Below, in pieces: positions 1 to 64,000 of a DNA stretch of 64,000 nucleotides (the stretch's first letter is position 1; every line of letters starts with the position of its first letter). Under the pieces are notes generated by a model. The model worked only from the letters and a program-made list of their open reading frames with translations. It was not told where the DNA came from and did not search any database. The DNA comes from Flammulina velutipes (lineage: Eukaryota > Basidiomycota > Agaricomycetes > Agaricales > Physalacriaceae): NCBI GenBank assembly GCA_011800155.1, contig CM022373.1:2790001-2854000 (forward strand). The letters run 5' to 3'. The translations under genes and the position numbers were made by a program.

Positions 1-2
1 AA

Positions 3-530
3 GCTCTTCCTGACGAGCAAATAAAGGCGGAGGCGCTACAGGTACTAAGGAGCATGTTCCCCGAGCACCCGCCACAAGAGCCAGAGGATTTCTTCTTTCA
101 TCGATGGCATTCTGACCCGCTCTTCCGCGGTTCATACTCGAACTGGCCGGCGTCGTTCTTCCCGGAACATCATATGAACGTCCGCGCGAATTTAGGGAGA
201 TTGTATTTTGGTGGAGAGGCGACGAGTTTGAAGTATTTCGGTATGTGAGCTATTAAGATTGAATATGGTGCATTTATGAAAATGAGTTAGGTTTCCTTCA
301 TGGAGCGTACTACGAGGGGCATGATATGGCGGAAATTATCGCACAGTGTGTGGAGACGAGGGGGAAGGAATGTAGGCAGCTGGAGCGGGTGAGGCACGTT
401 GGTAGTACTGTCGTGGTAAGTTTCGAGTGTCCTTCTGGCGCGTCATTCTGACCTATTCTTGAAGGATGATCGTGCATCACATACCATCCAAAGCATTATT
501 CAGGCTGATATCCGATGTACCGCTGGCTGA
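3..530 (+). CDS. Flavin-containing amine (polyamine) oxidase, C-terminal part
   Basis: This is the 3' end of a gene that starts before the window. Three exons are readable: 3-240, 291-415 and 465-530, with GTATGT and GTAAGT donors and AG acceptors. The joined reading ends in TGA at 528-530. The protein contains the segment RLYFGGEATS followed by HGAYYEGHDMA, which is the usual C-terminal FAD-contacting region of polyamine/amine oxidases. From family knowledge these enzymes use FAD to oxidise polyamine or other amine groups with oxygen, giving an aldehyde and hydrogen peroxide. The substrate cannot be told from this fragment. The frame is open to the window edge, so the catalytic N-terminal FAD domain lies outside. 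No defect is visible in the part seen. Confidence 0.85.
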
Positions 531-678
531 TATAGATATCAAGATGTTCATGCAAGCGGCGTAAACCACAAAGATGTACATATATGATAGCCCAATACAT
601 GATTGTTACGTTATGAAGTACATTTCACAGATAGTAGGTCCCAAATCCGAACGGCTCAATACCTTCAAATACGCCTAG

Positions 679-1131
679 TCAGATCCGTCGTTGTGTTCGA
701 AAGCTCAGTAGCCACCCACCAATAGCTTTGAGACGCTTCCTGGCTTCATCTTCAAGCTTTCCTTCCTTGAATTGCAAGTTAGGATCAAGGACAGTCTCCG
801 AAGTATCTTCGGCGTCGTTAATTATCCCTTCCTCCTCCATCTGGGTCACGACAATATAATAACATTGAGTGCGAGCTCCCGTCCTAGTCCAGACGTCGGT
901 GGCTCCTTTTGCCTGCGCGTCTTCGTCAATGCAAAGCATGACAGTCAGGGTGAGGGCATGGTCGGCAGGAAGTGGCTCAGACCCTTTCCAAATCATGTTG
1001 GCCCATTTTGCGCCATCCTCCCGAGTGACGAGCAGGCCACCGATGATAGATTCACGCATGCGAGGAACCCTTGAGCGAGGTGACGACTTCACAGGTTGGA
1101 AACTTGAAGAGTTTTCAGTGATGGAAGCCAT
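679..1131 (-). CDS. Hypothetical small protein
   Basis: A single open frame of about 150 codons lies tail-to-tail with the amine oxidase gene. I chose the ATG at 1131 because its context (CACCATGG) is a good eukaryotic start. An in-frame ATG at 1167 is also possible, and a GTAAGT donor just upstream (about 1203) suggests a 5' exon may exist. The protein has a Ser/Arg-rich N-terminus, a middle with alternating hydrophobic residues (DHALTLTVMLCIDEDAQ) and an acidic then basic C-terminus. I do not recognise the family. No signal peptide or membrane segment is evident. Its place in a compact row of ordinary genes and a sensible start context support it being real, but the function is unknown. Confidence 0.5.
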   Translation of the reverse strand: MASITENSSSFQPVKSSPRSRVPRMRESIIGGLLVTREDGAKWANMIWKGSEPLPADHALTLTVMLCIDEDAQAKGATDVWTRTGARTQCYYIVVTQMEEEGIINDAEDTSETVLDPNLQFKEGKLEDEARKRLKAIGGWLLSFRTQRRI

Positions 1132-1406
1132 GGTGTGACGGATGATTTTGTTGAGCCTTTGTTTCATTAAGACAATAACCGAAGGACAAAGAACGAGCTA
1201 CTTACATTCATAGAAACGAAGACTGCGAGAACAAAACGTTCTTGCACCGTTCTCGTCGTACGCAACAGGTTCCAGAGCAGGCGAAATGTAGGCGAAATGT
1301 CGACGAACAAAAATTATGTTCATTGAGGGTAACGATATACACCGCGCTCAGTAAAATGTAGTAGCTTCTGGATTATGATAGTTGGCGTCCACGGCATAGC
1401 TCGCGG

Positions 1407-2559
1407 TCATTGATCGATATCCATTGCATAATGCTCTCGTGAGGGGGATTGAATCGTATGTGGGCTTCCCGGGTTCCCAGAACTTCCTGGCGATTTCACC
1501 GAAGCTTGACCCTTCGACCGCTTCGCAGGATTTAGATGTTGGCATTTAGGACAGACATATTCTGACACGTATGAGAGCCGGAGTGACACAAAGAACGAAG
1601 AGACTCACGTAGTTCGTCCAAAGCATTTTCCTTCACCAGTCCGTTATGGGCGAAACACTTGTTACAGATGAGGGCGTAGCGCGCTGTGTCGTCTTCGTCG
1701 CCGAGGACAGCATCCGCTAGTTTGTCGTACCACTGCTTTCTGCTGGGTGTTGGGGGTAGTTGAGGAGATTGTAGTGCCGCTATGGAACAATTAAGTCTAT
1801 AAGGGTGCTGGGTGCGCATGAGTTACATACATAGTATTTCCTGCGGGGACAGTGGTGTCGGTGGCCCAACGGACTGGCGGGGTACCTTGCGCTGGGGAGT
1901 GACGGGGGCTACAGGCTGAGCCAGTGAGGAACGAGGAGAACCAGGACTAGGTCCGCCTTCATAGCGCTGGAGAAGTTCGTGGGTGGAATAGTAATTTGTC
2001 TTTTTCTTGATCTCATCGACTTTGGAGCGTTGTTCCTTAAGGACTCCTTGAAGGGCTTTCTCTGGACGAATTTTAGCAATGGCCGGCCTGAGGATAGAAC
2101 TGCACGCACCTTCCGCGTCGCCTTTGCTGGTGTACCATATCTGGACAACTCGTAAAACGAAGAGAATGCTATATATTGCTTCGTCAGCTGAAGCCTTTAA
2201 AAAGAAGAACAAGACGCACATGATGGGGCCGAAAACAACAGGAAGCGCCTTCACTAGCCGTTCCACTGCTGCGCTCCTTATGTACAGAGACGGTAATGTC
2301 CCGGAATACCACAATCCAACGTAGAGAACCCAAGCCGACAGCGTGTAGAGAGTGGCAGCGAACTTTGCCCTTTGTTCCCGCAGTCGAATATCGGCCAGCC
2401 GTATTTTGCGTTTCTCGACATTCGCAGCGAGGACAGAAAGAATGGTCTCATAATCATCGACCTGTGTCTGATAATGACTGTTATCAGAACATGCAATAAA
2501 TTCATGAAAGAATGTGGACGCACCCTAGGGAAAAAGGGAATCCAAGAGAACCACGTCAT
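1407..2559 (-). CDS. Lunapark-like ER three-way-junction protein
   Basis: Four exons fit together exactly: 2559-2524, 2461-1831, 1779-1609 and 1561-1407 (993 nt, 330 residues). The start is MTWFSWIPFF, followed by VDDYETIL, a conserved lunapark N-terminus. Two hydrophobic segments lie near residues 45-64 and 83-100. Next come the family signature KKKTNYYSTHELLQRY, a proline-rich linker, WYDKLADAVLGDED, and a split zinc ribbon (CNKC...CPKC) with AHNGLV between. Known lunapark proteins sit in the ER membrane and stabilise three-way tubule junctions together with atlastin/Sey1-type fusion GTPases. The last intron falls inside the zinc ribbon. The C-terminal tail is short and basic. All four splice junctions keep frame, and no defect is visible. 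Confidence 0.93.
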
Positions 2560-2720
2560 GATGTTAATGGAAGTTTGACACAGTCAGATTTAAGAGCTAC
2601 AGAGCATCGAGACTGAAGAGAGCAAGACGATGGTGGCAAGAGCAAAACACGCGAAAACGTGTCACGGTCACGTTGCATCTCTTGCTCAGGTGGCGTCGGC
2701 ATCGATATTCTCCTTGACTA

Positions 2721-3349
2721 TTACTTCGTACGCTCAGCTTCTTCTTCTTCTTCTTCGTCTCCAACCAGCTCCATACCACCAAAGAGTTCGATCCAGTCCT
2801 CCAACCTCTCCTTCACGAAAACTTCGAGATCCCACGGATCCCTAGACACAGCATCCGCCTCCCCGCCCCATACATAAGCATCTGCATCGACGACCGCATC
2901 ACCGTTCCCGACTATCACCTCCACCGGTGTCACTTTGTATGCCTCTCCTTCGAAATCATCCAATTTCATCCTCTGAGATCTTGTTTTAGGACGCAGCAAA
3001 AGTCCCTCGACGACTGACCCAGCCTCATGTCTTATCAAAGCGGGATAGTCTTTCCCTTCCACCATGAACCGCGCATAGCCCGTAATTTTGGCTGGCTGCA
3101 AGAGGCCTGCGATTTCTTCAGTTCTCTTGGGATCTCCTGTCAAGGCCCAGGCGAGGAGCGGCAATGCTTGTAGCGTGCCGTACAGAAATAAAAATCGAGG
3201 CTAGAATTATCGGTAAGTTGAGAATTGAAGGAGATCTCCACGCACTTTCGCCGCTGGAGCCATTCATAAAAGACGTGGAGTGGTAGGATGACAAGGAAGA
3301 TCAGATCAATACGAACCGAATTTGGCGCTGACTCCCAATTGACTCGCAT
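2721..3349 (-). CDS. AIG2-like / gamma-glutamylcyclotransferase-fold protein
   Basis: The main exon (3200-2721) encodes FLYGTLQ at its start, then KITGYARFMVEGKDYPAL, VEGLLL, LDDFEGEAYKVTPVEV and ADAYVWGG. These are the typical landmarks of the AIG2/GGCT fold (YGTL loop, YxVxGxxYP strand, FEGxxY). An intron 3316-3201 with donor GTTCGT would join it to a short first exon starting at ATG 3349 and give 170 residues. That first exon is a best guess. Family members act on gamma-glutamyl amines or glutathione-like substrates, but many fungal members are uncharacterised. The catalytic acid is probably the Glu in FEGE. The C-terminus is unusually acidic (a run of Glu). Confidence 0.78.
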
Positions 3350-3528
3350 GAGTCACAGGTTACTTACCTCCTGTCGCTTACGATAATTTCGAGACAGGAT
3401 TTCAGCTATCCGCCCGAGCGAGAAAGAAAGGTTAAGATAGCATTGGTTGTACAGCGCGGGAAATAGATGTAGTAGATTTAAAAAAATGGGATAGATGTAT
3501 AGATAAGATAGCAGTGTAGAGTAATACC

Positions 3529-4687
3529 TCAATGAAAGGCGCGTATATGCTGTTTGAGATTGTCCTTCCGGCTGAACGACTTCGTGCATCCATCCAAAGG
3601 ACACTGATGCGCTACAGAACCATAAGCAAAACGACCGAAAAGATTGACATCAGGACTCACGTTTCTCATAGAGATGTAAGCTCTTGACGTGCCGCTTTAA
3701 ATGCTCTCCTCGAACGAAACACTTCCCACAGCCCTCAAAGGTACAGATATACCGCCTTTTGTTCTTCTGAGGAGCGCCGACTTTTTTGATCCCGTATGGT
3801 ATCGAAGCGAGAGGCGTCGCGAGCACGCCTGCAGACGAGGCGGAGTGGTCGTCCTGTTTGAACTCAGAAGCGACTGGAACCCTCCTTCCCCGACTCTTTT
3901 TCCCGCCTTCCTTAACGAACTGGAACTCGTCATCTTCGTCTGTGCAGCGAGAAAATCGCACACGCTTCCTCGAGTAGCTCCGGCTAGGGCGATAGAGTGA
4001 ATCGTTGTCAGAGTACTCCGAGCCATCCTCGCTTTCGTCGTCCTCGAATGATGAATCAGACGCCATGCTGGGAGACGAACAGACCGAGTGCCGGGGGCGG
4101 TAGGGAGATGAACTTTCGGGAGCTCGTTTTCGCTTGCCAACGACGGGCGTAGAAGGGCGATGCGAAGGCGGGAGAGATTTCGAAATGGCGGATTTTCCTT
4201 CGTCGTTGTCGAAGCTATTAGGCGAGGATGTGGTTGTTGACGAGGATGTCAGGTCTGAGACGTTAACGTAGAGAGGCTCGGCGGAGACGGGAGGCATCTT
4301 CAACGCTGGGGATGGTGGACTGCCAGAGTCAAGAGGACGTGCTGATAAAAAGGGAGATTGCTGAGCGGAAGGATAAGGCGAGCTTGAGGTAGATAAATTG
4401 TATGGACTTTCTGCGTATGCGCTGCTGGAGTACGCGCTTTCAGCGTAACGCGGGCTACTGGCTCGATGAATCGGGCTGTTTCCAGGATAATGGCCGGTGC
4501 TGTATGAGCAGGTATCGTCGTCGCTGTCAAGAAGCGTCTGCGAAAGGGCGGGATCCAAAGGTATGTTGTCGCGAAGTGTGGAGGAATAGGATGTGAAAGT
4601 CGGCGCCTCCGACGAATAGTCGCTCGCCCACTGCGACGTCGAGTCCAGCGGTACAGCGTGATAGTCGATGAACGAATAGGCGCTCAT
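3529..4687 (-). CDS. C2H2 zinc-finger transcription factor (Msn2/Seb1-like arrangement)
   Basis: Two exons, 4687-3661 and 3611-3529, give 369 residues. The long N-terminus is Ser/Pro/Tyr-rich and disordered, with basic patches (KRKR, RKRVRF) and an acidic stretch. Two tandem C2H2 fingers close the protein: residues about 315-338 (C-x4-C-x12-H-x4-H) and 346-369 (same spacing), joined by YEKPHQC, a standard TGEKP-type linker. The intron lies exactly in the linker, so the first exon alone would look like a one-finger protein. I placed the start at ATG 4687 (CCAAGATGA) because the upstream in-frame extension begins only with GTG. The paired C-terminal fingers resemble stress-response regulators of the Msn2 type, which bind AGGGG-like sites. 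The exact target is unknown. Confidence 0.85.
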
Positions 4688-5175
4688 CTTGGTGGTGGAA
4701 GAGTAAGCAGAGAGGGCGAGATCAAGTTGCTTCCGTCTCACTTTTAGCCAAGTTCGCCGAAGCTCAGGGGTATTTTCGCGCGATCGACTGGATTAGCACT
4801 CTGCGTCTGAAAGCGAAGCATACATTGGGATGGATGACGATATGAAAGGTGACGCTGGCGACTTTATCCAGCCAAAGTTCCAAAACTGGGCACTGCACAA
4901 CAGAGAGACATGAATACGCTAGCACCAGGACAATATCGGCAGTCGTAGATAGCTCAGATTTAGCCACACTAACGAGAACAAGAATGTTTCAATAGTAGAC
5001 TGAGGTTTCGCAGCTGACGTCCATACCCGAGACCTGGCCCTCCCAACGCCACACAAGGTTGCACCAGGCTGCGAATAACGTTCTAGAAATCATTAGTACA
5101 CGTACAGTCTACTATAGAGAACAAGATACACACATAGTATTACAACAAGTGTCTGGACCCAATTGTAACTGCTCG
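4688..5175. other. Intergenic: C2H2-gene promoter side and FAD-gene 3' flank
   Basis: No convincing coding sequence was seen here. The part next to 4687 must hold the promoter and 5' UTR of the zinc-finger gene, which is transcribed leftward. The part next to 5176 must hold the 3' UTR of the FAD monooxygenase gene. No repeat or RNA gene was recognised. Confidence 0.5.
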
Positions 5176-7204
5176 CTATATCTCATCGGCCATCGTCTGT
5201 ACATGCCTTCCCCAATTTAACCACCACTCGTCCACCGCATCTTTGGCATCGTAGTTGAATAAGATGATCCAATTTTCCCATTGGTGCGCAAGCGCCTCTG
5301 AATTTTCGTCCGGGGCACTTTGCATATCCAGAGTCTGTCGTAGACCTTGGTTTCGCATCTCCCGGTACGGGCCGGGAGGTAGTGCGATGGTGAGGAGACC
5401 GTTTATCTCGTACGATTCAACATACTTCGTACGAGGATGGCGAATTTCGTCGTAGCCTTTAAGGAGCGTGGGGATCTGTGAACGTGAGGTGTGATGAGAG
5501 AAGAGCCGGCCAATGGTAAAGGCGTCTTCGACCTGTTGATTTCGTTAGCGAGTTTTCGATATAAAAGTGTCGAAGCCGGACGTACAGACAGAGCGCTGTG
5601 GAGCGTGGTAACGAGCATGGTTAGCTCCATGTAGTGTATGACAATAATCAACTCACGAGTTATAAGTGCCATGTATCTGTGCACGGTTAGTCAAAGCGGA
5701 AAGGATCAACGAGAAACGCACAGGAGTAGCATGGGCGGCATCGCCAATGACAACGACGCTCTGAGTATCATCGATGAAGCTATCCAGATCATGTACGTAT
5801 TGCACGGTGGGGTGGAATCCAGTGGCAAGCCGCAGTAGTTCTTTTAATCTAAGGGCGCTCATTAACGTCAATCGGCATATATAACGCAGACAATAACGTA
5901 CTTGGAATTGAATTCGGGTATGGTTTCCATAAACGCATCCGCCGAATGCGAGGTTCTCCAGTCCTGATCCATGTCACCTTCCACCGGCGGCTGAGACCTT
6001 GTCATTCCAACGACGTAGAGATCTTTACTAGCCTATCGTCGCGAAGCCGTCAGATAAGCGCTGAACTACCTTTGAAAGGATGACATACCCTGCCTCCGGT
6101 TAACGAGGTGCCGTCCCCCATCCATATTTGAAACTACACAGATTATGATCAGTATTGGGCTACCAGCAGGCAAAGAGGACAACCTTAGACGTCTCGACAA
6201 TCTGTTTTAGAGCAGAGTCTTTGTTCATCTCTGATACCGGTATCGTAAAGCTCCCTCTGCAGTCAGAGTTAGTGCATTATTCATGAGACCAACGTGAAAA
6301 AGAGTACCCAGGAAATATTCGTAGGGCAGGAGCTTTGTGTTTGTCGCCTCTCCCAAGCAACGCGATGACGGTTTCATCTTCCTCGCTAGCCTCGCTGTCA
6401 TGAGCAGATATAGACCGGCGAGTGACACTATTCCTGCCATCTGCTCCGATAATCTATGACCACTGTCACTCTCCAGGATAAGAAAGGTAGAAGGCGACAT
6501 ACGATATCACCGACCAGTCTTTCTCCCGAGGTGCTCACAACGACGGGAGGATGGGTATCACTGACTTCGAGGCTCTCCACACAGAAGTTGTGTCGAAAGT
6601 GTATCCCTGAGTCTTTGCATAGCGAGTAGACGTGCGAACAATAATCTTGGTGCTGGAAAGAAGCTGTGATGAAATTGCTTCCGCGGGACAAAAAAATTAG
6701 GACGTACTGATATCATGTAGAAGTCTGCGCCAAGATCCGCCATAACTTCCGCGCTAAAAGGCATGGTACCCAGCAGCTCTATCGTCTCCGCTAGACGTAG
6801 AAGAAATCGTAATCAGTTCCGCAGAGAATCGAGTATCCTACACACCTGCGCAAAAATTTATCCTGGGTGGGAATGTATCATCAGAGCCATAACAGTGCTA
6901 GTGGGATGAATGCACGCACCCACTACATTTCTGGCCCTTCGCCTCGAGGACCTCAACGATGCCGGGGAACTCTTGTAATAATCGTGCCATATTAGGAGGA
7001 ACGCGAAGCCCTCCTTCGTGCTGAATTAGGAGAACAGTCTAAATCCACAGTCCATCATAGAGAAAACTGCAGACGTACCGTGTAATCATCATCGTGCATC
7101 TCGACGACGACGACATTATGTCCGAAACTCCGTAATTTGTATGCACAGGTCAGTCCGGCGACGCTCGCTCCAACGACGATGAATTTGAGTGGTACCACGC
7201 TCAT
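5176..7204 (-). CDS. FAD-dependent monooxygenase (salicylate-hydroxylase-like)
   Basis: The gene is broken into roughly ten short exons. Exon 1 (7204-7079) starts MSVVPLKFIVVGASVAGL, the dinucleotide-binding GxGxxG-type loop of class A flavin monooxygenases. The next exon (from 7020) reads HEGGLRVPPNMARLL, a segment seen in salicylate hydroxylase-like enzymes. Later pieces include ETIELLGTM, IIGADGRNSV (the GADG motif) and SVVVIGDAAHATP (the second FAD-binding GD motif). The C-terminus ends at 5176. From the family, the enzyme would use NAD(P)H and oxygen to hydroxylate an aromatic or related small molecule. The substrate is unknown. I did not fix every intron; donors such as GTACGT at 7078 and GTATGT near 6499 are clear. 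No disrupting stop was noticed inside the exon pieces. Confidence 0.8.
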
Positions 7205-8939
7205 CCTGAGGGCTGATGCGATACGGAATAAGAGCTGGGGCTGGAGCGGGATGAAGGTAGAAAGCAGGGAGTGTATGGCATTATGCAATGTGCGCCAACT
7301 AAACGAGGGTGTAACAAGGGTGGAAGCAGACACGATGTCGCCAACCAGACGGGCGGAGAACCATTCTATTGGAAACATTACTGCATGTGCCAATTTATGG
7401 ATAGTCCAGGGGTACACAAATTCGGTAAGTTTCACTTGATTAGGAGGTAGAGTCGTATGTTCTGATTGATTTCCTTTCCGTTCCTCGGTTCGTGGTTAAT
7501 GAAAATCTGTACATAACATCCCCAGAAGAAAAGTTGTGTGCGCATGTGGGTGGTAGTATCGACACAGTTGAGCTTCCTTTTCATCCAGTCGCGTTGAGGC
7601 AAGTTATCGATGAAAGAGAATATCGATTTCCGCCGGTCCGGATATGTTGAAATTGCAACACAGCCACAACCCTGAGCATTTTACACGCCATGATTGTGGC
7701 ACAATCTAGTATACTAGGTTCGTACCTTGGCAGCAATGTCGTGTTGTACACGCTGCGCCGTCGAGTCGTTCAAGTGCATCGGAGACTCGGAGAAGCTCAC
7801 CCGAGGCGGGGCTAACACCGTTCAGAGTGGCCTATCCAGTGACGAGTTGAGGCGGAGAGAAGAACAAGCACATCGGCGTCAAATCAGTTCGAAAGTCTGG
7901 TTAGTAAGTGGCGTGCTCGTCGGAATGGCCTGTTGACTGTGTGGCGATATGACATTTATGGTAGGGATACGCGTCAGAGATGTGGCGCGTCGCATGTTTC
8001 CTTCAACACCCAGAATAGGGCAGGACAACTACAGTTTACAGTCACGTATTAGCTACGATCAGATAAGTGTAGCGGTATGAACAGACCTTTATAATGGCAT
8101 ATGATACAAAGCAAAGCGACGAGAAGGGCCGAGCGGATTCGGATCATCCAAGGATGGCGCTATGATCCACAGTAGATTGCCAACATGAATTCCTGCAGAA
8201 GAGTGGAAGCGCGTGTAGAAATAAGAGGGAAAAGCGCGGGTGTCATCGTGGTACAACTCAGACAAGAAGATTGATCGAGACTTCTCACGCTCCATATCCG
8301 TTCACCGTATTCATTGTTTTGGAGACCTGCATCCATTTGATTACAACCAGGAGCGATTATCTACCGGCCGCCACACCTGCTAACTGCCTATATTTAATAA
8401 AGTGATACCCTTGGTCATCTCTGTGCTCCTCCGTGAAGTCTGTCCTGCTTTTAATATCTTCCGAACCGTGACACCTCATTTCAATTATAGAACTTACCGG
8501 GATCGTTATTCTGGGGTACATCGACGTCTCTCAGAACAAAGGAGAAGTCCTTTTGCTCCGAGAACTCCATGATGAGGTCAATTCATGCATTCCTAATCAA
8601 ACCAATCCTCCCAGGAAAATTTATAGAGTTCTTCCCAAGTGTCACTTGGTGCAGACGTTGCAATGCGAAGTGTCCAAGGCACAATGTCCATTCTACAGTC
8701 TAAGATCGGTCCGTTATACCGGAAATTATAATTTCGATTGTACTTGTGTTTACTGGGGACTGGAATAAAAAACCTGGTGTTAAGAATAAGTAAAAGGATC
8801 ATAAAAAGATTCTACTGTACAATTGAGAGAGAGTAGAACAGGTATTGTAGCAAGAATGTGTCATTTTACGGAAAGGTCATTACAGCCAGTGGATGACTCA
8901 TATTATACCCGGCTCCGATCTGCTCGGAATGCCGTCCGC
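7205..8939. other. Long intergenic stretch, no supported gene
   Basis: I see no gene I can support in this 1.7-kb stretch. Short frames near 7727 and 8089 have no recognisable motif, no splice partners and no family signal. It marks the boundary between the gene-dense left side and the transposon-rich remainder. The segment next to 7204 should contain the promoter of the FAD monooxygenase gene. Confidence 0.4.
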
Positions 8940-10219
8940 TCAATCAAAGTCAGTGTTCTCTTCCTCTGTGTCGTCGTCGCTAACATCTCCATCGTCCGAC
9001 AACTCTTCGTCACCTTCCTCAGCGACTCTTTTGCCATTTCCCCGGAGTTTTGGCTTTGGAATGGCAGTAGGCAGTTTCCCCAGCTTGGGTGCAATGCCAG
9101 GAAAGCGCCCAATAACATCGCCAGCTTTCTTCATCTCTGCCCAAGCCTGCTTCTCTATCTTGTAAGCTGCTTGCTTCTCCTTGTATTTTTGTCTCTGCTC
9201 TGCCACAGCATTCTTTCTTTCCTTCTCCTTCCTCTCCCACTCTTGCATTGCAGCCTTGTGCACGTCACGAGCATCAGCCCGGTTCTGCTTCCCCTTCTCC
9301 TTCTCCTGTGTCTCCTCCTCATGCTCCTCCACCATCTTCATGATTTTCTGACCAGTCAACAGCTTGGCCTTCCCATTTCTCAGGAGCTTCCCTCGCTTTC
9401 CCCCACCCTTTGCCTTTTCCTCCCGAAATGCCAGCTTCTTTCTCAGCCCCGCGGATTAAAGCTCATTAACAACAAGGGCAGCTTGCAGCTCAATCGTTCT
9501 CTGGCGATAGACCTCCACTTCATTCTCTGCCTCCTGTAGTGCCGCAGCTAGGCATCGTTCCGTCGATGTCTCCGGGCTGACCGTGACGACATTGGCTCTT
9601 GCCTCACGAGAAGGAGGTACAAGGCCGCATGCCTTCAAGCAAAGTGGATCTACTGTTGCGCCAGTCAATGTCTCGATGGTTGTGGATGATGTGCGGAGTT
9701 CAGCGAGTGCCTGACGCAACACAGCCTCTAGAGCAACAACTTCGTTGACGGGCCCTTCCACCTCCTCGCCAGTTTCAGACTCCTCCTCCCATTCACTCTC
9801 TATGGGATCGCTTCCACTCCTCATTCTGCCTCTGCCACAACTCGGGGGCACTCCAATGGTAGGAAGCTCCTCGGATTCGGAGTCGGACAACTCAGAATGG
9901 CTTGGAGCTTCAGGTATGTCATTTTTTACCATCATGAATTTCCCAAGTAGCTTAGCAACTGCGCGTACAGGTGTCGCGGGAATGACGGGCTGGGTACCAC
10001 CCATTGCTGTGTCTTTGCTCGGAGCCATCATCTCTGGCGAAATAACATGGCGATTGAGAGGTGCAACACCAGTCTTCCGAAAGGCTGATTTGATTGTTTC
10101 GGGCTGCATGGCACAGAGGTGAGCGCGCCTGTAGATCTTGAGAAAGTTTTTGCGACTGAGATTCTCGCCAGTCTCCCGACGATGTTCGTCCTTCTCTTCG
10201 CGGAAACATTTCTTGAGCG

Positions 10220-10227
10220 GCGAGAAG
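10220..10227. repeat. 8-bp target-site duplication, left copy
   Basis: GCGAGAAG directly precedes the hAT-type element, and an identical copy follows it at 10945-10952. Joining the flanks through one copy restores the transposase frame across VVVFSPLKK. Confidence 0.9.
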
Positions 10228-10944
10228 TAGGCCTTTAAGGTCCGGTCCTATGGACTGCCAAATGACTGCCAACTGGACCGGACCGGACCGCAAAAAGACC
10301 GCCAAGAGAAAAAGACCGGTCGGAAAAAAGACTGGTCCCAGTTGGCAGTCCTGAGGTCGGATGAGAATATTTAGGACTGCCAAAAGACCGGTGCGACCAG
10401 TCGTGGACCGGTCTATAGTAAAACGGACTACCAAAGGGTGTTCAGACATATTTTAGCTAGTTTAGAGTACAAAAACATATATTTCAGCTCATATATCAAG
10501 TTGAATTGAATAATCACAATAATTACCCTCTCAAATGAACACTTGAATACATAATTATGAGTTGAAATTTTGACGATGACATAGTATATTGCATAAAGTT
10601 ACTATGTATAATAAGACACTGTGGTCTAGTGGTTAGAACACCTCAATTTCACCTGTAATAGGCGAGGTCTTGAGTTCAATCCTTACTAGATGCACATTTT
10701 TGTGCACGCGACTCGACCTTGGGATGCGCTGTGCAACAGTTGGACCAGTTGGACTGCAGTCCAGACCGGCCTCCGGTTCAACCGATCGGACTGGAAAGAC
10801 CGGACTGCAGTCGCGACGGTCTAATTAAAAGACCGGTCCCGGTTGATGGTCCTTCCAAAAAGAAGAAAACAAAGGACTGCCCCGGTTGGCGGTCCTTGAA
10901 AAAAAATGAAAAAGACCGGACCGAGACCGGACCTTAAAGCCCTA
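10228..10944. mobile_element. Non-autonomous hAT-type element (717 bp), 'GGTCCGG' family
   Basis: The element begins TAGGCCTTTAAGGTCCGG and ends with the near-perfect inverse of that, CCGGACCTTAAAGCCCTA. It is flanked by the 8-bp direct duplication GCGAGAAG. Eight-base duplications and YAGGG-like ends are hallmarks of the hAT superfamily. Both ends (about 200 bp each) are built from many degenerate copies of GGACCGGTC and GGACTGCC words. The core is A+T-rich and includes a tRNA-like stretch. There is no transposase frame inside, so it must be moved in trans. It lies in the DDE transposase gene and is therefore younger than it. Confidence 0.88.
10617..10690 (+). other. tRNA-like core (RNA polymerase III A-box and B-box look-alikes)
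   Basis: TGGTCTAGTGGTTAG (10622-10636) matches a classic tRNA D-arm/A-box as in tRNA-Glu. GAGTTCAATCC (10672-10682) resembles a B-box, and the spacing of about 45 nt fits a tRNA body. The stems pair poorly, so it is not a working tRNA gene. It reads as a tRNA-derived (SINE-like) remnant or an internal polymerase III promoter within the hAT-type element. Confidence 0.55.
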
Positions 10945-12301
10945 GCGAGAAGACAACAACGTCAAGGCCCTGATAGACATGGGTAGCGTGGGATGGATAG
11001 CACAAGACGTGAATGTTATGGTCCTTCGCATATCGTAGGAAGCCAAGGGTATAGTGTGAGTTATGACCATCAACCAACAGCAGTCGTGCGTCACCATTGG
11101 CCTTGGCTACGGTCTGCCTGTCAAGGTCCTCAAGGAACTGTATCCCAAGTTCACCATTGGTCCAGCCCTTTTTCGAGTATCCGATCCTGGTTGGCTTTGT
11201 GAGTTATCATTTACTTAGAATATAGTTCCTAGTACTTACGAGCAGTCTGCAGGGTTCTGATCAGGTTGAAAGTCTGTTGTATGTCCTCTTCCTTTGAAGA
11301 TTGTGCACGGTGATGTTGACGAACCATCTGCACAGATGGTCACAATGACGGTCGTATTTTCTCGATGGGCACCTGACTGCTGGTAGACGGGGGCTTTGCG
11401 ACGGGATCCAATGACTCGTTCGCGTGTCCCAGCGTCGTCTGTGATCCCAATTTCATCCGTACCATAGATGTTGTGTGTATGGATGTTGAATTTGGTTATG
11501 ACTCGTTCCAAGAGGTCGAAGTAGTGTGCGTTGGTGTGTGGATTGACCGCGCGGCCTCGTTTCGAGTCCAGACTGCTTGCCCAAGTGGTACGGATGGTGT
11601 CAGAGTGCTTCCGGACGAAGCGCTGTGTCCATTTCTTGCCAACTCCTGTAGCTGGAAATGCGCCACCTAGCCGTACACAAAGTATTTGGTCAACATGTTC
11701 TTTGAGGCGACGATGACTGAGAGGGAAGCCCATGTTGGCACATTCAACAGTGAACATGATTACAACCTGTGACTCTGCCACGGTGAGCCAATTCTTTGTT
11801 GCACTGTTCAGATCCCGACGTGTGCGTAATCCTTGTGCATGGCGCATGACCGTGCAGTGGTTCAGTGTGATGTAGTGGCCTGTGCTAGATTTGTGTGCTT
11901 CAGTGAAGCGGCTGCAGATGGTTTTGGCTCCAACGTAGCTGAGCCCGGCTGATTTCTTCTCCATTTCAGCTTGATAGGCTTCTACAGCAAGCTGTCGTAG
12001 TGCTGCACGCTCATCGTTGATGCGTTGAGCCTTTTTCTTGTCAGATTCAGCATGCCTGACCATGACTGTAAGTCGAGAGAAATTTTAGCGCTCTCACGGA
12101 ACTCAAAACTACGTGAATCCTGTCTCCGCCATATGTTAACCTTAATTTAGCCCCTTTGCACAGAGCCATTGTACAGATTCTCACGGAAAAACTGCTCAGT
12201 TCAATGTCTGAAGCATGCGAGAGCAGTTTAGGCAGCTGTAGGGAGTATATATATTGATTATTGTAGGCATACATTTTTGAAAGACTAAGTTTTCATCATA
12301 T

Positions 12302-13039
12302 TCAAGACATTTTCATTGAATATCCTCCAAGCGAGACCAGATACAAGAGTTCCAACATTATGTACTGAAAGTTAGCAGATTGAAGTATGAATTCAAGTGC
12401 AAGATCATGTAAATCTGTGGCGTAATGGTTCAGAACGTGAGAGGGTATAACATGACTGATCCGGTATAACGGACCGGTCTTTGACTGTACTGCGAGTTCC
12501 ATTTCGTGGTGCGTGCACTCCAGCTGCTTTCGGACGGTTTCGTTGGGTAGGTCGTTTTTGTCACGGAAGACCGAATGGTTTGGGTGGAGGGATATAACAA
12601 CATGCTGGAACTGGATCACATCTGAATGATGATAACTTGACACCAATGGGAAGTATTGTAGATCTGCACCACTCAATGTGAGGTCTGAGGGAAATATGAC
12701 ATTCTTTAGGTCTAGAACATCGAGGGGGCAGCAATTATTGAGAACCTGGAGGAGGGCCAGGAATTTGACCAAGGTTCCCGGTAGTTGCAGTGAGATTTGA
12801 TCCAACCTCACGACGGTGAGTTTAATAGAGGAGCTGGGTCCACCTCCCATACAGCCATGAATATGTGTTGCATGTCTAAGAGAGTGAGATAGACTATCTC
12901 TGTGGCGTGAATTTCGATTGAAAGCTGAGTGTTTGGTCCGCGTGGATGATGTGGCACGAGTGTGACGTGTTCTAGGTAACCATGAATTCAGGATCGTTTG
13001 ATACAGGTCAAATAATGAGCGTACTGCGCGTCTGAGCAA
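12302..13039 (-). CDS. Hypothetical protein fragment (possible F-box/LRR-type relic)
   Basis: An open frame of about 245 codons on the minus strand lies between the DDE transposase and a hAT-type element. It has no ATG at its left limit; the open frame begins with TTG, so it is either an internal exon or a relic. The sequence has leucine-rich stretches such as LPGTLVKFLALLQVLNNCC and LDLKNVIF. These are vaguely like the leucine-rich repeats that follow F-boxes in many mushroom proteins, but no F-box was seen. I do not recognise the family. It could be a decayed host gene cut off by nearby insertions. The absence of stops over 740 bp is the main support. Confidence 0.3.
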   Translation of the reverse strand: MLRRAVRSLFDLYQTILNSWLPRTRHTRATSSTRTKHSAFNRNSRHRDSLSHSLRHATHIHGCMGGGPSSSIKLTVVRLDQISLQLPGTLVKFLALLQVLNNCCPLDVLDLKNVIFPSDLTLSGADLQYFPLVSSYHHSDVIQFQHVVISLHPNHSVFRDKNDLPNETVRKQLECTHHEMELAVQSKTGPLYRISHVIPSHVLNHYATDLHDLALEFILQSANFQYIMLELLYLVSLGGYSMKMS

Positions 13040-13316
13040 AGGCTATTGCTAGCCTGTCGTTGAGAGGTCTTATATTATCAAAAGACTCAGAGTTCATCCT
13101 GACGTCGTAAGTAGATAAGAGCTTAAAGATATAGTGGGGGCTTTTGTCAAGAAGTTTCCTATTGTGGTCAGCCTTTGTAGTCTTCACAAGAGAATTGGAC
13201 CCACAAGATCAAAGCTCTTATGTTACACAGCTATTGTCCTTGATTGCAGGACTTTCGGAATTGTGCCGCAGTAGATAAAGCTGCGGTATGGATGAATAAT
13301 ATTGTGGCCCCGTATC

Positions 13317-13324
13317 TTTCTTAG
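13317..13324. repeat. 8-bp target-site duplication of the 602-bp hAT element
   Basis: TTTCTTAG precedes the element and is repeated exactly at 13927-13934 right after it. Confidence 0.92.
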
Positions 13325-13926
13325 TAGGGTTTAAAGGTTAAGTCTCTTAACTGGTCATTTTAGAGCGACTTAACCTGACCTGACTGGCAACATTAACCGG
13401 ACCCTGAGTGACTGGTCACTGTGAATGACTGGTTAAGGTTAATGGTTAAAGCATTTGGAGAAATTCAACGTGACTGCTAATGACTGGTCTTAACTGGTTA
13501 TAACCAATACCCTTGATACTCTCAATATATAAAGAGAAAAAGAGCTATAATACAAAGGTTTCTTACATATATGGTATATATATGATTGACAAAGTCCAAT
13601 GCACTACTATTATAAAGAGAAAAACCAGAAAATATAGACCTGAATATGAAAAAGATAAATCAATACATCCATTAACCTTGATTTACCTCTAGATTATAGG
13701 ATTGATAGCAAATTAACCAGTCATAACCTGTTAATGACTGATTATAACTGCATTGAGTTTTAACTGGTTATAGTCAGTTATAACTGAGTCTCAAGTGACT
13801 GGTTACACATATTGACTGGTCACGGTTAATGGTTAATCAACTTTCATGATATTGAATGACTGGTTAAGGTCAGGTTAATCCAAAAAGTGGGTCATTAACC
13901 TGACTTAACCTGACCTTTAAACCCTA
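13325..13926. mobile_element. Non-autonomous hAT-type element (602 bp), 'TTAACC/TGACTGGTTA' family, copy 1
   Basis: The ends are TAGGGTTTAAAGGT and the inverse ACCTTTAAACCCTA, flanked by the perfect 8-bp duplication TTTCTTAG. The outer 200 bp on each side are crowded with short words related to TTAACCTGACC, GACTGGTTA and AACTGGTTATAACC. The core is A+T-rich and has no tRNA-like box. A second copy of the same length (602 bp) is at 25446-26047 in the other orientation. No coding capacity is present. The identical lengths and intact duplications argue for fairly recent movement by an unseen hAT transposase. Confidence 0.92.
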
Positions 13927-13951
13927 TTTCTTAGAATCTCTGAATATGTGT

Positions 13952-14130
13952 CCAGAGCTTAGGGAACAGCCCGGGTGAACCCGTCGGTGTCAGACCCCGA
14001 CCCAATACCCAACCCACCAAACACCCAACCCAGATCTACGGGTACAGGTTTAGCGCGGGTGTGGCACAACCCGCGGGTATCTATCCTGTGGGTTGACCCA
14101 TACCCATAGATATATACAGATATAAGTTAA
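13952..14130. mobile_element. Truncated end of a 'CCCGCGGG' family hAT-like element
   Basis: The stretch begins TAGGGAACAGCCCGGGTG and runs through ACCCGACCC/GGGTACGGG-type words ending near ACCCGCGGGTATC. It aligns in order with the left end of the complete element at 14397. No matching right end or target duplication was found, so it is a broken copy. The right limit is approximate. Confidence 0.55.
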
Positions 14131-14388
14131 CCCAAATTGTAAGCCTGGTCCCCCAGTTTACTACATACACACACTTTCCCACACTGCCACCAAACTATTA
14201 TTTACGATCAATTCCCCTTCGTCGCTCTTTATTCTGTATTGCACGCAACGAAGGTACATAACCTATCTCTCTCTTGTATTACTAGCTGACTCTGTATTGT
14301 ACACAATGAAGATTCTTTTGTCCTGTCTGTCTTGCCCGTTTAGTGTTGGTTGTCATTTACTCGACACCCTTCTACTTTCTTTTTGACA
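14131..14388. other. Non-coding, pyrimidine-rich spacer between hAT-like copies
   Basis: No gene or repeat was recognised. It is rich in CTCTTTATTCTGTATTG-like sequence and contains two similar short segments (around 14222 and 14291) ending in GAAGGTACA and GAAGATTC, suggesting a small internal duplication. Confidence 0.35.
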
Positions 14389-14396
14389 CCAACAAC

Positions 14397-15354
14397 TAGT
14401 GAATAGCCCGGGTGGAACCGCGGGTGTCTGACCCCGACCTGTTACCCGACCCGCTAAAAACCCGACCCATATCCATGGGTATGGGTTTGGTCCGGGTGTG
14501 GCGCAACCCGCGGGTTTACCCACACCCGCGTGGCATATTCTGCTAAACTGTGCACAGGGATTGAACCACTAGTGTCTAACGTCTGACATAACAGACAGGT
14601 GTTCATAACCACTGATCCATGTGTCTTTGATTGGTCTTCCCAATAGGGGACCTTGGTCCTGGACAATGCTGCAATCTGTCCATCTTGGTGCGTTAATTTG
14701 CGTATCCTATTGCTAAAGCACTCTAATTTAGGAGATTCTAGCAGTACAAAGGCAGAAAATGGCGACCCAAATGCTATGAAGCACTCAAAGGTATGACTTT
14801 TTGATTTTCCAACACTGATTTCTTTGTACAGGTTGTCTATCGTGCTCGTAGCACTCCAACCTTTATACCATCCCAAATCCCTCATTTAGGCCGTTCAGCA
14901 GCGCGCTTGATCGTCGAAATTGGCAAGGATTTGATTGTGCTACGGTCAAAACAATTTTCAGCATTGTTTCATTCATATCTCTGGAACGGTTGAGCCAAAA
15001 CCTATTGACCTATACATGTACGGAATCACCTCAATCGCCCGCACGGAACGAGCCCCCAAACGTTAAAATCCGAACGACGTAGCTCGAGATACAAGCTATT
15101 CCTTTCATTCCTTTCACCTTCTTCCTCTCCAATCTCTTTATTCTGCATTTGTTATCATCTATATACATTATAATGACTTACATAGACTGTATAAAGTTCA
15201 TTCGAACCCTCCAAGGTGCCACAGATTTGTTAGGCAGCGGGTGTCTTCAAACCCGCGGGTTGGGTACCGGGTCTGGGACCGGACCCGTGACCTGACCCAA
15301 ACCCGGACCCGCACCTCACGGGTACGGGTTACCCGGGACCCGTGCAGGTCACTA
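14397..15354. mobile_element. Non-autonomous hAT-like element (958 bp), 'ACCCGCGGGT' family
   Basis: The left end reads TAGTGAATAGCCCGGGTG. The right end, read inverted, is TAGTGACCTGCACGGGTCCC. Flanking 8-mers are CCAACAAC (14389-14396) and TCAACAAC (15355-15362), a target duplication with one mismatch. Both ends are made of GGGTACGGGTT/ACCCGCGGG/GACCCGACCC words. The interior is ordinary sequence, including a tRNA-like stretch on the minus strand and a longer stop-poor region near 14454-14885 that looks like read-through of the end repeats. It contains no transposase. The mismatch in the duplication suggests it is older than the 602-bp elements. Confidence 0.7.
14550..14625 (-). other. tRNA-like core (A-box and B-box look-alikes) in the hAT-like element
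   Basis: On the minus strand, ATCAGTGGTTATGAAC (14616-14601) resembles an A-box and GGTTCAATCCC (14567-14557) is a near-consensus B-box. Order and spacing fit a tRNA-derived sequence. Like the copy at 10617 it lies in the middle of a hAT-type element, although the two elements have unrelated end repeats. Confidence 0.55.
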
Positions 15355-15568
15355 TCAACAACCTTCGTACCGGCAGCCATCATACTGGGATCACCCACTA
15401 CGGAACGGTTCCAGCTGGATACTAGTCACCACGTCCTACACGTAGACAACTGTCAACATCAACCCCACTGGTCACCCATGCCCACCACTGCCATTACCGT
15501 TCCCCATCACCTGCTGTTTCCACTGATTCAGACCTCTCGTTGCTGCCACTGTCCCCCACCACTGATAC

Positions 15569-15605
15569 TATAGATCTCTTAACAAGTCTGAGTTCATTGT
15601 GATTG
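15569..15605. repeat. Relic of a Gypsy-2-type LTR end
   Basis: TATAGATCTCTTAAC followed by AGTCTGAGTTC matches the terminal part of the Gypsy-2 LTRs (33109 and 43686) over about 36 bp with two differences, then diverges. It independently supports the LTR boundary at TATAG. Confidence 0.6.
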
Positions 15606-15737
15606 TCACGAATCACCTCTATTTTGCTCCCTCCACCTCGATCCCCGACCTCACCGAGGGTACGCCACACTCTTCCCTTTTCACATGTCAGACGCTCCGG
15701 ACCGGGTCAGCACTGCCTTAGTCTAGGCATGGCCCGT

Positions 15738-17709
15738 TGATACACCTTGTAATATTTGGATGGGCAAAGACCCTATATTTTGCGATTTGGTACAAGGCCA
15801 ACAGGGCAGAATGGACATAGGAAGAAGGCATTATGGACGGAATATACCACTTCACACCAGGCTAGCAGTACGGAGAAGGTCCTTGTTACTGGGACTCATC
15901 CTTGGAACCTTAAAGTCGTGCACTGGTTCGGCCAGGCAATCGACCCCGCTCTTGAAGCGGGAGGAACCTAAAACTACAATACAAGTAACTCGACTTAGGC
16001 CGATCAATAAAACCAGTACTCAGTCTTGCACCCGCCATCGTGTCGGGTACTTAGAAATAAGGATCCCGCTCTTCCAAGTACAATTCACGAACCACCCGCC
16101 ACACTTGTACGGACTTAGCTATCAAAACGCAGAGGACAGAGATCGACCATCGAATCCATCAAAGGCATGTTGCGTCATGAGTCATGATCTCAGGGGAAGT
16201 AAACCTTATTCCTGAGCCACGCTCTGACTCCCTGGATCTCATCAATATAATCCAGATCGGGCAGATCTCCCAGATCGAGCACAGAAACCCAAGTCCCTCT
16301 GTTGGATAGCATTCGGGCTCTGCATAAGAAGCACCAGAAGCACTGTAGGACCCACCTAGGAGTTGAGCCGCCAACACGACGGGCCCGATTCCTAGGCGGG
16401 GCATTATTGGAAATAAGGCCTCTCTATCGAGCGAGGAAAAACACAAGGCAACAGGGACCATGCGGGTGCTAATTGAAGGCCCGCGCGGATCGCCTAAGAA
16501 TGGAGAAGATACACATGGAACCAGCATGCCAGCTGACCTTGGATCACTCAGGAGCTGTGTACCCGCGCGGTACGCCACTCCTCATTGGGTGCATCCAGGA
16601 CAAATACCTGGCTAAGAATGATGAAGGCCATATGGCCCAGGGCACCATGAGGTTCACGGGGCCCGCCAACGTGGCGGTCGCTCCTGTGGCGGGTAAAATA
16701 CAGTAAACCAGCTTTAGTCACGCTGATACGCCTTGTAATATTTGGATGGGCAAAGACCCTATATTTTGCGATTTGGTACAAGGCAAACAAGGCAGAATGG
16801 ACATAGGAAGAAGGCATTATGGACGGAATATACCACTCCACACCAGGCTAGCAGTACGGAGAAGGTCCTTGTTACTGGGACTCATCCTTGGAACCTTAAA
16901 GTCGTGCACTGGTTCAGCCAGGCAATCGACCCCGCTCTCGAAGCGGGAGGAACCTAAAACTACAATACAAGTAACTCGACTTAGATCGATCAATAAAACC
17001 AGTACTCAGTCTTGCACCCGCCATCGTGTCGGGTACTTAGAAATAAGGATCCCACTCTTCCAAGGACAGTTCACGAACCACCCGCCACACTTGGACGGAC
17101 TTAGCTATCAAAACGTAGAGGACGGAGATCGACCATCGAATCCATCAAAGGCATGTTGCGTCATGAGTCATGATCTCAGGGGAAGTAAACCTTATTCCTG
17201 AGCCACGCTCTGACTCCCTGGATCTCATCAATATAATCCAGATCGGGCAGATCTCCCAGATCGAGCATAGAAACCCAAGTCCCTCTGTTGGATAGCATTC
17301 AGGCTCTGCATAGGAAGCGCCAAAGGCATTGTAGGACCCACCTAGGAGTTGAGCCGCCACCACGACGGGCCCGATTCCTAGGCGGGGCATTATTGGAAAT
17401 AAGGCCTCTCTATCGAGAGAGGAAAAACACAAGGCAACAGGGACCATGCGGGTGCTAATTGAAGGCCCGCGCGGATCGCCTAAGAATGGAGAAGATACAC
17501 ATGGAACCAGCATGCCAGCTGACCTTGGATCACTCAGGAGCTGTGTACCCGCGCGGTACGCCACTCCTCATTGGGTGCATCCAGGACAAATACCTGGCTA
17601 AGAATGATGAAGGCCATATGGCCCAGGGCACAACGAGGTCCACGGGGCCCGCCAACGTGGCGGTCGCTCCTGTGGCGGGTAAAATACAGTAAACCAGCTT
17701 TAGTCACGC
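15738..17709. repeat. Tandem duplication of a 986-bp unit
   Basis: The unit 15738-16723 is repeated at 16724-17709, nearly identical and exactly 986 bp apart. Each copy begins TGATAC-CCTTGTAATATTTGG and ends CTTTAGTCACGCT. Inside are several short palindromes of the CCCGCT...AGCGGG kind. Minus-strand frames of 139 codons (16159-16578 and 17145-17564) survive in both copies but resemble nothing known. The pair lies upstream of the Gypsy-1 primer-binding site, so it is probably a duplicated part of the 5' LTR or leader. Confidence 0.8.
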
Positions 17710-18425
17710 TCTTTAGAAATACCTATATAATACGCTCATTAGCATACCGTAAATTAGCTTAGACCCCCAGTAGACGCAGCCCACAAAGCAGTATTTACCG
17801 TCGGTTAGCTCGATAGGATTGAATAGAAGTTCTGTCACATAGGTGACTTTGAATCTGAAAGCAAAAGGAACTTAGAGCCATTGGAGCTACTTTGAGTAAT
17901 TGAAGTTTAGCCATTGCCTGTGCCATCGACGTTCCCGGCGCTGTCTCAGAACAGTCATCTAACCACTTGAAAGAATCTGATTGGAAAACCCAGTCCCCGT
18001 TGAGTGTGGTTTAGACTACAGCTAAGCTATCGTTTTGAGCCGCGGACAGAGTCCGTTGAGTCTTAGAGCATTAGATAGATACCAGGGTATCTGGACGCAG
18101 ACCTCTTAGCGTGGTTGAAGATTGACGGACCGGTTGGAGCTTTATTAAGTCTGCCTCACGCATCCCAATCGGCCTGTGACTCTTGTTGGCCTCTAGTTTT
18201 CAACTAAAGATCAGATCTCTGTTACCCCTCGAACTTGTTATACATTTTGAACCGTTGCAATCGAACCCCCATACCTTCCCAAAACCCCAAAGACCAGTTC
18301 ATCGAACTCTAAACAATTAAAAAGCAGACCCGCTATCGAAGCGGACTTGCATTTCCACGCCTACTTGTTAGTGTGTGTGTGTGTGTGTGATTTGGTGGTG
18401 TTCTTTTGCACTGCTCATCATATTT
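17710..18425. other. Gypsy-1 5' LTR 3' part / leader
   Basis: Non-coding stretch between the tandem duplication and the primer-binding site. It contains one clear palindrome (18329-18344) and a GT microsatellite of about nine units at 18371-18389. It probably contains the R-U5 part of the LTR, but the boundary cannot be set without a second LTR. Confidence 0.45.
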
Positions 18426-18444
18426 TGGAGCCCACCACGAGGGG
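18426..18444 (+). promoter_or_regulatory. Gypsy-1 primer-binding site
   Basis: TGGAGCCCACCACGAGGGG lies at the start of the internal region. The same sequence with one change (ACCGCGAGG) follows the 5' LTR of Gypsy-2, which confirms its role. The priming tRNA would end in GGGCT-CCA, so its discriminator base would be U, as in tRNA-Cys. Confidence 0.7.
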
Positions 18445-18963
18445 TGATAAATTTGACTTAGTCGATTCTTCGTAAAACAAGAGTTAACAAGTTATTTCTA
18501 CACCCAATCCAAAATAGCCCCAAAAGCCAAGCCAACCGCTAAGTTGTCGGAAGCGCCAACTAGTCAAAGCTCAGCTTTAGAACAACAAAACAACCGTAGA
18601 GCGAACTTGGGTGAAAACTCAGGTGCTCCAGTTGCAAGGAATCTACGCGAAAATCGTCCTAAACCAGGCGATCTCTTCAACGGATATCCAGACGAGCGCA
18701 GACCGCGTCCGCCAAACAAAAAGCCTAAAAAGCTACCACCCGACACAGTGTCGGAGCCAGCCTATCCCCCCGGATTTATATTATCCACAATCCCGCTTTC
18801 GAGTCGTCTTCCAAGACTTATACCAAGTCCAATACCCCGAAGACCTCACACCCCTTCACCAAACGAACTTAGTCCGTTTGTAGAACGATTTGATCTCGAT
18901 CAAGTCAACCCGCTATTTGAGAAATTTAGACAAGCTGTACCTTTAGGACAACCTCTATTCCCA

Positions 18964-20385
18964 ATGACAGATCAGGAAAACAACAACGCAGGAGGGAACG
19001 CGGGTCAAGCTGCTGGTCAGCCAAACCTAGCTCCCGTTAACAATTTCGTGAACCAACTTAGTGCGCAAACACAAGCGGAAATTGCGGGCAAGAAACTACC
19101 GGCGCCTGGAAGTAAAGATGCCCCCCGCTTCAGAGACGGGGGAATCAGAGAATACTTCATGGGACTGGAATGGATCTACTCAGTGAACCGCGTAACCAAC
19201 CCTCAAGTTCAGATCGAAATTGCAGGAGTCTATGTAGACTATGACATACGGAGACAGTGGGTCGCCCTACCCGAATACTCGGCGGGTGACTGGTTAGCAT
19301 ACAAAAAGGCCATCCTTAAGCTATACAATAAGGGTGAGCAAGATCAAGAATATACCATGCGAGAGGTCGAAGAACTTTTGACGCACTATAAGGCGCGTCC
19401 CATAGGCTCAAAGGATAGAATGATGGAGTTCCGCCGAGAAGTCGTGCACAAACTTCAATATCTAATCGATATTGGAGATGTCACTCAGAAATCGGTACTC
19501 GATCTAGTCCAGCAGTGCTTTGTGGGACCCGCTTGGGCGGCGATCTACAATGATTTACGGGCAATCCCTGTCCCTCCAAATAGACCGCTGGGACAGCGGT
19601 GGACTCTAGGCGAAGTCATTAAAGTCGCAGAAAAGTACTTAGAGGAAATAGAAACGTTCGGTGGTGCCCCAATGAGAACGGGGAACACGTACGAACGGGA
19701 ACTCATTTCCCCGTCAACAACGCGGGTCAAGATCGAAGATATGCATGACCAAGTTGCCAGCATCAACTCGTTGGCAGATACACTCAAGGCCATCGAGAAG
19801 GCTCGACAGGACGAGATGAGAGAGTTAGAGAAAGTCCGACAGGAAGAAACCCGCAGGTTAATGGCTATGATGGATAGGATGGGAACTCGACAAATACAAA
19901 TGCAGAGTTACCCTACTGAACATATGGGGAACTATGTACAACAAAACACGTCGTACCAAGCCCCCAGACCTCCAATACAGCCTATGCCAAAAGGACTACT
20001 TCCTGTCCCGGCGAACTTTAACCCGTCACGTGCCCGCTCCCTTAGCGGAAAATGTTATTTCTGCGACGAACATGGACACTTTCTCACGGAATGCCCTGAG
20101 AAGAACAAGTTCGAGAAAGAAGGCTGGATATATAAACCAGGGAACTCCAATTGGTACTTCACGGCCGATGGAATTTCGCTAAGCAAGCGCAAAGATGGCA
20201 TGTCTCCAATGGAACAAGTACTTAAGTACATTAGAGAACATGGTCCCAATCCACCCGCTAGCGCACAAAACTACGAAGGGCTATTTCAGGAAGACTTCTT
20301 TCCTCCGACTGAACAGATAGATCGGACGGTTTTCCTTCAACAGCAGATGATCGACCCCGCCTACTTGCAGGAGGGTTTCGATTAG
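18964..20385 (+). CDS. gag: Gypsy-1 Gag
   Basis: The first in-frame ATG is at 18964 (MTDQENNNAGG), giving 473 residues. The frame is open without any ATG from 18457, so a non-AUG extension of up to 169 residues is possible. The protein has a retrotransposon-Gag core (REYFMGLEWIYSV ... WLAYKKAILKLY), a charged coiled-coil stretch around ARQDEMRELEKVRQEETRRL, and one CCHC knuckle, CYFCDEHGHFLTEC, near the C-terminus. Gag builds the virus-like particle, and the knuckle binds element RNA. A conserved aromatic segment (GNSNWYFTADG) follows the knuckle. No stop interrupts it. The end overlaps no other frame; about 190 bp separate it from the clear protease frame. Confidence 0.8.
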   Translation: MTDQENNNAGGNAGQAAGQPNLAPVNNFVNQLSAQTQAEIAGKKLPAPGSKDAPRFRDGGIREYFMGLEWIYSVNRVTNPQVQIEIAGVYVDYDIRRQWVALPEYSAGDWLAYKKAILKLYNKGEQDQEYTMREVEELLTHYKARPIGSKDRMMEFRREVVHKLQYLIDIGDVTQKSVLDLVQQCFVGPAWAAIYNDLRAIPVPPNRPLGQRWTLGEVIKVAEKYLEEIETFGGAPMRTGNTYERELISPSTTRVKIEDMHDQVASINSLADTLKAIEKARQDEMRELEKVRQEETRRLMAMMDRMGTRQIQMQSYPTEHMGNYVQQNTSYQAPRPPIQPMPKGLLPVPANFNPSRARSLSGKCYFCDEHGHFLTECPEKNKFEKEGWIYKPGNSNWYFTADGISLSKRKDGMSPMEQVLKYIREHGPNPPASAQNYEGLFQEDFFPPTEQIDRTVFLQQQMIDPAYLQEGFD

Positions 20386-20576
20386 GCTCGAGGACGGACG
20401 GGGGTTCCTCTGAGTTACTACTTAAGAGAACTGCCCCTCCTGAGAGCCAGAATACTATTCGTAGTACTCGAAGCCATACTGCTAAGGAAAGAGAACCAGT
20501 TATACCCAATATACCCAATATACCCAAAGAAAACCCGATAAAGCCCGGCCCCACGAAGGGACTTAGAGTAGAAGTA

Positions 20577-21647
20577 GTGTTGCCTAGTAGACCTAAGAAA
20601 GTTCAGTTCGTCGCTCCTCCTGAAGAGGAAGAGCCAGAACTGAGTGATCTATTGGAAGAAGTGTTGGAAGGACCGGAGCCCGCTATCGAAGCGGGTCCCG
20701 CTAAGAAACGGACAGAGGCCGCTATTCCAGCGGTTTCTGTAGAGGAAGCAGAGAATGCTCCCCCGAAGGAAGAGAATAGTACTCCAAAGGAGCAGGAAAA
20801 GCACAAAAGCTATCAGCGCATTTCGAAACTCAAGGACCTCCTACTCAGAAACCCTGGTTGGAGATCCCTTTGGAAGACACTACTTCCAGAAGAACTTCTT
20901 GCCACGAATGAAGCCTGGCAGAAGGATTTGCTAGAGAATCTCAAAGCAAAGAATGTTAAAGTTAACGTTCAACAAGTGTCTGAATTAGACTCAGGCAGCG
21001 GACCCGCTATGGAAGCGGAGTATCACCAAAGTGAAGACCCACGATATTATTCAGTAAATCTACAAGACACAACACAGTTACCCCTAGGGTCTGTGGTAGT
21101 GCACGACTTAGTCGAGCAACTGTTTAATCATACTGGCTACACGGGTCCGTATCAGATGCCGCGCACCAATGTTGCGTCCGAAAGTGCTGATCTCAGAACT
21201 CTCTGGCCAACGATTGGCGGGGCAGGAAAGAAAGAGAGCCTCCTAGATAGCGGGTCGCAAATAGTGTCTATGTCACTTAAAGCCGCGCTAGAGCTAGGGG
21301 TCCCTTTCGATCCATCCTTTTCCATCACTATGGAAAGTGCAGACAAGGGTCAGACCAAGACAGTGGGACTGGCAAGGAACTTGGCATTCGATTTTGGAGG
21401 AATCGTATATTTCCTTCAAGTACACATCATTAGGGACCCAGTGTATGAAGTACTACTGAGAAGACCCTTCAATGTAGTATCTAGTATCAATACATCCGTA
21501 CTGCGCGATGGAGGAGTAGTTGCTACCATTACTGATCCTAGTAATGGGAAACGACTTACCCTCCCGACATACAAGCGGGGGCAGATGCCCCGCTACCAAC
21601 AACAACCTGGCACCGGACTGGTTTTTCCGGAGCACTCGAGGAATTGA
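20577..21647 (+). CDS. Gypsy-1 protease region
   Basis: An open frame of 356 codons in a different frame from gag, with no ATG at its left edge. It probably needs frameshifting or splicing. The N-terminal half is acidic and disordered. The retropepsin signature LLDSGSQIVSM lies near residue 220, and a later hydrophobic strand pair (YEVLLRRPFNV) completes the aspartic protease core. It would cleave Gag-Pol. Three copies of the CCCGCT-palindrome are translated here as PAIEAG, AAIPAV and PAMEAE, all in frame. The stop at 21647 overlaps the next frame by 4 nt. No nonsense codon is seen in the domain. Confidence 0.7.
   Translation: MLPSRPKKVQFVAPPEEEEPELSDLLEEVLEGPEPAIEAGPAKKRTEAAIPAVSVEEAENAPPKEENSTPKEQEKHKSYQRISKLKDLLLRNPGWRSLWKTLLPEELLATNEAWQKDLLENLKAKNVKVNVQQVSELDSGSGPAMEAEYHQSEDPRYYSVNLQDTTQLPLGSVVVHDLVEQLFNHTGYTGPYQMPRTNVASESADLRTLWPTIGGAGKKESLLDSGSQIVSMSLKAALELGVPFDPSFSITMESADKGQTKTVGLARNLAFDFGGIVYFLQVHIIRDPVYEVLLRRPFNVVSSINTSVLRDGGVVATITDPSNGKRLTLPTYKRGQMPRYQQQPGTGLVFPEHSRN
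20679..20695. repeat. Short dispersed palindrome, type copy
   Basis: CCCGCTATCGAAGCGGG: 6-7 bp arms around a 3-4 nt loop. Related copies: 15945, 16931, 18329, 20718, 21003, 22664, 23853, 24162, 26195, 26222, 50362, 51188 and 51455, with looser ones at 16031 and 16673. Inside genes they keep frame (Pro-Ala-x-x-Ala). Confidence 0.75.
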
Positions 21648-24600
21648 TCGATGATCAAGGAGAGGTGGCTCTAGTAGTTGGACAAGCAGAGAATGGTGAA
21701 ATACAGATCGAGCGCACCTTTGTGCCAGAAAAATCCCGTCAGACGTTTGATAGTCAAGCATTAACCAGCCTGTACTTGTCACAATCCTCCGATGGTGTTA
21801 ACAAGGCCGCTAAAGTATTGCGGAACGGGTTTCGTTATGGAACAGCATCAGGTATGTCCACTTCGGACCACCCGCCAGGAAGTCGGGTCTTGTTACCACA
21901 AGTCAGACTAGACTCAGATTGGACTTTAGAGGAGGTCGAACAATATCAGCCCGTAACGGTGAACTTGTTCGACTCAGTCCCTCGAGGACTTGAGAAAATA
22001 CTTCAGAACTTGACAGTTAGTATCCCGCAGAAGGAACTCACTCTCTCGCAGCAGGAGTATTTAGACTCAAGAAAAAGGGAATCAACACCCAGACAGGTCT
22101 TAGCCACTAAGAAATACAAACCAGTCGCGTTGAAAGTCAAACCTCACTTGGGAACTTTACCCGAAGAGTTCAGGATCATCCGCAATATTGTCGGGGATCC
22201 ACTCGAAGGCATGTTGGAGTTAAATCCCAACCCGCCAAGCTTCACTCCGACAGGAAGATACACAGAAGAACGACGTGAACAAGTCCAAAGAGACCATGTC
22301 GGGGATTTTCTGTGGCCTCAGGAAAGGAACTTGATTGACGACTTGATGTGCAAACAGAACCAAGGCTTTGCCTGGGAAGAGACAGAGAAAGGAAGGTTTC
22401 GAGAGGACTTCTTTCCACCTGTAGATATGCCAGTAATACCACATGTACCATGGGTATTGAAGAACATTAAAATCCCACCAGGTATTTTTAATGAAGTCTG
22501 CGCTATCATTAAAAACAAGCTAGACTCAGGCGTATATGAGCCTTCGAACTCCTCATATCGCTCGAGATGGTTTTGTGTGGTAAAGAAGGACGGCAAGAAA
22601 CTTCGACTAGTACATAGTTTGGAGCCGCTAAATGCCGTTACCATAGCGCACTCTGGGCTACCACCCGCTACCGAAGAGTTAGCGGAGGCATTCGCAGGAA
22701 GAGCCTGTGGGGGAACTTTGGACCTGTATGTAGGGTATGATGAGCGCCACTTGTCAGAAAAATCGAGAGACATGACTACCTTCTCGACGCCCTATGGGGC
22801 TTTGCGATTGAAGACATTACCCATGGGTTGGACGAACTCCGTTCCAATATTCCATGAGGATGTCACTAATCCCGACATATACACAGCCCTATATTGACGA
22901 TGTTCCTGTAAGAGGACCCGCCACTAGGTATCAGGATAAGGAAGGGAACTTCGAAACCATTCCAGAAAACCCAGGAATTCACCATTTTGTATGAGAACAT
23001 ATGGTGAATATGAATAGGATTATACAAAGAATGAAATACTCGGGTGGAACTTTCTCAGGACACAAAGCAATAATCTGTGCCAATGAAACAGTAGTAGTCG
23101 GACACACTTGTTGTTATGAAGGACGAAAACCAGCTGAAGATAGAGTAAAAGTCATCTCAGACTGGTTGCCGTGTGAATGTCTTAGAGATGTCCGCTCATT
23201 TCTTGGGACAGCAGGAGTATTTCAAACTTTTGTCAAGGATTATTCAAAGAAAGCATTGGCAATGACTAGACTCACCAGGGATGGAGTACCATTCGTCTGG
23301 GGAGAGGAAGAACAAGTGTCAATGGATGCACTCAAAAGAGCGTTGGAAACAAGCCCCATGTTGAAACCACTGAACTATGACTGGCCAACACCCGTTATCT
23401 TGTCGGTCGACACCTCTTACATGGCGGTCGGGTTTTATCTATCCCAAGAGGATCCAGAAGACCCTAAGAAACACTATTTTGCTAAGTTCTTATCCATAAC
23501 CTTGGACGAGCGGGAAGCCAGGTACTCGCAATCAAAGCGGGAGTTGTTTGGTCTGCACCGTGCGTTAATGGCTTGCAAGTATTATTTACTTGGATGCAGG
23601 AAATTGAAGATTGAAGTCGATGCAAAGTACATCAAAGGAATGTTGTCCAACATAGACTCTCTAACCAATGGGAATCTACAACGCTGGGCAGAAGAAATCT
23701 TGATGTTCCACTTTACACTAGTACACGTACCTGGGAAAGTACATGGCCCAGATGGACTCAGTAGAAGGGTGGCATCGCCAAACAATGTGATCATTCCAAG
23801 TCCACCAGGGGACAAGTACGAAGAGGAGCTATCGACCTTCGAATATGAGGAACCCGCTAACTTAGCGGAGGAAGACAAACCTTTACCCTTCGAAGACTTC
23901 AAAGACAATATAGACACTAGGACTGGATATCTCTTCGAAGTTAGCAAACCAAATGAGAACCAGGAGGACTTAGTAGAAGAAACCCCGACAGAAGTCAAGG
24001 AAGAGTACAGAGTCACTCAACTAGCTGCTATGGCAGTGGAGGACTTAGAAAAATGGGTAGCTATCGACGAGTTCCCTGAACTGGAACAATCAGCTAGAGA
24101 ACAGCTATGGGAAACCTTACTACCACACATAGAACCCTACTTGAAGGATGAGAATTATACACCCGCTATCTTAGCGGATCGACAACTCCAAACCCTTAGG
24201 GACTTCAGTGATAAGGAATTCTTCGTAGCTGGGGACAAGTTATACAAAAAGAATGCAGAAGGAAAACACCAGAGAGTCCTCCTACTAGGCAAGAGATTGC
24301 CAGTGGTACAAGTCATACACGACAAGCATGGGCACAAAGGTCAATTTTTCGTCCACAAACTTGTCGGGAAAAGATTCTGGTAGCCAGGAATGGATACAGA
24401 CATCAATTGGTTCGTAAAAACGTGTGTACTCTGTCAGAAGAGACAGAAGATGAAAATACACAAAGAACCAACTATAACTCCAACACCAGGGATCTATGAA
24501 ACAGCATTTGTAGACACTTTCAGAATGCCAACTTCTGGCAGCACTGGAGCTCGAAAGAAGTACTCAGAATATAATGCAGTCACAGTAGCACGATGTGGAT

Positions 24601-25437
24601 TGACTGGATGGCCAGAGGCCAGAGCGTTAATCAACGAGAATGCCGAGACCTTGGGGGATTGGATTTTCGAAGACATATTGTGTAGATAGGGTTGTATAAA
24701 GCAGATAGTCACTGATAACGGACCCGCTATCAAGAAGGCAATGATCCATATTGAGACTAAATATGGGGTTAAAGGGATTCTAATCACTCCCTACAACAAA
24801 CAGGCCAATGGAAAAGTGGAAAGAGGGCACTGGGACATTAGACAATTGTTGTTTAAGGTGTGCAAAGGCCATCCAGAGGAATGGCCCGCCTTCTTACATG
24901 AAGTACTATGGGCCGAAAGGATAACGGTTAAAAGGACTTTGGGTCATTCACCGTTTTACGCAGTAACAGGATGTGAACCAGTGTTACCACTTGATATCGA
25001 AGAAGCCACCTGGCTCGTAGATATTCCAGATACGTTGATTTCACACTCCGACTTGATAGTGTATCGAGCAACGCAGTTGATAAAGCACAAAGAAGACGTA
25101 AAGAAAATGAAACAGCGTGTAACAGAAGCCAAGAAAAGAGCGGCAGAAAGATTCATGGATGAACATAAAAATAGAATTCCAAAGTACAAGTTCAAAACAG
25201 GCGAACTGGTACTGGTGCGCAATACGTGCATCGAAGACGAATTAAATTCAAAGTTCAAAGAAAGATTCATGGGTCCATATGCTGTTATTTCTCGAACAAC
25301 AGCTGGAAACTACGTACTGTGTGAACTGGATGGCTCGATATTGAAAGATAAGATAGCCCAGTTTAGAGTGATCCCTTTCTACTTGAGAAAGGACCAAAAA
25401 CAACTGGGAGATGTATTTTTCAAGAGGCTACATAGGA

Positions 25438-25445
25438 TCCGCGAT
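25438..25445. repeat. 8-bp target-site duplication (second 602-bp hAT copy)
   Basis: TCCGCGAT precedes the element and is repeated exactly at 26048-26055. Confidence 0.93.
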
Positions 25446-26047
25446 TAGGGTTTAAAGGTCAGGTTAAGTCAGGTTAATGACCTACTTTTTGAATTAACCT
25501 GACCTTAACCAGTCATTCAATATTATGAAAGTTGATTAACCATTAACCGTGACCAGTCAATAAGTGTAACCAGTCACTCAAGACTCAGTTATAACTGACT
25601 ATAACCAGTTAAAACTTAATGCAGTTATAACCAGTTATTAACAGGTTATAACTGGTTAATTTGCTATCAATCCTATAATCGAGAGGTAAACCAAGGTTAA
25701 TGGATCTATTCATTTATCTTTTTCATATTCAGGTCTATGTTTTCTAGTCTTTCTCTTTATAATACTAGTATATCAGACTTTATCAATCATATATATACTA
25801 TATGTGTGAGAAACCTTTGTATTACAGCTCTTGTTCTCTCCATATATTGAGAGTATCAAGAGTATTGGTTATAACCAGTTAAGACCAGTCATTGACAGTC
25901 ACATTAAAGTTCTCCAAATGCTTTAACCATTAACCTTAACCAGTCATTCACAGTGACCAGTCACTCAGGGTCCGGTTAATGTTTCCAGTCAGGTCAGGTT
26001 AAGTCGCTCTAAAATGACCAGTTAAGTGACTTAACCTTTGAACCCTA
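25446..26047. mobile_element. Non-autonomous hAT-type element (602 bp), copy 2
   Basis: Ends TAGGGTTTAAAGGTCAGG and CCTTTGAACCCTA, with perfect 8-bp duplication TCCGCGAT. It is the same length and family as 13325-13926 but in inverted orientation. It sits in the last codons of Gypsy-1 integrase. The first three bases of the element (TAG) act as the new stop codon. Confidence 0.93.
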
Positions 26048-26097
26048 TCCGCGATAGTGTCGGGCGAGTACTCGACTTGGTGAATAAAACTACGTAG

Positions 26098-26526
26098 GGA
26101 ACAGATGGTGCGGACACCATCTATTTTCCTTGGTAGGGGATATAGAGGCGTTATATAGGCCAAAATTTTAAATTTTGTTAAGATTCATTGTCAGCCGCCT
26201 ATATAGCGGGCAGTCAGAGCACCCGCCAACATAGCGGGTGGAAAACGGAAAAGCAGATACGAGTCAGGTGGGAGCACGTGACCAGTCACGTGACGGAGCA
26301 CGTCCAAAACCAATCAAAGAGAAGACTGGTTGCCAGGCATAACAGCATTTGAGGTCAAGGAAGGGCAAGCTTGTGTACATCAGGAAAACCCCTTCTGGCA
26401 TTAATGAACTTATAAGTCTTATAGACGCCTATAAGCTATAAAAGCCAAGAAGACGTCAAAGTATCTATAGACTTGGTTCAGCAATACAGACACTTTTAAG
26501 TATTTATAATAGTATCTAAGTGCTTT
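26098..26526. other. Gypsy-1 3' tail and flank, no gene
   Basis: It contains a purine-rich stretch near 26132-26148, two CCCGCC/AGCGGG palindromes (26195-26210 and 26222-26238) and an 18-bp palindrome of two CACGTG boxes. No coding signal was seen. Confidence 0.45.
26275..26292. promoter_or_regulatory. Perfect palindrome with two CACGTG boxes
   Basis: CACGTGAC-CA-GTCACGTG. CACGTG is the E-box/CDE1 type site bound by bHLH factors in fungi. Its place just past Gypsy-1 pol could be a retained LTR promoter part, but this is inference. Confidence 0.35.
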
Positions 26527-26529
26527 AAA

Positions 26530-27045
26530 CATGTTTACGAGAGCTTTAGATGTGCTTGTGAGAGCTTTAGATGTGCTTGCGAGAGCTTTAGATGTGCTTG
26601 CGAGAGCTTTAGATGTGCTTGCGGGAGCTTTGAATAAGTCTACGGGGGCTCTGGATGTGTCTACGGGAGCTTTGAATGTACTTACGGAAGCTTTGAATGT
26701 ACTTACGGGAGCTCTGGATGTACTTACGGGAGCTCTGAATGTGTCTACGAGAGCTTTGAATAAGTCTACGGGAGCTTTGAATGTACTTACGGGAGCTCTG
26801 GATGTACTTACAGGAGCTCTGGATGTACTTACGGGAGCTCTGGATGTGTCTACGAGAGCTTTGAATAAGTCTACGGGAGCTTTGAATGTACTTACGGGAG
26901 CTCTGGATGTACTTACGGGAGCTCTGGATGTGTCTACGAGAGCTTTGAATAAGTCCACGGGAGCTCTGGATGTGTCTACGGGAGCTCTGGATGTGTCTAC
27001 GGGAGCTTTGAATGTACTTACGGGAGCTTTAAATAAGTCTATCAG
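26530..27045. repeat. 21-bp minisatellite, about 24 units
   Basis: The unit is close to ACGGGAGCTCTGGATGTACTT, with T/C and TTGAAT/CTGGAT variants and a recurring AATAAGTCT subtype. The unit length is a multiple of three, so the block is open in frames on both strands (180 codons plus, 214 codons minus). The units fade into diverged copies on both sides. Confidence 0.9.
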
Positions 27046-27296
27046 ACTAAGGTATATATGCAAGAGCTTATAGATACTTGGTGACAGCTTTCAATGTCTA
27101 TATAAGAGCTTTCAAAAGTTTTATAGTTAGTAAGAGTTTCAGTCAACGAGATCAAACTGAATTAAAATTAGAATTGTTCAAGACGAACACAGCATGAACA
27201 ACTACCAGCATATAAAGTAAACAACTAAGGAACTAAACGAAGGTAAATATACATGATAATTAATAGCTAGTATAGTAGAGCAAAGGAATGAAAGAA

Positions 27297-29092
27297 TTAA
27301 ACAGGGAAAGCATCAGTCATATCAGCAGCAAGAGCACGGGCTTCAAGAGCCTCAAAATCAATCTCCTCCATATCCTTTTCACCATAGCCTTTGATCAAGA
27401 ATGACTTGCTTGAATGTGTCCTAAAGATTATCAGACAAGTATCTATATTAGAGAAACAGAACAACGCACAAAACACTCTTGATGATCTTGACCTGGAGAC
27501 GAGAGGAATAGCGAGGGGCACAGCTGGCGAAATTGTTCCAGGCTTCCAGATGATGATAATAACTAGTCAAAGTTAGTTGGGCCCATTACTGTTCAACGGA
27601 ACACGTACCGGGGGGCAACAGCATCCGTAAACTCTGCGGGACGATAGACACCCTCTGACCAACAGTTCAAGGCATGTTCATACTAAACCAGATTAGTGAA
27701 GAGCAATCAGAAACATAAGACGACGAACCACAGTGTCAAGAAGAGCCATCATCTCACCCATGACAGCTTGCTTGGAAACCACATTGCGGAAGATAAGAAT
27801 GTCTGCCGTGCCCCGACCTTCGAACCAAAGACGACGAATAGCACTAGCATAGAAGGAAGCCTCATATGGTTCATTGTTGTTGAAAGTCTTGTTCTAATAT
27901 CATCTCAGCCTTTATCCAAGTCAAGAGAGTAAAGACGAACCTTATAATCCACACCACCAAACTTGAAATGACCTTTGGTGGTTGCCCAATGAACCGTCTC
28001 TTGAATCTGTGTGGGAGACATATCACTCGGGATTCCAGCCGTCTCGACAAAAGGCTTAATCTTGGATGCGATCAAGTTGAGAACCGCTCCTCGACCATAC
28101 CCAGCCTGCCATACATAAGTGAAAAGTATATGTGTCAATAGGCGCACGTACCACAGTGCAGATGCTGCTCATCAATCCGTCATCACGAAGGGCGCGTTCC
28201 CAGACATCCATCGACTCTGCAGTTGCTGTGTCGGAGTATTTGGCGGCAGTCTGGACGGCATTCCTGACAAAGGTATCCCTATCCAGAGGATAGGCGTCGA
28301 CGGTGACGGTGTCAAGACGAACCTCTTTCTTCGCAGCAGTGGCGAGACGCCAAGAACGAGGGGTCAAGTCTGCTGCGACGACCTTGCGACGGCGAGTCAT
28401 GTCGACACGATGGTTGATCACACCTTGACGGTTGGAGAGGGATTGGCGAGAATGACCAGCACCGGCACCAGCAGCGACACGCCCCTTCTTGGACAGGGGG
28501 GACTCAGTCTCAAAAGAGCGAGCACACTTCCTGCGAGGAGTAACGAGAGTGATGTCCTCCACAATCTAGAAGTGTTCAATACACAAGGAGGAACTACGGA
28601 CAAGTCGAACATACCGTAGAGGGGCCAGTATCCATTTCCAAGTCTCCGTCGTCGACATTCCTGTCTTCCTCCACATCAGAGGTCAATGCTGCAGCAGAAT
28701 CGGCCTTGTCATCCTCCTCATTGTCATCGTCACCTGACCGACATAAGCAAAACATCGGGACGCATGCGACTGAAACATACCGCGGCGAAGAGGCAAAGAT
28801 CCTGGGAAGTAGGTGTCAAGCTTCGAGGCCTCTGGGTCCTCCTCATCATCCTCCTCATTGTCGAGGTCAACTTGTTGGAGCTGTTGCGCCTTGACGCGAA
28901 TGGCTGAACCAGAATCAGTACATGTTAACAAGAACGACGTAAATACACACTGTCTTCCCGTGCTGCCTTCTCTGCAGCCTCCTGGCTCTTCTTGGCCTTC
29001 GAGAGTTTTGCTAGCTGGGCCAGTTCAGATGCACTAAGCTTGGGCACAGTAGCTTTGGCAGTAGCACGCGTAGACTTGCGCTGAGAAGACAT
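27297..29092 (-). CDS. DUF6532-like protein
   Basis: A multi-exon minus-strand gene starts at ATG 29092 (MSSQRKSTRATAKATV), a typical basic N-terminus followed by an Ala/Lys-rich coiled stretch (KLSKAKKSQEAAEKAARED). The middle exon 28562-28140 is basic, and a GTACGT donor leads to GYGRGAVLNLIASKIKP. After this come WATTKGHFKFGGVDYKVRL, NNNEPYEASFYASAIRRLWF and a C-terminal exon ending at 27297. The order resembles the DUF6532 domain, abundant in Agaricomycetes and of unknown biochemical role, often in repeat-rich DNA. About six exons are needed; I did not fix every junction. Nothing indicates decay. Confidence 0.6.
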
Positions 29093-29493
29093 AATAATAG
29101 AAGAGGGCGAAAAGAGAGGAAAGGGAATGAGCAGTCAAGCCCGTGCCCGTCTCGTTTTATATTGTCCACTCCTTCAGGGAAGTAGAGCGCTAGACGGCGT
29201 CGCTTAAGAAAACATGGAAATTAGGTAAAACTTTGGCCGGGAGGATTTGATTACCCACCTATTCTGTGGCCCCTCCTACTGCGATAATTCACAAGTTATC
29301 GCATCACAGACAAGCCCGGACTTTGGACGAGGCAGGAAGATCAAGATGGTGGAGGAAAATGGACGACAACAATAACTTTTCGGAACGATACGGCCGCCCA
29401 TGTTGCCATGAGGCCTTGGCATAGGCTTGGTCTTGCGCACGGACCAGCCAGCAAATACAAGACAAGTAATTTAGTGACGCTACTGCTCAACGT
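29093..29493. other. Intergenic: promoter side of the DUF6532 gene
   Basis: About 400 bp between two minus-strand genes. No gene or repeat was seen. It must hold the promoter of the left gene and the 3' UTR of the dioxygenase gene. Confidence 0.45.
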
Positions 29494-31281
29494 TTACAGT
29501 AAAGTAGGGAAATAGTCCAAAGATTCTTTCCAACGCCCCAGCCTTTCCTTTTTGTGAGCAAGAAGCTCTTCCGGTGTCATGCTGGCCTCTAAATCCTCCT
29601 CAGTTTGAAGGCCGTTGAATACCCATCGAAATAGCCCCCCCGCAGAGTATGTAGTGAACGAATAGCGTTCTTCATCCTGCATTATCTCTGCATTCGAATG
29701 TACCAGCAGCGCTGAAGGAAGGAAAATTGAGCAGCCGGGAGGGAACTCGATAGCAATTCCCAATTCCCACAGTACCAAGTGACCGCCCTTTTTCGGATCA
29801 TACTTTCCGATAGCATGGACTACGCACCAACCAAACGGCAGGTTATGGGCGTCGACGTGGTCGTTGGTGACGCTCTGTGGTCCGTAGTTAACTGTTGCTG
29901 CCGCAAAGGGCGTATTGATGAACGGGGGTTTCAAAGTTTTATCATGCTGGAGAACCACTTCGGCTACATCTGCGTATAACTTGTGCATCCTGGGATTATA
30001 CAGTTTGAAGAGGTCTGTGGGAAACAGGTCAACCAGCAATACATAGTACCAACAACAGACGACGCACTGTCGTTGTGGCCCGCCACACGAATGAAATCGG
30101 CATCCCCTAGTAAGTCGTCCATCACCTTCTGGTTCGTCTGAGAGAGGGCGCATTTGCTGGGTTCCTAGAGGGTTTGTTAGATGGCGGCGAGACTCTATTG
30201 GAGAGAAACAAACTTCAGTTCCACCGCCGTGCCCATATCCGCTGGCCATGACGGGGAAGCGGCCGCGGGGATGGTATTTCTGCTTCTTCGTAAAACGCGC
30301 CCGTTGGCGCGCAAGGCGAATCTTTTCACCCATCCGCTGATTCATTGGCTGCCAACCATCGTCGCGAGGTGGCGCACCCAAAAGGATGAATGTGCGGCCG
30401 TTGCAGTCCTGAATTGGGTGGCTGTCCACTCCAGGCCAAGGTAGGATCTGGATATTGGCTGCCTTGAGGTCAGCGAGTGAACGGCGGACAGGCATGAACC
30501 ACTGGTTCTTCCCCACCCACGCACCCGTAGCAGCCGGAAGATTTCCAACGTCGAAGCCTTCCACCGCCTGTACCTGCGCCTCCTTCATGCGTTTCACTGC
30601 TATCGCCTTCAATCCTCCTGTCTCCTTCCTCGTTACCTGCCTCTCCGCGCGGCGCTTCTCTCTCTTCTTCTCTTTTTGCAACTTCTTTTCCTGAGTCGTT
30701 TTTGGCCGGCGCGCCTTGCGTTTCGTGGAAGTCCTTTGCGAGTCAGGTGCCGGGACAATTCCCGTGAGATCCGATAACGCCTCCGTGGATGGCGTGCTGG
30801 TGGACGACGCCGTAGAGGCCAAGACGGGAACTACGCGAGACGCAGTGGACGGAGAGAAAGCAGGTAGCGGCCGAATGAAACACTCGCGAGTTTTCTTCGG
30901 CCGCTTGCCAGCTTTTGGGATGTTTTGGACAGGCCAGTCTGCTGGAATCTTGCGGTCGGAACAAGCGTCGGATTCCTCGCCCTTGCGCTGGTCCTCACGG
31001 ATGCGAGATAGTTTGCTACGTTTGCCAGGGCGCCGGATCTCGTTTTCACTGGGGACGTATTCGTCAGCTGAGGGATCGGGATCAGATTGAGCCTCGTCGA
31101 TGTCAGATAATTCTGTCAAGTCAGAGAGAGGATCCTCGTAGCTCGCAGTGTGGGGTGCCGCGAGAGGATGGTCGTCGTCAAGGTTTCCGCATGCCAGTCT
31201 CTGCTGGGCGCGTTGGAGATAGAAATTGATGTCAACGGAGAGGGTGATGGGTTTTCCGGAGCCCACGAGCTGGTCGTTCAT
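29494..31281 (-). CDS. TET/JBP-like Fe(II)/2-oxoglutarate dioxygenase
   Basis: Three exons with two short introns (49 nt with donor GTTTGT and 35 nt with donor GTACTATG) give about 567 residues from ATG 31281. The N-terminal half is disordered and highly basic (KRKARRP, KLQKEKKREKRRAERQ). The C-terminal catalytic domain holds the metal-binding HxD in DHVDAHNLPFGWC (spliced residue about 447), a distal His in ALLVHSNAEI, and the 2-oxoglutarate-binding Arg in ERYSF, followed by AGGLFRW. This signature is that of the TET/JBP-like family expanded in mushrooms, whose relatives oxidise 5-methylcytosine in DNA. Fungal copies are often linked to transposons. GTAAGT donors upstream (about 31333 and 31585) point to 5' UTR exons. 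Confidence 0.8.
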   Translation of the reverse strand: MNDQLVGSGKPITLSVDINFYLQRAQQRLACGNLDDDHPLAAPHTASYEDPLSDLTELSDIDEAQSDPDPSADEYVPSENEIRRPGKRSKLSRIREDQRKGEESDACSDRKIPADWPVQNIPKAGKRPKKTRECFIRPLPAFSPSTASRVVPVLASTASSTSTPSTEALSDLTGIVPAPDSQRTSTKRKARRPKTTQEKKLQKEKKREKRRAERQVTRKETGGLKAIAVKRMKEAQVQAVEGFDVGNLPAATGAWVGKNQWFMPVRRSLADLKAANIQILPWPGVDSHPIQDCNGRTFILLGAPPRDDGWQPMNQRMGEKIRLARQRARFTKKQKYHPRGRFPVMASGYGHGGGTEVCFSPIESRRHLTNPLGTQQMRPLSDEPEGDGRLTRGCRFHSCGGPQRQCVVCCWYYVLLVDLFPTDLFKLYNPRMHKLYADVAEVVLQHDKTLKPPFINTPFAAATVNYGPQSVTNDHVDAHNLPFGWCVVHAIGKYDPKKGGHLVLWELGIAIEFPPGCSIFLPSALLVHSNAEIMQDEERYSFTTYSAGGLFRWVFNGLQTEEDLEASMTPEELLAHKKERLGRWKESLDYFPTLL

Positions 31282-32744
31282 GATCTAGGACATCTCAGTA
31301 GAAGTTCCAACATAAAATCAGCGCAACTTACCCAAGCGGCAGATGTTTGGACGTGGTTCGACCTAAATAAACAAGACGCGTCAATATAGCATGAAAAGAC
31401 ATAACGACGCGTCGTAGGAAGAAAACAAGACGCAACACAGCTGCAGCCCATTCCACATGTTCCAAAGTCGAAACCGCGTACTAAGGGCCGCACTCCGCGA
31501 GCGATTCTCCCTTTCCGCGTAATCCAGAGTCGGACGGCGTACTCAAGAGAGAAGAATGTGGAAAGAAAAAGAAAATAAGACTTACCGTGGCCGTGGACGC
31601 GTGCGATATGGTGGAGCGAAGGTAAGCGCCCAGTTGCTTATATACTATTGATTGCTCGCGTGCCTCACCATTTTTGTTAGTAAGTATTGTGCAGATAAAA
31701 CAAAGAAAATAATACCCGTTCCCTATTTTGTACAATGGACATCTACTAACCGTCAATGATAATGATTATTGTGCGTATCAATGCATGTGATCGCTTCACA
31801 GCTTGCCTCTTACCATCAGTGAAAGCTGATCCATTCAGATGTCTGGATGTTTGCTGATTTCTGGACGTCTCACGCTGGGGCTTTCGGGACACATCGGTAC
31901 CGATCTTGGACGGCGGGAGAGTGGGATAGCGGGGCATGGTCGAAGGGAGCAGAGATCAGATCGGTCTCTCTCGTGCTGCAGGTGCGTAGTTGTGGCGTCT
32001 TGCGATGGTGGTTGATTCTTGGATTTTCTGTTGAAGTCGACAGTGTGCCAGCTTTAAGCGCTGCAGCATCGGAAGTAACGAGACGAACCACAGTAACGAC
32101 CTCATCAGTTCAGGTACGTTCAAGTTCATCCGTTCGAAGAAAATCAGCCCACCGTCAAACACTAGTCCATCGTCACCCACCGTCACCCACTGCTGCTGCC
32201 GCTACCTACCCTCGGAGTATTGCAGGATGTCTGGACGCATAGTATACCCCGCCTATCCCACACGAATGCCGTCCATCACACTACTAAACACCTGGCTCGA
32301 ATAGTGCGAGAGTTGTCTGCTGACGGTTGTCCTTCCGCTGCGTACCCTTGCGTCGTTCTTGGATATCTAGGATGGCACGAGACGGACAACGCAACGGGGA
32401 TCATGGGAGCAGGGCGCTCTATTGATAGATACGACATTAGAATGTCCATACATGTAAGTATAATAGCATGTAATTTATTATGTTCGTCTAACAGCAAAGT
32501 CCCCTGTCCTTGTTTACACCTTTCATCGGACGAAGCTTGATTCTTCTGTCGCGTTCTTCGCTCTGACCTTCGCTCTGACCTTCGCTCTGACCTTCGTTCC
32601 AAGGATTATGCTTCTGATCTTGTGCGGCGGTCAAGTCGTCCACTTTCCAAATCGGGACAAACACTCAAACTACCACCACGTTGATAAGTCTACCTAGCCC
32701 TCCCTTCCTCCTGCCAACTGGACCACTATCTCGCAAAACCAATC
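31282..32744. other. Divergent promoter region between dioxygenase and Plavaka genes
   Basis: No supported gene. Several GTAAGT-type donors on the minus strand (31333, 31585, 31813) suggest non-coding first exons of the dioxygenase transcript. A 12-bp tandem repeat (CTTCGCTCTGAC, three units) lies at about 32557-32592. Both flanking genes read outward from this interval. Confidence 0.45.
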
Positions 32745-33104
32745 ATGCCACCCCAAAATATTCTCATCGCGTGCTCCAATCCCGCCTGTGATCGCATTTT
32801 CCCGACAGAGCAAGGGATGAAGAGCCACCTTCGACAGGCCAAGTCTTGCTCCTGGTTCATCGCAGCCGGTAAACTTCCAGAGGGTCAAGAGCAGCGGGTT
32901 CGGGTGGAGGATGTGGGAGTGGAGGACTTTGTGCCAACAGATCCTACTGGACTTGATGTCGTTGAGGAGTCGGACAGCGAGGACGACAATGACGAAGAGG
33001 AGGAGGAGGAGGACCCGGCAGAGGCAGTGCGGGAGTTTGAAGAAGAGCACGACCTCTTTCATTTTGTGGATCTCGCAGAGGAAATACGTGACATTCCTGG
33101 CATC

Positions 33105-33108
33105 GGCC
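33105..33108. repeat. 4-bp target-site duplication of Gypsy-2
   Basis: GGCC before the element is repeated at 44477-44480 after it. Joining through one copy restores the Plavaka frame (GIG-QAG). Confidence 0.8.
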
Positions 33109-33899
33109 TATAGATCTCTTAACGAGTCTGAGTTCGTTGTGATGTTGAGGGGACTACCCGGTGGATTCCTGCTCTTGTTCTGGCGCACCGAGGTCGCAGA
33201 CCTTGGTAGGTGAAGAAGTCGGGCAGCGAGCTGTCGCAGATGACGGTTGCGCTTCCAAGTACGCGTTCGTCGAAGTACTAACGCGTGCGCGAAAGTATAG
33301 GTTCCAAAAGTCTCTCGACAGTTGCAAGGGGCTTCTGTGTTGATATTGTGGGGTGATAATTCTATATATGTGTTTCTACGACATGCTACAGTATTTATAC
33401 TGTACGCTGTCGGCTTTCTCTTCCGTCTAGTTCTACGCTTAGGCCTCTCGATGCCTGCGTCATGTACCCTGATCGAGCGATCGTGCGACGATCCGGGGTT
33501 TGAGTCCGTGATGTGATTGGCGTTCCGTCGCGTCGAGTCAGACCACCTCGCGATATGACTCTTCGAGGGTGGTAATTCTCTCCGTTCCTGTCGGCTTTGG
33601 CATCCAGATTCCCGAAGGTGCCTGGGCGCCATGCATGGCGCACAGCCTTGGTGTAATCTCTTCCCATCGATCTGGATCTTCTCGTTATCGATCGTTGCAA
33701 TCCATCGATTAGTTCGGTAGCTTCCGTGTTATGAAACGTCCATGCTTGTGCCGTGTGAAGTGCTGCGCCATATGTTCCTAATGCGGACGCGCTGTGGATG
33801 GCGCGTTCACACGTTCCGACCTATATGGCGCTGGTGCCGTCGTGCGCCACACCCATGTTTAGTATCAGTTCTGCACTCAGCCCAAGTGCAGGCTGTACA
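33109..33899 (-). repeat. Gypsy-2 3' LTR (791 bp)
   Basis: In element orientation it begins TGTACAGCC and ends GATCTATA. It is not the usual TG...CA pair at the right end, but the boundary is supported by the second LTR, the target duplication and the relic at 15569. A cluster of GGCGCGTTCAC/TGGCGCCGTCG words lies in the outer 100 bp. Confidence 0.9.
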
Positions 33900-33912
33900 T
33901 CTCCCCCCAACT
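33900..33912 (-). promoter_or_regulatory. Gypsy-2 polypurine tract
   Basis: AGTTGGGGGGAGA on the minus strand ends right at the 3' LTR, the position expected for the plus-strand DNA primer. Confidence 0.75.
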
Positions 33913-34037
33913 TGAATGTGAACTCCTCCATGGTGTGAAATCGGCGAATTTGTCCTAACCCGTGAGTCCGCGCCATAAATGTCGCAAGGATTTGGCTCCG
34001 TCTTCCATTCGGTAATTCCTGTGGCGAGGGGTGGCAC

Positions 34038-34044
34038 TATAAAG
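34038..34044 (+). promoter_or_regulatory. TATA box of antisense gene A
   Basis: TATAAAG lies 76-82 nt before the ATG at 34120, with a CAAGCCCCAAAGCC leader between. Its position supports plus-strand transcription from inside Gypsy-2. Confidence 0.55.
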
Positions 34045-34119
34045 AGGGCCGCGCGGATAGGAAAATTTCCCAGCCAACGCTACCATCTCAAGCCCCAAAG
34101 CCTGAAAAAAATTTCCACC

Positions 34120-35281
34120 ATGTCCAACACTCCCAACGCCGCTTCTTCCCCAATCGAGAACCCAGTCGTTCAGCAGCGCTACGATGAGCTTGACCGTCTC
34201 ATCAAATGCGCCCTTAGCACTGTCAAGGCGCATGAACATTTTGGCTTGGAGCTGTCCCCTAGGCAGCTTGAGGACTACCTCTCCATCTTCCGCAGCCAAT
34301 ATGCAAGTCCCTTCTCTCGACTCATCTTCTCCTCCTTCCTAACCATTTCCCAGGCGGACGTTCGCGAGCTGAACGCAGCCCTTTTGCTGCTGGTCATCCC
34401 CACTTGGATTGCACCGCTCTCGACGTCCTCGCTCAGCGCCAGCTCACCCAAATCGTGAACTTCATGTGGAGCCACCGTATCTTCCTTTTGATCGTAAACA
34501 ATCCCAGGTGGGATTTGGATGCAGAGGCGCTGTCGCAGCGTGCGCAGGATAGCACGCGTCTCCGCTGTCTCTGTGGATGGGGGTGCATTCCCGACGTGCA
34601 GGAACGTCCTCCTTCGCTTAGGAACCGCCCGTTGTCCCACCCGGCGTCGGGTACGTCGTCCTTCGAGCCAGTCGCAGCCTTCATGACCTCCGTTGTCCAG
34701 AATCGAGCGGTCTCTTCCTCAGCCGTCGACAATTGGCGATCCTCAGTCAGGCCGTCGGTCAGGCCGTCGCATCTTCCATCTCGTCCCCTCCAATCTCCGC
34801 CCCCACTCCCCCGCTACAGTCCTACTCCCAGAGTCGCGTTTACCCAGCGCATAACCAGGTCAGGGAGGGTCGAGGACCCCGAGATCCAGTACTTGGGTCG
34901 ACGGCGCCAGAGCCATGGGGGCGACCAGCGCGCACGTCGGGGTCCCGGAGAGACCTAGGAGCGCGCCTTCCGGCTCGACACACCTCGCCTCCAACTACTC
35001 TTCCAACCTCCCGGGCCACCGGGGCCAATGCACTTGTGGCGCCTTCGACTACAGGGGGTTCTTCCCGACTCCTGTCCCCACTCGCGTACCATCCTACCAG
35101 TCCTCCCCCTTGGAGTCCCGTTCCGGGAGTGGTCGCGGACGACAACGCCATTCCGCCCCTCTTGGACGTCCAAACTAGCGATTCCACTCGCGAATCCATG
35201 AGCGAAAGTGATGACGAGGGGGCGGAATACAGGGACCATGCCGATTATGTCAAAAAGGAGTTTGACGTCGACTTAGAGTAG
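34120..35281 (+). CDS. Gypsy-2 antisense cargo gene A, unknown function
   Basis: Three exons keep frame: 34120-34306, 34354-34650 and 34701-35281 (354 residues). The start has a good context (CCACCATGT) behind a TATA box. The second intron has a clear GTACGT donor. The first donor could be GT at 34307 or the stronger GC site at 34303, and only the former keeps the long frame. The N-terminal 65 residues look helical (YDELDRLIKCALSTVKAHEHFGLELS). The middle has LTQIVNFMWSHRIFLLI and a CLCGWGCIPD cysteine patch. The rest is Pro/Ser/Arg-rich and ends in an acidic tail (SESDDEGAEYRDHADY). I do not recognise it. It is transcribed opposite to gag-pol, in the space between pol and the 3' LTR. Confidence 0.65.
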
Positions 35282-35816
35282 TGGTTTTCCTGTTTGTTGT
35301 CGTGTAGGTTCGCGCCCGTAGTTTGAAAGCGAATGCAGTTGATGTATCCTATTTTTCCGAAGTTTTTCCAGTGTACGCGCCTCGGCTCCGTTCCCTTCGC
35401 GTCCTTCCTCCTCGTGTTCGTGATTATAAGCGTGAGTTGCCGATCCCATCCATCAATCTTGTCCAAGTTTGGTATAGTTCGCGCGACGACCAATTCCTTT
35501 CCCTGGCCGCGTGTCCCAGAAAGGCAAGTGCGTCATCACTACCCTTCATCAGTGCAGGCTGTGCAACGCAATGATCGTCCCGTGTCCAGAGTACGCGGTG
35601 GTATGTTCTTGTCCAGTTTCGGGTACTTGGCTTCCAATGTCGGGAGTTCTCCGTGCTTCGATTCCAGTAAGCTTTGGTGTCCGATCCTCTTCTTTGGCAG
35701 ATTTCCCTTGATAGAGTTCGTCGGCATCTTCCGATTCGTTGGACGCGTTTGAACCCTGGTCCAACGTTCCACTTAAATCCGCCACGCGTAACTTCGTCCT
35801 GTAAAGTCATAGTACA
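35282..35816. other. Spacer between antisense genes A and B
   Basis: No supported coding sequence. It should contain the terminator of gene A and promoter of gene B. Short frames on both strands lack motifs. Confidence 0.4.
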
Positions 35817-36616
35817 ATGTCGTCGACCAGCTTCAATGTATCCTTTTCGTTTCCGTTAGACGGCGAGCGTGCGCAACGACTAGTAGAGAATAGTCTGGAG
35901 TTGGTTTGGCAGGGGTCCTCCGAGATTCCCAATCGTTTTCCTCTTCTGTACGGCGAATGGGTACGTCCAATTTTTCGTTTCTTTTTGGTAGGTCCATCGA
36001 GCCGTGTTCATCGCGTGTAGGTGGCGATGACCCAAGGTTTGTCCAATGTCCAAATTGCCGAAGTCATACACCATCCCGCCTTCGATTCGGTTCGCGCTGC
36101 CCTGCAGCTTGCGAGCCATTCGTACGACACCACCGTTATGTTCTCCATGAACCGGTTCCCCTTTCACCTCCTACGACAACCCTTCTGTTTTTCCCCCATT
36201 CCGTCCACCGTCGCGTCCGCTGGGTCCTGGCCCCTCCCAACCGGTTGGTCCTGCTGGGTCGTAGAGAACGTCCTTCAGGCCCCGACCCGAACGGTCTCCC
36301 CGCCTTCTCACCCCCGTGCGTTCTCCTTTCTTCCTTCTCTATTCCTTGCATCCTGATAGTCCAATTAGTCCCTGGTTCCCCCCATCATCGCCTAACTCGC
36401 AGCCTGTCGTATACGCCAAACTCCTGGTTCGACGAGGGAGCCGACGTCCTATCCCAATACGTCGTCGACCTTTGCCACCGCGCCGATCGCGTCGAGGCCA
36501 TCTCCCAGCATCTCCGGGCTACTGCCCAATCCCTCCGCGAGCTCGAGGCTCAATCCCATTCTTCCTCCCTCCACCTCTCCGACCTCCTCCAGTTCCGGCC
36601 CTCCGAGGCCCCGTAG
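35817..36616 (+). CDS. Gypsy-2 antisense cargo gene B, unknown function
   Basis: Exon 1 35817-35960 starts MSSTSFNVSFSFPLDGERAQ and ends with a GTACGT donor. Exon 2 starts at 36021 in phase (VAMTQGLSNVQIAEVIHHPAF ... SYDTTVMFSMNRFPFHLL). The last exon, probably from about 36406 after a CGCAG acceptor, encodes WFDEGADVLSQYVVDLCHRADRV and a short coiled coil ending at 36616 (AISQHLRATAQSLRELE). The exact end of exon 2 is not settled. Parts read like an ordinary soluble protein, not random sequence, but I recognise no domain. It lies in the same orientation as gene A, opposite to gag-pol, so the pair may be expressed on its own. Confidence 0.5.
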
Positions 36617-37316
36617 TTCCGTGCCGTTTGATGGGAGTCCGGTAGACATATTTGGGTATCGTGGCGTCGTATTTAGATTATTTTGATTTTCCTTATTTCG
36701 TAGTATTTTCCCCGTATAATTCGATACCGCTGTTCCGAATTGTGTGTGACTAGGATTTTCCGTTAATCCTTGCGTTTCCCATTACGCTGAAGTCCAGGTT
36801 TCTTTTGCATCCGGCGTGTTTAGGCGGTGTTGCCCTTCCTGGTCCGGTACCATAGCAAGTCCAGCTAGGAGATCGTTGGCGTCCCTCCGATCTTCCCTTC
36901 CAGGCACACTGAGTGGCTAATCCAGTGGCTCCAAGAATTGCTATAGGTGCAATTGTTACCGCGCTACCTCGGTGGCGCACGCGATCTCCAAAAGATATCT
37001 TGTGTTTTCCGCGTATGGTGATAGGTATAGGTCCATGTCGTTCATGGGTGGTTCGATCGATCGCCTGTTGGTGTCTTTCGCAGGTAGGTTGTGTTAGGTA
37101 GATTGTTCGGTGGTAGTGGCGCCTGGTCGTAATTCGGTCCCGATGTTTAACGAATGACGTGCCACTGTATTGTAGGTACACATGTGGGTTATTATATCGA
37201 TTCGAGATTCGATAGTCCTTCCCCCAACAAAAAATTTGTCTTGATCTTGATTTTCCAGATTTTATCTCCGTGCGCCAGAAATGGCGCTCCCCCCAACTTG
37301 TTGAAAAACTCCCATT
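36617..37316. other. Non-coding interval between antisense gene B and pol 3' end
   Basis: About 700 bp where the two opposing transcription units of Gypsy-2 converge. No gene or repeat was recognised. It is T/G-rich and may contain terminators for both strands. Confidence 0.4.
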
Positions 37317-40300
37317 TTACTCCCCTTTCTCGTCACTCTCCATTAAGCGCTTCGTCTCCTCCTCAGTCAAAGCTCCCGTGTAGTACCAAGGCAATGATAT
37401 CCGCTCCCGCGCCAGATATTTCATGACACGTCGCGCCGCTACCGTGTTAGCGAGTCTTGTGCCAGATAGTTCGCAAAGCTGGTAGGCGCCTCCTTTCGTC
37501 CTGAATAGTACCACAAGGGGTCCAAAGTAGCGGGCTTGCATCTTGTCTTGAAGTCCTTTTCGTCCTTTAGAATTTTCCAGTAGTACGAGATCGCCACGTT
37601 TGAAATCGAAATCCACAACTCGGTTTTGGTGTTCCTTCTCCCAACGCTTTGCGGCGTCCACTCTAGACTTCCAAACGTCTTCTTTCAGCTTCTCCATCTC
37701 CTTCTCCCTGTTCCATAAATCCATGGCTCTTTGCACGATGACATCACCGTGGGAAACTATACCACTGAACGGCGTAGTTAACCAGGTTGCTTGCACAAAG
37801 TCCAGAGGTAGCAGAGGTTCCGCTCCTGTCGCAGCTCGGTAGGGGCTCATGTGCATAACACGGGAGATAGTAACTCTCTCTGCCCACATCATGGCGAATG
37901 TCCCTTCCGACCACTTGGATTCGTTTCCTTTGGCTAATTTGAATAGACCCTCCCGAACATCGTAATGCCTGTTTTCGATGATACCGTTTGCCTGAGAGTT
38001 GTAGCCAGAAATCCTGATGTGTTTCACTCCGTATTGTCGGGATAGTCGGTCCATTGCAGCAATAAACGCTTGCCCATTATCCGTCACGATTTCCCTAAGC
38101 GATCCCCATCGACATATGAGCTCCTCAAATATGAAAGCTGCCAGAGTGTTTTCGTTCTCCTTCCTGAGCATCCGGAATTCGGGGTACGCCGTTAGAGAAC
38201 ACCTCGCGTGTACGAAGTATTTGAAACCGTTTGAAGGTGGCATGAAAAAGGTGTCGATATATGCTTTCGCAAACAAAGGTGCTGGTTCCGCTACGACCGG
38301 TGGAATATGCCAGTGCTGCGTGCGTCGCAGCTGACACTCGTGACATGTCGATAGATACCACTTGATGTCGTTCAACAGTCCCGGCCACCAGAATCGAATC
38401 TGTACGGTATGGCGGACTGAGAACGTTCCTTTGTGTCCCAATCTGTCATGCGCCGATCGTAAAATCCCAAGTCGAGCTGGTGGCTTGACCACTAGTTGAT
38501 GCTTCCCGTTTTCCATCCTGCGCCACAGGTCACTTTCCCTTCGAAAGAAACCCGTTGCGTATTTGATGAACCTCTTCCTCTCCTTCTCTCCCATCCTCTC
38601 CGGTATTTCCAATTTATCCAAGAAACGCAGGATTTGCACAAGGCGCTCATCCTGCGCCATATGTTTCTTCGACCTGGGAATCTCCGGTGTGGCGTCTGGC
38701 TGGATGTTCGGATTTAACTCGTCGTACGAGTAGTCCGGGACTTCCACCAGCTCCCTCAACAGTACCTCACAAACGGTTGCTTCAGGTTCCACGTGCGCCG
38801 ACGCTATTACCTGAAGGAAACCGTAATGCCTATCCACCCAATCTTCGTCGTCCTCCTCCAACTCCTCTCCAGGAAACGGTCGCCGACGAGATAGACCATC
38901 TACCCCGTGACGAATCCCCGGAACGTGTACCAGCTTGAAGGTAAATAGCAGGACACCTGCGACCCATCGGTTTATTGTGGCGTTCGGGTTCAGATCAGGA
39001 TTGTTGATCATTCCCTTAATAGCTGTGGCGTCCACTTCTACGACCAGATTCCTAGCTCCGATGATGTACATGGATACCGCTTTCAGAGCCCTGTAGAGTC
39101 CGTATAACTCCAGTTTTGGCTGACTGTAGTTGGTTTCCCTGGGGTTCAATGCCATAGATCCAAAACGGTTTGGGTACCGCAAGCGTGCGTCCTCTTCGTC
39201 TTCCTGGAAGAGAGCGTAGCCAATCGCGATAACGCTTGAATCTACGCATAGAATTATAGGTGCGCCCGAGTGGTAGTCCAAAGGGCGCAATGCAGGTGAA
39301 CTTAGCATCGCGGCTTTCAGCTCGTCCTGCGCCTCCTGTTGTTCTGGTCCCCAATAGAATTCGGCATCCTTCTTCGTCAAGTCCACTAGAGGCCTAGATA
39401 AACCCGCGAAGTTCCATATGAACACCCTCATGAGGCCCACGGTCCCCATGAATGCTCGTACATCCGTGAGGTCCCTGCATGGTCCCCAGTTCCTCACCTT
39501 CTCCATCTTCGTTTCGTCGGGTTCCCTCCCTGCGTAGGTACACTTGTGTCCAACAAGCATGGCTTCTGGAACGCAAAGGAAAGCCTTTTTCCCGCTCCAA
39601 GTACATCCAATGTACCAAATCCTCTGGACGATCCGTCCGAGCGCCTGAAAATGCTCCCAAACGAATCTCCGTATCCCCTCGTTTCCTTCAATCGTCTCGT
39701 ACCCTCCGTCCTTGGTCTCGTATCTTGTAGGTGGTCCTCGAATACCTGCGTCATCCATAAAAGGTATTGTGAATTCCGGTATTTCGTCCTGCAGTGCGTA
39801 GGTGACGTCCCCATGTAAAATGGGTACACTATTCGTCCATCCCATTGGTAGCTTCGTGAGTCGAAAGGTGCCTAACGGTGTCTGGAAAGTCGTATAATCC
39901 CTAGACGGCTGCGCAAGTCCTCTTTGATCGAACGCCACAAAGAGATCCAGAACTCCATAACATGCGCGCCCAGCAAATGACTCCGCCAGCGTTTCGACGA
40001 ACGGTAACATCCCACTATCGCGTATAGTGACCGCGTTCAGAGGCTGTAGGTCGTGTACAATCCGCAAGGATTTCCCGTCCTTCTTGAGTACCGTGAACCA
40101 GCGCGATCGGTAGGAAGAGCTTGATGGCTCGTACGCTCCGGACGCGACCTTCTCCCTAACGATGCGAATGACTTCGTCGTATATCCCAGGTGGTATCGGC
40201 ATGTTCCTATTGACCCAAGGAATATGTTCTGTTATTCCCATGTTTACCGGCGGGAAGAAGTCTTCCCGAAAGTGTCCTTTTTCCGTTTCGTCCCAAGCGA

Positions 40301-40607
40301 ATCCTTTTTCGTGTAGCGCCATAAAGTGATGCATCAACTTCCTCTCTTCTGGCCAGAGAAATCCCTCGGGATGCAAGTCGTCGATGATCTTTTTCCTTTC
40401 CAGAGTGTATCGTCCCCGTGGCTCGAAGTGTGGCGGGCGCACGGGTAGTACGGGTAAGGTTTCCAGAGGGTTCCCCACGATGTTCCTGACTATCCTGAAG
40501 TCCTCTGGTAGAGTGGTGGCGACTGGTTTGATCCTGTTCGCGACCTTTTTGTATTTCTTTCCTGCAAACACAGCGACCGGCGCTTTCGTATCCAATATCA
40601 CAGCCAT
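37317..40607 (-). CDS. pol: Gypsy-2 Pol (reverse transcriptase, RNase H, integrase)
   Basis: An uninterrupted frame of 1,096 codons from the first credible ATG (40607), which overlaps the stop of the preceding frame by 10 nt. RT: LRIVHDLQPLNAVTIRD, LPMGWTNSVP and the catalytic FMDD near residue 283 (the first position is Phe, not the usual Tyr). RNase H begins ILCVDSSVIAIG around 455. The integrase HHCC finger is HDRLGHKG...CHECQ (about 754), with catalytic residues in IDTFFM (784), VTDNGQ (842) and IIENRHYD (878). The C-terminal part has KRGDLVLLENS and YQLCELSG, a typical DNA-binding GPY/F-like region. No chromodomain is seen. The intact frame suggests the element is or was recently active. 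Confidence 0.93.
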   Translation of the reverse strand: MAVILDTKAPVAVFAGKKYKKVANRIKPVATTLPEDFRIVRNIVGNPLETLPVLPVRPPHFEPRGRYTLERKKIIDDLHPEGFLWPEERKLMHHFMALHEKGFAWDETEKGHFREDFFPPVNMGITEHIPWVNRNMPIPPGIYDEVIRIVREKVASGAYEPSSSSYRSRWFTVLKKDGKSLRIVHDLQPLNAVTIRDSGMLPFVETLAESFAGRACYGVLDLFVAFDQRGLAQPSRDYTTFQTPLGTFRLTKLPMGWTNSVPILHGDVTYALQDEIPEFTIPFMDDAGIRGPPTRYETKDGGYETIEGNEGIRRFVWEHFQALGRIVQRIWYIGCTWSGKKAFLCVPEAMLVGHKCTYAGREPDETKMEKVRNWGPCRDLTDVRAFMGTVGLMRVFIWNFAGLSRPLVDLTKKDAEFYWGPEQQEAQDELKAAMLSSPALRPLDYHSGAPIILCVDSSVIAIGYALFQEDEEDARLRYPNRFGSMALNPRETNYSQPKLELYGLYRALKAVSMYIIGARNLVVEVDATAIKGMINNPDLNPNATINRWVAGVLLFTFKLVHVPGIRHGVDGLSRRRPFPGEELEEDDEDWVDRHYGFLQVIASAHVEPEATVCEVLLRELVEVPDYSYDELNPNIQPDATPEIPRSKKHMAQDERLVQILRFLDKLEIPERMGEKERKRFIKYATGFFRRESDLWRRMENGKHQLVVKPPARLGILRSAHDRLGHKGTFSVRHTVQIRFWWPGLLNDIKWYLSTCHECQLRRTQHWHIPPVVAEPAPLFAKAYIDTFFMPPSNGFKYFVHARCSLTAYPEFRMLRKENENTLAAFIFEELICRWGSLREIVTDNGQAFIAAMDRLSRQYGVKHIRISGYNSQANGIIENRHYDVREGLFKLAKGNESKWSEGTFAMMWAERVTISRVMHMSPYRAATGAEPLLPLDFVQATWLTTPFSGIVSHGDVIVQRAMDLWNREKEMEKLKEDVWKSRVDAAKRWEKEHQNRVVDFDFKRGDLVLLENSKGRKGLQDKMQARYFGPLVVLFRTKGGAYQLCELSGTRLANTVAARRVMKYLARERISLPWYYTGALTEEETKRLMESDEKGE

Positions 40608-40939
40608 TCCACCCCTTCCATGACTTCGCGCCTTTGGAACTCCCAATGGACGCGATGAGTCGCTTTTGGCGGGGTACAAGTGTCCGCGTAGAGCGCCGCA
40701 GCCAGAACGAATGCCTTCTGCGCCAATGTTGCTGCGCCATCCGTCTGTACGGCCTCTTCCAATACTTCCCCTGTAAATCCTGAAATAGATATTCCGTATC
40801 CTGGTATACTTTCCCAATCTTCGAAGGTTTGTGGTCCTTCCAGAAGCTTTCCGATGTGAGGTGTCCTAGATCCAATGCCGTTCCTGTGTGTAACCGTTAT
40901 AACAAGCCCTGTTTGTTCGTCTTCTTGCATAATCATCAT
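40598..40939 (-). CDS. Gypsy-2 linking frame between protease and Pol
   Basis: A frame of 113 codons starting ATGATG right over the protease stop (ATGA overlap at 40939-40936) and ending TGA 10 nt into Pol. The protein contains GLVITVTHRNGIG, FEDWESIPGYGISISGF and AQKAFVLAAALYAD. Gypsy-1 has a comparable segment fused to the start of its Pol. It may be the N-terminal Pol linker made by frameshifting or a separate small protein made by re-initiation. Function unknown. Confidence 0.55.
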   Translation of the reverse strand: MMIMQEDEQTGLVITVTHRNGIGSRTPHIGKLLEGPQTFEDWESIPGYGISISGFTGEVLEEAVQTDGAATLAQKAFVLAAALYADTCTPPKATHRVHWEFQRREVMEGVEWL

Positions 40940-42396
40940 TGGTCGTGTGTGTTGGCGCGAGCCGTATGAATATGTGGTGAGTCCAATTCGTGTTCCCGTG
41001 GTGCAGAGAATCTCGGTACGCCTTTCTTATGCGTCGGAATTGCTATTGTCCGTTCCGAGTTAGGGTCCCTGAGAGTAATGGTTTGTTTTCCGTCGATGTA
41101 GTTCCTTGTAACACTTTCGGTAAGTACGCCGAAAGGTCGTCCTAGTAGAATGTCGTAGGCGACTCCTCGTAGAACGTGGACTTGCAAGAATATCGTAAGG
41201 TCGTTTCCGATAGTGAAAGGTACGTTCCGGCAAACCCCCAGTGCAGACTCAACACCTTTGTTGGCAGACTGGACTTGAATTCGTGTTGAGGTGTCCAATG
41301 GCAGTCCGACGTGCTCCCACACTTCTTCTGACATTGCCACTAGTTGCGCCCCTTCGTCCAAGATTGCTTCCACCTCGTACTTGTGATCGATCACCGGAGT
41401 GATCGCGCGTAAAGCCAGACTTTCCGCGCCGACGATCACCCCTTGGTCCGCGAGTGATTGATAGAATGCGTCGATCAATTCCCCCGCTTCCACGGATTCC
41501 AAGTTTTCCTCCGAGAGCGGTTCCTCGTCATCGTCCTCGATGGCGAGCATTCCCGTTTGCGCCACATCTTGTAATATCCTCCGGTTTGATACCACTTCCT
41601 TGATGCGTTTCCTAATCTCCGGTGCTACGGCCAGTAAGTCTTTGTTCGACAAAGTGGACGATCCTCCTAGTATAGTGTCGAAGACCCTATCGCTAGATTC
41701 CTTTTCGTTCAGGCCCGGTCCTAATTGGGTACGATATTGTTGATCGTCGGCCCGAAAAGGGTTCCTTGATCCGATCTGCGGATTTCCTTTTTGCTGAACC
41801 TGTTGTGGCTTAGGTGCTGATGGAGCGGCAGTGACGGTAGGCTTCGTCTGCTGCGCTTGTTTAGGCAAGACGTATCCTGGTGGAAGGTTCGGTCCGGGCG
41901 CTGCATCGTGAGCTGCCTTGGGGTCCACCCCAAATGGAGGTTTCTTCCACGTCGTCTTTGGTATCTCTACTCCTCGAAATGCCATTCGTTTGCCTGGCGG
42001 CATTGGCGGTCCTTTGTAGTTGTTTCCCGGCCCCGTGTTTTCCTTCTGGTTAAGGTTCAACGTAGCGTTCCAAAACTGTTCAGGTTGTTCGGTGATAATC
42101 TCGTTGCTGAGAAAGGTGGAGGAAGGCGGTATCCTCGATCCTCCTCCCCCTGGTCGAGTCACTTCCAGTAGGAAAGCCTTCCCTTCTGGTTGTCCCGTTG
42201 GTTTGAGATGCGGATTTTTCAGGTTCCACTGCACGATACGGTCGTACAGCGATCCTTCTCCCTTGGGAAGTCCCTGGATCCGTCCCATAACGTGGTCCTT
42301 CCACCTGGAGAGATCAAGACTACTTTGTCTTCGACCGCTTTCCGATGTACTGGACAAACGTTCCAGCTCCTGCATTCGGTTCCTCCGCAGAAACAT
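40936..42396 (-). CDS. Gypsy-2 protease region
   Basis: 486 codons from an ATG at 42396 that lies inside the end of gag in another frame. The first 60 residues overlap the Gag knuckle region. A Pro/Gln-rich linker follows. The aspartic protease core contains VEAILDEGAQLVAM, where Glu-Gly replaces the usual Ser/Thr-Gly after the catalytic Asp, and then YDILLGRPFGVL. DEG instead of DSG/DTG is uncommon and could reflect a divergent retropepsin. The stop overlaps the next ATG (ATGA). No nonsense codon is present. Confidence 0.75.
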   Translation of the reverse strand: MFLRRNRMQELERLSSTSESGRRQSSLDLSRWKDHVMGRIQGLPKGEGSLYDRIVQWNLKNPHLKPTGQPEGKAFLLEVTRPGGGGSRIPPSSTFLSNEIITEQPEQFWNATLNLNQKENTGPGNNYKGPPMPPGKRMAFRGVEIPKTTWKKPPFGVDPKAAHDAAPGPNLPPGYVLPKQAQQTKPTVTAAPSAPKPQQVQQKGNPQIGSRNPFRADDQQYRTQLGPGLNEKESSDRVFDTILGGSSTLSNKDLLAVAPEIRKRIKEVVSNRRILQDVAQTGMLAIEDDDEEPLSEENLESVEAGELIDAFYQSLADQGVIVGAESLALRAITPVIDHKYEVEAILDEGAQLVAMSEEVWEHVGLPLDTSTRIQVQSANKGVESALGVCRNVPFTIGNDLTIFLQVHVLRGVAYDILLGRPFGVLTESVTRNYIDGKQTITLRDPNSERTIAIPTHKKGVPRFSAPREHELDSPHIHTARANTHDQ

Positions 42397-43256
42397 CTAG
42401 GTTGGAACTGATTTCGCCTGGTTGATTCCTCGAACCTTTGCGTACTCGTGGATTTCACGTTTCCGCCGTTTGCTGGTAGGTTCCTTTGTGGTTGTGGTCC
42501 TTGAGCGTTACCTGGTCCATTCTTGTTCTGTCCCGTCGATACTCCTTGTAGAGTCAGCGCTTGTAGTACCGCTTGTACCACAGCCGCTGGTTCAAATCCT
42601 TCGATTTTGACGCTATGTTCTTTTACGCCCGCTTTCTGGTTGGCGATAAACGTAGAAGTGCCAGTGAGACAGAACTCAGATGCTGATATGAGGTCGGCGA
42701 GCTTATGAGGCCTAGTCGGAGGATGGTCTGGGAATTTGATTTCCAAGCGCCTCTTAACCATTCCTTTCAAGGCTTCTCCCAAGCCGCGCTCGAACAGGCG
42801 CGCGAGCTCGGGGTCCGAAACCGCACTCTCTTCCTTGAGAGCTAACCCAATCCTCTCGAATGTCCGCGTATATTCTCCTAGGGTGTGTAGGTCCTGAGGT
42901 GGCGCCAGATGGCGCTGGTCCGATGCGTCCTGTAAGTCCGATAATTCGTATCGTCCTTTCTCCCTTGCTCCTGGGTACTTGTTGAGCACCGCCTGTACGA
43001 AGGCGTCCCATGTTGCCTTGGTTATGACTCCTAGCGCGGATGTCACATCCTTTGCTTCTGGGATACGGCGCCAGTACTCTCGTGCTTCTGCTGGTAGATA
43101 GTACAGGGCGTACTGGATCCAGTCCGCGTCGTCCTTCTTCCCATGTTCCACACAAAGGTTTTTCACGTCTTCAAGGTAGTCCATCAGGTCTTTCGGATTT
43201 TCCGTAAAGGAGGGGGCGCTTTTGTTTCCCCTTCCCGGCATCGTTTTGTTAGACAT
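42219..43256 (-). CDS. gag: Gypsy-2 Gag
   Basis: The first in-frame ATG is at 43256 (MSNKTMPGRGN), giving 345 residues. The frame is open upstream for at least 110 codons without an ATG and with protein-like Pro/Thr-rich sequence, as in Gypsy-1. The Gag core shows YLEDVKNLCVEHGKKDDADW, YLPAEAREYWRRI, ATWDAFVQAVLNKYPGA and LGEYTRTFERIG. A cysteine segment CFCGGTECRSWNVC near the C-terminus replaces a classical CCHC knuckle and lacks the normal His spacing. It overlaps the protease frame by 178 nt. Confidence 0.8.
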   Translation of the reverse strand: MSNKTMPGRGNKSAPSFTENPKDLMDYLEDVKNLCVEHGKKDDADWIQYALYYLPAEAREYWRRIPEAKDVTSALGVITKATWDAFVQAVLNKYPGAREKGRYELSDLQDASDQRHLAPPQDLHTLGEYTRTFERIGLALKEESAVSDPELARLFERGLGEALKGMVKRRLEIKFPDHPPTRPHKLADLISASEFCLTGTSTFIANQKAGVKEHSVKIEGFEPAAVVQAVLQALTLQGVSTGQNKNGPGNAQGPQPQRNLPANGGNVKSTSTQRFEESTRRNQFQPRCFCGGTECRSWNVCPVHRKAVEDKVVLISPGGRTTLWDGSRDFPREKDRCTTVSCSGT

Positions 43257-43664
43257 GTTGGGTGTAGGTGTATTGTTGGTTGGTGGGTTGGTAGGTGTAT
43301 TGGTAGGCGCGGGGTTGTCTCCTCGGCCTTGGTTTCTGGCTTGATGCGCCAGGAATGGATTTGTAGGTGGAATTGTTGTTCCAGGTGGTCTCGCGGTCGT
43401 GGGTACCGTGAAGTCGAAGGGTTGTAAGGTGAGGGCAGTAAAGTCGATGTCCAAATCTTCTTGTACCGGAGTCAACGGGTTTACTGGCTCTCCTCTGTCC
43501 TCGGGGTCTTCGGTTGTACGAACTTTCTTCGCGAATCTACCGCTGCTCTCTCTCGGCCTCTTTCCTCCAGCCAGAGTCCGACCCTCGGTTGATTCCTAGA
43601 CTCCTTTGTCTCGCGACGACAAGGAAAGTGTTCGGAAGAACAAATGGGATCCTTGTTGTAGTAT

Positions 43665-43683
43665 CCCCTCGCGGTGGGCTCCA
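43665..43683 (-). promoter_or_regulatory. Gypsy-2 primer-binding site
   Basis: TGGAGCCCACCGCGAGGGG on the minus strand starts two bases after the 5' LTR. It differs from the Gypsy-1 site at one position only. Confidence 0.8.
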
Positions 43684-43685
43684 GA

Positions 43686-44476
43686 TATAGATCTCTTAAC
43701 GAGTCTGAGTTCGTTGTGATGTTGAGGGGACTACCCGGTGGATTCCTGCTCTTGTTCTGGCGCACCGAGGTCGCAGACCTTGGTAGGTGAAGAAGTCGGG
43801 CAGCGAGCTGTCGCAGATGACGGTTGCGCTTCCAAGTACGCGTTCGTCGAAGTACTAACGCGTGCGCGAAAGTATAGGTTCCAAAAGTCTCTCGACAGTT
43901 GCAAGGGGCTTCTGTGTTGATATTGTGGGGTGATAATTCTATATATGTGTTTCTACGACATGCTACAGTATTTATACTGTACGCTGTCGGCTTTCTCTTC
44001 CGTCTAGTTCTACGCTTAGGCCTCTCGATGCCTGCGTCATGTACCCTGATCGAGCGATCGTGCGACGATCCGGGGTTTGAGTCCGTGATGTGATTGGCGT
44101 TCCGTCGCGTCGAGTCAGACCACCTCGCGATATGACTCTTCGAGGGTGGTAATTCTCTCCGTTCCTGTCGGCTTTGGCATCCAGATTCCCGAAGGTGCCT
44201 GGGCGCCATGCATGGCGCACAGCCTTGGTGTAATCTCTTCCCATCGATCTGGATCTTCTCGTTATCGATCGTTGCAATCCATCGATTAGTTCGGTAGCTT
44301 CCGTGTTATGAAACGTCCATGCTTGTGCCGTGTGAAGTGCTGCGCCATATGTTCCTAATGCGGACGCGCCGTGGATGGCGCGTTCACACGTTCCGACCTA
44401 TATGGCGCTGGCGCCGTCGTGCGCCACACCCATGTTTAGTATCAGTTCTGCACTCAGCCCAAGTGCAGGCTGTACA
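43686..44476 (-). repeat. Gypsy-2 5' LTR (791 bp)
   Basis: Same length as the LTR at 33109-33899; I noticed only two differences. It is followed directly by the GGCC target duplication and the rest of the Plavaka exon. Confidence 0.9.
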
Positions 44477-47400
44477 GGCCAAGCAGGACCTGGACCTTCG
44501 ACAGAGGACAACAGGCGCGTAGCTCAGCTGATGGGGAGCAGATGTCGTATCCTGGCTGACGAAGACGACGAACGTCTGGAAGTTGAGGACGCCACGGCGG
44601 GGAAAGTCATTCGGATGGACTCGACATTACACGCTCGATGGGCTCAGATCTTTGAGACTCCTGTAGAGGATGGCTCGGGCGACGTGGAAATGGGAGATAA
44701 CTCAGGTGATGTGGAGATGGACGAAGCGGCGCACTCGGAGGGGAGAAAGGGAAATATCTACTCTCCGTTCGCTTCTGAGCTGGATTGGAGGGTGGCGCAG
44801 TGGGCGGTGAAGGATGGTATTGGACACAATTCTTTTGACCGGCTTCTGGATATCCCTGGAGTAAGTTTTTTGCTGTTACGCGCTTCAAAGATGCTGATTG
44901 CATTCAGGTGAGAGAGAAGCTGGGCCTCTCATATGACAACATCCGGGGACTTCACAAAATAGTCGATGAGATACCTGTGCGTGCGGGCAAGTGGAGAGTG
45001 AAGCGGTTTAGCTTTCCCGACCGCCCCGACGAGACGTTCTTATTACGGCACTGCGACGTCCTTGAGGCCATCCAGAGCCTTTGGGGAGATCCCTCATTGG
45101 CCGACCACCTGGTATACCGGCCGAAGAAGGTTTTTTCGAGCGCGCAGAAGGAGAGTAGAATTTACAACGAGATGTGGACAGGGCATTGGTGGTCATACAT
45201 TCAGGTGCGTCTCCTCTACAATTCTTTACCATCGGTGGTCGCTCATATTAAGATCCTTCCAGAAACGTATCACAAGAGGCCACACGGTTGCTCCCATTAT
45301 CATCGCCACCGATAAGACCCAGCTCACCCAATTCTCGGGAAGCAAACAGGCCTACCCGGTCTATCTCACTTTGGGCAACATCCCGAATCATCTCCGCCGT
45401 AAGCCCTCCCAGCAGGCATGTATCCTCCTGGCCTACCTGCCCGTCGACAAGCTTTCAAAAGGCAAGCTCAGCAAGCGAGAGGTCTCTGCGCGGTACCAGC
45501 GTCTCTTTCACGACGCCATGCGACACATCCTTCAGCCTTTGGTCTTGGCCGGAACTGAGGGTGTTGAGTTGACCAGCGGCGACGGTGCTGTGAGAGTGGT
45601 CCATCCCATCCTTGCGAGTTACGTCGCCGACTTCCCAGAGCAGTGCATGGTGACGTGCTCGAAGTACGGGACGTGCCCCAAGTGCCGTGTCTCTGCCTCA
45701 GAGCTTCAGAACGAGACTCCCGGGGAGCCACGCACGCAGGCTTGGACGACGGGGGTGATGAGGGAGGCTCGGCAGAATACATCTTCGTCGAGCAAGTATT
45801 TCCAGTACTGCATGAACGAAGAGGTTTCCGGCTACGTCTCCCGGCCTTTCTGGGAAGATCTTCCCTTCACGGACATTCACCTGAGCATCACCCCAGATGT
45901 TCTGCATCAGCTATACCAAGGAGTGCTCAAGCACCTGATAGAGTGGTGCCAGACACTTTTGACGAAGGAGGAACTCGACGCACGCATTCGTCGCTTGCCC
46001 CATGCCCTCGGACTTCGCCACTTCAAGAACGGGATCAGTGCTCTGTCACAAATCAGCGGTTCAGAACGCAAGAACATGGCAAAAATCCTACTCGGCTGTC
46101 TCGTCGGCACAAGCATGAATAACCAGGGGCTCACTGCATGCCGCGCTATCCTCGACTTCATTTATCTGGCCCAATACACCACCCATGACGAAACCACACT
46201 TGGCTATATGACAGACGCCCTCCGACTTTGGCACGCGAACAAGCAATACTTCGTTCATGTCGGTATTCGGGAAGATCTCAACATTCCCAAGTTTCATTCG
46301 CTGCTTCACTACGTCGACGCGATTCGTTTCCTAGGCGCCACCAATAACTTCAATACCGAGATGTTTGAACGTCTGCATATTGATTTTGCCAAGAAGGGAT
46401 GGAGAGCGTCGAACAAGCGAGATGAATACCCACAGATGACCCAGTGGATCTTGCGTCAGGAGAACGTCGCTATGTTCGAACGCTACGTCACATGGGTCGA
46501 TAAGCAGCGTGCGGGTAAAAAGGCATCCATATCTACCACTCCCGCCACCTCTACCACTCCTGCACTTCCCTCTTCCACTGGACCTTCGACGTCGAGAGCA
46601 CCTTTACCCACTGCCACGACGACATCGACCGCACTGCAAGCAACATTTCCAAAATCGACACCACCCACACCTGCAGCCGCCGTTTCCAGAACACCTTCGA
46701 CATCTACAACGTCGACGTCGGCTGCGGCAGCGCCAAATATGTCTGCAGCGAAAGAGAAGATTCAAATCCCGAAGTATCCTACCGCACCCAACAAGTCTGT
46801 CGCCCTCATCGAGCGACAGCACTGCGTACCCAAATTCTCTGCTCATCTGAAGGAGTATCTCAATCTTCTGAGTTCTCGATCCCGAACACAAGCAGCAGCG
46901 GCGCAATATTTTTCCCTCCCATTTGCTGGCCTCGACGTATATTATTCATTCAAATTTAGCCTGGAGGGACTCGATGAGTTGGACCGTGAGGAGCAGGATG
47001 TCGTGAAGGCTACGCCTCTTGGAGCTGGGCGGTTCGACACTGTTATCGTACTTACCGGAGACGAGGCTGAGAGCACGGGTCTTGACGGCAAGTCGTGTTT
47101 TTGTGTTTTGATTATTTTTGCTAACTTATTCTCCAGGTACACATGTGGGACGTGTTCGCGTGATATTCCAGCTACCAAAAGTTATCAAAGTAGGAGTTGG
47201 AGGAGCCTTCCCGGCACCACAAGTGTGGCCAAAAGGACCAGTGGCATACATTCAGTGGTTCAAGCCTGCTACCCTTCCGACAGGGAGTCGCAATACCCAC
47301 AATATGCCATCCGTCGAACGTGCATATCTTGCAGATCGGGAGACGCCTGCCTGGTCGATTGTTCCATTGTCCAATATTCGACAAAGTTGCATGTTGTTTC

Positions 47401-47525
47401 CAAACTTCCGGAAGTGTCAGCGGGAGGTCTGGGATACGGATGAGGATATTTTGGATGTCACGGACCACTTTTTTCTCAATAACTGGTTGAGTCTCTATAC
47501 CTACAAGACAGTGTATAAGGTTTAA

Positions 47526-48060
47526 CCCTTTTAAAGACATTGAATTAATTTGAAACTGCTGTGTGTAATACAATACCTTCTAATCACCTTGAGGTGATTC
47601 AAGATAGATGTCTTGTAGCTTATGACCTAAAGGAGAATGAAAGCACTTCAAAGGCATTGTTTTCTATCATTTTGCTTTGATGTGCTTTTAGATAGCTAGT
47701 TTGAACATCCCTGCTTCTAGATGCTATAATATGTTTTAAGATGTCTTTAGAGCTTTTATTCTGGTGTTTCCATGTCTGAGCTTAAAGATGATTTTACGCT
47801 AAAGTGGTTTTCCTGATGCTAAGGCTAGCAAAAAGAAAGAAAGAATCAAGCTCAGGGACTCAGCGGGACCGAAACAGACGGAAGCGAACAAGGAAAGGGA
47901 CAGGGCATCAATAGCAATCCAAAAAGGGAAGAAATTGACTCGCCTTAGATGTTTTGATGGGTGATCCATTAAACACCAGACCGGACCCCGGTAGTGTGAG
48001 AAAGAGGGACTTTAATGTCACCCTCTTTTCTTTAAACCACCACGTTCTAAAAAGTTGAAC
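47526..48060. other. Intergenic, A+T-rich, no gene seen
   Basis: 3' flank of the Plavaka gene and promoter side of the Cys-cluster gene. GGTAGTGTGAG at about 47990 could be an element end of the TAGTG type, but no inverse partner was confirmed. Confidence 0.4.
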
Positions 48061-50053
48061 ATGTCTGCACCCGCCTCGCCCTCGCCACTGCCACCCGTCG
48101 CTGTCTCCTCGATCCCCAAAGCTGCCACTACGATGTTGCCCGCGCCTGAACCGCCCGCCGCTATGTCACCCGCGCCAGAGCCAACTGCCGCTATGTCGCC
48201 TGCTCCTGGTTCTCCTCCTGCAGAACCGACCACGGAACCTGGAACGACGACACCTCTATTCCTGCCGGCACAACCTGAGGCAAGCTCGCCGCAGCCGGAG
48301 GAACGAGCACCTACGCCGCCACCCAAGTCGCCAACTCCACCAGTCAGCCCAGCAGCGGCGCCAATGTCTCCAAGTGTGTTGGACAAGACGGAGTCAGGCA
48401 TGACAACGTCGGATGACGCGTCGGCGACGCGTCAACCAAGTCCAGCACGCGTGGAAACTTGGTCAAGCTACGAGGCAGGAAAGACGACGACCTTAGGCCT
48501 GGACTACGCGTCCACGGATGAGGACGAGGACGAAGACGAGGACGAGAAGGTCGACCAGTTGATGAGTACCTCCTCGCCGGAACCAGCTGGAGGAAAGGCG
48601 AAGGGATCTACGGGAGGTGAACCTCCTGCAGATCCAGATCGCGACGATGGTCTCACCGCCATCGAGATCGACTTTGCAAGGGCAATGCCCCCACCTGTCC
48701 CGCAGTCGCCACCGAGGCTACCACTCTGTCTGGGCTCGCCGCCCTCGATGACGGGATCGCTCTTTGGGCCCTCATGGTTCCCAGAACCAATTCCACCACC
48801 ATCGCCGCAGCCCTGGCTGCAACCGACCCCACCAACGACGACCCCGCCCCCTGCATCTCCTTCTGTCGCTGGGACACCTCCAGCTGCAACAGAGATACCG
48901 CCGGCGGGACCGCCACTCATGATACCGCCCTCTTTCTGGTTGCCCCCAACGACGACTCCACCAAGAATGGCGACACCTCCAGAACCAGCACCAACGTCCC
49001 CGATCCCAACGGCGTCAACGACGAAACCCAAGTCGGCGTCGAAGAAACGGAAACTGGAAAGGCCAACTCAGGGGGACTCACCAAAGAAGAGGACTTGGGG
49101 ACCAGCAATCCTCAAGACACCTGCCTGGGTGCCGGTATCGAAGAAGAGGAAGGAGATGGAAGTCGAGGAAGAACAGGAAGAGGATGACTCCGAGGAGTCA
49201 AAACAGCCCAGTCCTCCGAAGAAGCGGAGAAGACTGACGAAGACAAGGCCAGAGGTGGCCAAAACCAAGGTTAGTTTGTCCCACTTGGATAAACCAAGTG
49301 GATAGGACTAACCAACACTCTAGAGGCAACCAACGGCTGAGGAAGCAGCCCTCGCCGCTCAACGAGCGGCTCGAGCAGAGGCCCGTGAGGCCAAGAAAAA
49401 CCAGTTGGCCGCCTCAACGTCGGCCCCGCCTGCAAGTCGGGCTCGGGTAGCCAAACCCGCCTCACAGCCAGAGGCGTCGTCCTCAAAAAGGAAACTGGAT
49501 GACGGCAATGCAGAGCCGCCAAAGAAGAAGCGAAAACCAAGGATGGTCGCCGTCAACCCTACCGGGCGTAAGCCCATGCTCCCCGCGCGTGACAAAGACG
49601 ACCCTTTCCACAGCCAGCAGATCCTGTGCAGGAGATGCTTCAAGAAAGGCATACACTGCAAGTTCGAAGGCTCGAACAAATCTTGCCTGGAATGCGCATA
49701 TGTGAAGAAGGGTTGCTTGAAGCTGGATCCCGGGAATCCCTAAGGACGAGGCCCAACTTCGCGTCGACGAGCTCGAGAAGGAGTTGGCAGCGGTAACGAC
49801 CAGACTGACGACGCTCAAAGAAACCGTCAGGCTGTCGGAGGCGGTTATCCCCAACCTCGAGGCAGCCCTCTCCATCATCTTGACTGGTGGAGACACGTCG
49901 GAGATCCTGCGCAAGTTGGAGCGCGGGAACCACGATTATGAGGACAGCGACGAGGATGACGACGAGGAGATGGAAGACCCGAAAGGGAAAGGAAAGGCGA
50001 AGGCCCCCGCTGAGAAGAAGGGGAAAGGTAAAGGAAAAGGCAAGGAGAAGTAG
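48061..50053 (+). pseudogene. Pro-rich protein with Cys-cluster, unknown, frameshifted
   Basis: Exon 1 48061-49269 and exon 2 from 49324 join in frame (KTK-RQPTAEEAALAAQRAA). The protein is extremely rich in Pro, Ser and Thr with acidic (DEDEDEDE) and nuclear-signal-like (KKRKLER, KKRRRLTK) stretches. Near the end lies a six-cysteine patch CRRCFKKGIHCKFEG...CLECAYVKKGC, similar in layout to small Zn-binding or Zn2Cys6-like clusters. The stop at 49743 comes from one extra base. In the next frame a coiled coil continues (DEAQLRVDELEKELAAV) and ends in a Lys/Gly-rich tail at 50053. It is likely cargo of a neighbouring retroelement, but this is inference. Confidence 0.55.
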
Positions 50054-50387
50054 GAACTTGGGCAGGCCCAAGTTCCATTGGACTCTAAATACAACGAACT
50101 AGACGTTTTACGTATTCATGGGACTAAGTACGACAGAGTATGGAATGTGTACGTACTGTAGCTTTCTTTGGGTGTTGGAGTCGACTCTTTTCCTTGGGCC
50201 TTTGGGCAAAAATTATATATATATGGCTTTAATATATAGATAAATGGCTCATAAAATCTTGGATAAAAGCAAGACTGGGAATGCGAAACCGCTAAGTCGT
50301 CGGGCATCCAAGAAAACATGAGGAAGGCAAGAAAATAGGCTGCGCCACACAAGGAATTGGCACCCGACCCGATAGCGGGTCGGGAGG
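50054..50387. other. 3' flank of the Cys-cluster gene
   Basis: No gene. An extended palindrome (CCCGACCCGATAGCGGGTCGGG, 50362-50384) of the dispersed type sits at the junction with the repeat arm. A TATATATATATGG stretch is at about 50214. Confidence 0.4.
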
Positions 50388-51180
50388 TGTATGGACGACC
50401 TACAAGTGGTTCCAGGTTACCCCCAAGCGAGGGCAAAGTGCTGCTCCCTTTTTGGTGCTTTTTGATGGATTTTCAATAATGTTCTGCTTGTTTCTCAGCC
50501 AAATCTTCGTGTTTTTACTTGGTTCTTTGTGCTGCACACATCCATTTTTCAATAGGAAGACATCTAAAGCAACCCCAGGTTGATCCGAGGTATGTGCTCC
50601 TCGATTAAAAATGCGCCACACATCGTTTTATTATTGGTTTCAGTAGCTGCCACACTCCCATTCATGTTTCTGATAGTTAGAAAGAATTTTATTTTTCAAC
50701 CTACAATCATCCCTCCCATACCCTCCTCATACCCTGGCAATAGCCCAGTATTTATCCTGGTGCCACAATTGTAGCCTGCCCCCAATCCCCCTGCCCTCAT
50801 TCCCCATCCCCTCCCCCATCAATCCCATCAGTTCCCATCAAACCCTAGGTCCGGATTTTCCTGGTGCCACAATTCCTATCCCCATCCCCCATCCCCCTGG
50901 GCAATCAATGACATCAGTACCCATCAATCCCTAGGTCCGGATTTATGTGTGGCCACATTTCCCCATTCCCTGCTCCCCCTCCCCCTGCCCATCAATCCCT
51001 ACATGCTCTCATCAATTCCTATCCATATTTGGGACCTATCCCGCCCCATTCCAGCCCGCCCCCTGCCGGCCAGCCAGCCATATTAGCCTGCCAAAATGGC
51101 CTAATTAATAAGAGCTGGCAACTAGTTATTTGGCCCCGCCACTATCACCTATTAACTAGTTATCTGTATAGCATAGAGTG
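50388..51180. mobile_element. Single arm of the foldback element family
   Basis: It matches the right arm of the foldback element (54687-55541) over its whole length, including three TCAATCCCTAGGTCCGGATTT-type repeats and the end CTGTATAGCATAGAGTG. The second arm and centre are missing. Its end provides the last codons and stop of the neighbouring minus-strand gene. Confidence 0.75.
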
Positions 51181-52234
51181 GCTTCAATAGCGGGTCCCGC
51201 AACAGGAGCGGCCGCTACCATAGCGGGTTCAGTCAAGACAGACTGGGCCACCTCCACAGCGACTGGACTACCCATCCAAGTGACGGTGTGAGGAGGTGGA
51301 ACTGAAGCCGAAGGAGCGATGGGATTGGTAGTTTCGTCGAAGTCACGATCCGTGGCTAACACAGGAGCGAAGTCCAAGTGAGCAGCGAGACCCGTTGTGA
51401 TAACGCGCTCATACATGATAGGACGAGTGTCGCAGAAACGAGGGAATCGATTAGCCGCTAAGAAGCGGGGCCACCAAAGGACAAGCACCTGGTCGACGGG
51501 AGACAACTGACCCAAAGGAAGGGACAAGTTGTTCACTACATCGTAGTTGGCAACGATCCCTCCCAAGGAGTCCTCAGCTCCAAGGTGAAAACCAAGGAGA
51601 ACGGACGTCTGACAAGGATACAATTAGACCTCCGACTGGAAAGCGGGTGAACCAAACATAGGGCGAAGTCACCCAATGCCTCTTCCATCATCTTAGCAAA
51701 ATACCGCTCGGGATGACGGAAGCGGGCGGGGATGAGGTCTTCAAAGTGAAGACCATCGAGTACCACGGAACCCCGCCGCATCCCAAACCAGTTAGAAACG
51801 AGACGAAGGCAGCAGACATACAACAGAGCAATGTTGTAGGCCTGACCCGTCTTGAGGTCGGGATCTTCGATCTCCCAGATAGCCATCGAGTGAATCTATA
51901 TCTAAGTCAGAACTAGGAAAACAGGGGACAGAATGACAAAACTCACCAAACATTGAATCATGAAGCGCAAAGTGGGTGCGTCGAGCATTTCGCTCACACC
52001 CAAGGACAAGTCCTCAGTCGGGGAAGTATGAAAAGAAGAAAGATCCAAGATGTCGAAAGGTGTGGCGACGATAGGGAAGCTAAACGTAGCACGATACATC
52101 GACAAGGCCACAGCTAGACCCGCTTCAGCCTCTAAGAAACCGACGGCTTGACGGGAAAAGCGGTCAGAAAGGCCTGGGAGAAAAGCGAGCTTGAAGTTGG
52201 TCCAGGGAGGGATTAACGCAAGATTCTGCTCCAT
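51156..52234 (-). CDS. Three-exon unknown gene, 3' end replaced by a repeat arm
   Basis: Exons 52234-51947, 51895-51653 and 51608-51156 keep frame (327 residues). Start MEQNLALIPPWTNFKLAFLPG; middle AIWEIEDPDLKTGQAYNIAL, LVSNWFGMRRG and FRHPERYFAKMMEEALGDF; end Pro/Ala-rich with two palindrome-derived segments (EPAMVAAAP, GPAIEAT). The last residues LCYTDN and the stop come from the inserted repeat arm, so the native C-terminus is lost. I do not recognise the family. It lies just downstream of a Gypsy-3 pol remnant in the same direction, and contains the same short palindromes as Gypsy-1, suggesting it was cargo of such an element. Confidence 0.55.
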
Positions 52235-52274
52235 GTTGGATAAGGATTCGAAAGGACGTTGCGAGTTTATAAAA

Positions 52275-55200
52275 CTATTCGTGCATCAAATCCCCAGAAT
52301 AAATCAAAGACGGTATAACATTCATGTCCTGCGAATGCCTCGACAAAGTCATCAATTATCGGTAAGAGTCCTGCATCCCGAATAGAGACTTTATTTAATA
52401 GTTGAAGGTCATGCACTATTCTTAAAGTTCCATTCTTTTTAAGCACGCAAAACCATTTTCCTCGATATGAGGATTGGCTTGGTTCATATGCTCCTGCCTT
52501 AATCTTATTTTTAAGGACCTCTATCACTTTGTCTCGTATTCCTGGGGGTATTGGTATGTTTCGATATTCCCAAGGTGTATGGGGAACAGTTGGCATGATA
52601 TAGTCAGAGAAGTAACTCTTCTTTAGAGTTCTGCGGTCCTCATCTTCAAAGGCAAGTGCCATTTCATTAAGTCTAAAGACATGCTGAAATAGGCGCTCCT
52701 CCTCGTCTGATAAAAAACCGGACTCATTAATTTTTAATCCACCCTATGCTATACAGATAACTAGTTAAGAGGCCTTAGTGGCGGGGCCAAATAACTAGTT
52801 GCTGGCCGATGCTATAGGGCCATATTTTGGCTGGTAGAAATGGCTGGCTGGCGGGCTGGGGCGGGCTGGGATGGGGCGGGATGGGTCCCAAATATGGATA
52901 GGAATTGATGGGAGCATGTAGGGATTGATGGACAGGGGGAGGGGGAGCAGGGGATGGGGAAATGTGGCCACACATAAATCCGGACCTAGGGATTGATGGG
53001 TACTGATGTCATTGATTGACCAGGGGGATGGGGGATGGGGATAGCAATTGTGGCACCAGAAAAATCCGGACCTAGGGTTTGATGGGGGCAGGGAATGGGG
53101 GATGGGGGCAGGGGAAATGTGGCCACAGGAAAATCCGGACCTAGGGATTGATGGGAACTGATGGGATTGATGGGGCAGGGGATGGGGGATGGGGCAGGGG
53201 GATTGGGGGCAGGGGACAATTGTGGCACCAGGATAAATACTGGGCTATTGCCAGGGTATGAGGAGGGTATGGGAGGGATGATTGTAGGTTGAAAAATAAA
53301 ATTCTTTCTAACTATCAGAAACATGAATGGGGGTGTGGCAGCTACTGAAACCAACAATAAAACGATGTGTGGCGCATTTTTAATCGAGGAGCACATACCT
53401 CGGATCAACCTGGGGTTGGTCTAGATGTCTTCCTATTGAAAAATGGATGTGTGCAGCACAAAGAACCATGTAAAAACACGAAGATTTGGCTGAGAAACAA
53501 GCAGAACATTATTGAAAATCCATCAATAAGCACCAAAAAGGGAGCAGCACTTTGCCCTCGCTTGGGGGTGACCTGGAACCACTTGTAGGTCGCCCAGACA
53601 CCTTTTGGGCATTGTATATGTCACTCAGTTAGGTCCCCAGGTCAACAGAACCCTTGAATATGATCAAAATGCCAAAAACCCGGACCACATAGGTTTGGGC
53701 CACACTATCAACTTGCCATGACCTGGGGACACTTTATATTCGAAGATATATGTATATGATGCTCTAATCATGAGTTGGATGAAGTCTGGAGTGTCAAAAA
53801 TGCGGTCAAAACCTTGGATATACCCTAAATAATGTCCCTCAAGAAAGCACACATACTATCAACTTCCCCTGACCTCTGGGTCATCCCAATGTGTTCTATT
53901 ATCATCATAGATGATGTATTAACACCCCAGAGGTGTCCCCAGTGTGGCAAAATGCGAACATTCATGATACTAGGTGAACCCTTATTCACCCTTCCCCCTC
54001 AAGTACATTCATTGGTTCGCATATCTACATCTTTAGGACTGTTCTAATAGTCATTTGACATTGTATAGATGATATCCTGGGCCCCAGGTCATAGGTAGAC
54101 CTCGAAGATACACCCCTTTGGTACATGGTGAGGATATGATCTTTGTACTAATTCTCAAATGTACATGCTCTATATTGAAGGGTGTTCAACCTGGGACATA
54201 TTCTGGGAGGCCAAAAACACATTGTATGATGTTAAAATCAATAGTCCACCACTCAGATGTGTGATAGTTGGGGTGATTCTTGGTGTAGAAGGAGGGGATA
54301 TAAATTATTGTACCATTTATATTCGCATTTTGCCACACTGGGGACACCTCTGGGGTGTTAATACATCATCTATGATGATAATAGAACACATTGGGATGAC
54401 CCAGAGGTCAGGGGAAGTTGATAGTATGTGTGCTTTCTTGAGGGACATTATTTAGGGTATATCCAAGGTTTTGACCGCATTTTTGACACTCCAGACTTCA
54501 TCCAACTCATGATTAGAGCATCATATACATATATCTTCGAATATAAAGTGTCCCCAGGTCATGGCAAGTTGATAGTGTGGCCCAAACCTATGTGGTCCGG
54601 GTTTTTGGCATTTTGATCATATTCAAGGGTTCTGTTGACCTGGGGACCTAACTGAGTGACATATACAATGCCCAAAAGGTGTCTGGGCGACCTACAAGTG
54701 GTTCCAGGTCACCCCCAAGCGAGGGCAAAGTGCTGCTCCCTTTTTGGTGCTTATTGATGGATTTTCAATAATGTTCTGCTTGTTTCTCAGCCAAATCTTC
54801 GTGTTTTTACATGGTTCTTTGTGCTGCACACATCCATTTTTCAATAGGAAGACATCTAGACCAACCCCAGGTTGATCCGAGGTATGTGCTCCTCGATTAA
54901 AAATGCGCCACACATCGTTTTATTGTTGGTTTCAGTAGCTGCCACACCCCCATTCATGTTTCTGATAGTTAGAAAGAATTTTATTTTTCAACCTACAATC
55001 ATCCCTCCCATACCCTCCTCATACCCTGGCAATAGCCCAGTATTTATCCTGGTGCCACAATTGTCCCCTGCCCCCAATCCCCCTGCCCCCATCCCCCATC
55101 CCCTGCCCCATCAATCCCATCAGTTCCCATCAATCCCTAGGTCCGGATTTTCCTGTGGCCACATTTCCCCTGCCCCCATCCCCCATTCCCTGCCCCCATC

Positions 55201-56387
55201 AAACCCTAGGTCCGGATTTTTCTGGTGCCACAATTGCTATCCCCATCCCCCATCCCCCTGGTCAATCAATGACATCAGTACCCATCAATCCCTAGGTCCG
55301 GATTTATGTGTGGCCACATTTCCCCATCCCCTGCTCCCCCTCCCCCTGTCCATCAATCCCTACATGCTCCCATCAATTCCTATCCATATTTGGGACCCAT
55401 CCCGCCCCATCCCAGCCCGCCCCAGCCCGCCAGCCAGCCATTTCTACCAGCCAAAATATGGCCCTATAGCATCGGCCAGCAACTAGTTATTTGGCCCCGC
55501 CACTAAGGCCTCTTAACTAGTTATCTGTATAGCATAGGGTGTTTAATCCTTCCATTTGTTCCTGTGTCAGTCGTTCACCTGGTTTAAATACTGGAGGATG
55601 GTTTGAAAGTATAGGTAGTGTGATAAGAGGGTCCTCAGGAATAGTCCTTCGTACTCGGGCTTCCTCGGGAAAGGTGCCGGATACTGGTTTTATCTTTTGG
55701 TCGACTCGTTTATACATAGTGAATACTTTAAAAATCTGTTGTGGGTCTATACTTTGTCTTTCAGCTTGCGAGTCTCTGTTATTTGCAAATATTAAGATAT
55801 CACCCGATTCGGGATAATAACTGGTTGCTACCAGTGTCTCTGAGCTGCCCATCGGGCTGGTCGTTATTTCCGAACCATAGTCTTGGCCTTTCCGTTGCCT
55901 AATCTGTTGGTATTCATTAATTTTATTTGGCTCTGGATAGTGGTCTGATGATACCAGTGTTTCAAAGCCTTCAGTCAACTGATAGTTTTCCCGGGTCTGG
56001 TGATTCCCAGCTTGTATAGTCCCAATATAGAATATTTCTGCTTCATCAGTCAAATCTCCTGTTCTAGATACTGAAAGATAAAGAGCTGATGTCCTTAAGA
56101 TTTTATCTATCTGTCTTTCCAGTCTTTCAACGTGTATCTTGAATTGCTTTGCGAATTTTGTTTGACTGGAAAGATCATATAAATAAACTTTTCTAGTAAG
56201 AATATATAGGACTTGGGTCGCAGGGAACAGGAAATAAATAAATACTATCATAGGGAAACAGACTGTCAATATAATGACAGATAAATATATAAAGGCAGAT
56301 AGGGTCTTAAATAGGGCAAAAATAAAATATATAAGCCGAAAGTTAGGAACAAGTCCTGAAATAAATACAAATGCGCTAATGGAGAGC
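52275..56387 (-). pseudogene. Gypsy-3 Pol remnant (start of reverse transcriptase), split by foldback element
   Basis: Right piece 56387-55542 contains VDQKIKPVSGTFPEEARVRR and PVFKPGERLTQEQMEG. The left piece 52739-52275 resumes with INESGFLSDEEERLF and carries YEPSQSSYRGKWFCVLKKNGT, LRIVHDLQLLNKVSIRD and VFDLFWGFDAR, where similarity stops abruptly before the YxDD motif. These align in order with the RT regions of Gypsy-1 and Gypsy-2. Leaving out the insertion with one short duplication restores the frame exactly. RNase H and integrase are missing. The A+T-rich start (56387-56160) reads as hydrophobic but may be leader sequence. Confidence 0.8.
52740..55541. mobile_element. 2.8-kb foldback element with 1.2-kb inverted arms
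   Basis: Arms 52740-53958 and 54322-55541 are inverse copies, with only one single-base length change noticed, around a 363-bp centre (53959-54321). Ends: CACCCTATGCTATACAG and the inverse. The flanks share TTTAATC(C), a 7- or 8-bp target duplication (52733-52739 and 55542-55548). The outer part of each arm carries tandem C-rich repeats around CCTAGGTCCGGATTT. There is no coding sequence. Reading frames in the arms are repeat read-through. It inserted into the Gypsy-3 pol remnant. Confidence 0.9.
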
Positions 56388-58940
56388 TTACCCATTGTAA
56401 GGGAAAACATGACCTAAAAAGTCGAAATAGCTAGTGGGGTGAAGGTATCCTTCCTCAAATAGAGGACGGACGTGTTTCGGCAAGTAGACACGAAGGTACC
56501 GCATGCGCCTGCACAAGTTTCCTAAGACTCCATCCAGATTCTGGTCCAGAAGGTGGGAAAGATGGTAAAAGAACTCATCCTCCTCCCAAGATAGAAGTGG
56601 GTTGAAAGGAGGTAGGGGTGCCCGGGGAGGATAGCTGGTATGGCCGGTCTAGATGTCATGCTTGGGATCCAGATGGAGGCAGGTAAGGTTAAATCCCTGC
56701 TTGGCGTCCTCTTCCAGAGTGTTGATATAGCGAATCGTCTGGCAGTGACAGTAGAAGTAATGCCTAACTGGATCTTCCGGTGGGCGGCGATCGACGGCGG
56801 CACGGACTGGCTCTGTCATGAGATATTCGGTAAAAAAGTCGACGAGCTGGGATATGAAGTGGCGGGCGCGTCGTAAGCCATTGAGTGCAATGATGTCCCG
56901 TCCATAAGTATTGGCAGCGAAAATGTGGCGAGGATCAAACAAGGGGTCCATATAGCTGAAGGTGCATCCGTCGTGGAGCTCGACGGTCTGGAGTGCCAAA
57001 GGGTTGCCAATTAGAAAGAGGACGTGGATGCGGGGATGGTCATAGAATGGAATTCCGTCCCAGATGCGGTCACCAGCAGCAGGAGTGACGGATATGATGT
57101 GGCTATGCACCGCTTCCTCGCTGACCTCCCTATATCCTGGCCACTCGTTGTTGTCCCATTGTGTCTTCAAGTTGTCAAAGACGGCCTGGTAGTTGTCGAT
57201 CTGGTCAGCGGCAGTGAGCTCTGATAGAGTAGCGTCGGGGGTGCGGAATAATTCCGGACGGGGTCTAACATCTTCCACTTCGAGAGGATATTTGAAGAGC
57301 TCATGTACTCATTTACGCTCGGAGATGACAGCGATAGGAGGTCCGTAGACGGCAGGGTCCTCCCAGGACATGAAGCGGGCATCTCCCTCCCAGCGGAGAG
57401 GATGAATGTTGCAGGATCCTCGAAACGTGGTGATGAAAAACTCCGGACGGCTATATCCCATAGTGGCACCAGCTGGAACGAACGAACATCCCGCGCGGCC
57501 TCGACTAAGGGTGTCTCCAACGTCGGCCTCAGTGGCTTTGTGCATGTGTTTATGGACAGTGGCGGTACTAGAGTGTCCAAGGTTATCGTGTAAACGGGAA
57601 TGGACGACAAAGAGCGCGTTAGGGGCCAATGCAACATGCGGAACTTCGGCGAGGAATGTTATCGGATGCTGGGGGTGATAGACGCTGTAGGTCTCTGGCG
57701 ACGGTGGAAGTGGTGGAGACCTTGGTGCATCCATTAAGTCTTTAATCAATCGTAAATCAGCTTTGAGACTGAAACGGCTGACAGGATTCTTACCCATATC
57801 TTCGAGTTGAGTGTGTTCATCCTCCGTCCCGATGGTAGCATGCATTGACTGAGTTTCGTCGTCGGATGAGGTCTCGGTGGAGGAGTCGGATTCCAAGGTT
57901 TTTTCCATAGTGTATTCTGACTCCGAGTCAGTATCCATGTCATCTTCAGAAGAGTCAGAGTTGTCGGTCCCGAAAGTGGACTTCAGAAGAAGACTTGGGT
58001 CGATCGTCTTGTGCGGGTATTTTCCCGCCGTGGTGGGTCGCGGAAGAAAGGGTGTCGCAGGGCGTGGTATCTCTAGTGGTACGGGAGCGGTCATCTGCAA
58101 GACCTCAAGTGACGTCTCCTCGTCAGTTGCAATCTCGGTCGGGGTTAAAGATGGCCCAGAGTCTGCTTCCATAGGTATCTCAGTTTCTTGGACCGAGATA
58201 AAGATTTTAATATGCTTACCGATTGTGATTTGGACTCGTCGGTCATCAATGTAGCGTTTGTCGGTCCTGACGACGATGCGACTATCCTCGGGTATGTCAT
58301 CATCTATTTGAATGATTGGTTTCTTAAGTGTCTTGATTCGCGCTAAAGAGGGCAATGAGTCGGTTAGTCTCAGTGTCCGGATACGGTGAGTAACAGAGTC
58401 ACCTTCTTTGATAGCCTCGGTGTATTGATGCGCAGTGTGGATGACGGGAGAAGGTTGTTCTCGCGCTTCAATATCCATGAACGCAGACGTGATGTCTCCC
58501 GTCATTCCTATATTCGATACAGCGTCGGGTTTCTCATCTTCGACTGCGTGGATTGTCTCGTCCGTCGACATGTCCTGCGTCGTCGCGTCTGGAGTCGTAG
58601 TGGTAAAAGATTCGAAAACATCGTTAGAAGTCGCCTGGCGCGAGGAAGGTTCAGTTGTCATCTCGTCCCATTGTTGGAAAAGGCTTACCTCCGTGCGAAA
58701 GAGGTGTGAATCGCACAGGATATTAGTGAATCCTTCGAATGTCAAGGTCTGAGTGTTGCTGACACTCGGCGTCATCCACCCTGGATGCGGGCTAGAATCG
58801 CTTGTGAGAGTCCCGAGGCCCCTTAAGTTGTCTGTTCTCGACAAGACTGCCGCCAGGTATTTCAAAAATTGTGTATGGAATAAATATTGTGAGTACTTAC
58901 TTCGCGCAATGATTTCGACAAGATACATGAGTAAATCCAT
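56388..58940 (-). pseudogene. Spliced unknown gene with a nonsense codon
   Basis: Exon 1 58940-58901 (MDLLMYLVEIIAR), exon 2 from 58846, further exons, then 57317 joined to 57277 across a 39-nt intron (SE-LEDVRPRPELF). The protein has an acidic Ser/Thr-rich middle (DSSEDDMDTDSESEYTM). The C-terminal region looks globular (DNYQAVFDNLKTQWDNNEWPG, DRIWDGIPFYDHPRIHVLFLIGN, LNGLRRARHFISQLVDFFTEY). A TAG at 56651-56649 interrupts it. The same frame goes on sensibly (LLSWEEDEFFYHLSHLLDQN) to a TAA at 56390. The TAG fits a CAG-to-TAG change. Family unknown. It may be cargo of the Gypsy-3 region. Same direction as its neighbours. Confidence 0.55.
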
Positions 58941-58970
58941 CAAGGATACTCGTGTATCGTAGGGGTATGG

Positions 58971-61900
58971 TCACAATAGTTCCGCCAAACGTCCTTGGTT
59001 GATTGTAACATGCGGCCCCACGATGGGTCCGTTGGCGCGAATATCGTTGACGGCGGCTAGAATGAAAGGGGTTCGCATTAGCGATGCCATTGCAAGGAAG
59101 GTAGGGGTGTTTCGCGCCGCTCCTGTGTCTTCCCATTCGGGAATCACAACTGGGGCATGCGCGAAATACATGGTGAGCGGTGGCTCACCTTCGTCGACAA
59201 GGTCTGTGCACCGTGCTAGATCCTTGAAAAACTCGCCCGTGAAAGCATCTGCCGCGTCCATCTTCCAGTCCGGCAAGTTCTCCGTAGCCCCAAGGACACA
59301 AATAGCAGGGATGTTCATGCAGGCAAACCCTCCAGCGTGCGTCAAGGTAGCAATACGTCCGTCTGGGGTGAGGCGCTCGTCGGTCGGAATATACTCTGCT
59401 GGGCGGGGGTCCTCCCTTTCATCCTGGCTGAGGAGTCCAGCTATTCGTCGTTTGTTAGGTGAATGGTAGGAGACAGCTAAGCTGGACGTACTTGAGACTA
59501 TTCTGTTTGCCTGCGTCACCAGCGCATGCCCGATTCTGACCGCGGGATCTCGTCCAGGCTCCAAGGTAATAACTCGTCCATTGACAAGTAGGTGCTGGTC
59601 CAGCCCGTAGCCTGTGGCAGCGTCGATACACGTCGGAAGGCGGACAGCAGTTGGGCAGACAATAATCGTGCCGTGGAGTTCCTGTTTTCCATTTGCAGCA
59701 TGCAGAAGAGTCGACGCGACGATGTTCTGCAGCTGCAGTCCAGCGGATGGGAGTAGTGTTGGTGAAGCTGGGAAGACGGCGGGACGTGGAGCCAGGTTGC
59801 GACGAATTAGGAGCGGCACTGCCGCAGCATAGACCCGGTCGTCATCCGAAGCTCCTGGGTCGGTAGCGTTCGGAACTGTAGAGTCTACGTTGACGATACG
59901 TTGAAGGACTTGAGGCATTGTTCTGAATTGGTCTGTTTGGCTGTGTTGAGTTCGGAGGTCGTTGAGCTCGGAATGTGTGTTGGTGCTGTCTCCGGCCTCT
60001 TTCTTCTTTCTTTTATACTTGTTCTTTCTTTGTTGCTTTGTTTCTTGTTCGTTCCTTGTCGTCCTTTGCTGAGACGATTCTGGCGTATGGTCTGATTCAT
60101 TTTGGCCAAGGTATGTCTTATTTTGTTCGCTCGGCCAATATTTAAATTGGTGGAGGGCGAGCCTCGTGTCATGAGTCTGATTTAATTCTGGTTTTAGTTC
60201 ATTCGCCTCCTGCAATGTCTCCTGCAGACGTTTGTTCGTATCAGGCCAACACCGTGCGTCTGCAGGATTATCTCTTGCCCGACACCGGCTGTTGTCTGGA
60301 TTCAATTCATTCCTCGCCACACTCGCCAGTTTGTCTGCCTGGTCGGCGGTACCAGGAGACGTCGCCGTTGGATCTGAAACGTCTTGGTTGAGAGAATGTC
60401 TGTCTTTGGGTGCGTCATTGTTTTTCATCTTAATTTGTGTCCTAATTTTTCGTTTCAAATGTCCGGACTCTTCCTGTCGTCTTTTGCTAAACTCGGACCG
60501 TTCACCCCCATCTTCCCCTTGCTTATTTGCCTGGATGGTGGCGCCCGAAGGTATCACCGTCAAGTCTGAGACTGCTTGGATGAACGGCCATGTCCGTATC
60601 AGTGTGTTGCTGCATCTTGTCTTATTTTGTTTTCTAACCTCTTCCCTTACTAGCTCAGCCCTTCTTTCAATTTCTGCCTCGTCAGCACTGGTCGACTGCA
60701 TGGCCAGGTTGGATTTGGAAGCTGTTGCCTTTTCACGGCAGGCCCGTCGTAGAGACCGTGTCGCGTCAAGCCTGTCTGTTTGGCTCGAGGCTGCCTCTTG
60801 TTGGTTCATAGGTTCTCCCTGCCATTGGTGAGTAGAAGGTCGCTCATCTGTCAACTTGTCTGATGCTTGGTCTTGCAGGTCGCCGGCGTCTCTATCCTTA
60901 GCCAGTGTAGGTCTCTTCGCGGCTCGTGGTCCGTGTAGTCGTTGCTCTAGCACTACTTGGAACTCTGATGCCTTCAGCGCATCTTGTCCTCGTTTACTCA
61001 CCCGGTCGGGGGTGCCGGAAAGCTCCTTAGTCGGATTCATTTTGTCGTGCCTAAAGAGATTTTCGTCTTTCGGTATGTCAACTAGGTTCTCTTTATTTCT
61101 TGCTCTAATTTCGTCACTTTTATTCTCTCTTTTAGCGACTTGCGCGGTTGGCACGGACATGGCGCCGCTGGTGTCCCTTTGCCGTACGACAGTCGTTATC
61201 GTAGGGTGGGCTACTGCCTCCGTGGAGGCGTCTTCCAGCCTACGGCGATCAGGCAATCTCATCCTCATTCTTGACTCGGACGACTCGTTAGAGCTCTTCA
61301 TCCGACTCGTCAAGCCGTCGGTGGTCTCTCCAGTTCGTTCTCGTACCTCCTGGTATCCTGATCCGTTCCCCTTCTCTCCATCCTTTTCTATGTCGGCTTG
61401 TGGCACCTGTGCGGGCAAGATGACACTGTCACCCCCTTGCGAGTCATTAGTTGTCGCCCCAGGGAGTGAAATACCATTTGTGGGGGTCTCCTCCAACCTT
61501 TGGTCAGTAGGAGTTGATTCGCTTGTCTCTTGGTCTAACGCTTGATCTGGTAGTGCACTAGCTTGTTCGTTTCCGGTTGCGATGCTCGTTGTTTCAGCTC
61601 GCAGCCTTCGCCGCTGCTGTTCCCAATTTTCACCAGATCCTGGCATATTCTGCATGTTGCGTCTTTGCCCGTCATCCAAGTCTTCGTCTTTCTGTGAATG
61701 TGTGTGTTCGCATTCCTGTACGTCCTCCCGTTTTTCTGCACTGTATCCTCTTTCGCTCACCTGGTCCTTTGTTCCAGCAAGTGCTGCTGTTGGGTTTGAC
61801 GCGTCTTGGAGGAAAGGCCGCGTCCACTCAGGTGTGTTGCTGGTCTTCGTTTTACTTTGCGCCTGAATCTCATCGTCATACTCCGTGCGTGCAGGCAGGG

Positions 61901-63548
61901 TGACGCTGGCTATGGCAGCCTGTAGCTCCTTCCGTAGTCGTTCCCAGGCCTCATGGTCCTCTTGCCGTCGTGTGTGGCGTCCCCGTGTCATAGTCTTAGT
62001 TCCCAGATGTCCAGGGCTCACTCTGCTTGAGTTGATTGTCGGTTGGTCAGTCTCCTTTCGCTTCCAATCTTCCTGCCGACTTGTCAGTGAGTTATATATT
62101 TTGTTAGCTCGCCGTATATTGACTTCTTGTGCCAGTCTGTCCTGCTTTGGTCCCGTGATGTCGACACTTTGTTCGGTCTCACAAGAAAGGCTTTCGCTCG
62201 GTGCGCGACTTATGCTGCGTTGTTCGCATTGGCTGTCGCTTTGTTGTCGGTCGAATGGTTCGTCGTCCAGTCGGAGGTAGAGTGTGGCACTCAATGCCTT
62301 CATGTCGAATATTTCATCCGGTAATAATTTTAGTTGTTCGTTTATTTCTTTAAATTGGGAGTCCGTAATTCTTCTGTCCTTTCGGGTGATGGTCCGACTA
62401 TCTTCTGTATCTGTCAAATACATTACACTGTTGATACTCTCCTTTGATGATGATGGCTTGGGGGTTAAGTGTTCCTTTGGGGATCTTGTAAAACTATAGT
62501 CCTTGAGTGCACTTTGAATAAATGTTGGAGTGGTCCTTTGAGATGATTTTAACAGGGGACCATGAGTACATCTTAAAGGCCTGTATTCTTGTGATTCTGA
62601 GGTCCTAGTGTCTAATTCCTTTGATGTAGAGTGTGACCCTTCTGTTTTCAAGGGAACTAATTCTGTCGTTAGGTCCATTCCAAGTCCATATCCACTAAAC
62701 TCCTCCTCATCTGTCTCATATTCCACACAGACAGGGAATTCTTTTGCTTCAGACTTGTCTTGATCATTGTCATCTGTAATTAGCATGTATGTGCTAGCTG
62801 ATGAGTTCCCATTGGCTTGAGGTCCAAACCTAGATACAGAGGTGTTAGTAATTTCTGACATGGGACTGTGTGGAGGAGGTGATCCTTCCCAGGTGTTTGC
62901 AGGAAATGGAGGTGTAATTCCATTAGACATATTGAGGATCTCCCGTTCCTCATCAGTAACCCTTTCCTCTTGTGGACTTTCTGGGTTTCCTGCGGCTTGG
63001 TTCTCATCATTGTCATTTGCTTCGGTCGCACCCCAACCACTTGCTTCCCAGTCATCCTGTGGCCAAGAGGTTCCTAGCCAAGGATTGGGAGACCTAGGAT
63101 CCTGTGCTAGTACTGGGCTTGGCGAGACTTGATTTGAGGAACTTCCCTCAGCTTCGATAGATACTTCTTGTAGTATACGTATAGAAAGTGGCCGATGATG
63201 TCGTAATCGTATTCTTCTCTCCTGTCGGTTAGGCCCTTCTCGTCTTACAGAGTAAGTATTCTCAGTAGCAATACTTTGATTGTCTGTACGGTGAAAGTCA
63301 TGTTCTACCTCCCTTAGTGCTGCTTCAGTAGACTGGTGTCTATGCCGTCTTTGTATCGATCGTCGTCGATCCCGTCTCTGTAGAGGGGTTGCTTCAGATT
63401 CATTGAGGTCTATTGGTTCTGCATCTGTGATTGAGAGAATACTGCTAGCCTCTCCTAAATTAGATTTGGGTAGCTCTGTCTCTGATTCCTCCGATTGAGA
63501 GACAGTGACTAAAGGAGGACAGCTGTCTGATGCTGAATCCTGGTCCAT
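58971..63548 (-). CDS. Giant disordered protein with degenerate internal repeats, unknown
   Basis: The frame is open from 63776 but its first ATG is at 63548 (HMDQDSASDS), giving up to 1,525 codons; an upstream exon is possible. A 51-nt intron with GTACGT donor (59491-59441) lies near the 3' end. The first 1,250 residues are Gln/Glu/Arg/Ser-rich and likely disordered, with at least four diverged repeats spaced unevenly (around 61860, 61100, 60625 and 60430), each of the form E/K-I-R/Q-x-Q/R-N/S-K followed by a DxSxPTA-x-xxGT segment. The last 270 residues look folded (GTIIVCPTAVRLPTCIDAATG, TLTHAGGFACMNIPAICVLGA, PLTMYFAHAPVVIPEW). I do not recognise the family. The absence of stops over 4.8 kb means it is young or selected. 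Confidence 0.6.
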   Translation of the reverse strand: MDQDSASDSCPPLVTVSQSEESETELPKSNLGEASSILSITDAEPIDLNESEATPLQRRDRRRSIQRRHRHQSTEAALREVEHDFHRTDNQSIATENTYSVRREGPNRQERRIRLRHHRPLSIRILQEVSIEAEGSSSNQVSPSPVLAQDPRSPNPWLGTSWPQDDWEASGWGATEANDNDENQAAGNPESPQEERVTDEEREILNMSNGITPPFPANTWEGSPPPHSPMSEITNTSVSRFGPQANGNSSASTYMLITDDNDQDKSEAKEFPVCVEYETDEEEFSGYGLGMDLTTELVPLKTEGSHSTSKELDTRTSESQEYRPLRCTHGPLLKSSQRTTPTFIQSALKDYSFTRSPKEHLTPKPSSSKESINSVMYLTDTEDSRTITRKDRRITDSQFKEINEQLKLLPDEIFDMKALSATLYLRLDDEPFDRQQSDSQCEQRSISRAPSESLSCETEQSVDITGPKQDRLAQEVNIRRANKIYNSLTSRQEDWKRKETDQPTINSSRVSPGHLGTKTMTRGRHTRRQEDHEAWERLRKELQAAIASVTLPARTEYDDEIQAQSKTKTSNTPEWTRPFLQDASNPTAALAGTKDQVSERGYSAEKREDVQECEHTHSQKDEDLDDGQRRNMQNMPGSGENWEQQRRRLRAETTSIATGNEQASALPDQALDQETSESTPTDQRLEETPTNGISLPGATTNDSQGGDSVILPAQVPQADIEKDGEKGNGSGYQEVRERTGETTDGLTSRMKSSNESSESRMRMRLPDRRRLEDASTEAVAHPTITTVVRQRDTSGAMSVPTAQVAKRENKSDEIRARNKENLVDIPKDENLFRHDKMNPTKELSGTPDRVSKRGQDALKASEFQVVLEQRLHGPRAAKRPTLAKDRDAGDLQDQASDKLTDERPSTHQWQGEPMNQQEAASSQTDRLDATRSLRRACREKATASKSNLAMQSTSADEAEIERRAELVREEVRKQNKTRCSNTLIRTWPFIQAVSDLTVIPSGATIQANKQGEDGGERSEFSKRRQEESGHLKRKIRTQIKMKNNDAPKDRHSLNQDVSDPTATSPGTADQADKLASVARNELNPDNSRCRARDNPADARCWPDTNKRLQETLQEANELKPELNQTHDTRLALHQFKYWPSEQNKTYLGQNESDHTPESSQQRTTRNEQETKQQRKNKYKRKKKEAGDSTNTHSELNDLRTQHSQTDQFRTMPQVLQRIVNVDSTVPNATDPGASDDDRVYAAAVPLLIRRNLAPRPAVFPASPTLLPSAGLQLQNIVASTLLHAANGKQELHGTIIVCPTAVRLPTCIDAATGYGLDQHLLVNGRVITLEPGRDPAVRIGHALVTQANRIVSSTSSLAVSYHSPNKRRIAGLLSQDEREDPRPAEYIPTDERLTPDGRIATLTHAGGFACMNIPAICVLGATENLPDWKMDAADAFTGEFFKDLARCTDLVDEGEPPLTMYFAHAPVVIPEWEDTGAARNTPTFLAMASLMRTPFILAAVNDIRANGPIVGPHVTINQGRLAELL

Positions 63549-63776
63549 GTGTTCTAGAACCTGAAAAGGGTTAATTTCTGCTAAGTTTTCCTTGGATCTT
63601 CTATCTTGGATTCTGCTTTGTTCGTCAGTCTGACTGACGAGTCTGAGATAGCGTTCCAATAGCAATAAAGACTTTATTTGCTGTTGCAACTGTCGTTTTC
63701 TGAATATTTCAGTACCTGCTGATTCCGAGTCAGTTGACGTAGTAATACTGTTGGGTATGACTTCTAGACTAGACAC

Positions 63777-64000
63777 AAAATATCCTCGATCATCTGGAAA
63801 GGCCTTATAATCTTAAGTTACCTCAAGTCAAAGTTACTTAAAGCTTGTAACTTAAGTCAGATAAGTTGTCTTTAGTCAGAAAAGTTGGTTCAAGATACTC
63901 GGATTCTAGCACACAACTAAAGACAGCCCCAAGTCACAGAAAGCTAACCAAAGTTGGAGAAAGTCAACTTAAGATAAATGTTTTTTATGTATTGTCTATA
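63777..64000. repeat. AAGTCA/AAGTTA iteron-rich stretch at the window edge
   Basis: Many short words such as CTTAAGTTA, CAAGTCAAAGTTA, AACTTAAGTCAG and AAAGTTGG crowd about 190 bp, in both orientations. This is the same style as the ends of the hAT-type elements. It may be the end of another element that runs beyond the window. Confidence 0.5.

Follow-up and report, generated by a model that had tools for sequence, protein, structure and literature searches.

A Ty3/Gypsy retrotransposon of Flammulina velutipes, named Gypsy-2, was found to carry spliced and unspliced protein-coding genes antisense to gag-pol, in the interval between pol and the 3' LTR. The element was analyzed in a stretch of 64,000 nucleotides (the window) and in its copies in the genome. 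The window contains two such genes, A without introns and B with two. In half of the copies the place of B is taken by an alternative gene, B', which a sequence-only reading of the window had missed. Judged by the variants among the copies, A, B and B' were shown to be under purifying selection much as pol is. The overall explanation preferred here, with a probability of roughly 0.6 and on sequence evidence, is that of a selected antisense accessory module with an exchangeable B/B' cassette.

Gypsy-2 and its antisense genes

The following features of Gypsy-2 were assigned in the window:

33109-44476, minus strand: Gypsy-2, Ty3/Gypsy element, between two LTRs
33109-33899, minus strand: 3' LTR, 791 bp, direct repeat with 2 differences to the 5' LTR
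34038-34043, plus strand: TATA box before gene A (TATAAA, 82 bp upstream of the ATG)
34120-35281, plus strand: gene A, intronless, from alignment and translation of the copies
35751-37010 (ends approximate), plus strand: exchangeable B block of about 1.2 kb, from break points in nine B' copies and linkage
35817-35960, plus strand: gene B exon 1, N-terminus and intron position shared with B'
35961-36020, plus strand: gene B intron 1, 60 nt, GT..AG, frame-keeping
36021-36315, plus strand: gene B exon 2
36316-36359, plus strand: gene B intron 2, 44 nt, GT..AG, frame-keeping
36360-36616, plus strand: gene B exon 3 with stop
37317-40817, minus strand: pol with reverse transcriptase, RNase H and integrase, from Pfam domains
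40936-42396, minus strand: frame with aspartic protease (PF13650, E 3e-8, above cut-off)
42219-43475, minus strand: probable gag by position, the first long frame after the 5' LTR
43686-44476, minus strand: 5' LTR, direct repeat of the 3' LTR

The 2 differing positions out of 791 bore out the earlier description of the LTRs as near-identical. A candidate 4-bp target duplication, GGCC, judged by eye, flanks the element on both sides. The LTRs and the order of the pol domains (reverse transcriptase, RNase H, then integrase) place Gypsy-2 in the Ty3/Gypsy group. In the Pfam search of pol, RNase H and the integrase zinc-binding domain scored above cut-off and RVT_1 and rve (integrase core) below it; the probable gag frame was without a Pfam match. 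The pol frame of the window is open over 1166 aa, and to that extent it is intact, as had been stated. In the other long pol matches, the part that can be aligned begins at residue 47 of this frame or further on, and most of them are open over about 1236 aa; the window pol may thus have a frameshift close to its beginning. The stop of pol and the 3' LTR are separated by 3,417 bp with plus-strand coding sequence inside, in agreement with the plus-strand genes described between them over 3.4 kb.

Gypsy-2 is part of a nest spanning 15738-52273. A Gypsy element of the F4 family, treated below, occupies 15.7-26.4 kb and resumes at 47.8-50.4 and 51.2-52.3 kb; it is interrupted by a stretch that contains a Plavaka transposase and is in turn interrupted by Gypsy-2. 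The transposase ORF was located at 45062-47443 (PF18759, E 2.7e-86). A 595-aa frame of the Plavaka stretch (29494-31281, minus strand) matched Tet_JBP weakly (E 3e-4, below cut-off), and Plavaka elements with a TET/JBP gene have been reported (PMC12730594). The window also contains an array of 21-bp tandem units at 26459-27109 and, at 52740-53970 and 54310-55541, a pair of inverted copies about 1.23 kb long with 99.6% identity.

Gene A was found to have an ATG and the TATA box that had been described, and the introns ascribed to it were rejected. In intact copies gene A is one frame of 387 aa with no intron. The apparent introns are accounted for by two single-base frameshifts in the window copy, at about 34.38 and 34.94 kb. 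The 18 rows of the A alignment represented 14 different copies in which A is not split, the window included (four were fetched twice). Both frameshifts are absent from the 13 other whole copies; nine copies are open throughout, which contradicts the spliced model, and five, among them the window copy, are broken by frameshifts or stops. The four remaining copies of A are partly deleted or interrupted, bringing the totals to nine intact and nine broken or interrupted out of 18. A protein search with A gave one match, 99% identical and 434 aa long. Structure prediction for A from the single sequence was unusable (mean pLDDT 38.8), and PDB sequence searches with A and B' gave nothing meaningful.

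Gene B has three exons and encodes 231 aa. None of the nine B copies (the window and eight others) has lost either GT..AG pair, and a length variant of 6-7 nt falls in intron 1 of L007 and L008. The window and five of the eight other copies have an intact B frame (broken in 3/9). The claim of frame-keeping introns in both genes was therefore right for B and wrong for the intronless A. B' was read in the copy L025, as a 1,997-bp block with five exons and 489 aa:

L025:3801-3923, 3999-4347, 4408-4805, 4858-5224, 5279-5511: the exons of B'

The introns of B' are 75, 60, 52 and 54 nt long and all GT..AG, and the predicted protein has a CxxC..C..CxxC..C cysteine cluster and a basic C-terminus. Eight of the nine B' copies were examined, and B' was in one piece in five and split in three. 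Splice sites are kept in all five whole copies; four of these are intact and one has an in-frame 12-bp deletion. By sequence comparison B and B' were shown to be distant homologues. A single-pair BLASTP search aligned 84 N-terminal residues at 24% identity (E 4e-6), and the position of intron 1 is common to both genes. Out of 1000 shuffles, none reached the score of the first 100 residues and one reached that of the whole proteins.

Copies, selection and the B/B' cassette

The genome (38.1 Mb, 23 contigs) was searched with the antisense region, the LTR and pol as queries. A total of 18 copies, several of them split by later insertions, were followed at least partly from pol to the 3' LTR; the copy counts are lower bounds, taken from the best-scoring candidates only. 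The genome contains further LTRs and fragments, for example a piece of B' near 2.88 Mb of contig 1. A 399-bp fragment on contig 6 (L043:4184-4582, 2881183-2881581), 91% identical to window 35590-35988, is an older remnant of the promoter and first exon of B. Gene A was matched, at least in part, in all 18 copies followed, and an antisense ORF between pol and the 3' LTR is present in most copies. Collecting the copies had been proposed as a check; the module was found across the family, and the sequences support a two-gene antisense module that is family-wide and not captured once. At least 29 genome matches of A were found, all within Gypsy-2 copies. One-time capture of a host fragment was rejected for A on these matches.

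A Ka/Ks below 1 had been proposed as a further check, and this was observed for all three antisense genes. Synonymous, nonsynonymous and stop variants numbered 29/20/2 in A (17 copies, window excluded; expected synonymous share 0.294; p 4e-5; rough omega 0.30), 26/13/0 in B' (nine copies and the tail of L003; p 3.5e-6; rough omega 0.22) and 8/4/0 in B (nine copies; p 0.008; rough omega 0.22), all p-values being indicative only on account of shared ancestry and recombination among the copies. The last 885 nt of pol, the reference for coding conservation in A, B and B', gave 22/11/1 (17 copies; p 8e-6; rough omega 0.20). The synonymous excess was absent in other frames, the exception being reverse frame -1, with p 3e-4 in A and p 7e-6 in B'; that frame has 7 stops in A and 6 in B'.

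The B block is carried by nine copies and a B' block of about 2 kb by nine others. Gypsy-2 copies are not independent of one another; L038 and L039 resemble a duplicated pair, so fewer independent members stand behind the 9:9 count. All nine B' copies leave the window sequence at 35788. Alignment with the window resumes at 36953-36980 in eight of them, and in the ninth (L026/L027) the resumption lies beyond the fetched stretch. A mosaic copy, L003, has B for 927 bp and then the end of the B' block.

For the linkage test the 18 copies were labelled B or B', the mosaic being counted as B. Five SNPs of the left edge, in 35755-35770, showed an r2 of 1.0 with the block label (a sixth, 35765, 0.38). 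SNPs of the right edge, at 36956-37000, showed an r2 of 0.76-0.79, short of 1 as the mosaic copy would predict. Outside the edges, the r2 of informative SNPs was at most 0.20 up to 35746 and at most 0.24 from 37023 on. Among SNPs with a minor count of at least 2, all four label combinations were present at 19 of 33 in the left flank and at 13 of 18 in the right flank. They were present at all 19 flank SNPs with a minor count of at least 4 and at none of six right-edge SNPs; this test covered the flanks and the right edge, and linkage of the left edge was taken from the r2 analysis. The mean r2 of 28 flank SNPs was 0.054 compared to 0.064 with permuted labels, and 959 of 2000 permutations were as high. 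From the permutations and the four-combination counts, the flanks are in linkage equilibrium with the cassette. With edge SNPs tied to the block type and the flanks fully shuffled, the behaviour of B and B' is like that of alleles in a population of recombining elements.

Fungal mating-type idiomorphs are strongly differing alternatives at one locus with shared flanks. B and B' are likewise dissimilar sequences at one place between shared flanks, with a partly homologous N-terminus. They differ from the idiomorphs in being located in a multicopy retroelement and in having retained N-terminal homology.

An even chance is given to the possibility that the dimorphism is a neutral relic, in which one illegitimate replacement by a related element was followed by drift and reshuffling of the flanks. 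The N-terminal homology and the alignable promoter edge are as expected if the donor was related, cores too dissimilar for recombination produce sharp linkage unaided, and 9:9 among 18 copies, with one pair apparently duplicated, could arise by drift. This is opposed by the purifying selection on both versions and by their coexistence for long enough that the flanks reached linkage equilibrium. B and B' substitute for each other as a cassette with the size of one transcription unit. The exchange presumably takes place by template switching between two RNAs packaged together; gene conversion among insertions would leave the same picture.

Spliced antisense genes in sister families

Two sister families, F2 (L040) and F4 (L042), have a pol which is 53-55% identical to that of Gypsy-2 in the first half and 35-38% in the second half. 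Their 3' LTRs start at L040:8801 and L042:8830 and their left LTRs are at C4:657149 and C8:814270. Each family has two antisense spliced genes, alpha and beta, between pol and the LTR. Alpha consists of seven exons and six introns with the same phases in F2 and F4, all six positions being shared, and 212 of 422 residues are identical (dN 0.44, dS 1.9, omega 0.23). Beta consists of four exons and three introns at the same places, all three shared, and 150 of 335 residues are identical (dN 0.58, dS saturated, omega about 0.12). These values were obtained by the Nei-Gojobori method from one copy read per family. The F4 alpha copy contains an in-frame stop, and the acceptor of F2 beta exon 2 was chosen with F4 in view. 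Of the four donors tried for F4 beta intron 3, three preserve the frame, and the 64-nt intron was adopted.

The first antisense ATG is located 221 bp from the LTR in Gypsy-2, 226 bp in F2 and 228 bp in F4. A motif scan found TTAAAT at -44 of B and at -62 of B', and TATA-like motifs were seen by eye before alpha and beta. No similarity between A and alpha was detected. Similarity of B' and F4 beta is marginal, the score being reached by 4 of 1000 shuffles, and for the other three pairs of B or B' with beta by 31, 40 and 605 of 1000; HHalign of B and B' with beta gave an E of 0.058 at best, and homology is not claimed. The layout is shared between the families, and the genes in Gypsy-2 may not be homologous to alpha and beta.

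Some further sequences of the sister families were observed. A remnant of antisense beta is present in the window copy of F4 (51249-52228, minus strand; C6:2841249-2842228). F3 (L041) is a relative of F2 with other sequence inserted downstream. The sister families also have an accessory frame in sense orientation after pol (L040:3599-4507, L042:2549-4681), which is P/S/K-rich with a CxxC..CxxC-like cluster; Gypsy-2 has no long sense frame there.

The proposal that introns persist in an element copied through RNA was supported by the introns of B and by those conserved in the sister families. The introns of B and B' would survive replication by being antisense to the genomic RNA and unrecognised there. 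It is very improbable that the genes are chance frames with chance splice signals and functionless. The dinucleotides GT and AG occur frequently and A is disrupted in the window, but the synonymous excess in A, B and B' is frame-specific and every intron position of alpha and beta is common to two families. It is also improbable that the antisense RNA and not the protein matters, by forming dsRNA with the genomic RNA and tuning silencing or copy number, with the frames incidental. The antisense genes do converge on the end of pol, and such a possible role of antisense transcripts is discussed for plant elements in PMC7264820. The synonymous excess, the kept splice sites and the conserved proteins and introns of the sister families argue against an RNA role of this kind, although both roles could coexist.

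Origin, possible role and known systems

Weak relatives of B' were found outside the element, near the ends of contig 4 (E 6.7e-7 and 1.4e-5) and on contigs 3 and 23 (E 0.05 and 0.2). Re-scored in the small set of fetched stretches, they gave E values of 3e-12, 1e-11, 2e-8 and 5e-7. The low-copy relatives are:

L044:1972-2885 and L045:1804-2458: B' relatives near the ends of contig 4
L046:2437-2898 and L047:2352-2675: B' relatives on contigs 3 and 23

The cysteine cluster is kept in the first two, L046 and L047 are 96% alike over 797 bp, and the stretches contain no pol match of note (best E 6.4). The resemblance of B' to low-copy sequences near contig ends would suit captured host genes carried as passengers, useful to the host or to nobody. 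This origin is considered unlikely in view of the restriction of all A matches to Gypsy-2, the selection within the family and the antisense pairs of the sister families. No relatives outside the genome were found for spliced B' or F2 beta in the collection searched, which may contain few spliced fungal proteins. Scoring covered the best 7,997 candidates by shared words in two of the three protein searches for relatives.

Pfam scans of A, B' and the alpha and beta frames, and of B as unspliced frames only, gave no family naming a function. No TRP28 domain and no bZIP domain was found in these scans, B again being covered as unspliced frames.

The HBZ transcript of HTLV-1 is spliced; it is antisense, begins in the 3' LTR and encodes a bZIP protein. 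HBZ resembles the Gypsy-2 genes in being an antisense, spliced gene near the 3' LTR of a retroelement. It differs by its bZIP, of which none was found in Gypsy-2, and gene A has its TATA box outside the LTR.

Under the preferred reading Gypsy-2 would carry its two-gene accessory module antisense to gag-pol with each gene driven by its own TATA-type promoter. The proteins would be nuclear accessory regulators, with a role like that of the antisense protein of maize Grande, which is also nuclear; this is the likeliest role, but taken alone this step is somewhat doubtful. A more far-reaching possibility, put forward only tentatively, is that of an old two-gene antisense module in a fungal Gypsy clade, with introns protected by orientation and with B and B' as selectively kept alternatives passing like alleles, for instance as specificity determinants escaping a restraint set by host or element.

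Antisense accessory genes as such are known. The sequence-only reading had referred to a few plant LTR elements, correctly for plants, and had suggested that such a module could be undescribed in fungi. Boty, a fungal Gypsy element, has an antisense gene, brtn, according to PMC7264820; the brtn paper, Zhao et al. 2011, is cited by title in PMC8365987. Boty-like elements of Botrytis cinerea are similar to Gypsy-2 in having an antisense gene between pol and the 3' LTR. Their host is an ascomycete, and Gypsy-2 adds a second antisense gene, introns in one, an alternative second gene and spliced pairs in sister families; it is set apart from brtn by description.

Plant antisense ORFs between pol and the 3' LTR are described for maize Grande (GENE23), rice RIRE2, Silene Retand and bean PvRetro13 (PMC7264820, PMC11963269). 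Place, orientation and presence in most copies are as in Gypsy-2, and an own promoter has been proposed in plants, with transcription from it shown for Grande; in Gypsy-2 the promoter evidence consists of TATA-like motifs. The plant ORFs named in these sources are single, and TRP28 or SMC domains are named for them, none of which were found in the Gypsy-2 scans. Antisense coding regions are reported in all Retand clusters in PMC11963269, which also names the HTLV-1 antisense gene HBZ; the word 'intron' is absent from its main text. Rotifer elements have extra ORFs expressed from spliced messages (PMC5408684), and in the text of the Laccaria paper (PMC3411680) the word 'antisense' does not occur. 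The literature searched, which included few subscription papers, contained no intron-bearing antisense genes in a fungal LTR element and no alternative antisense cassettes. Three features appear to be new: the conservation of the introns, the layout with two genes and the exchangeable cassette.

Introns usually indicate that a sequence has not passed through RNA, and here they persist in elements copied through RNA. With up to six introns per gene at positions common to two families, the antisense strand appears to be a stable home for spliced genes. Gypsy-2 offers a fungal system for antisense accessory genes, with near-identical elements which differ mainly in the accessory protein encoded.
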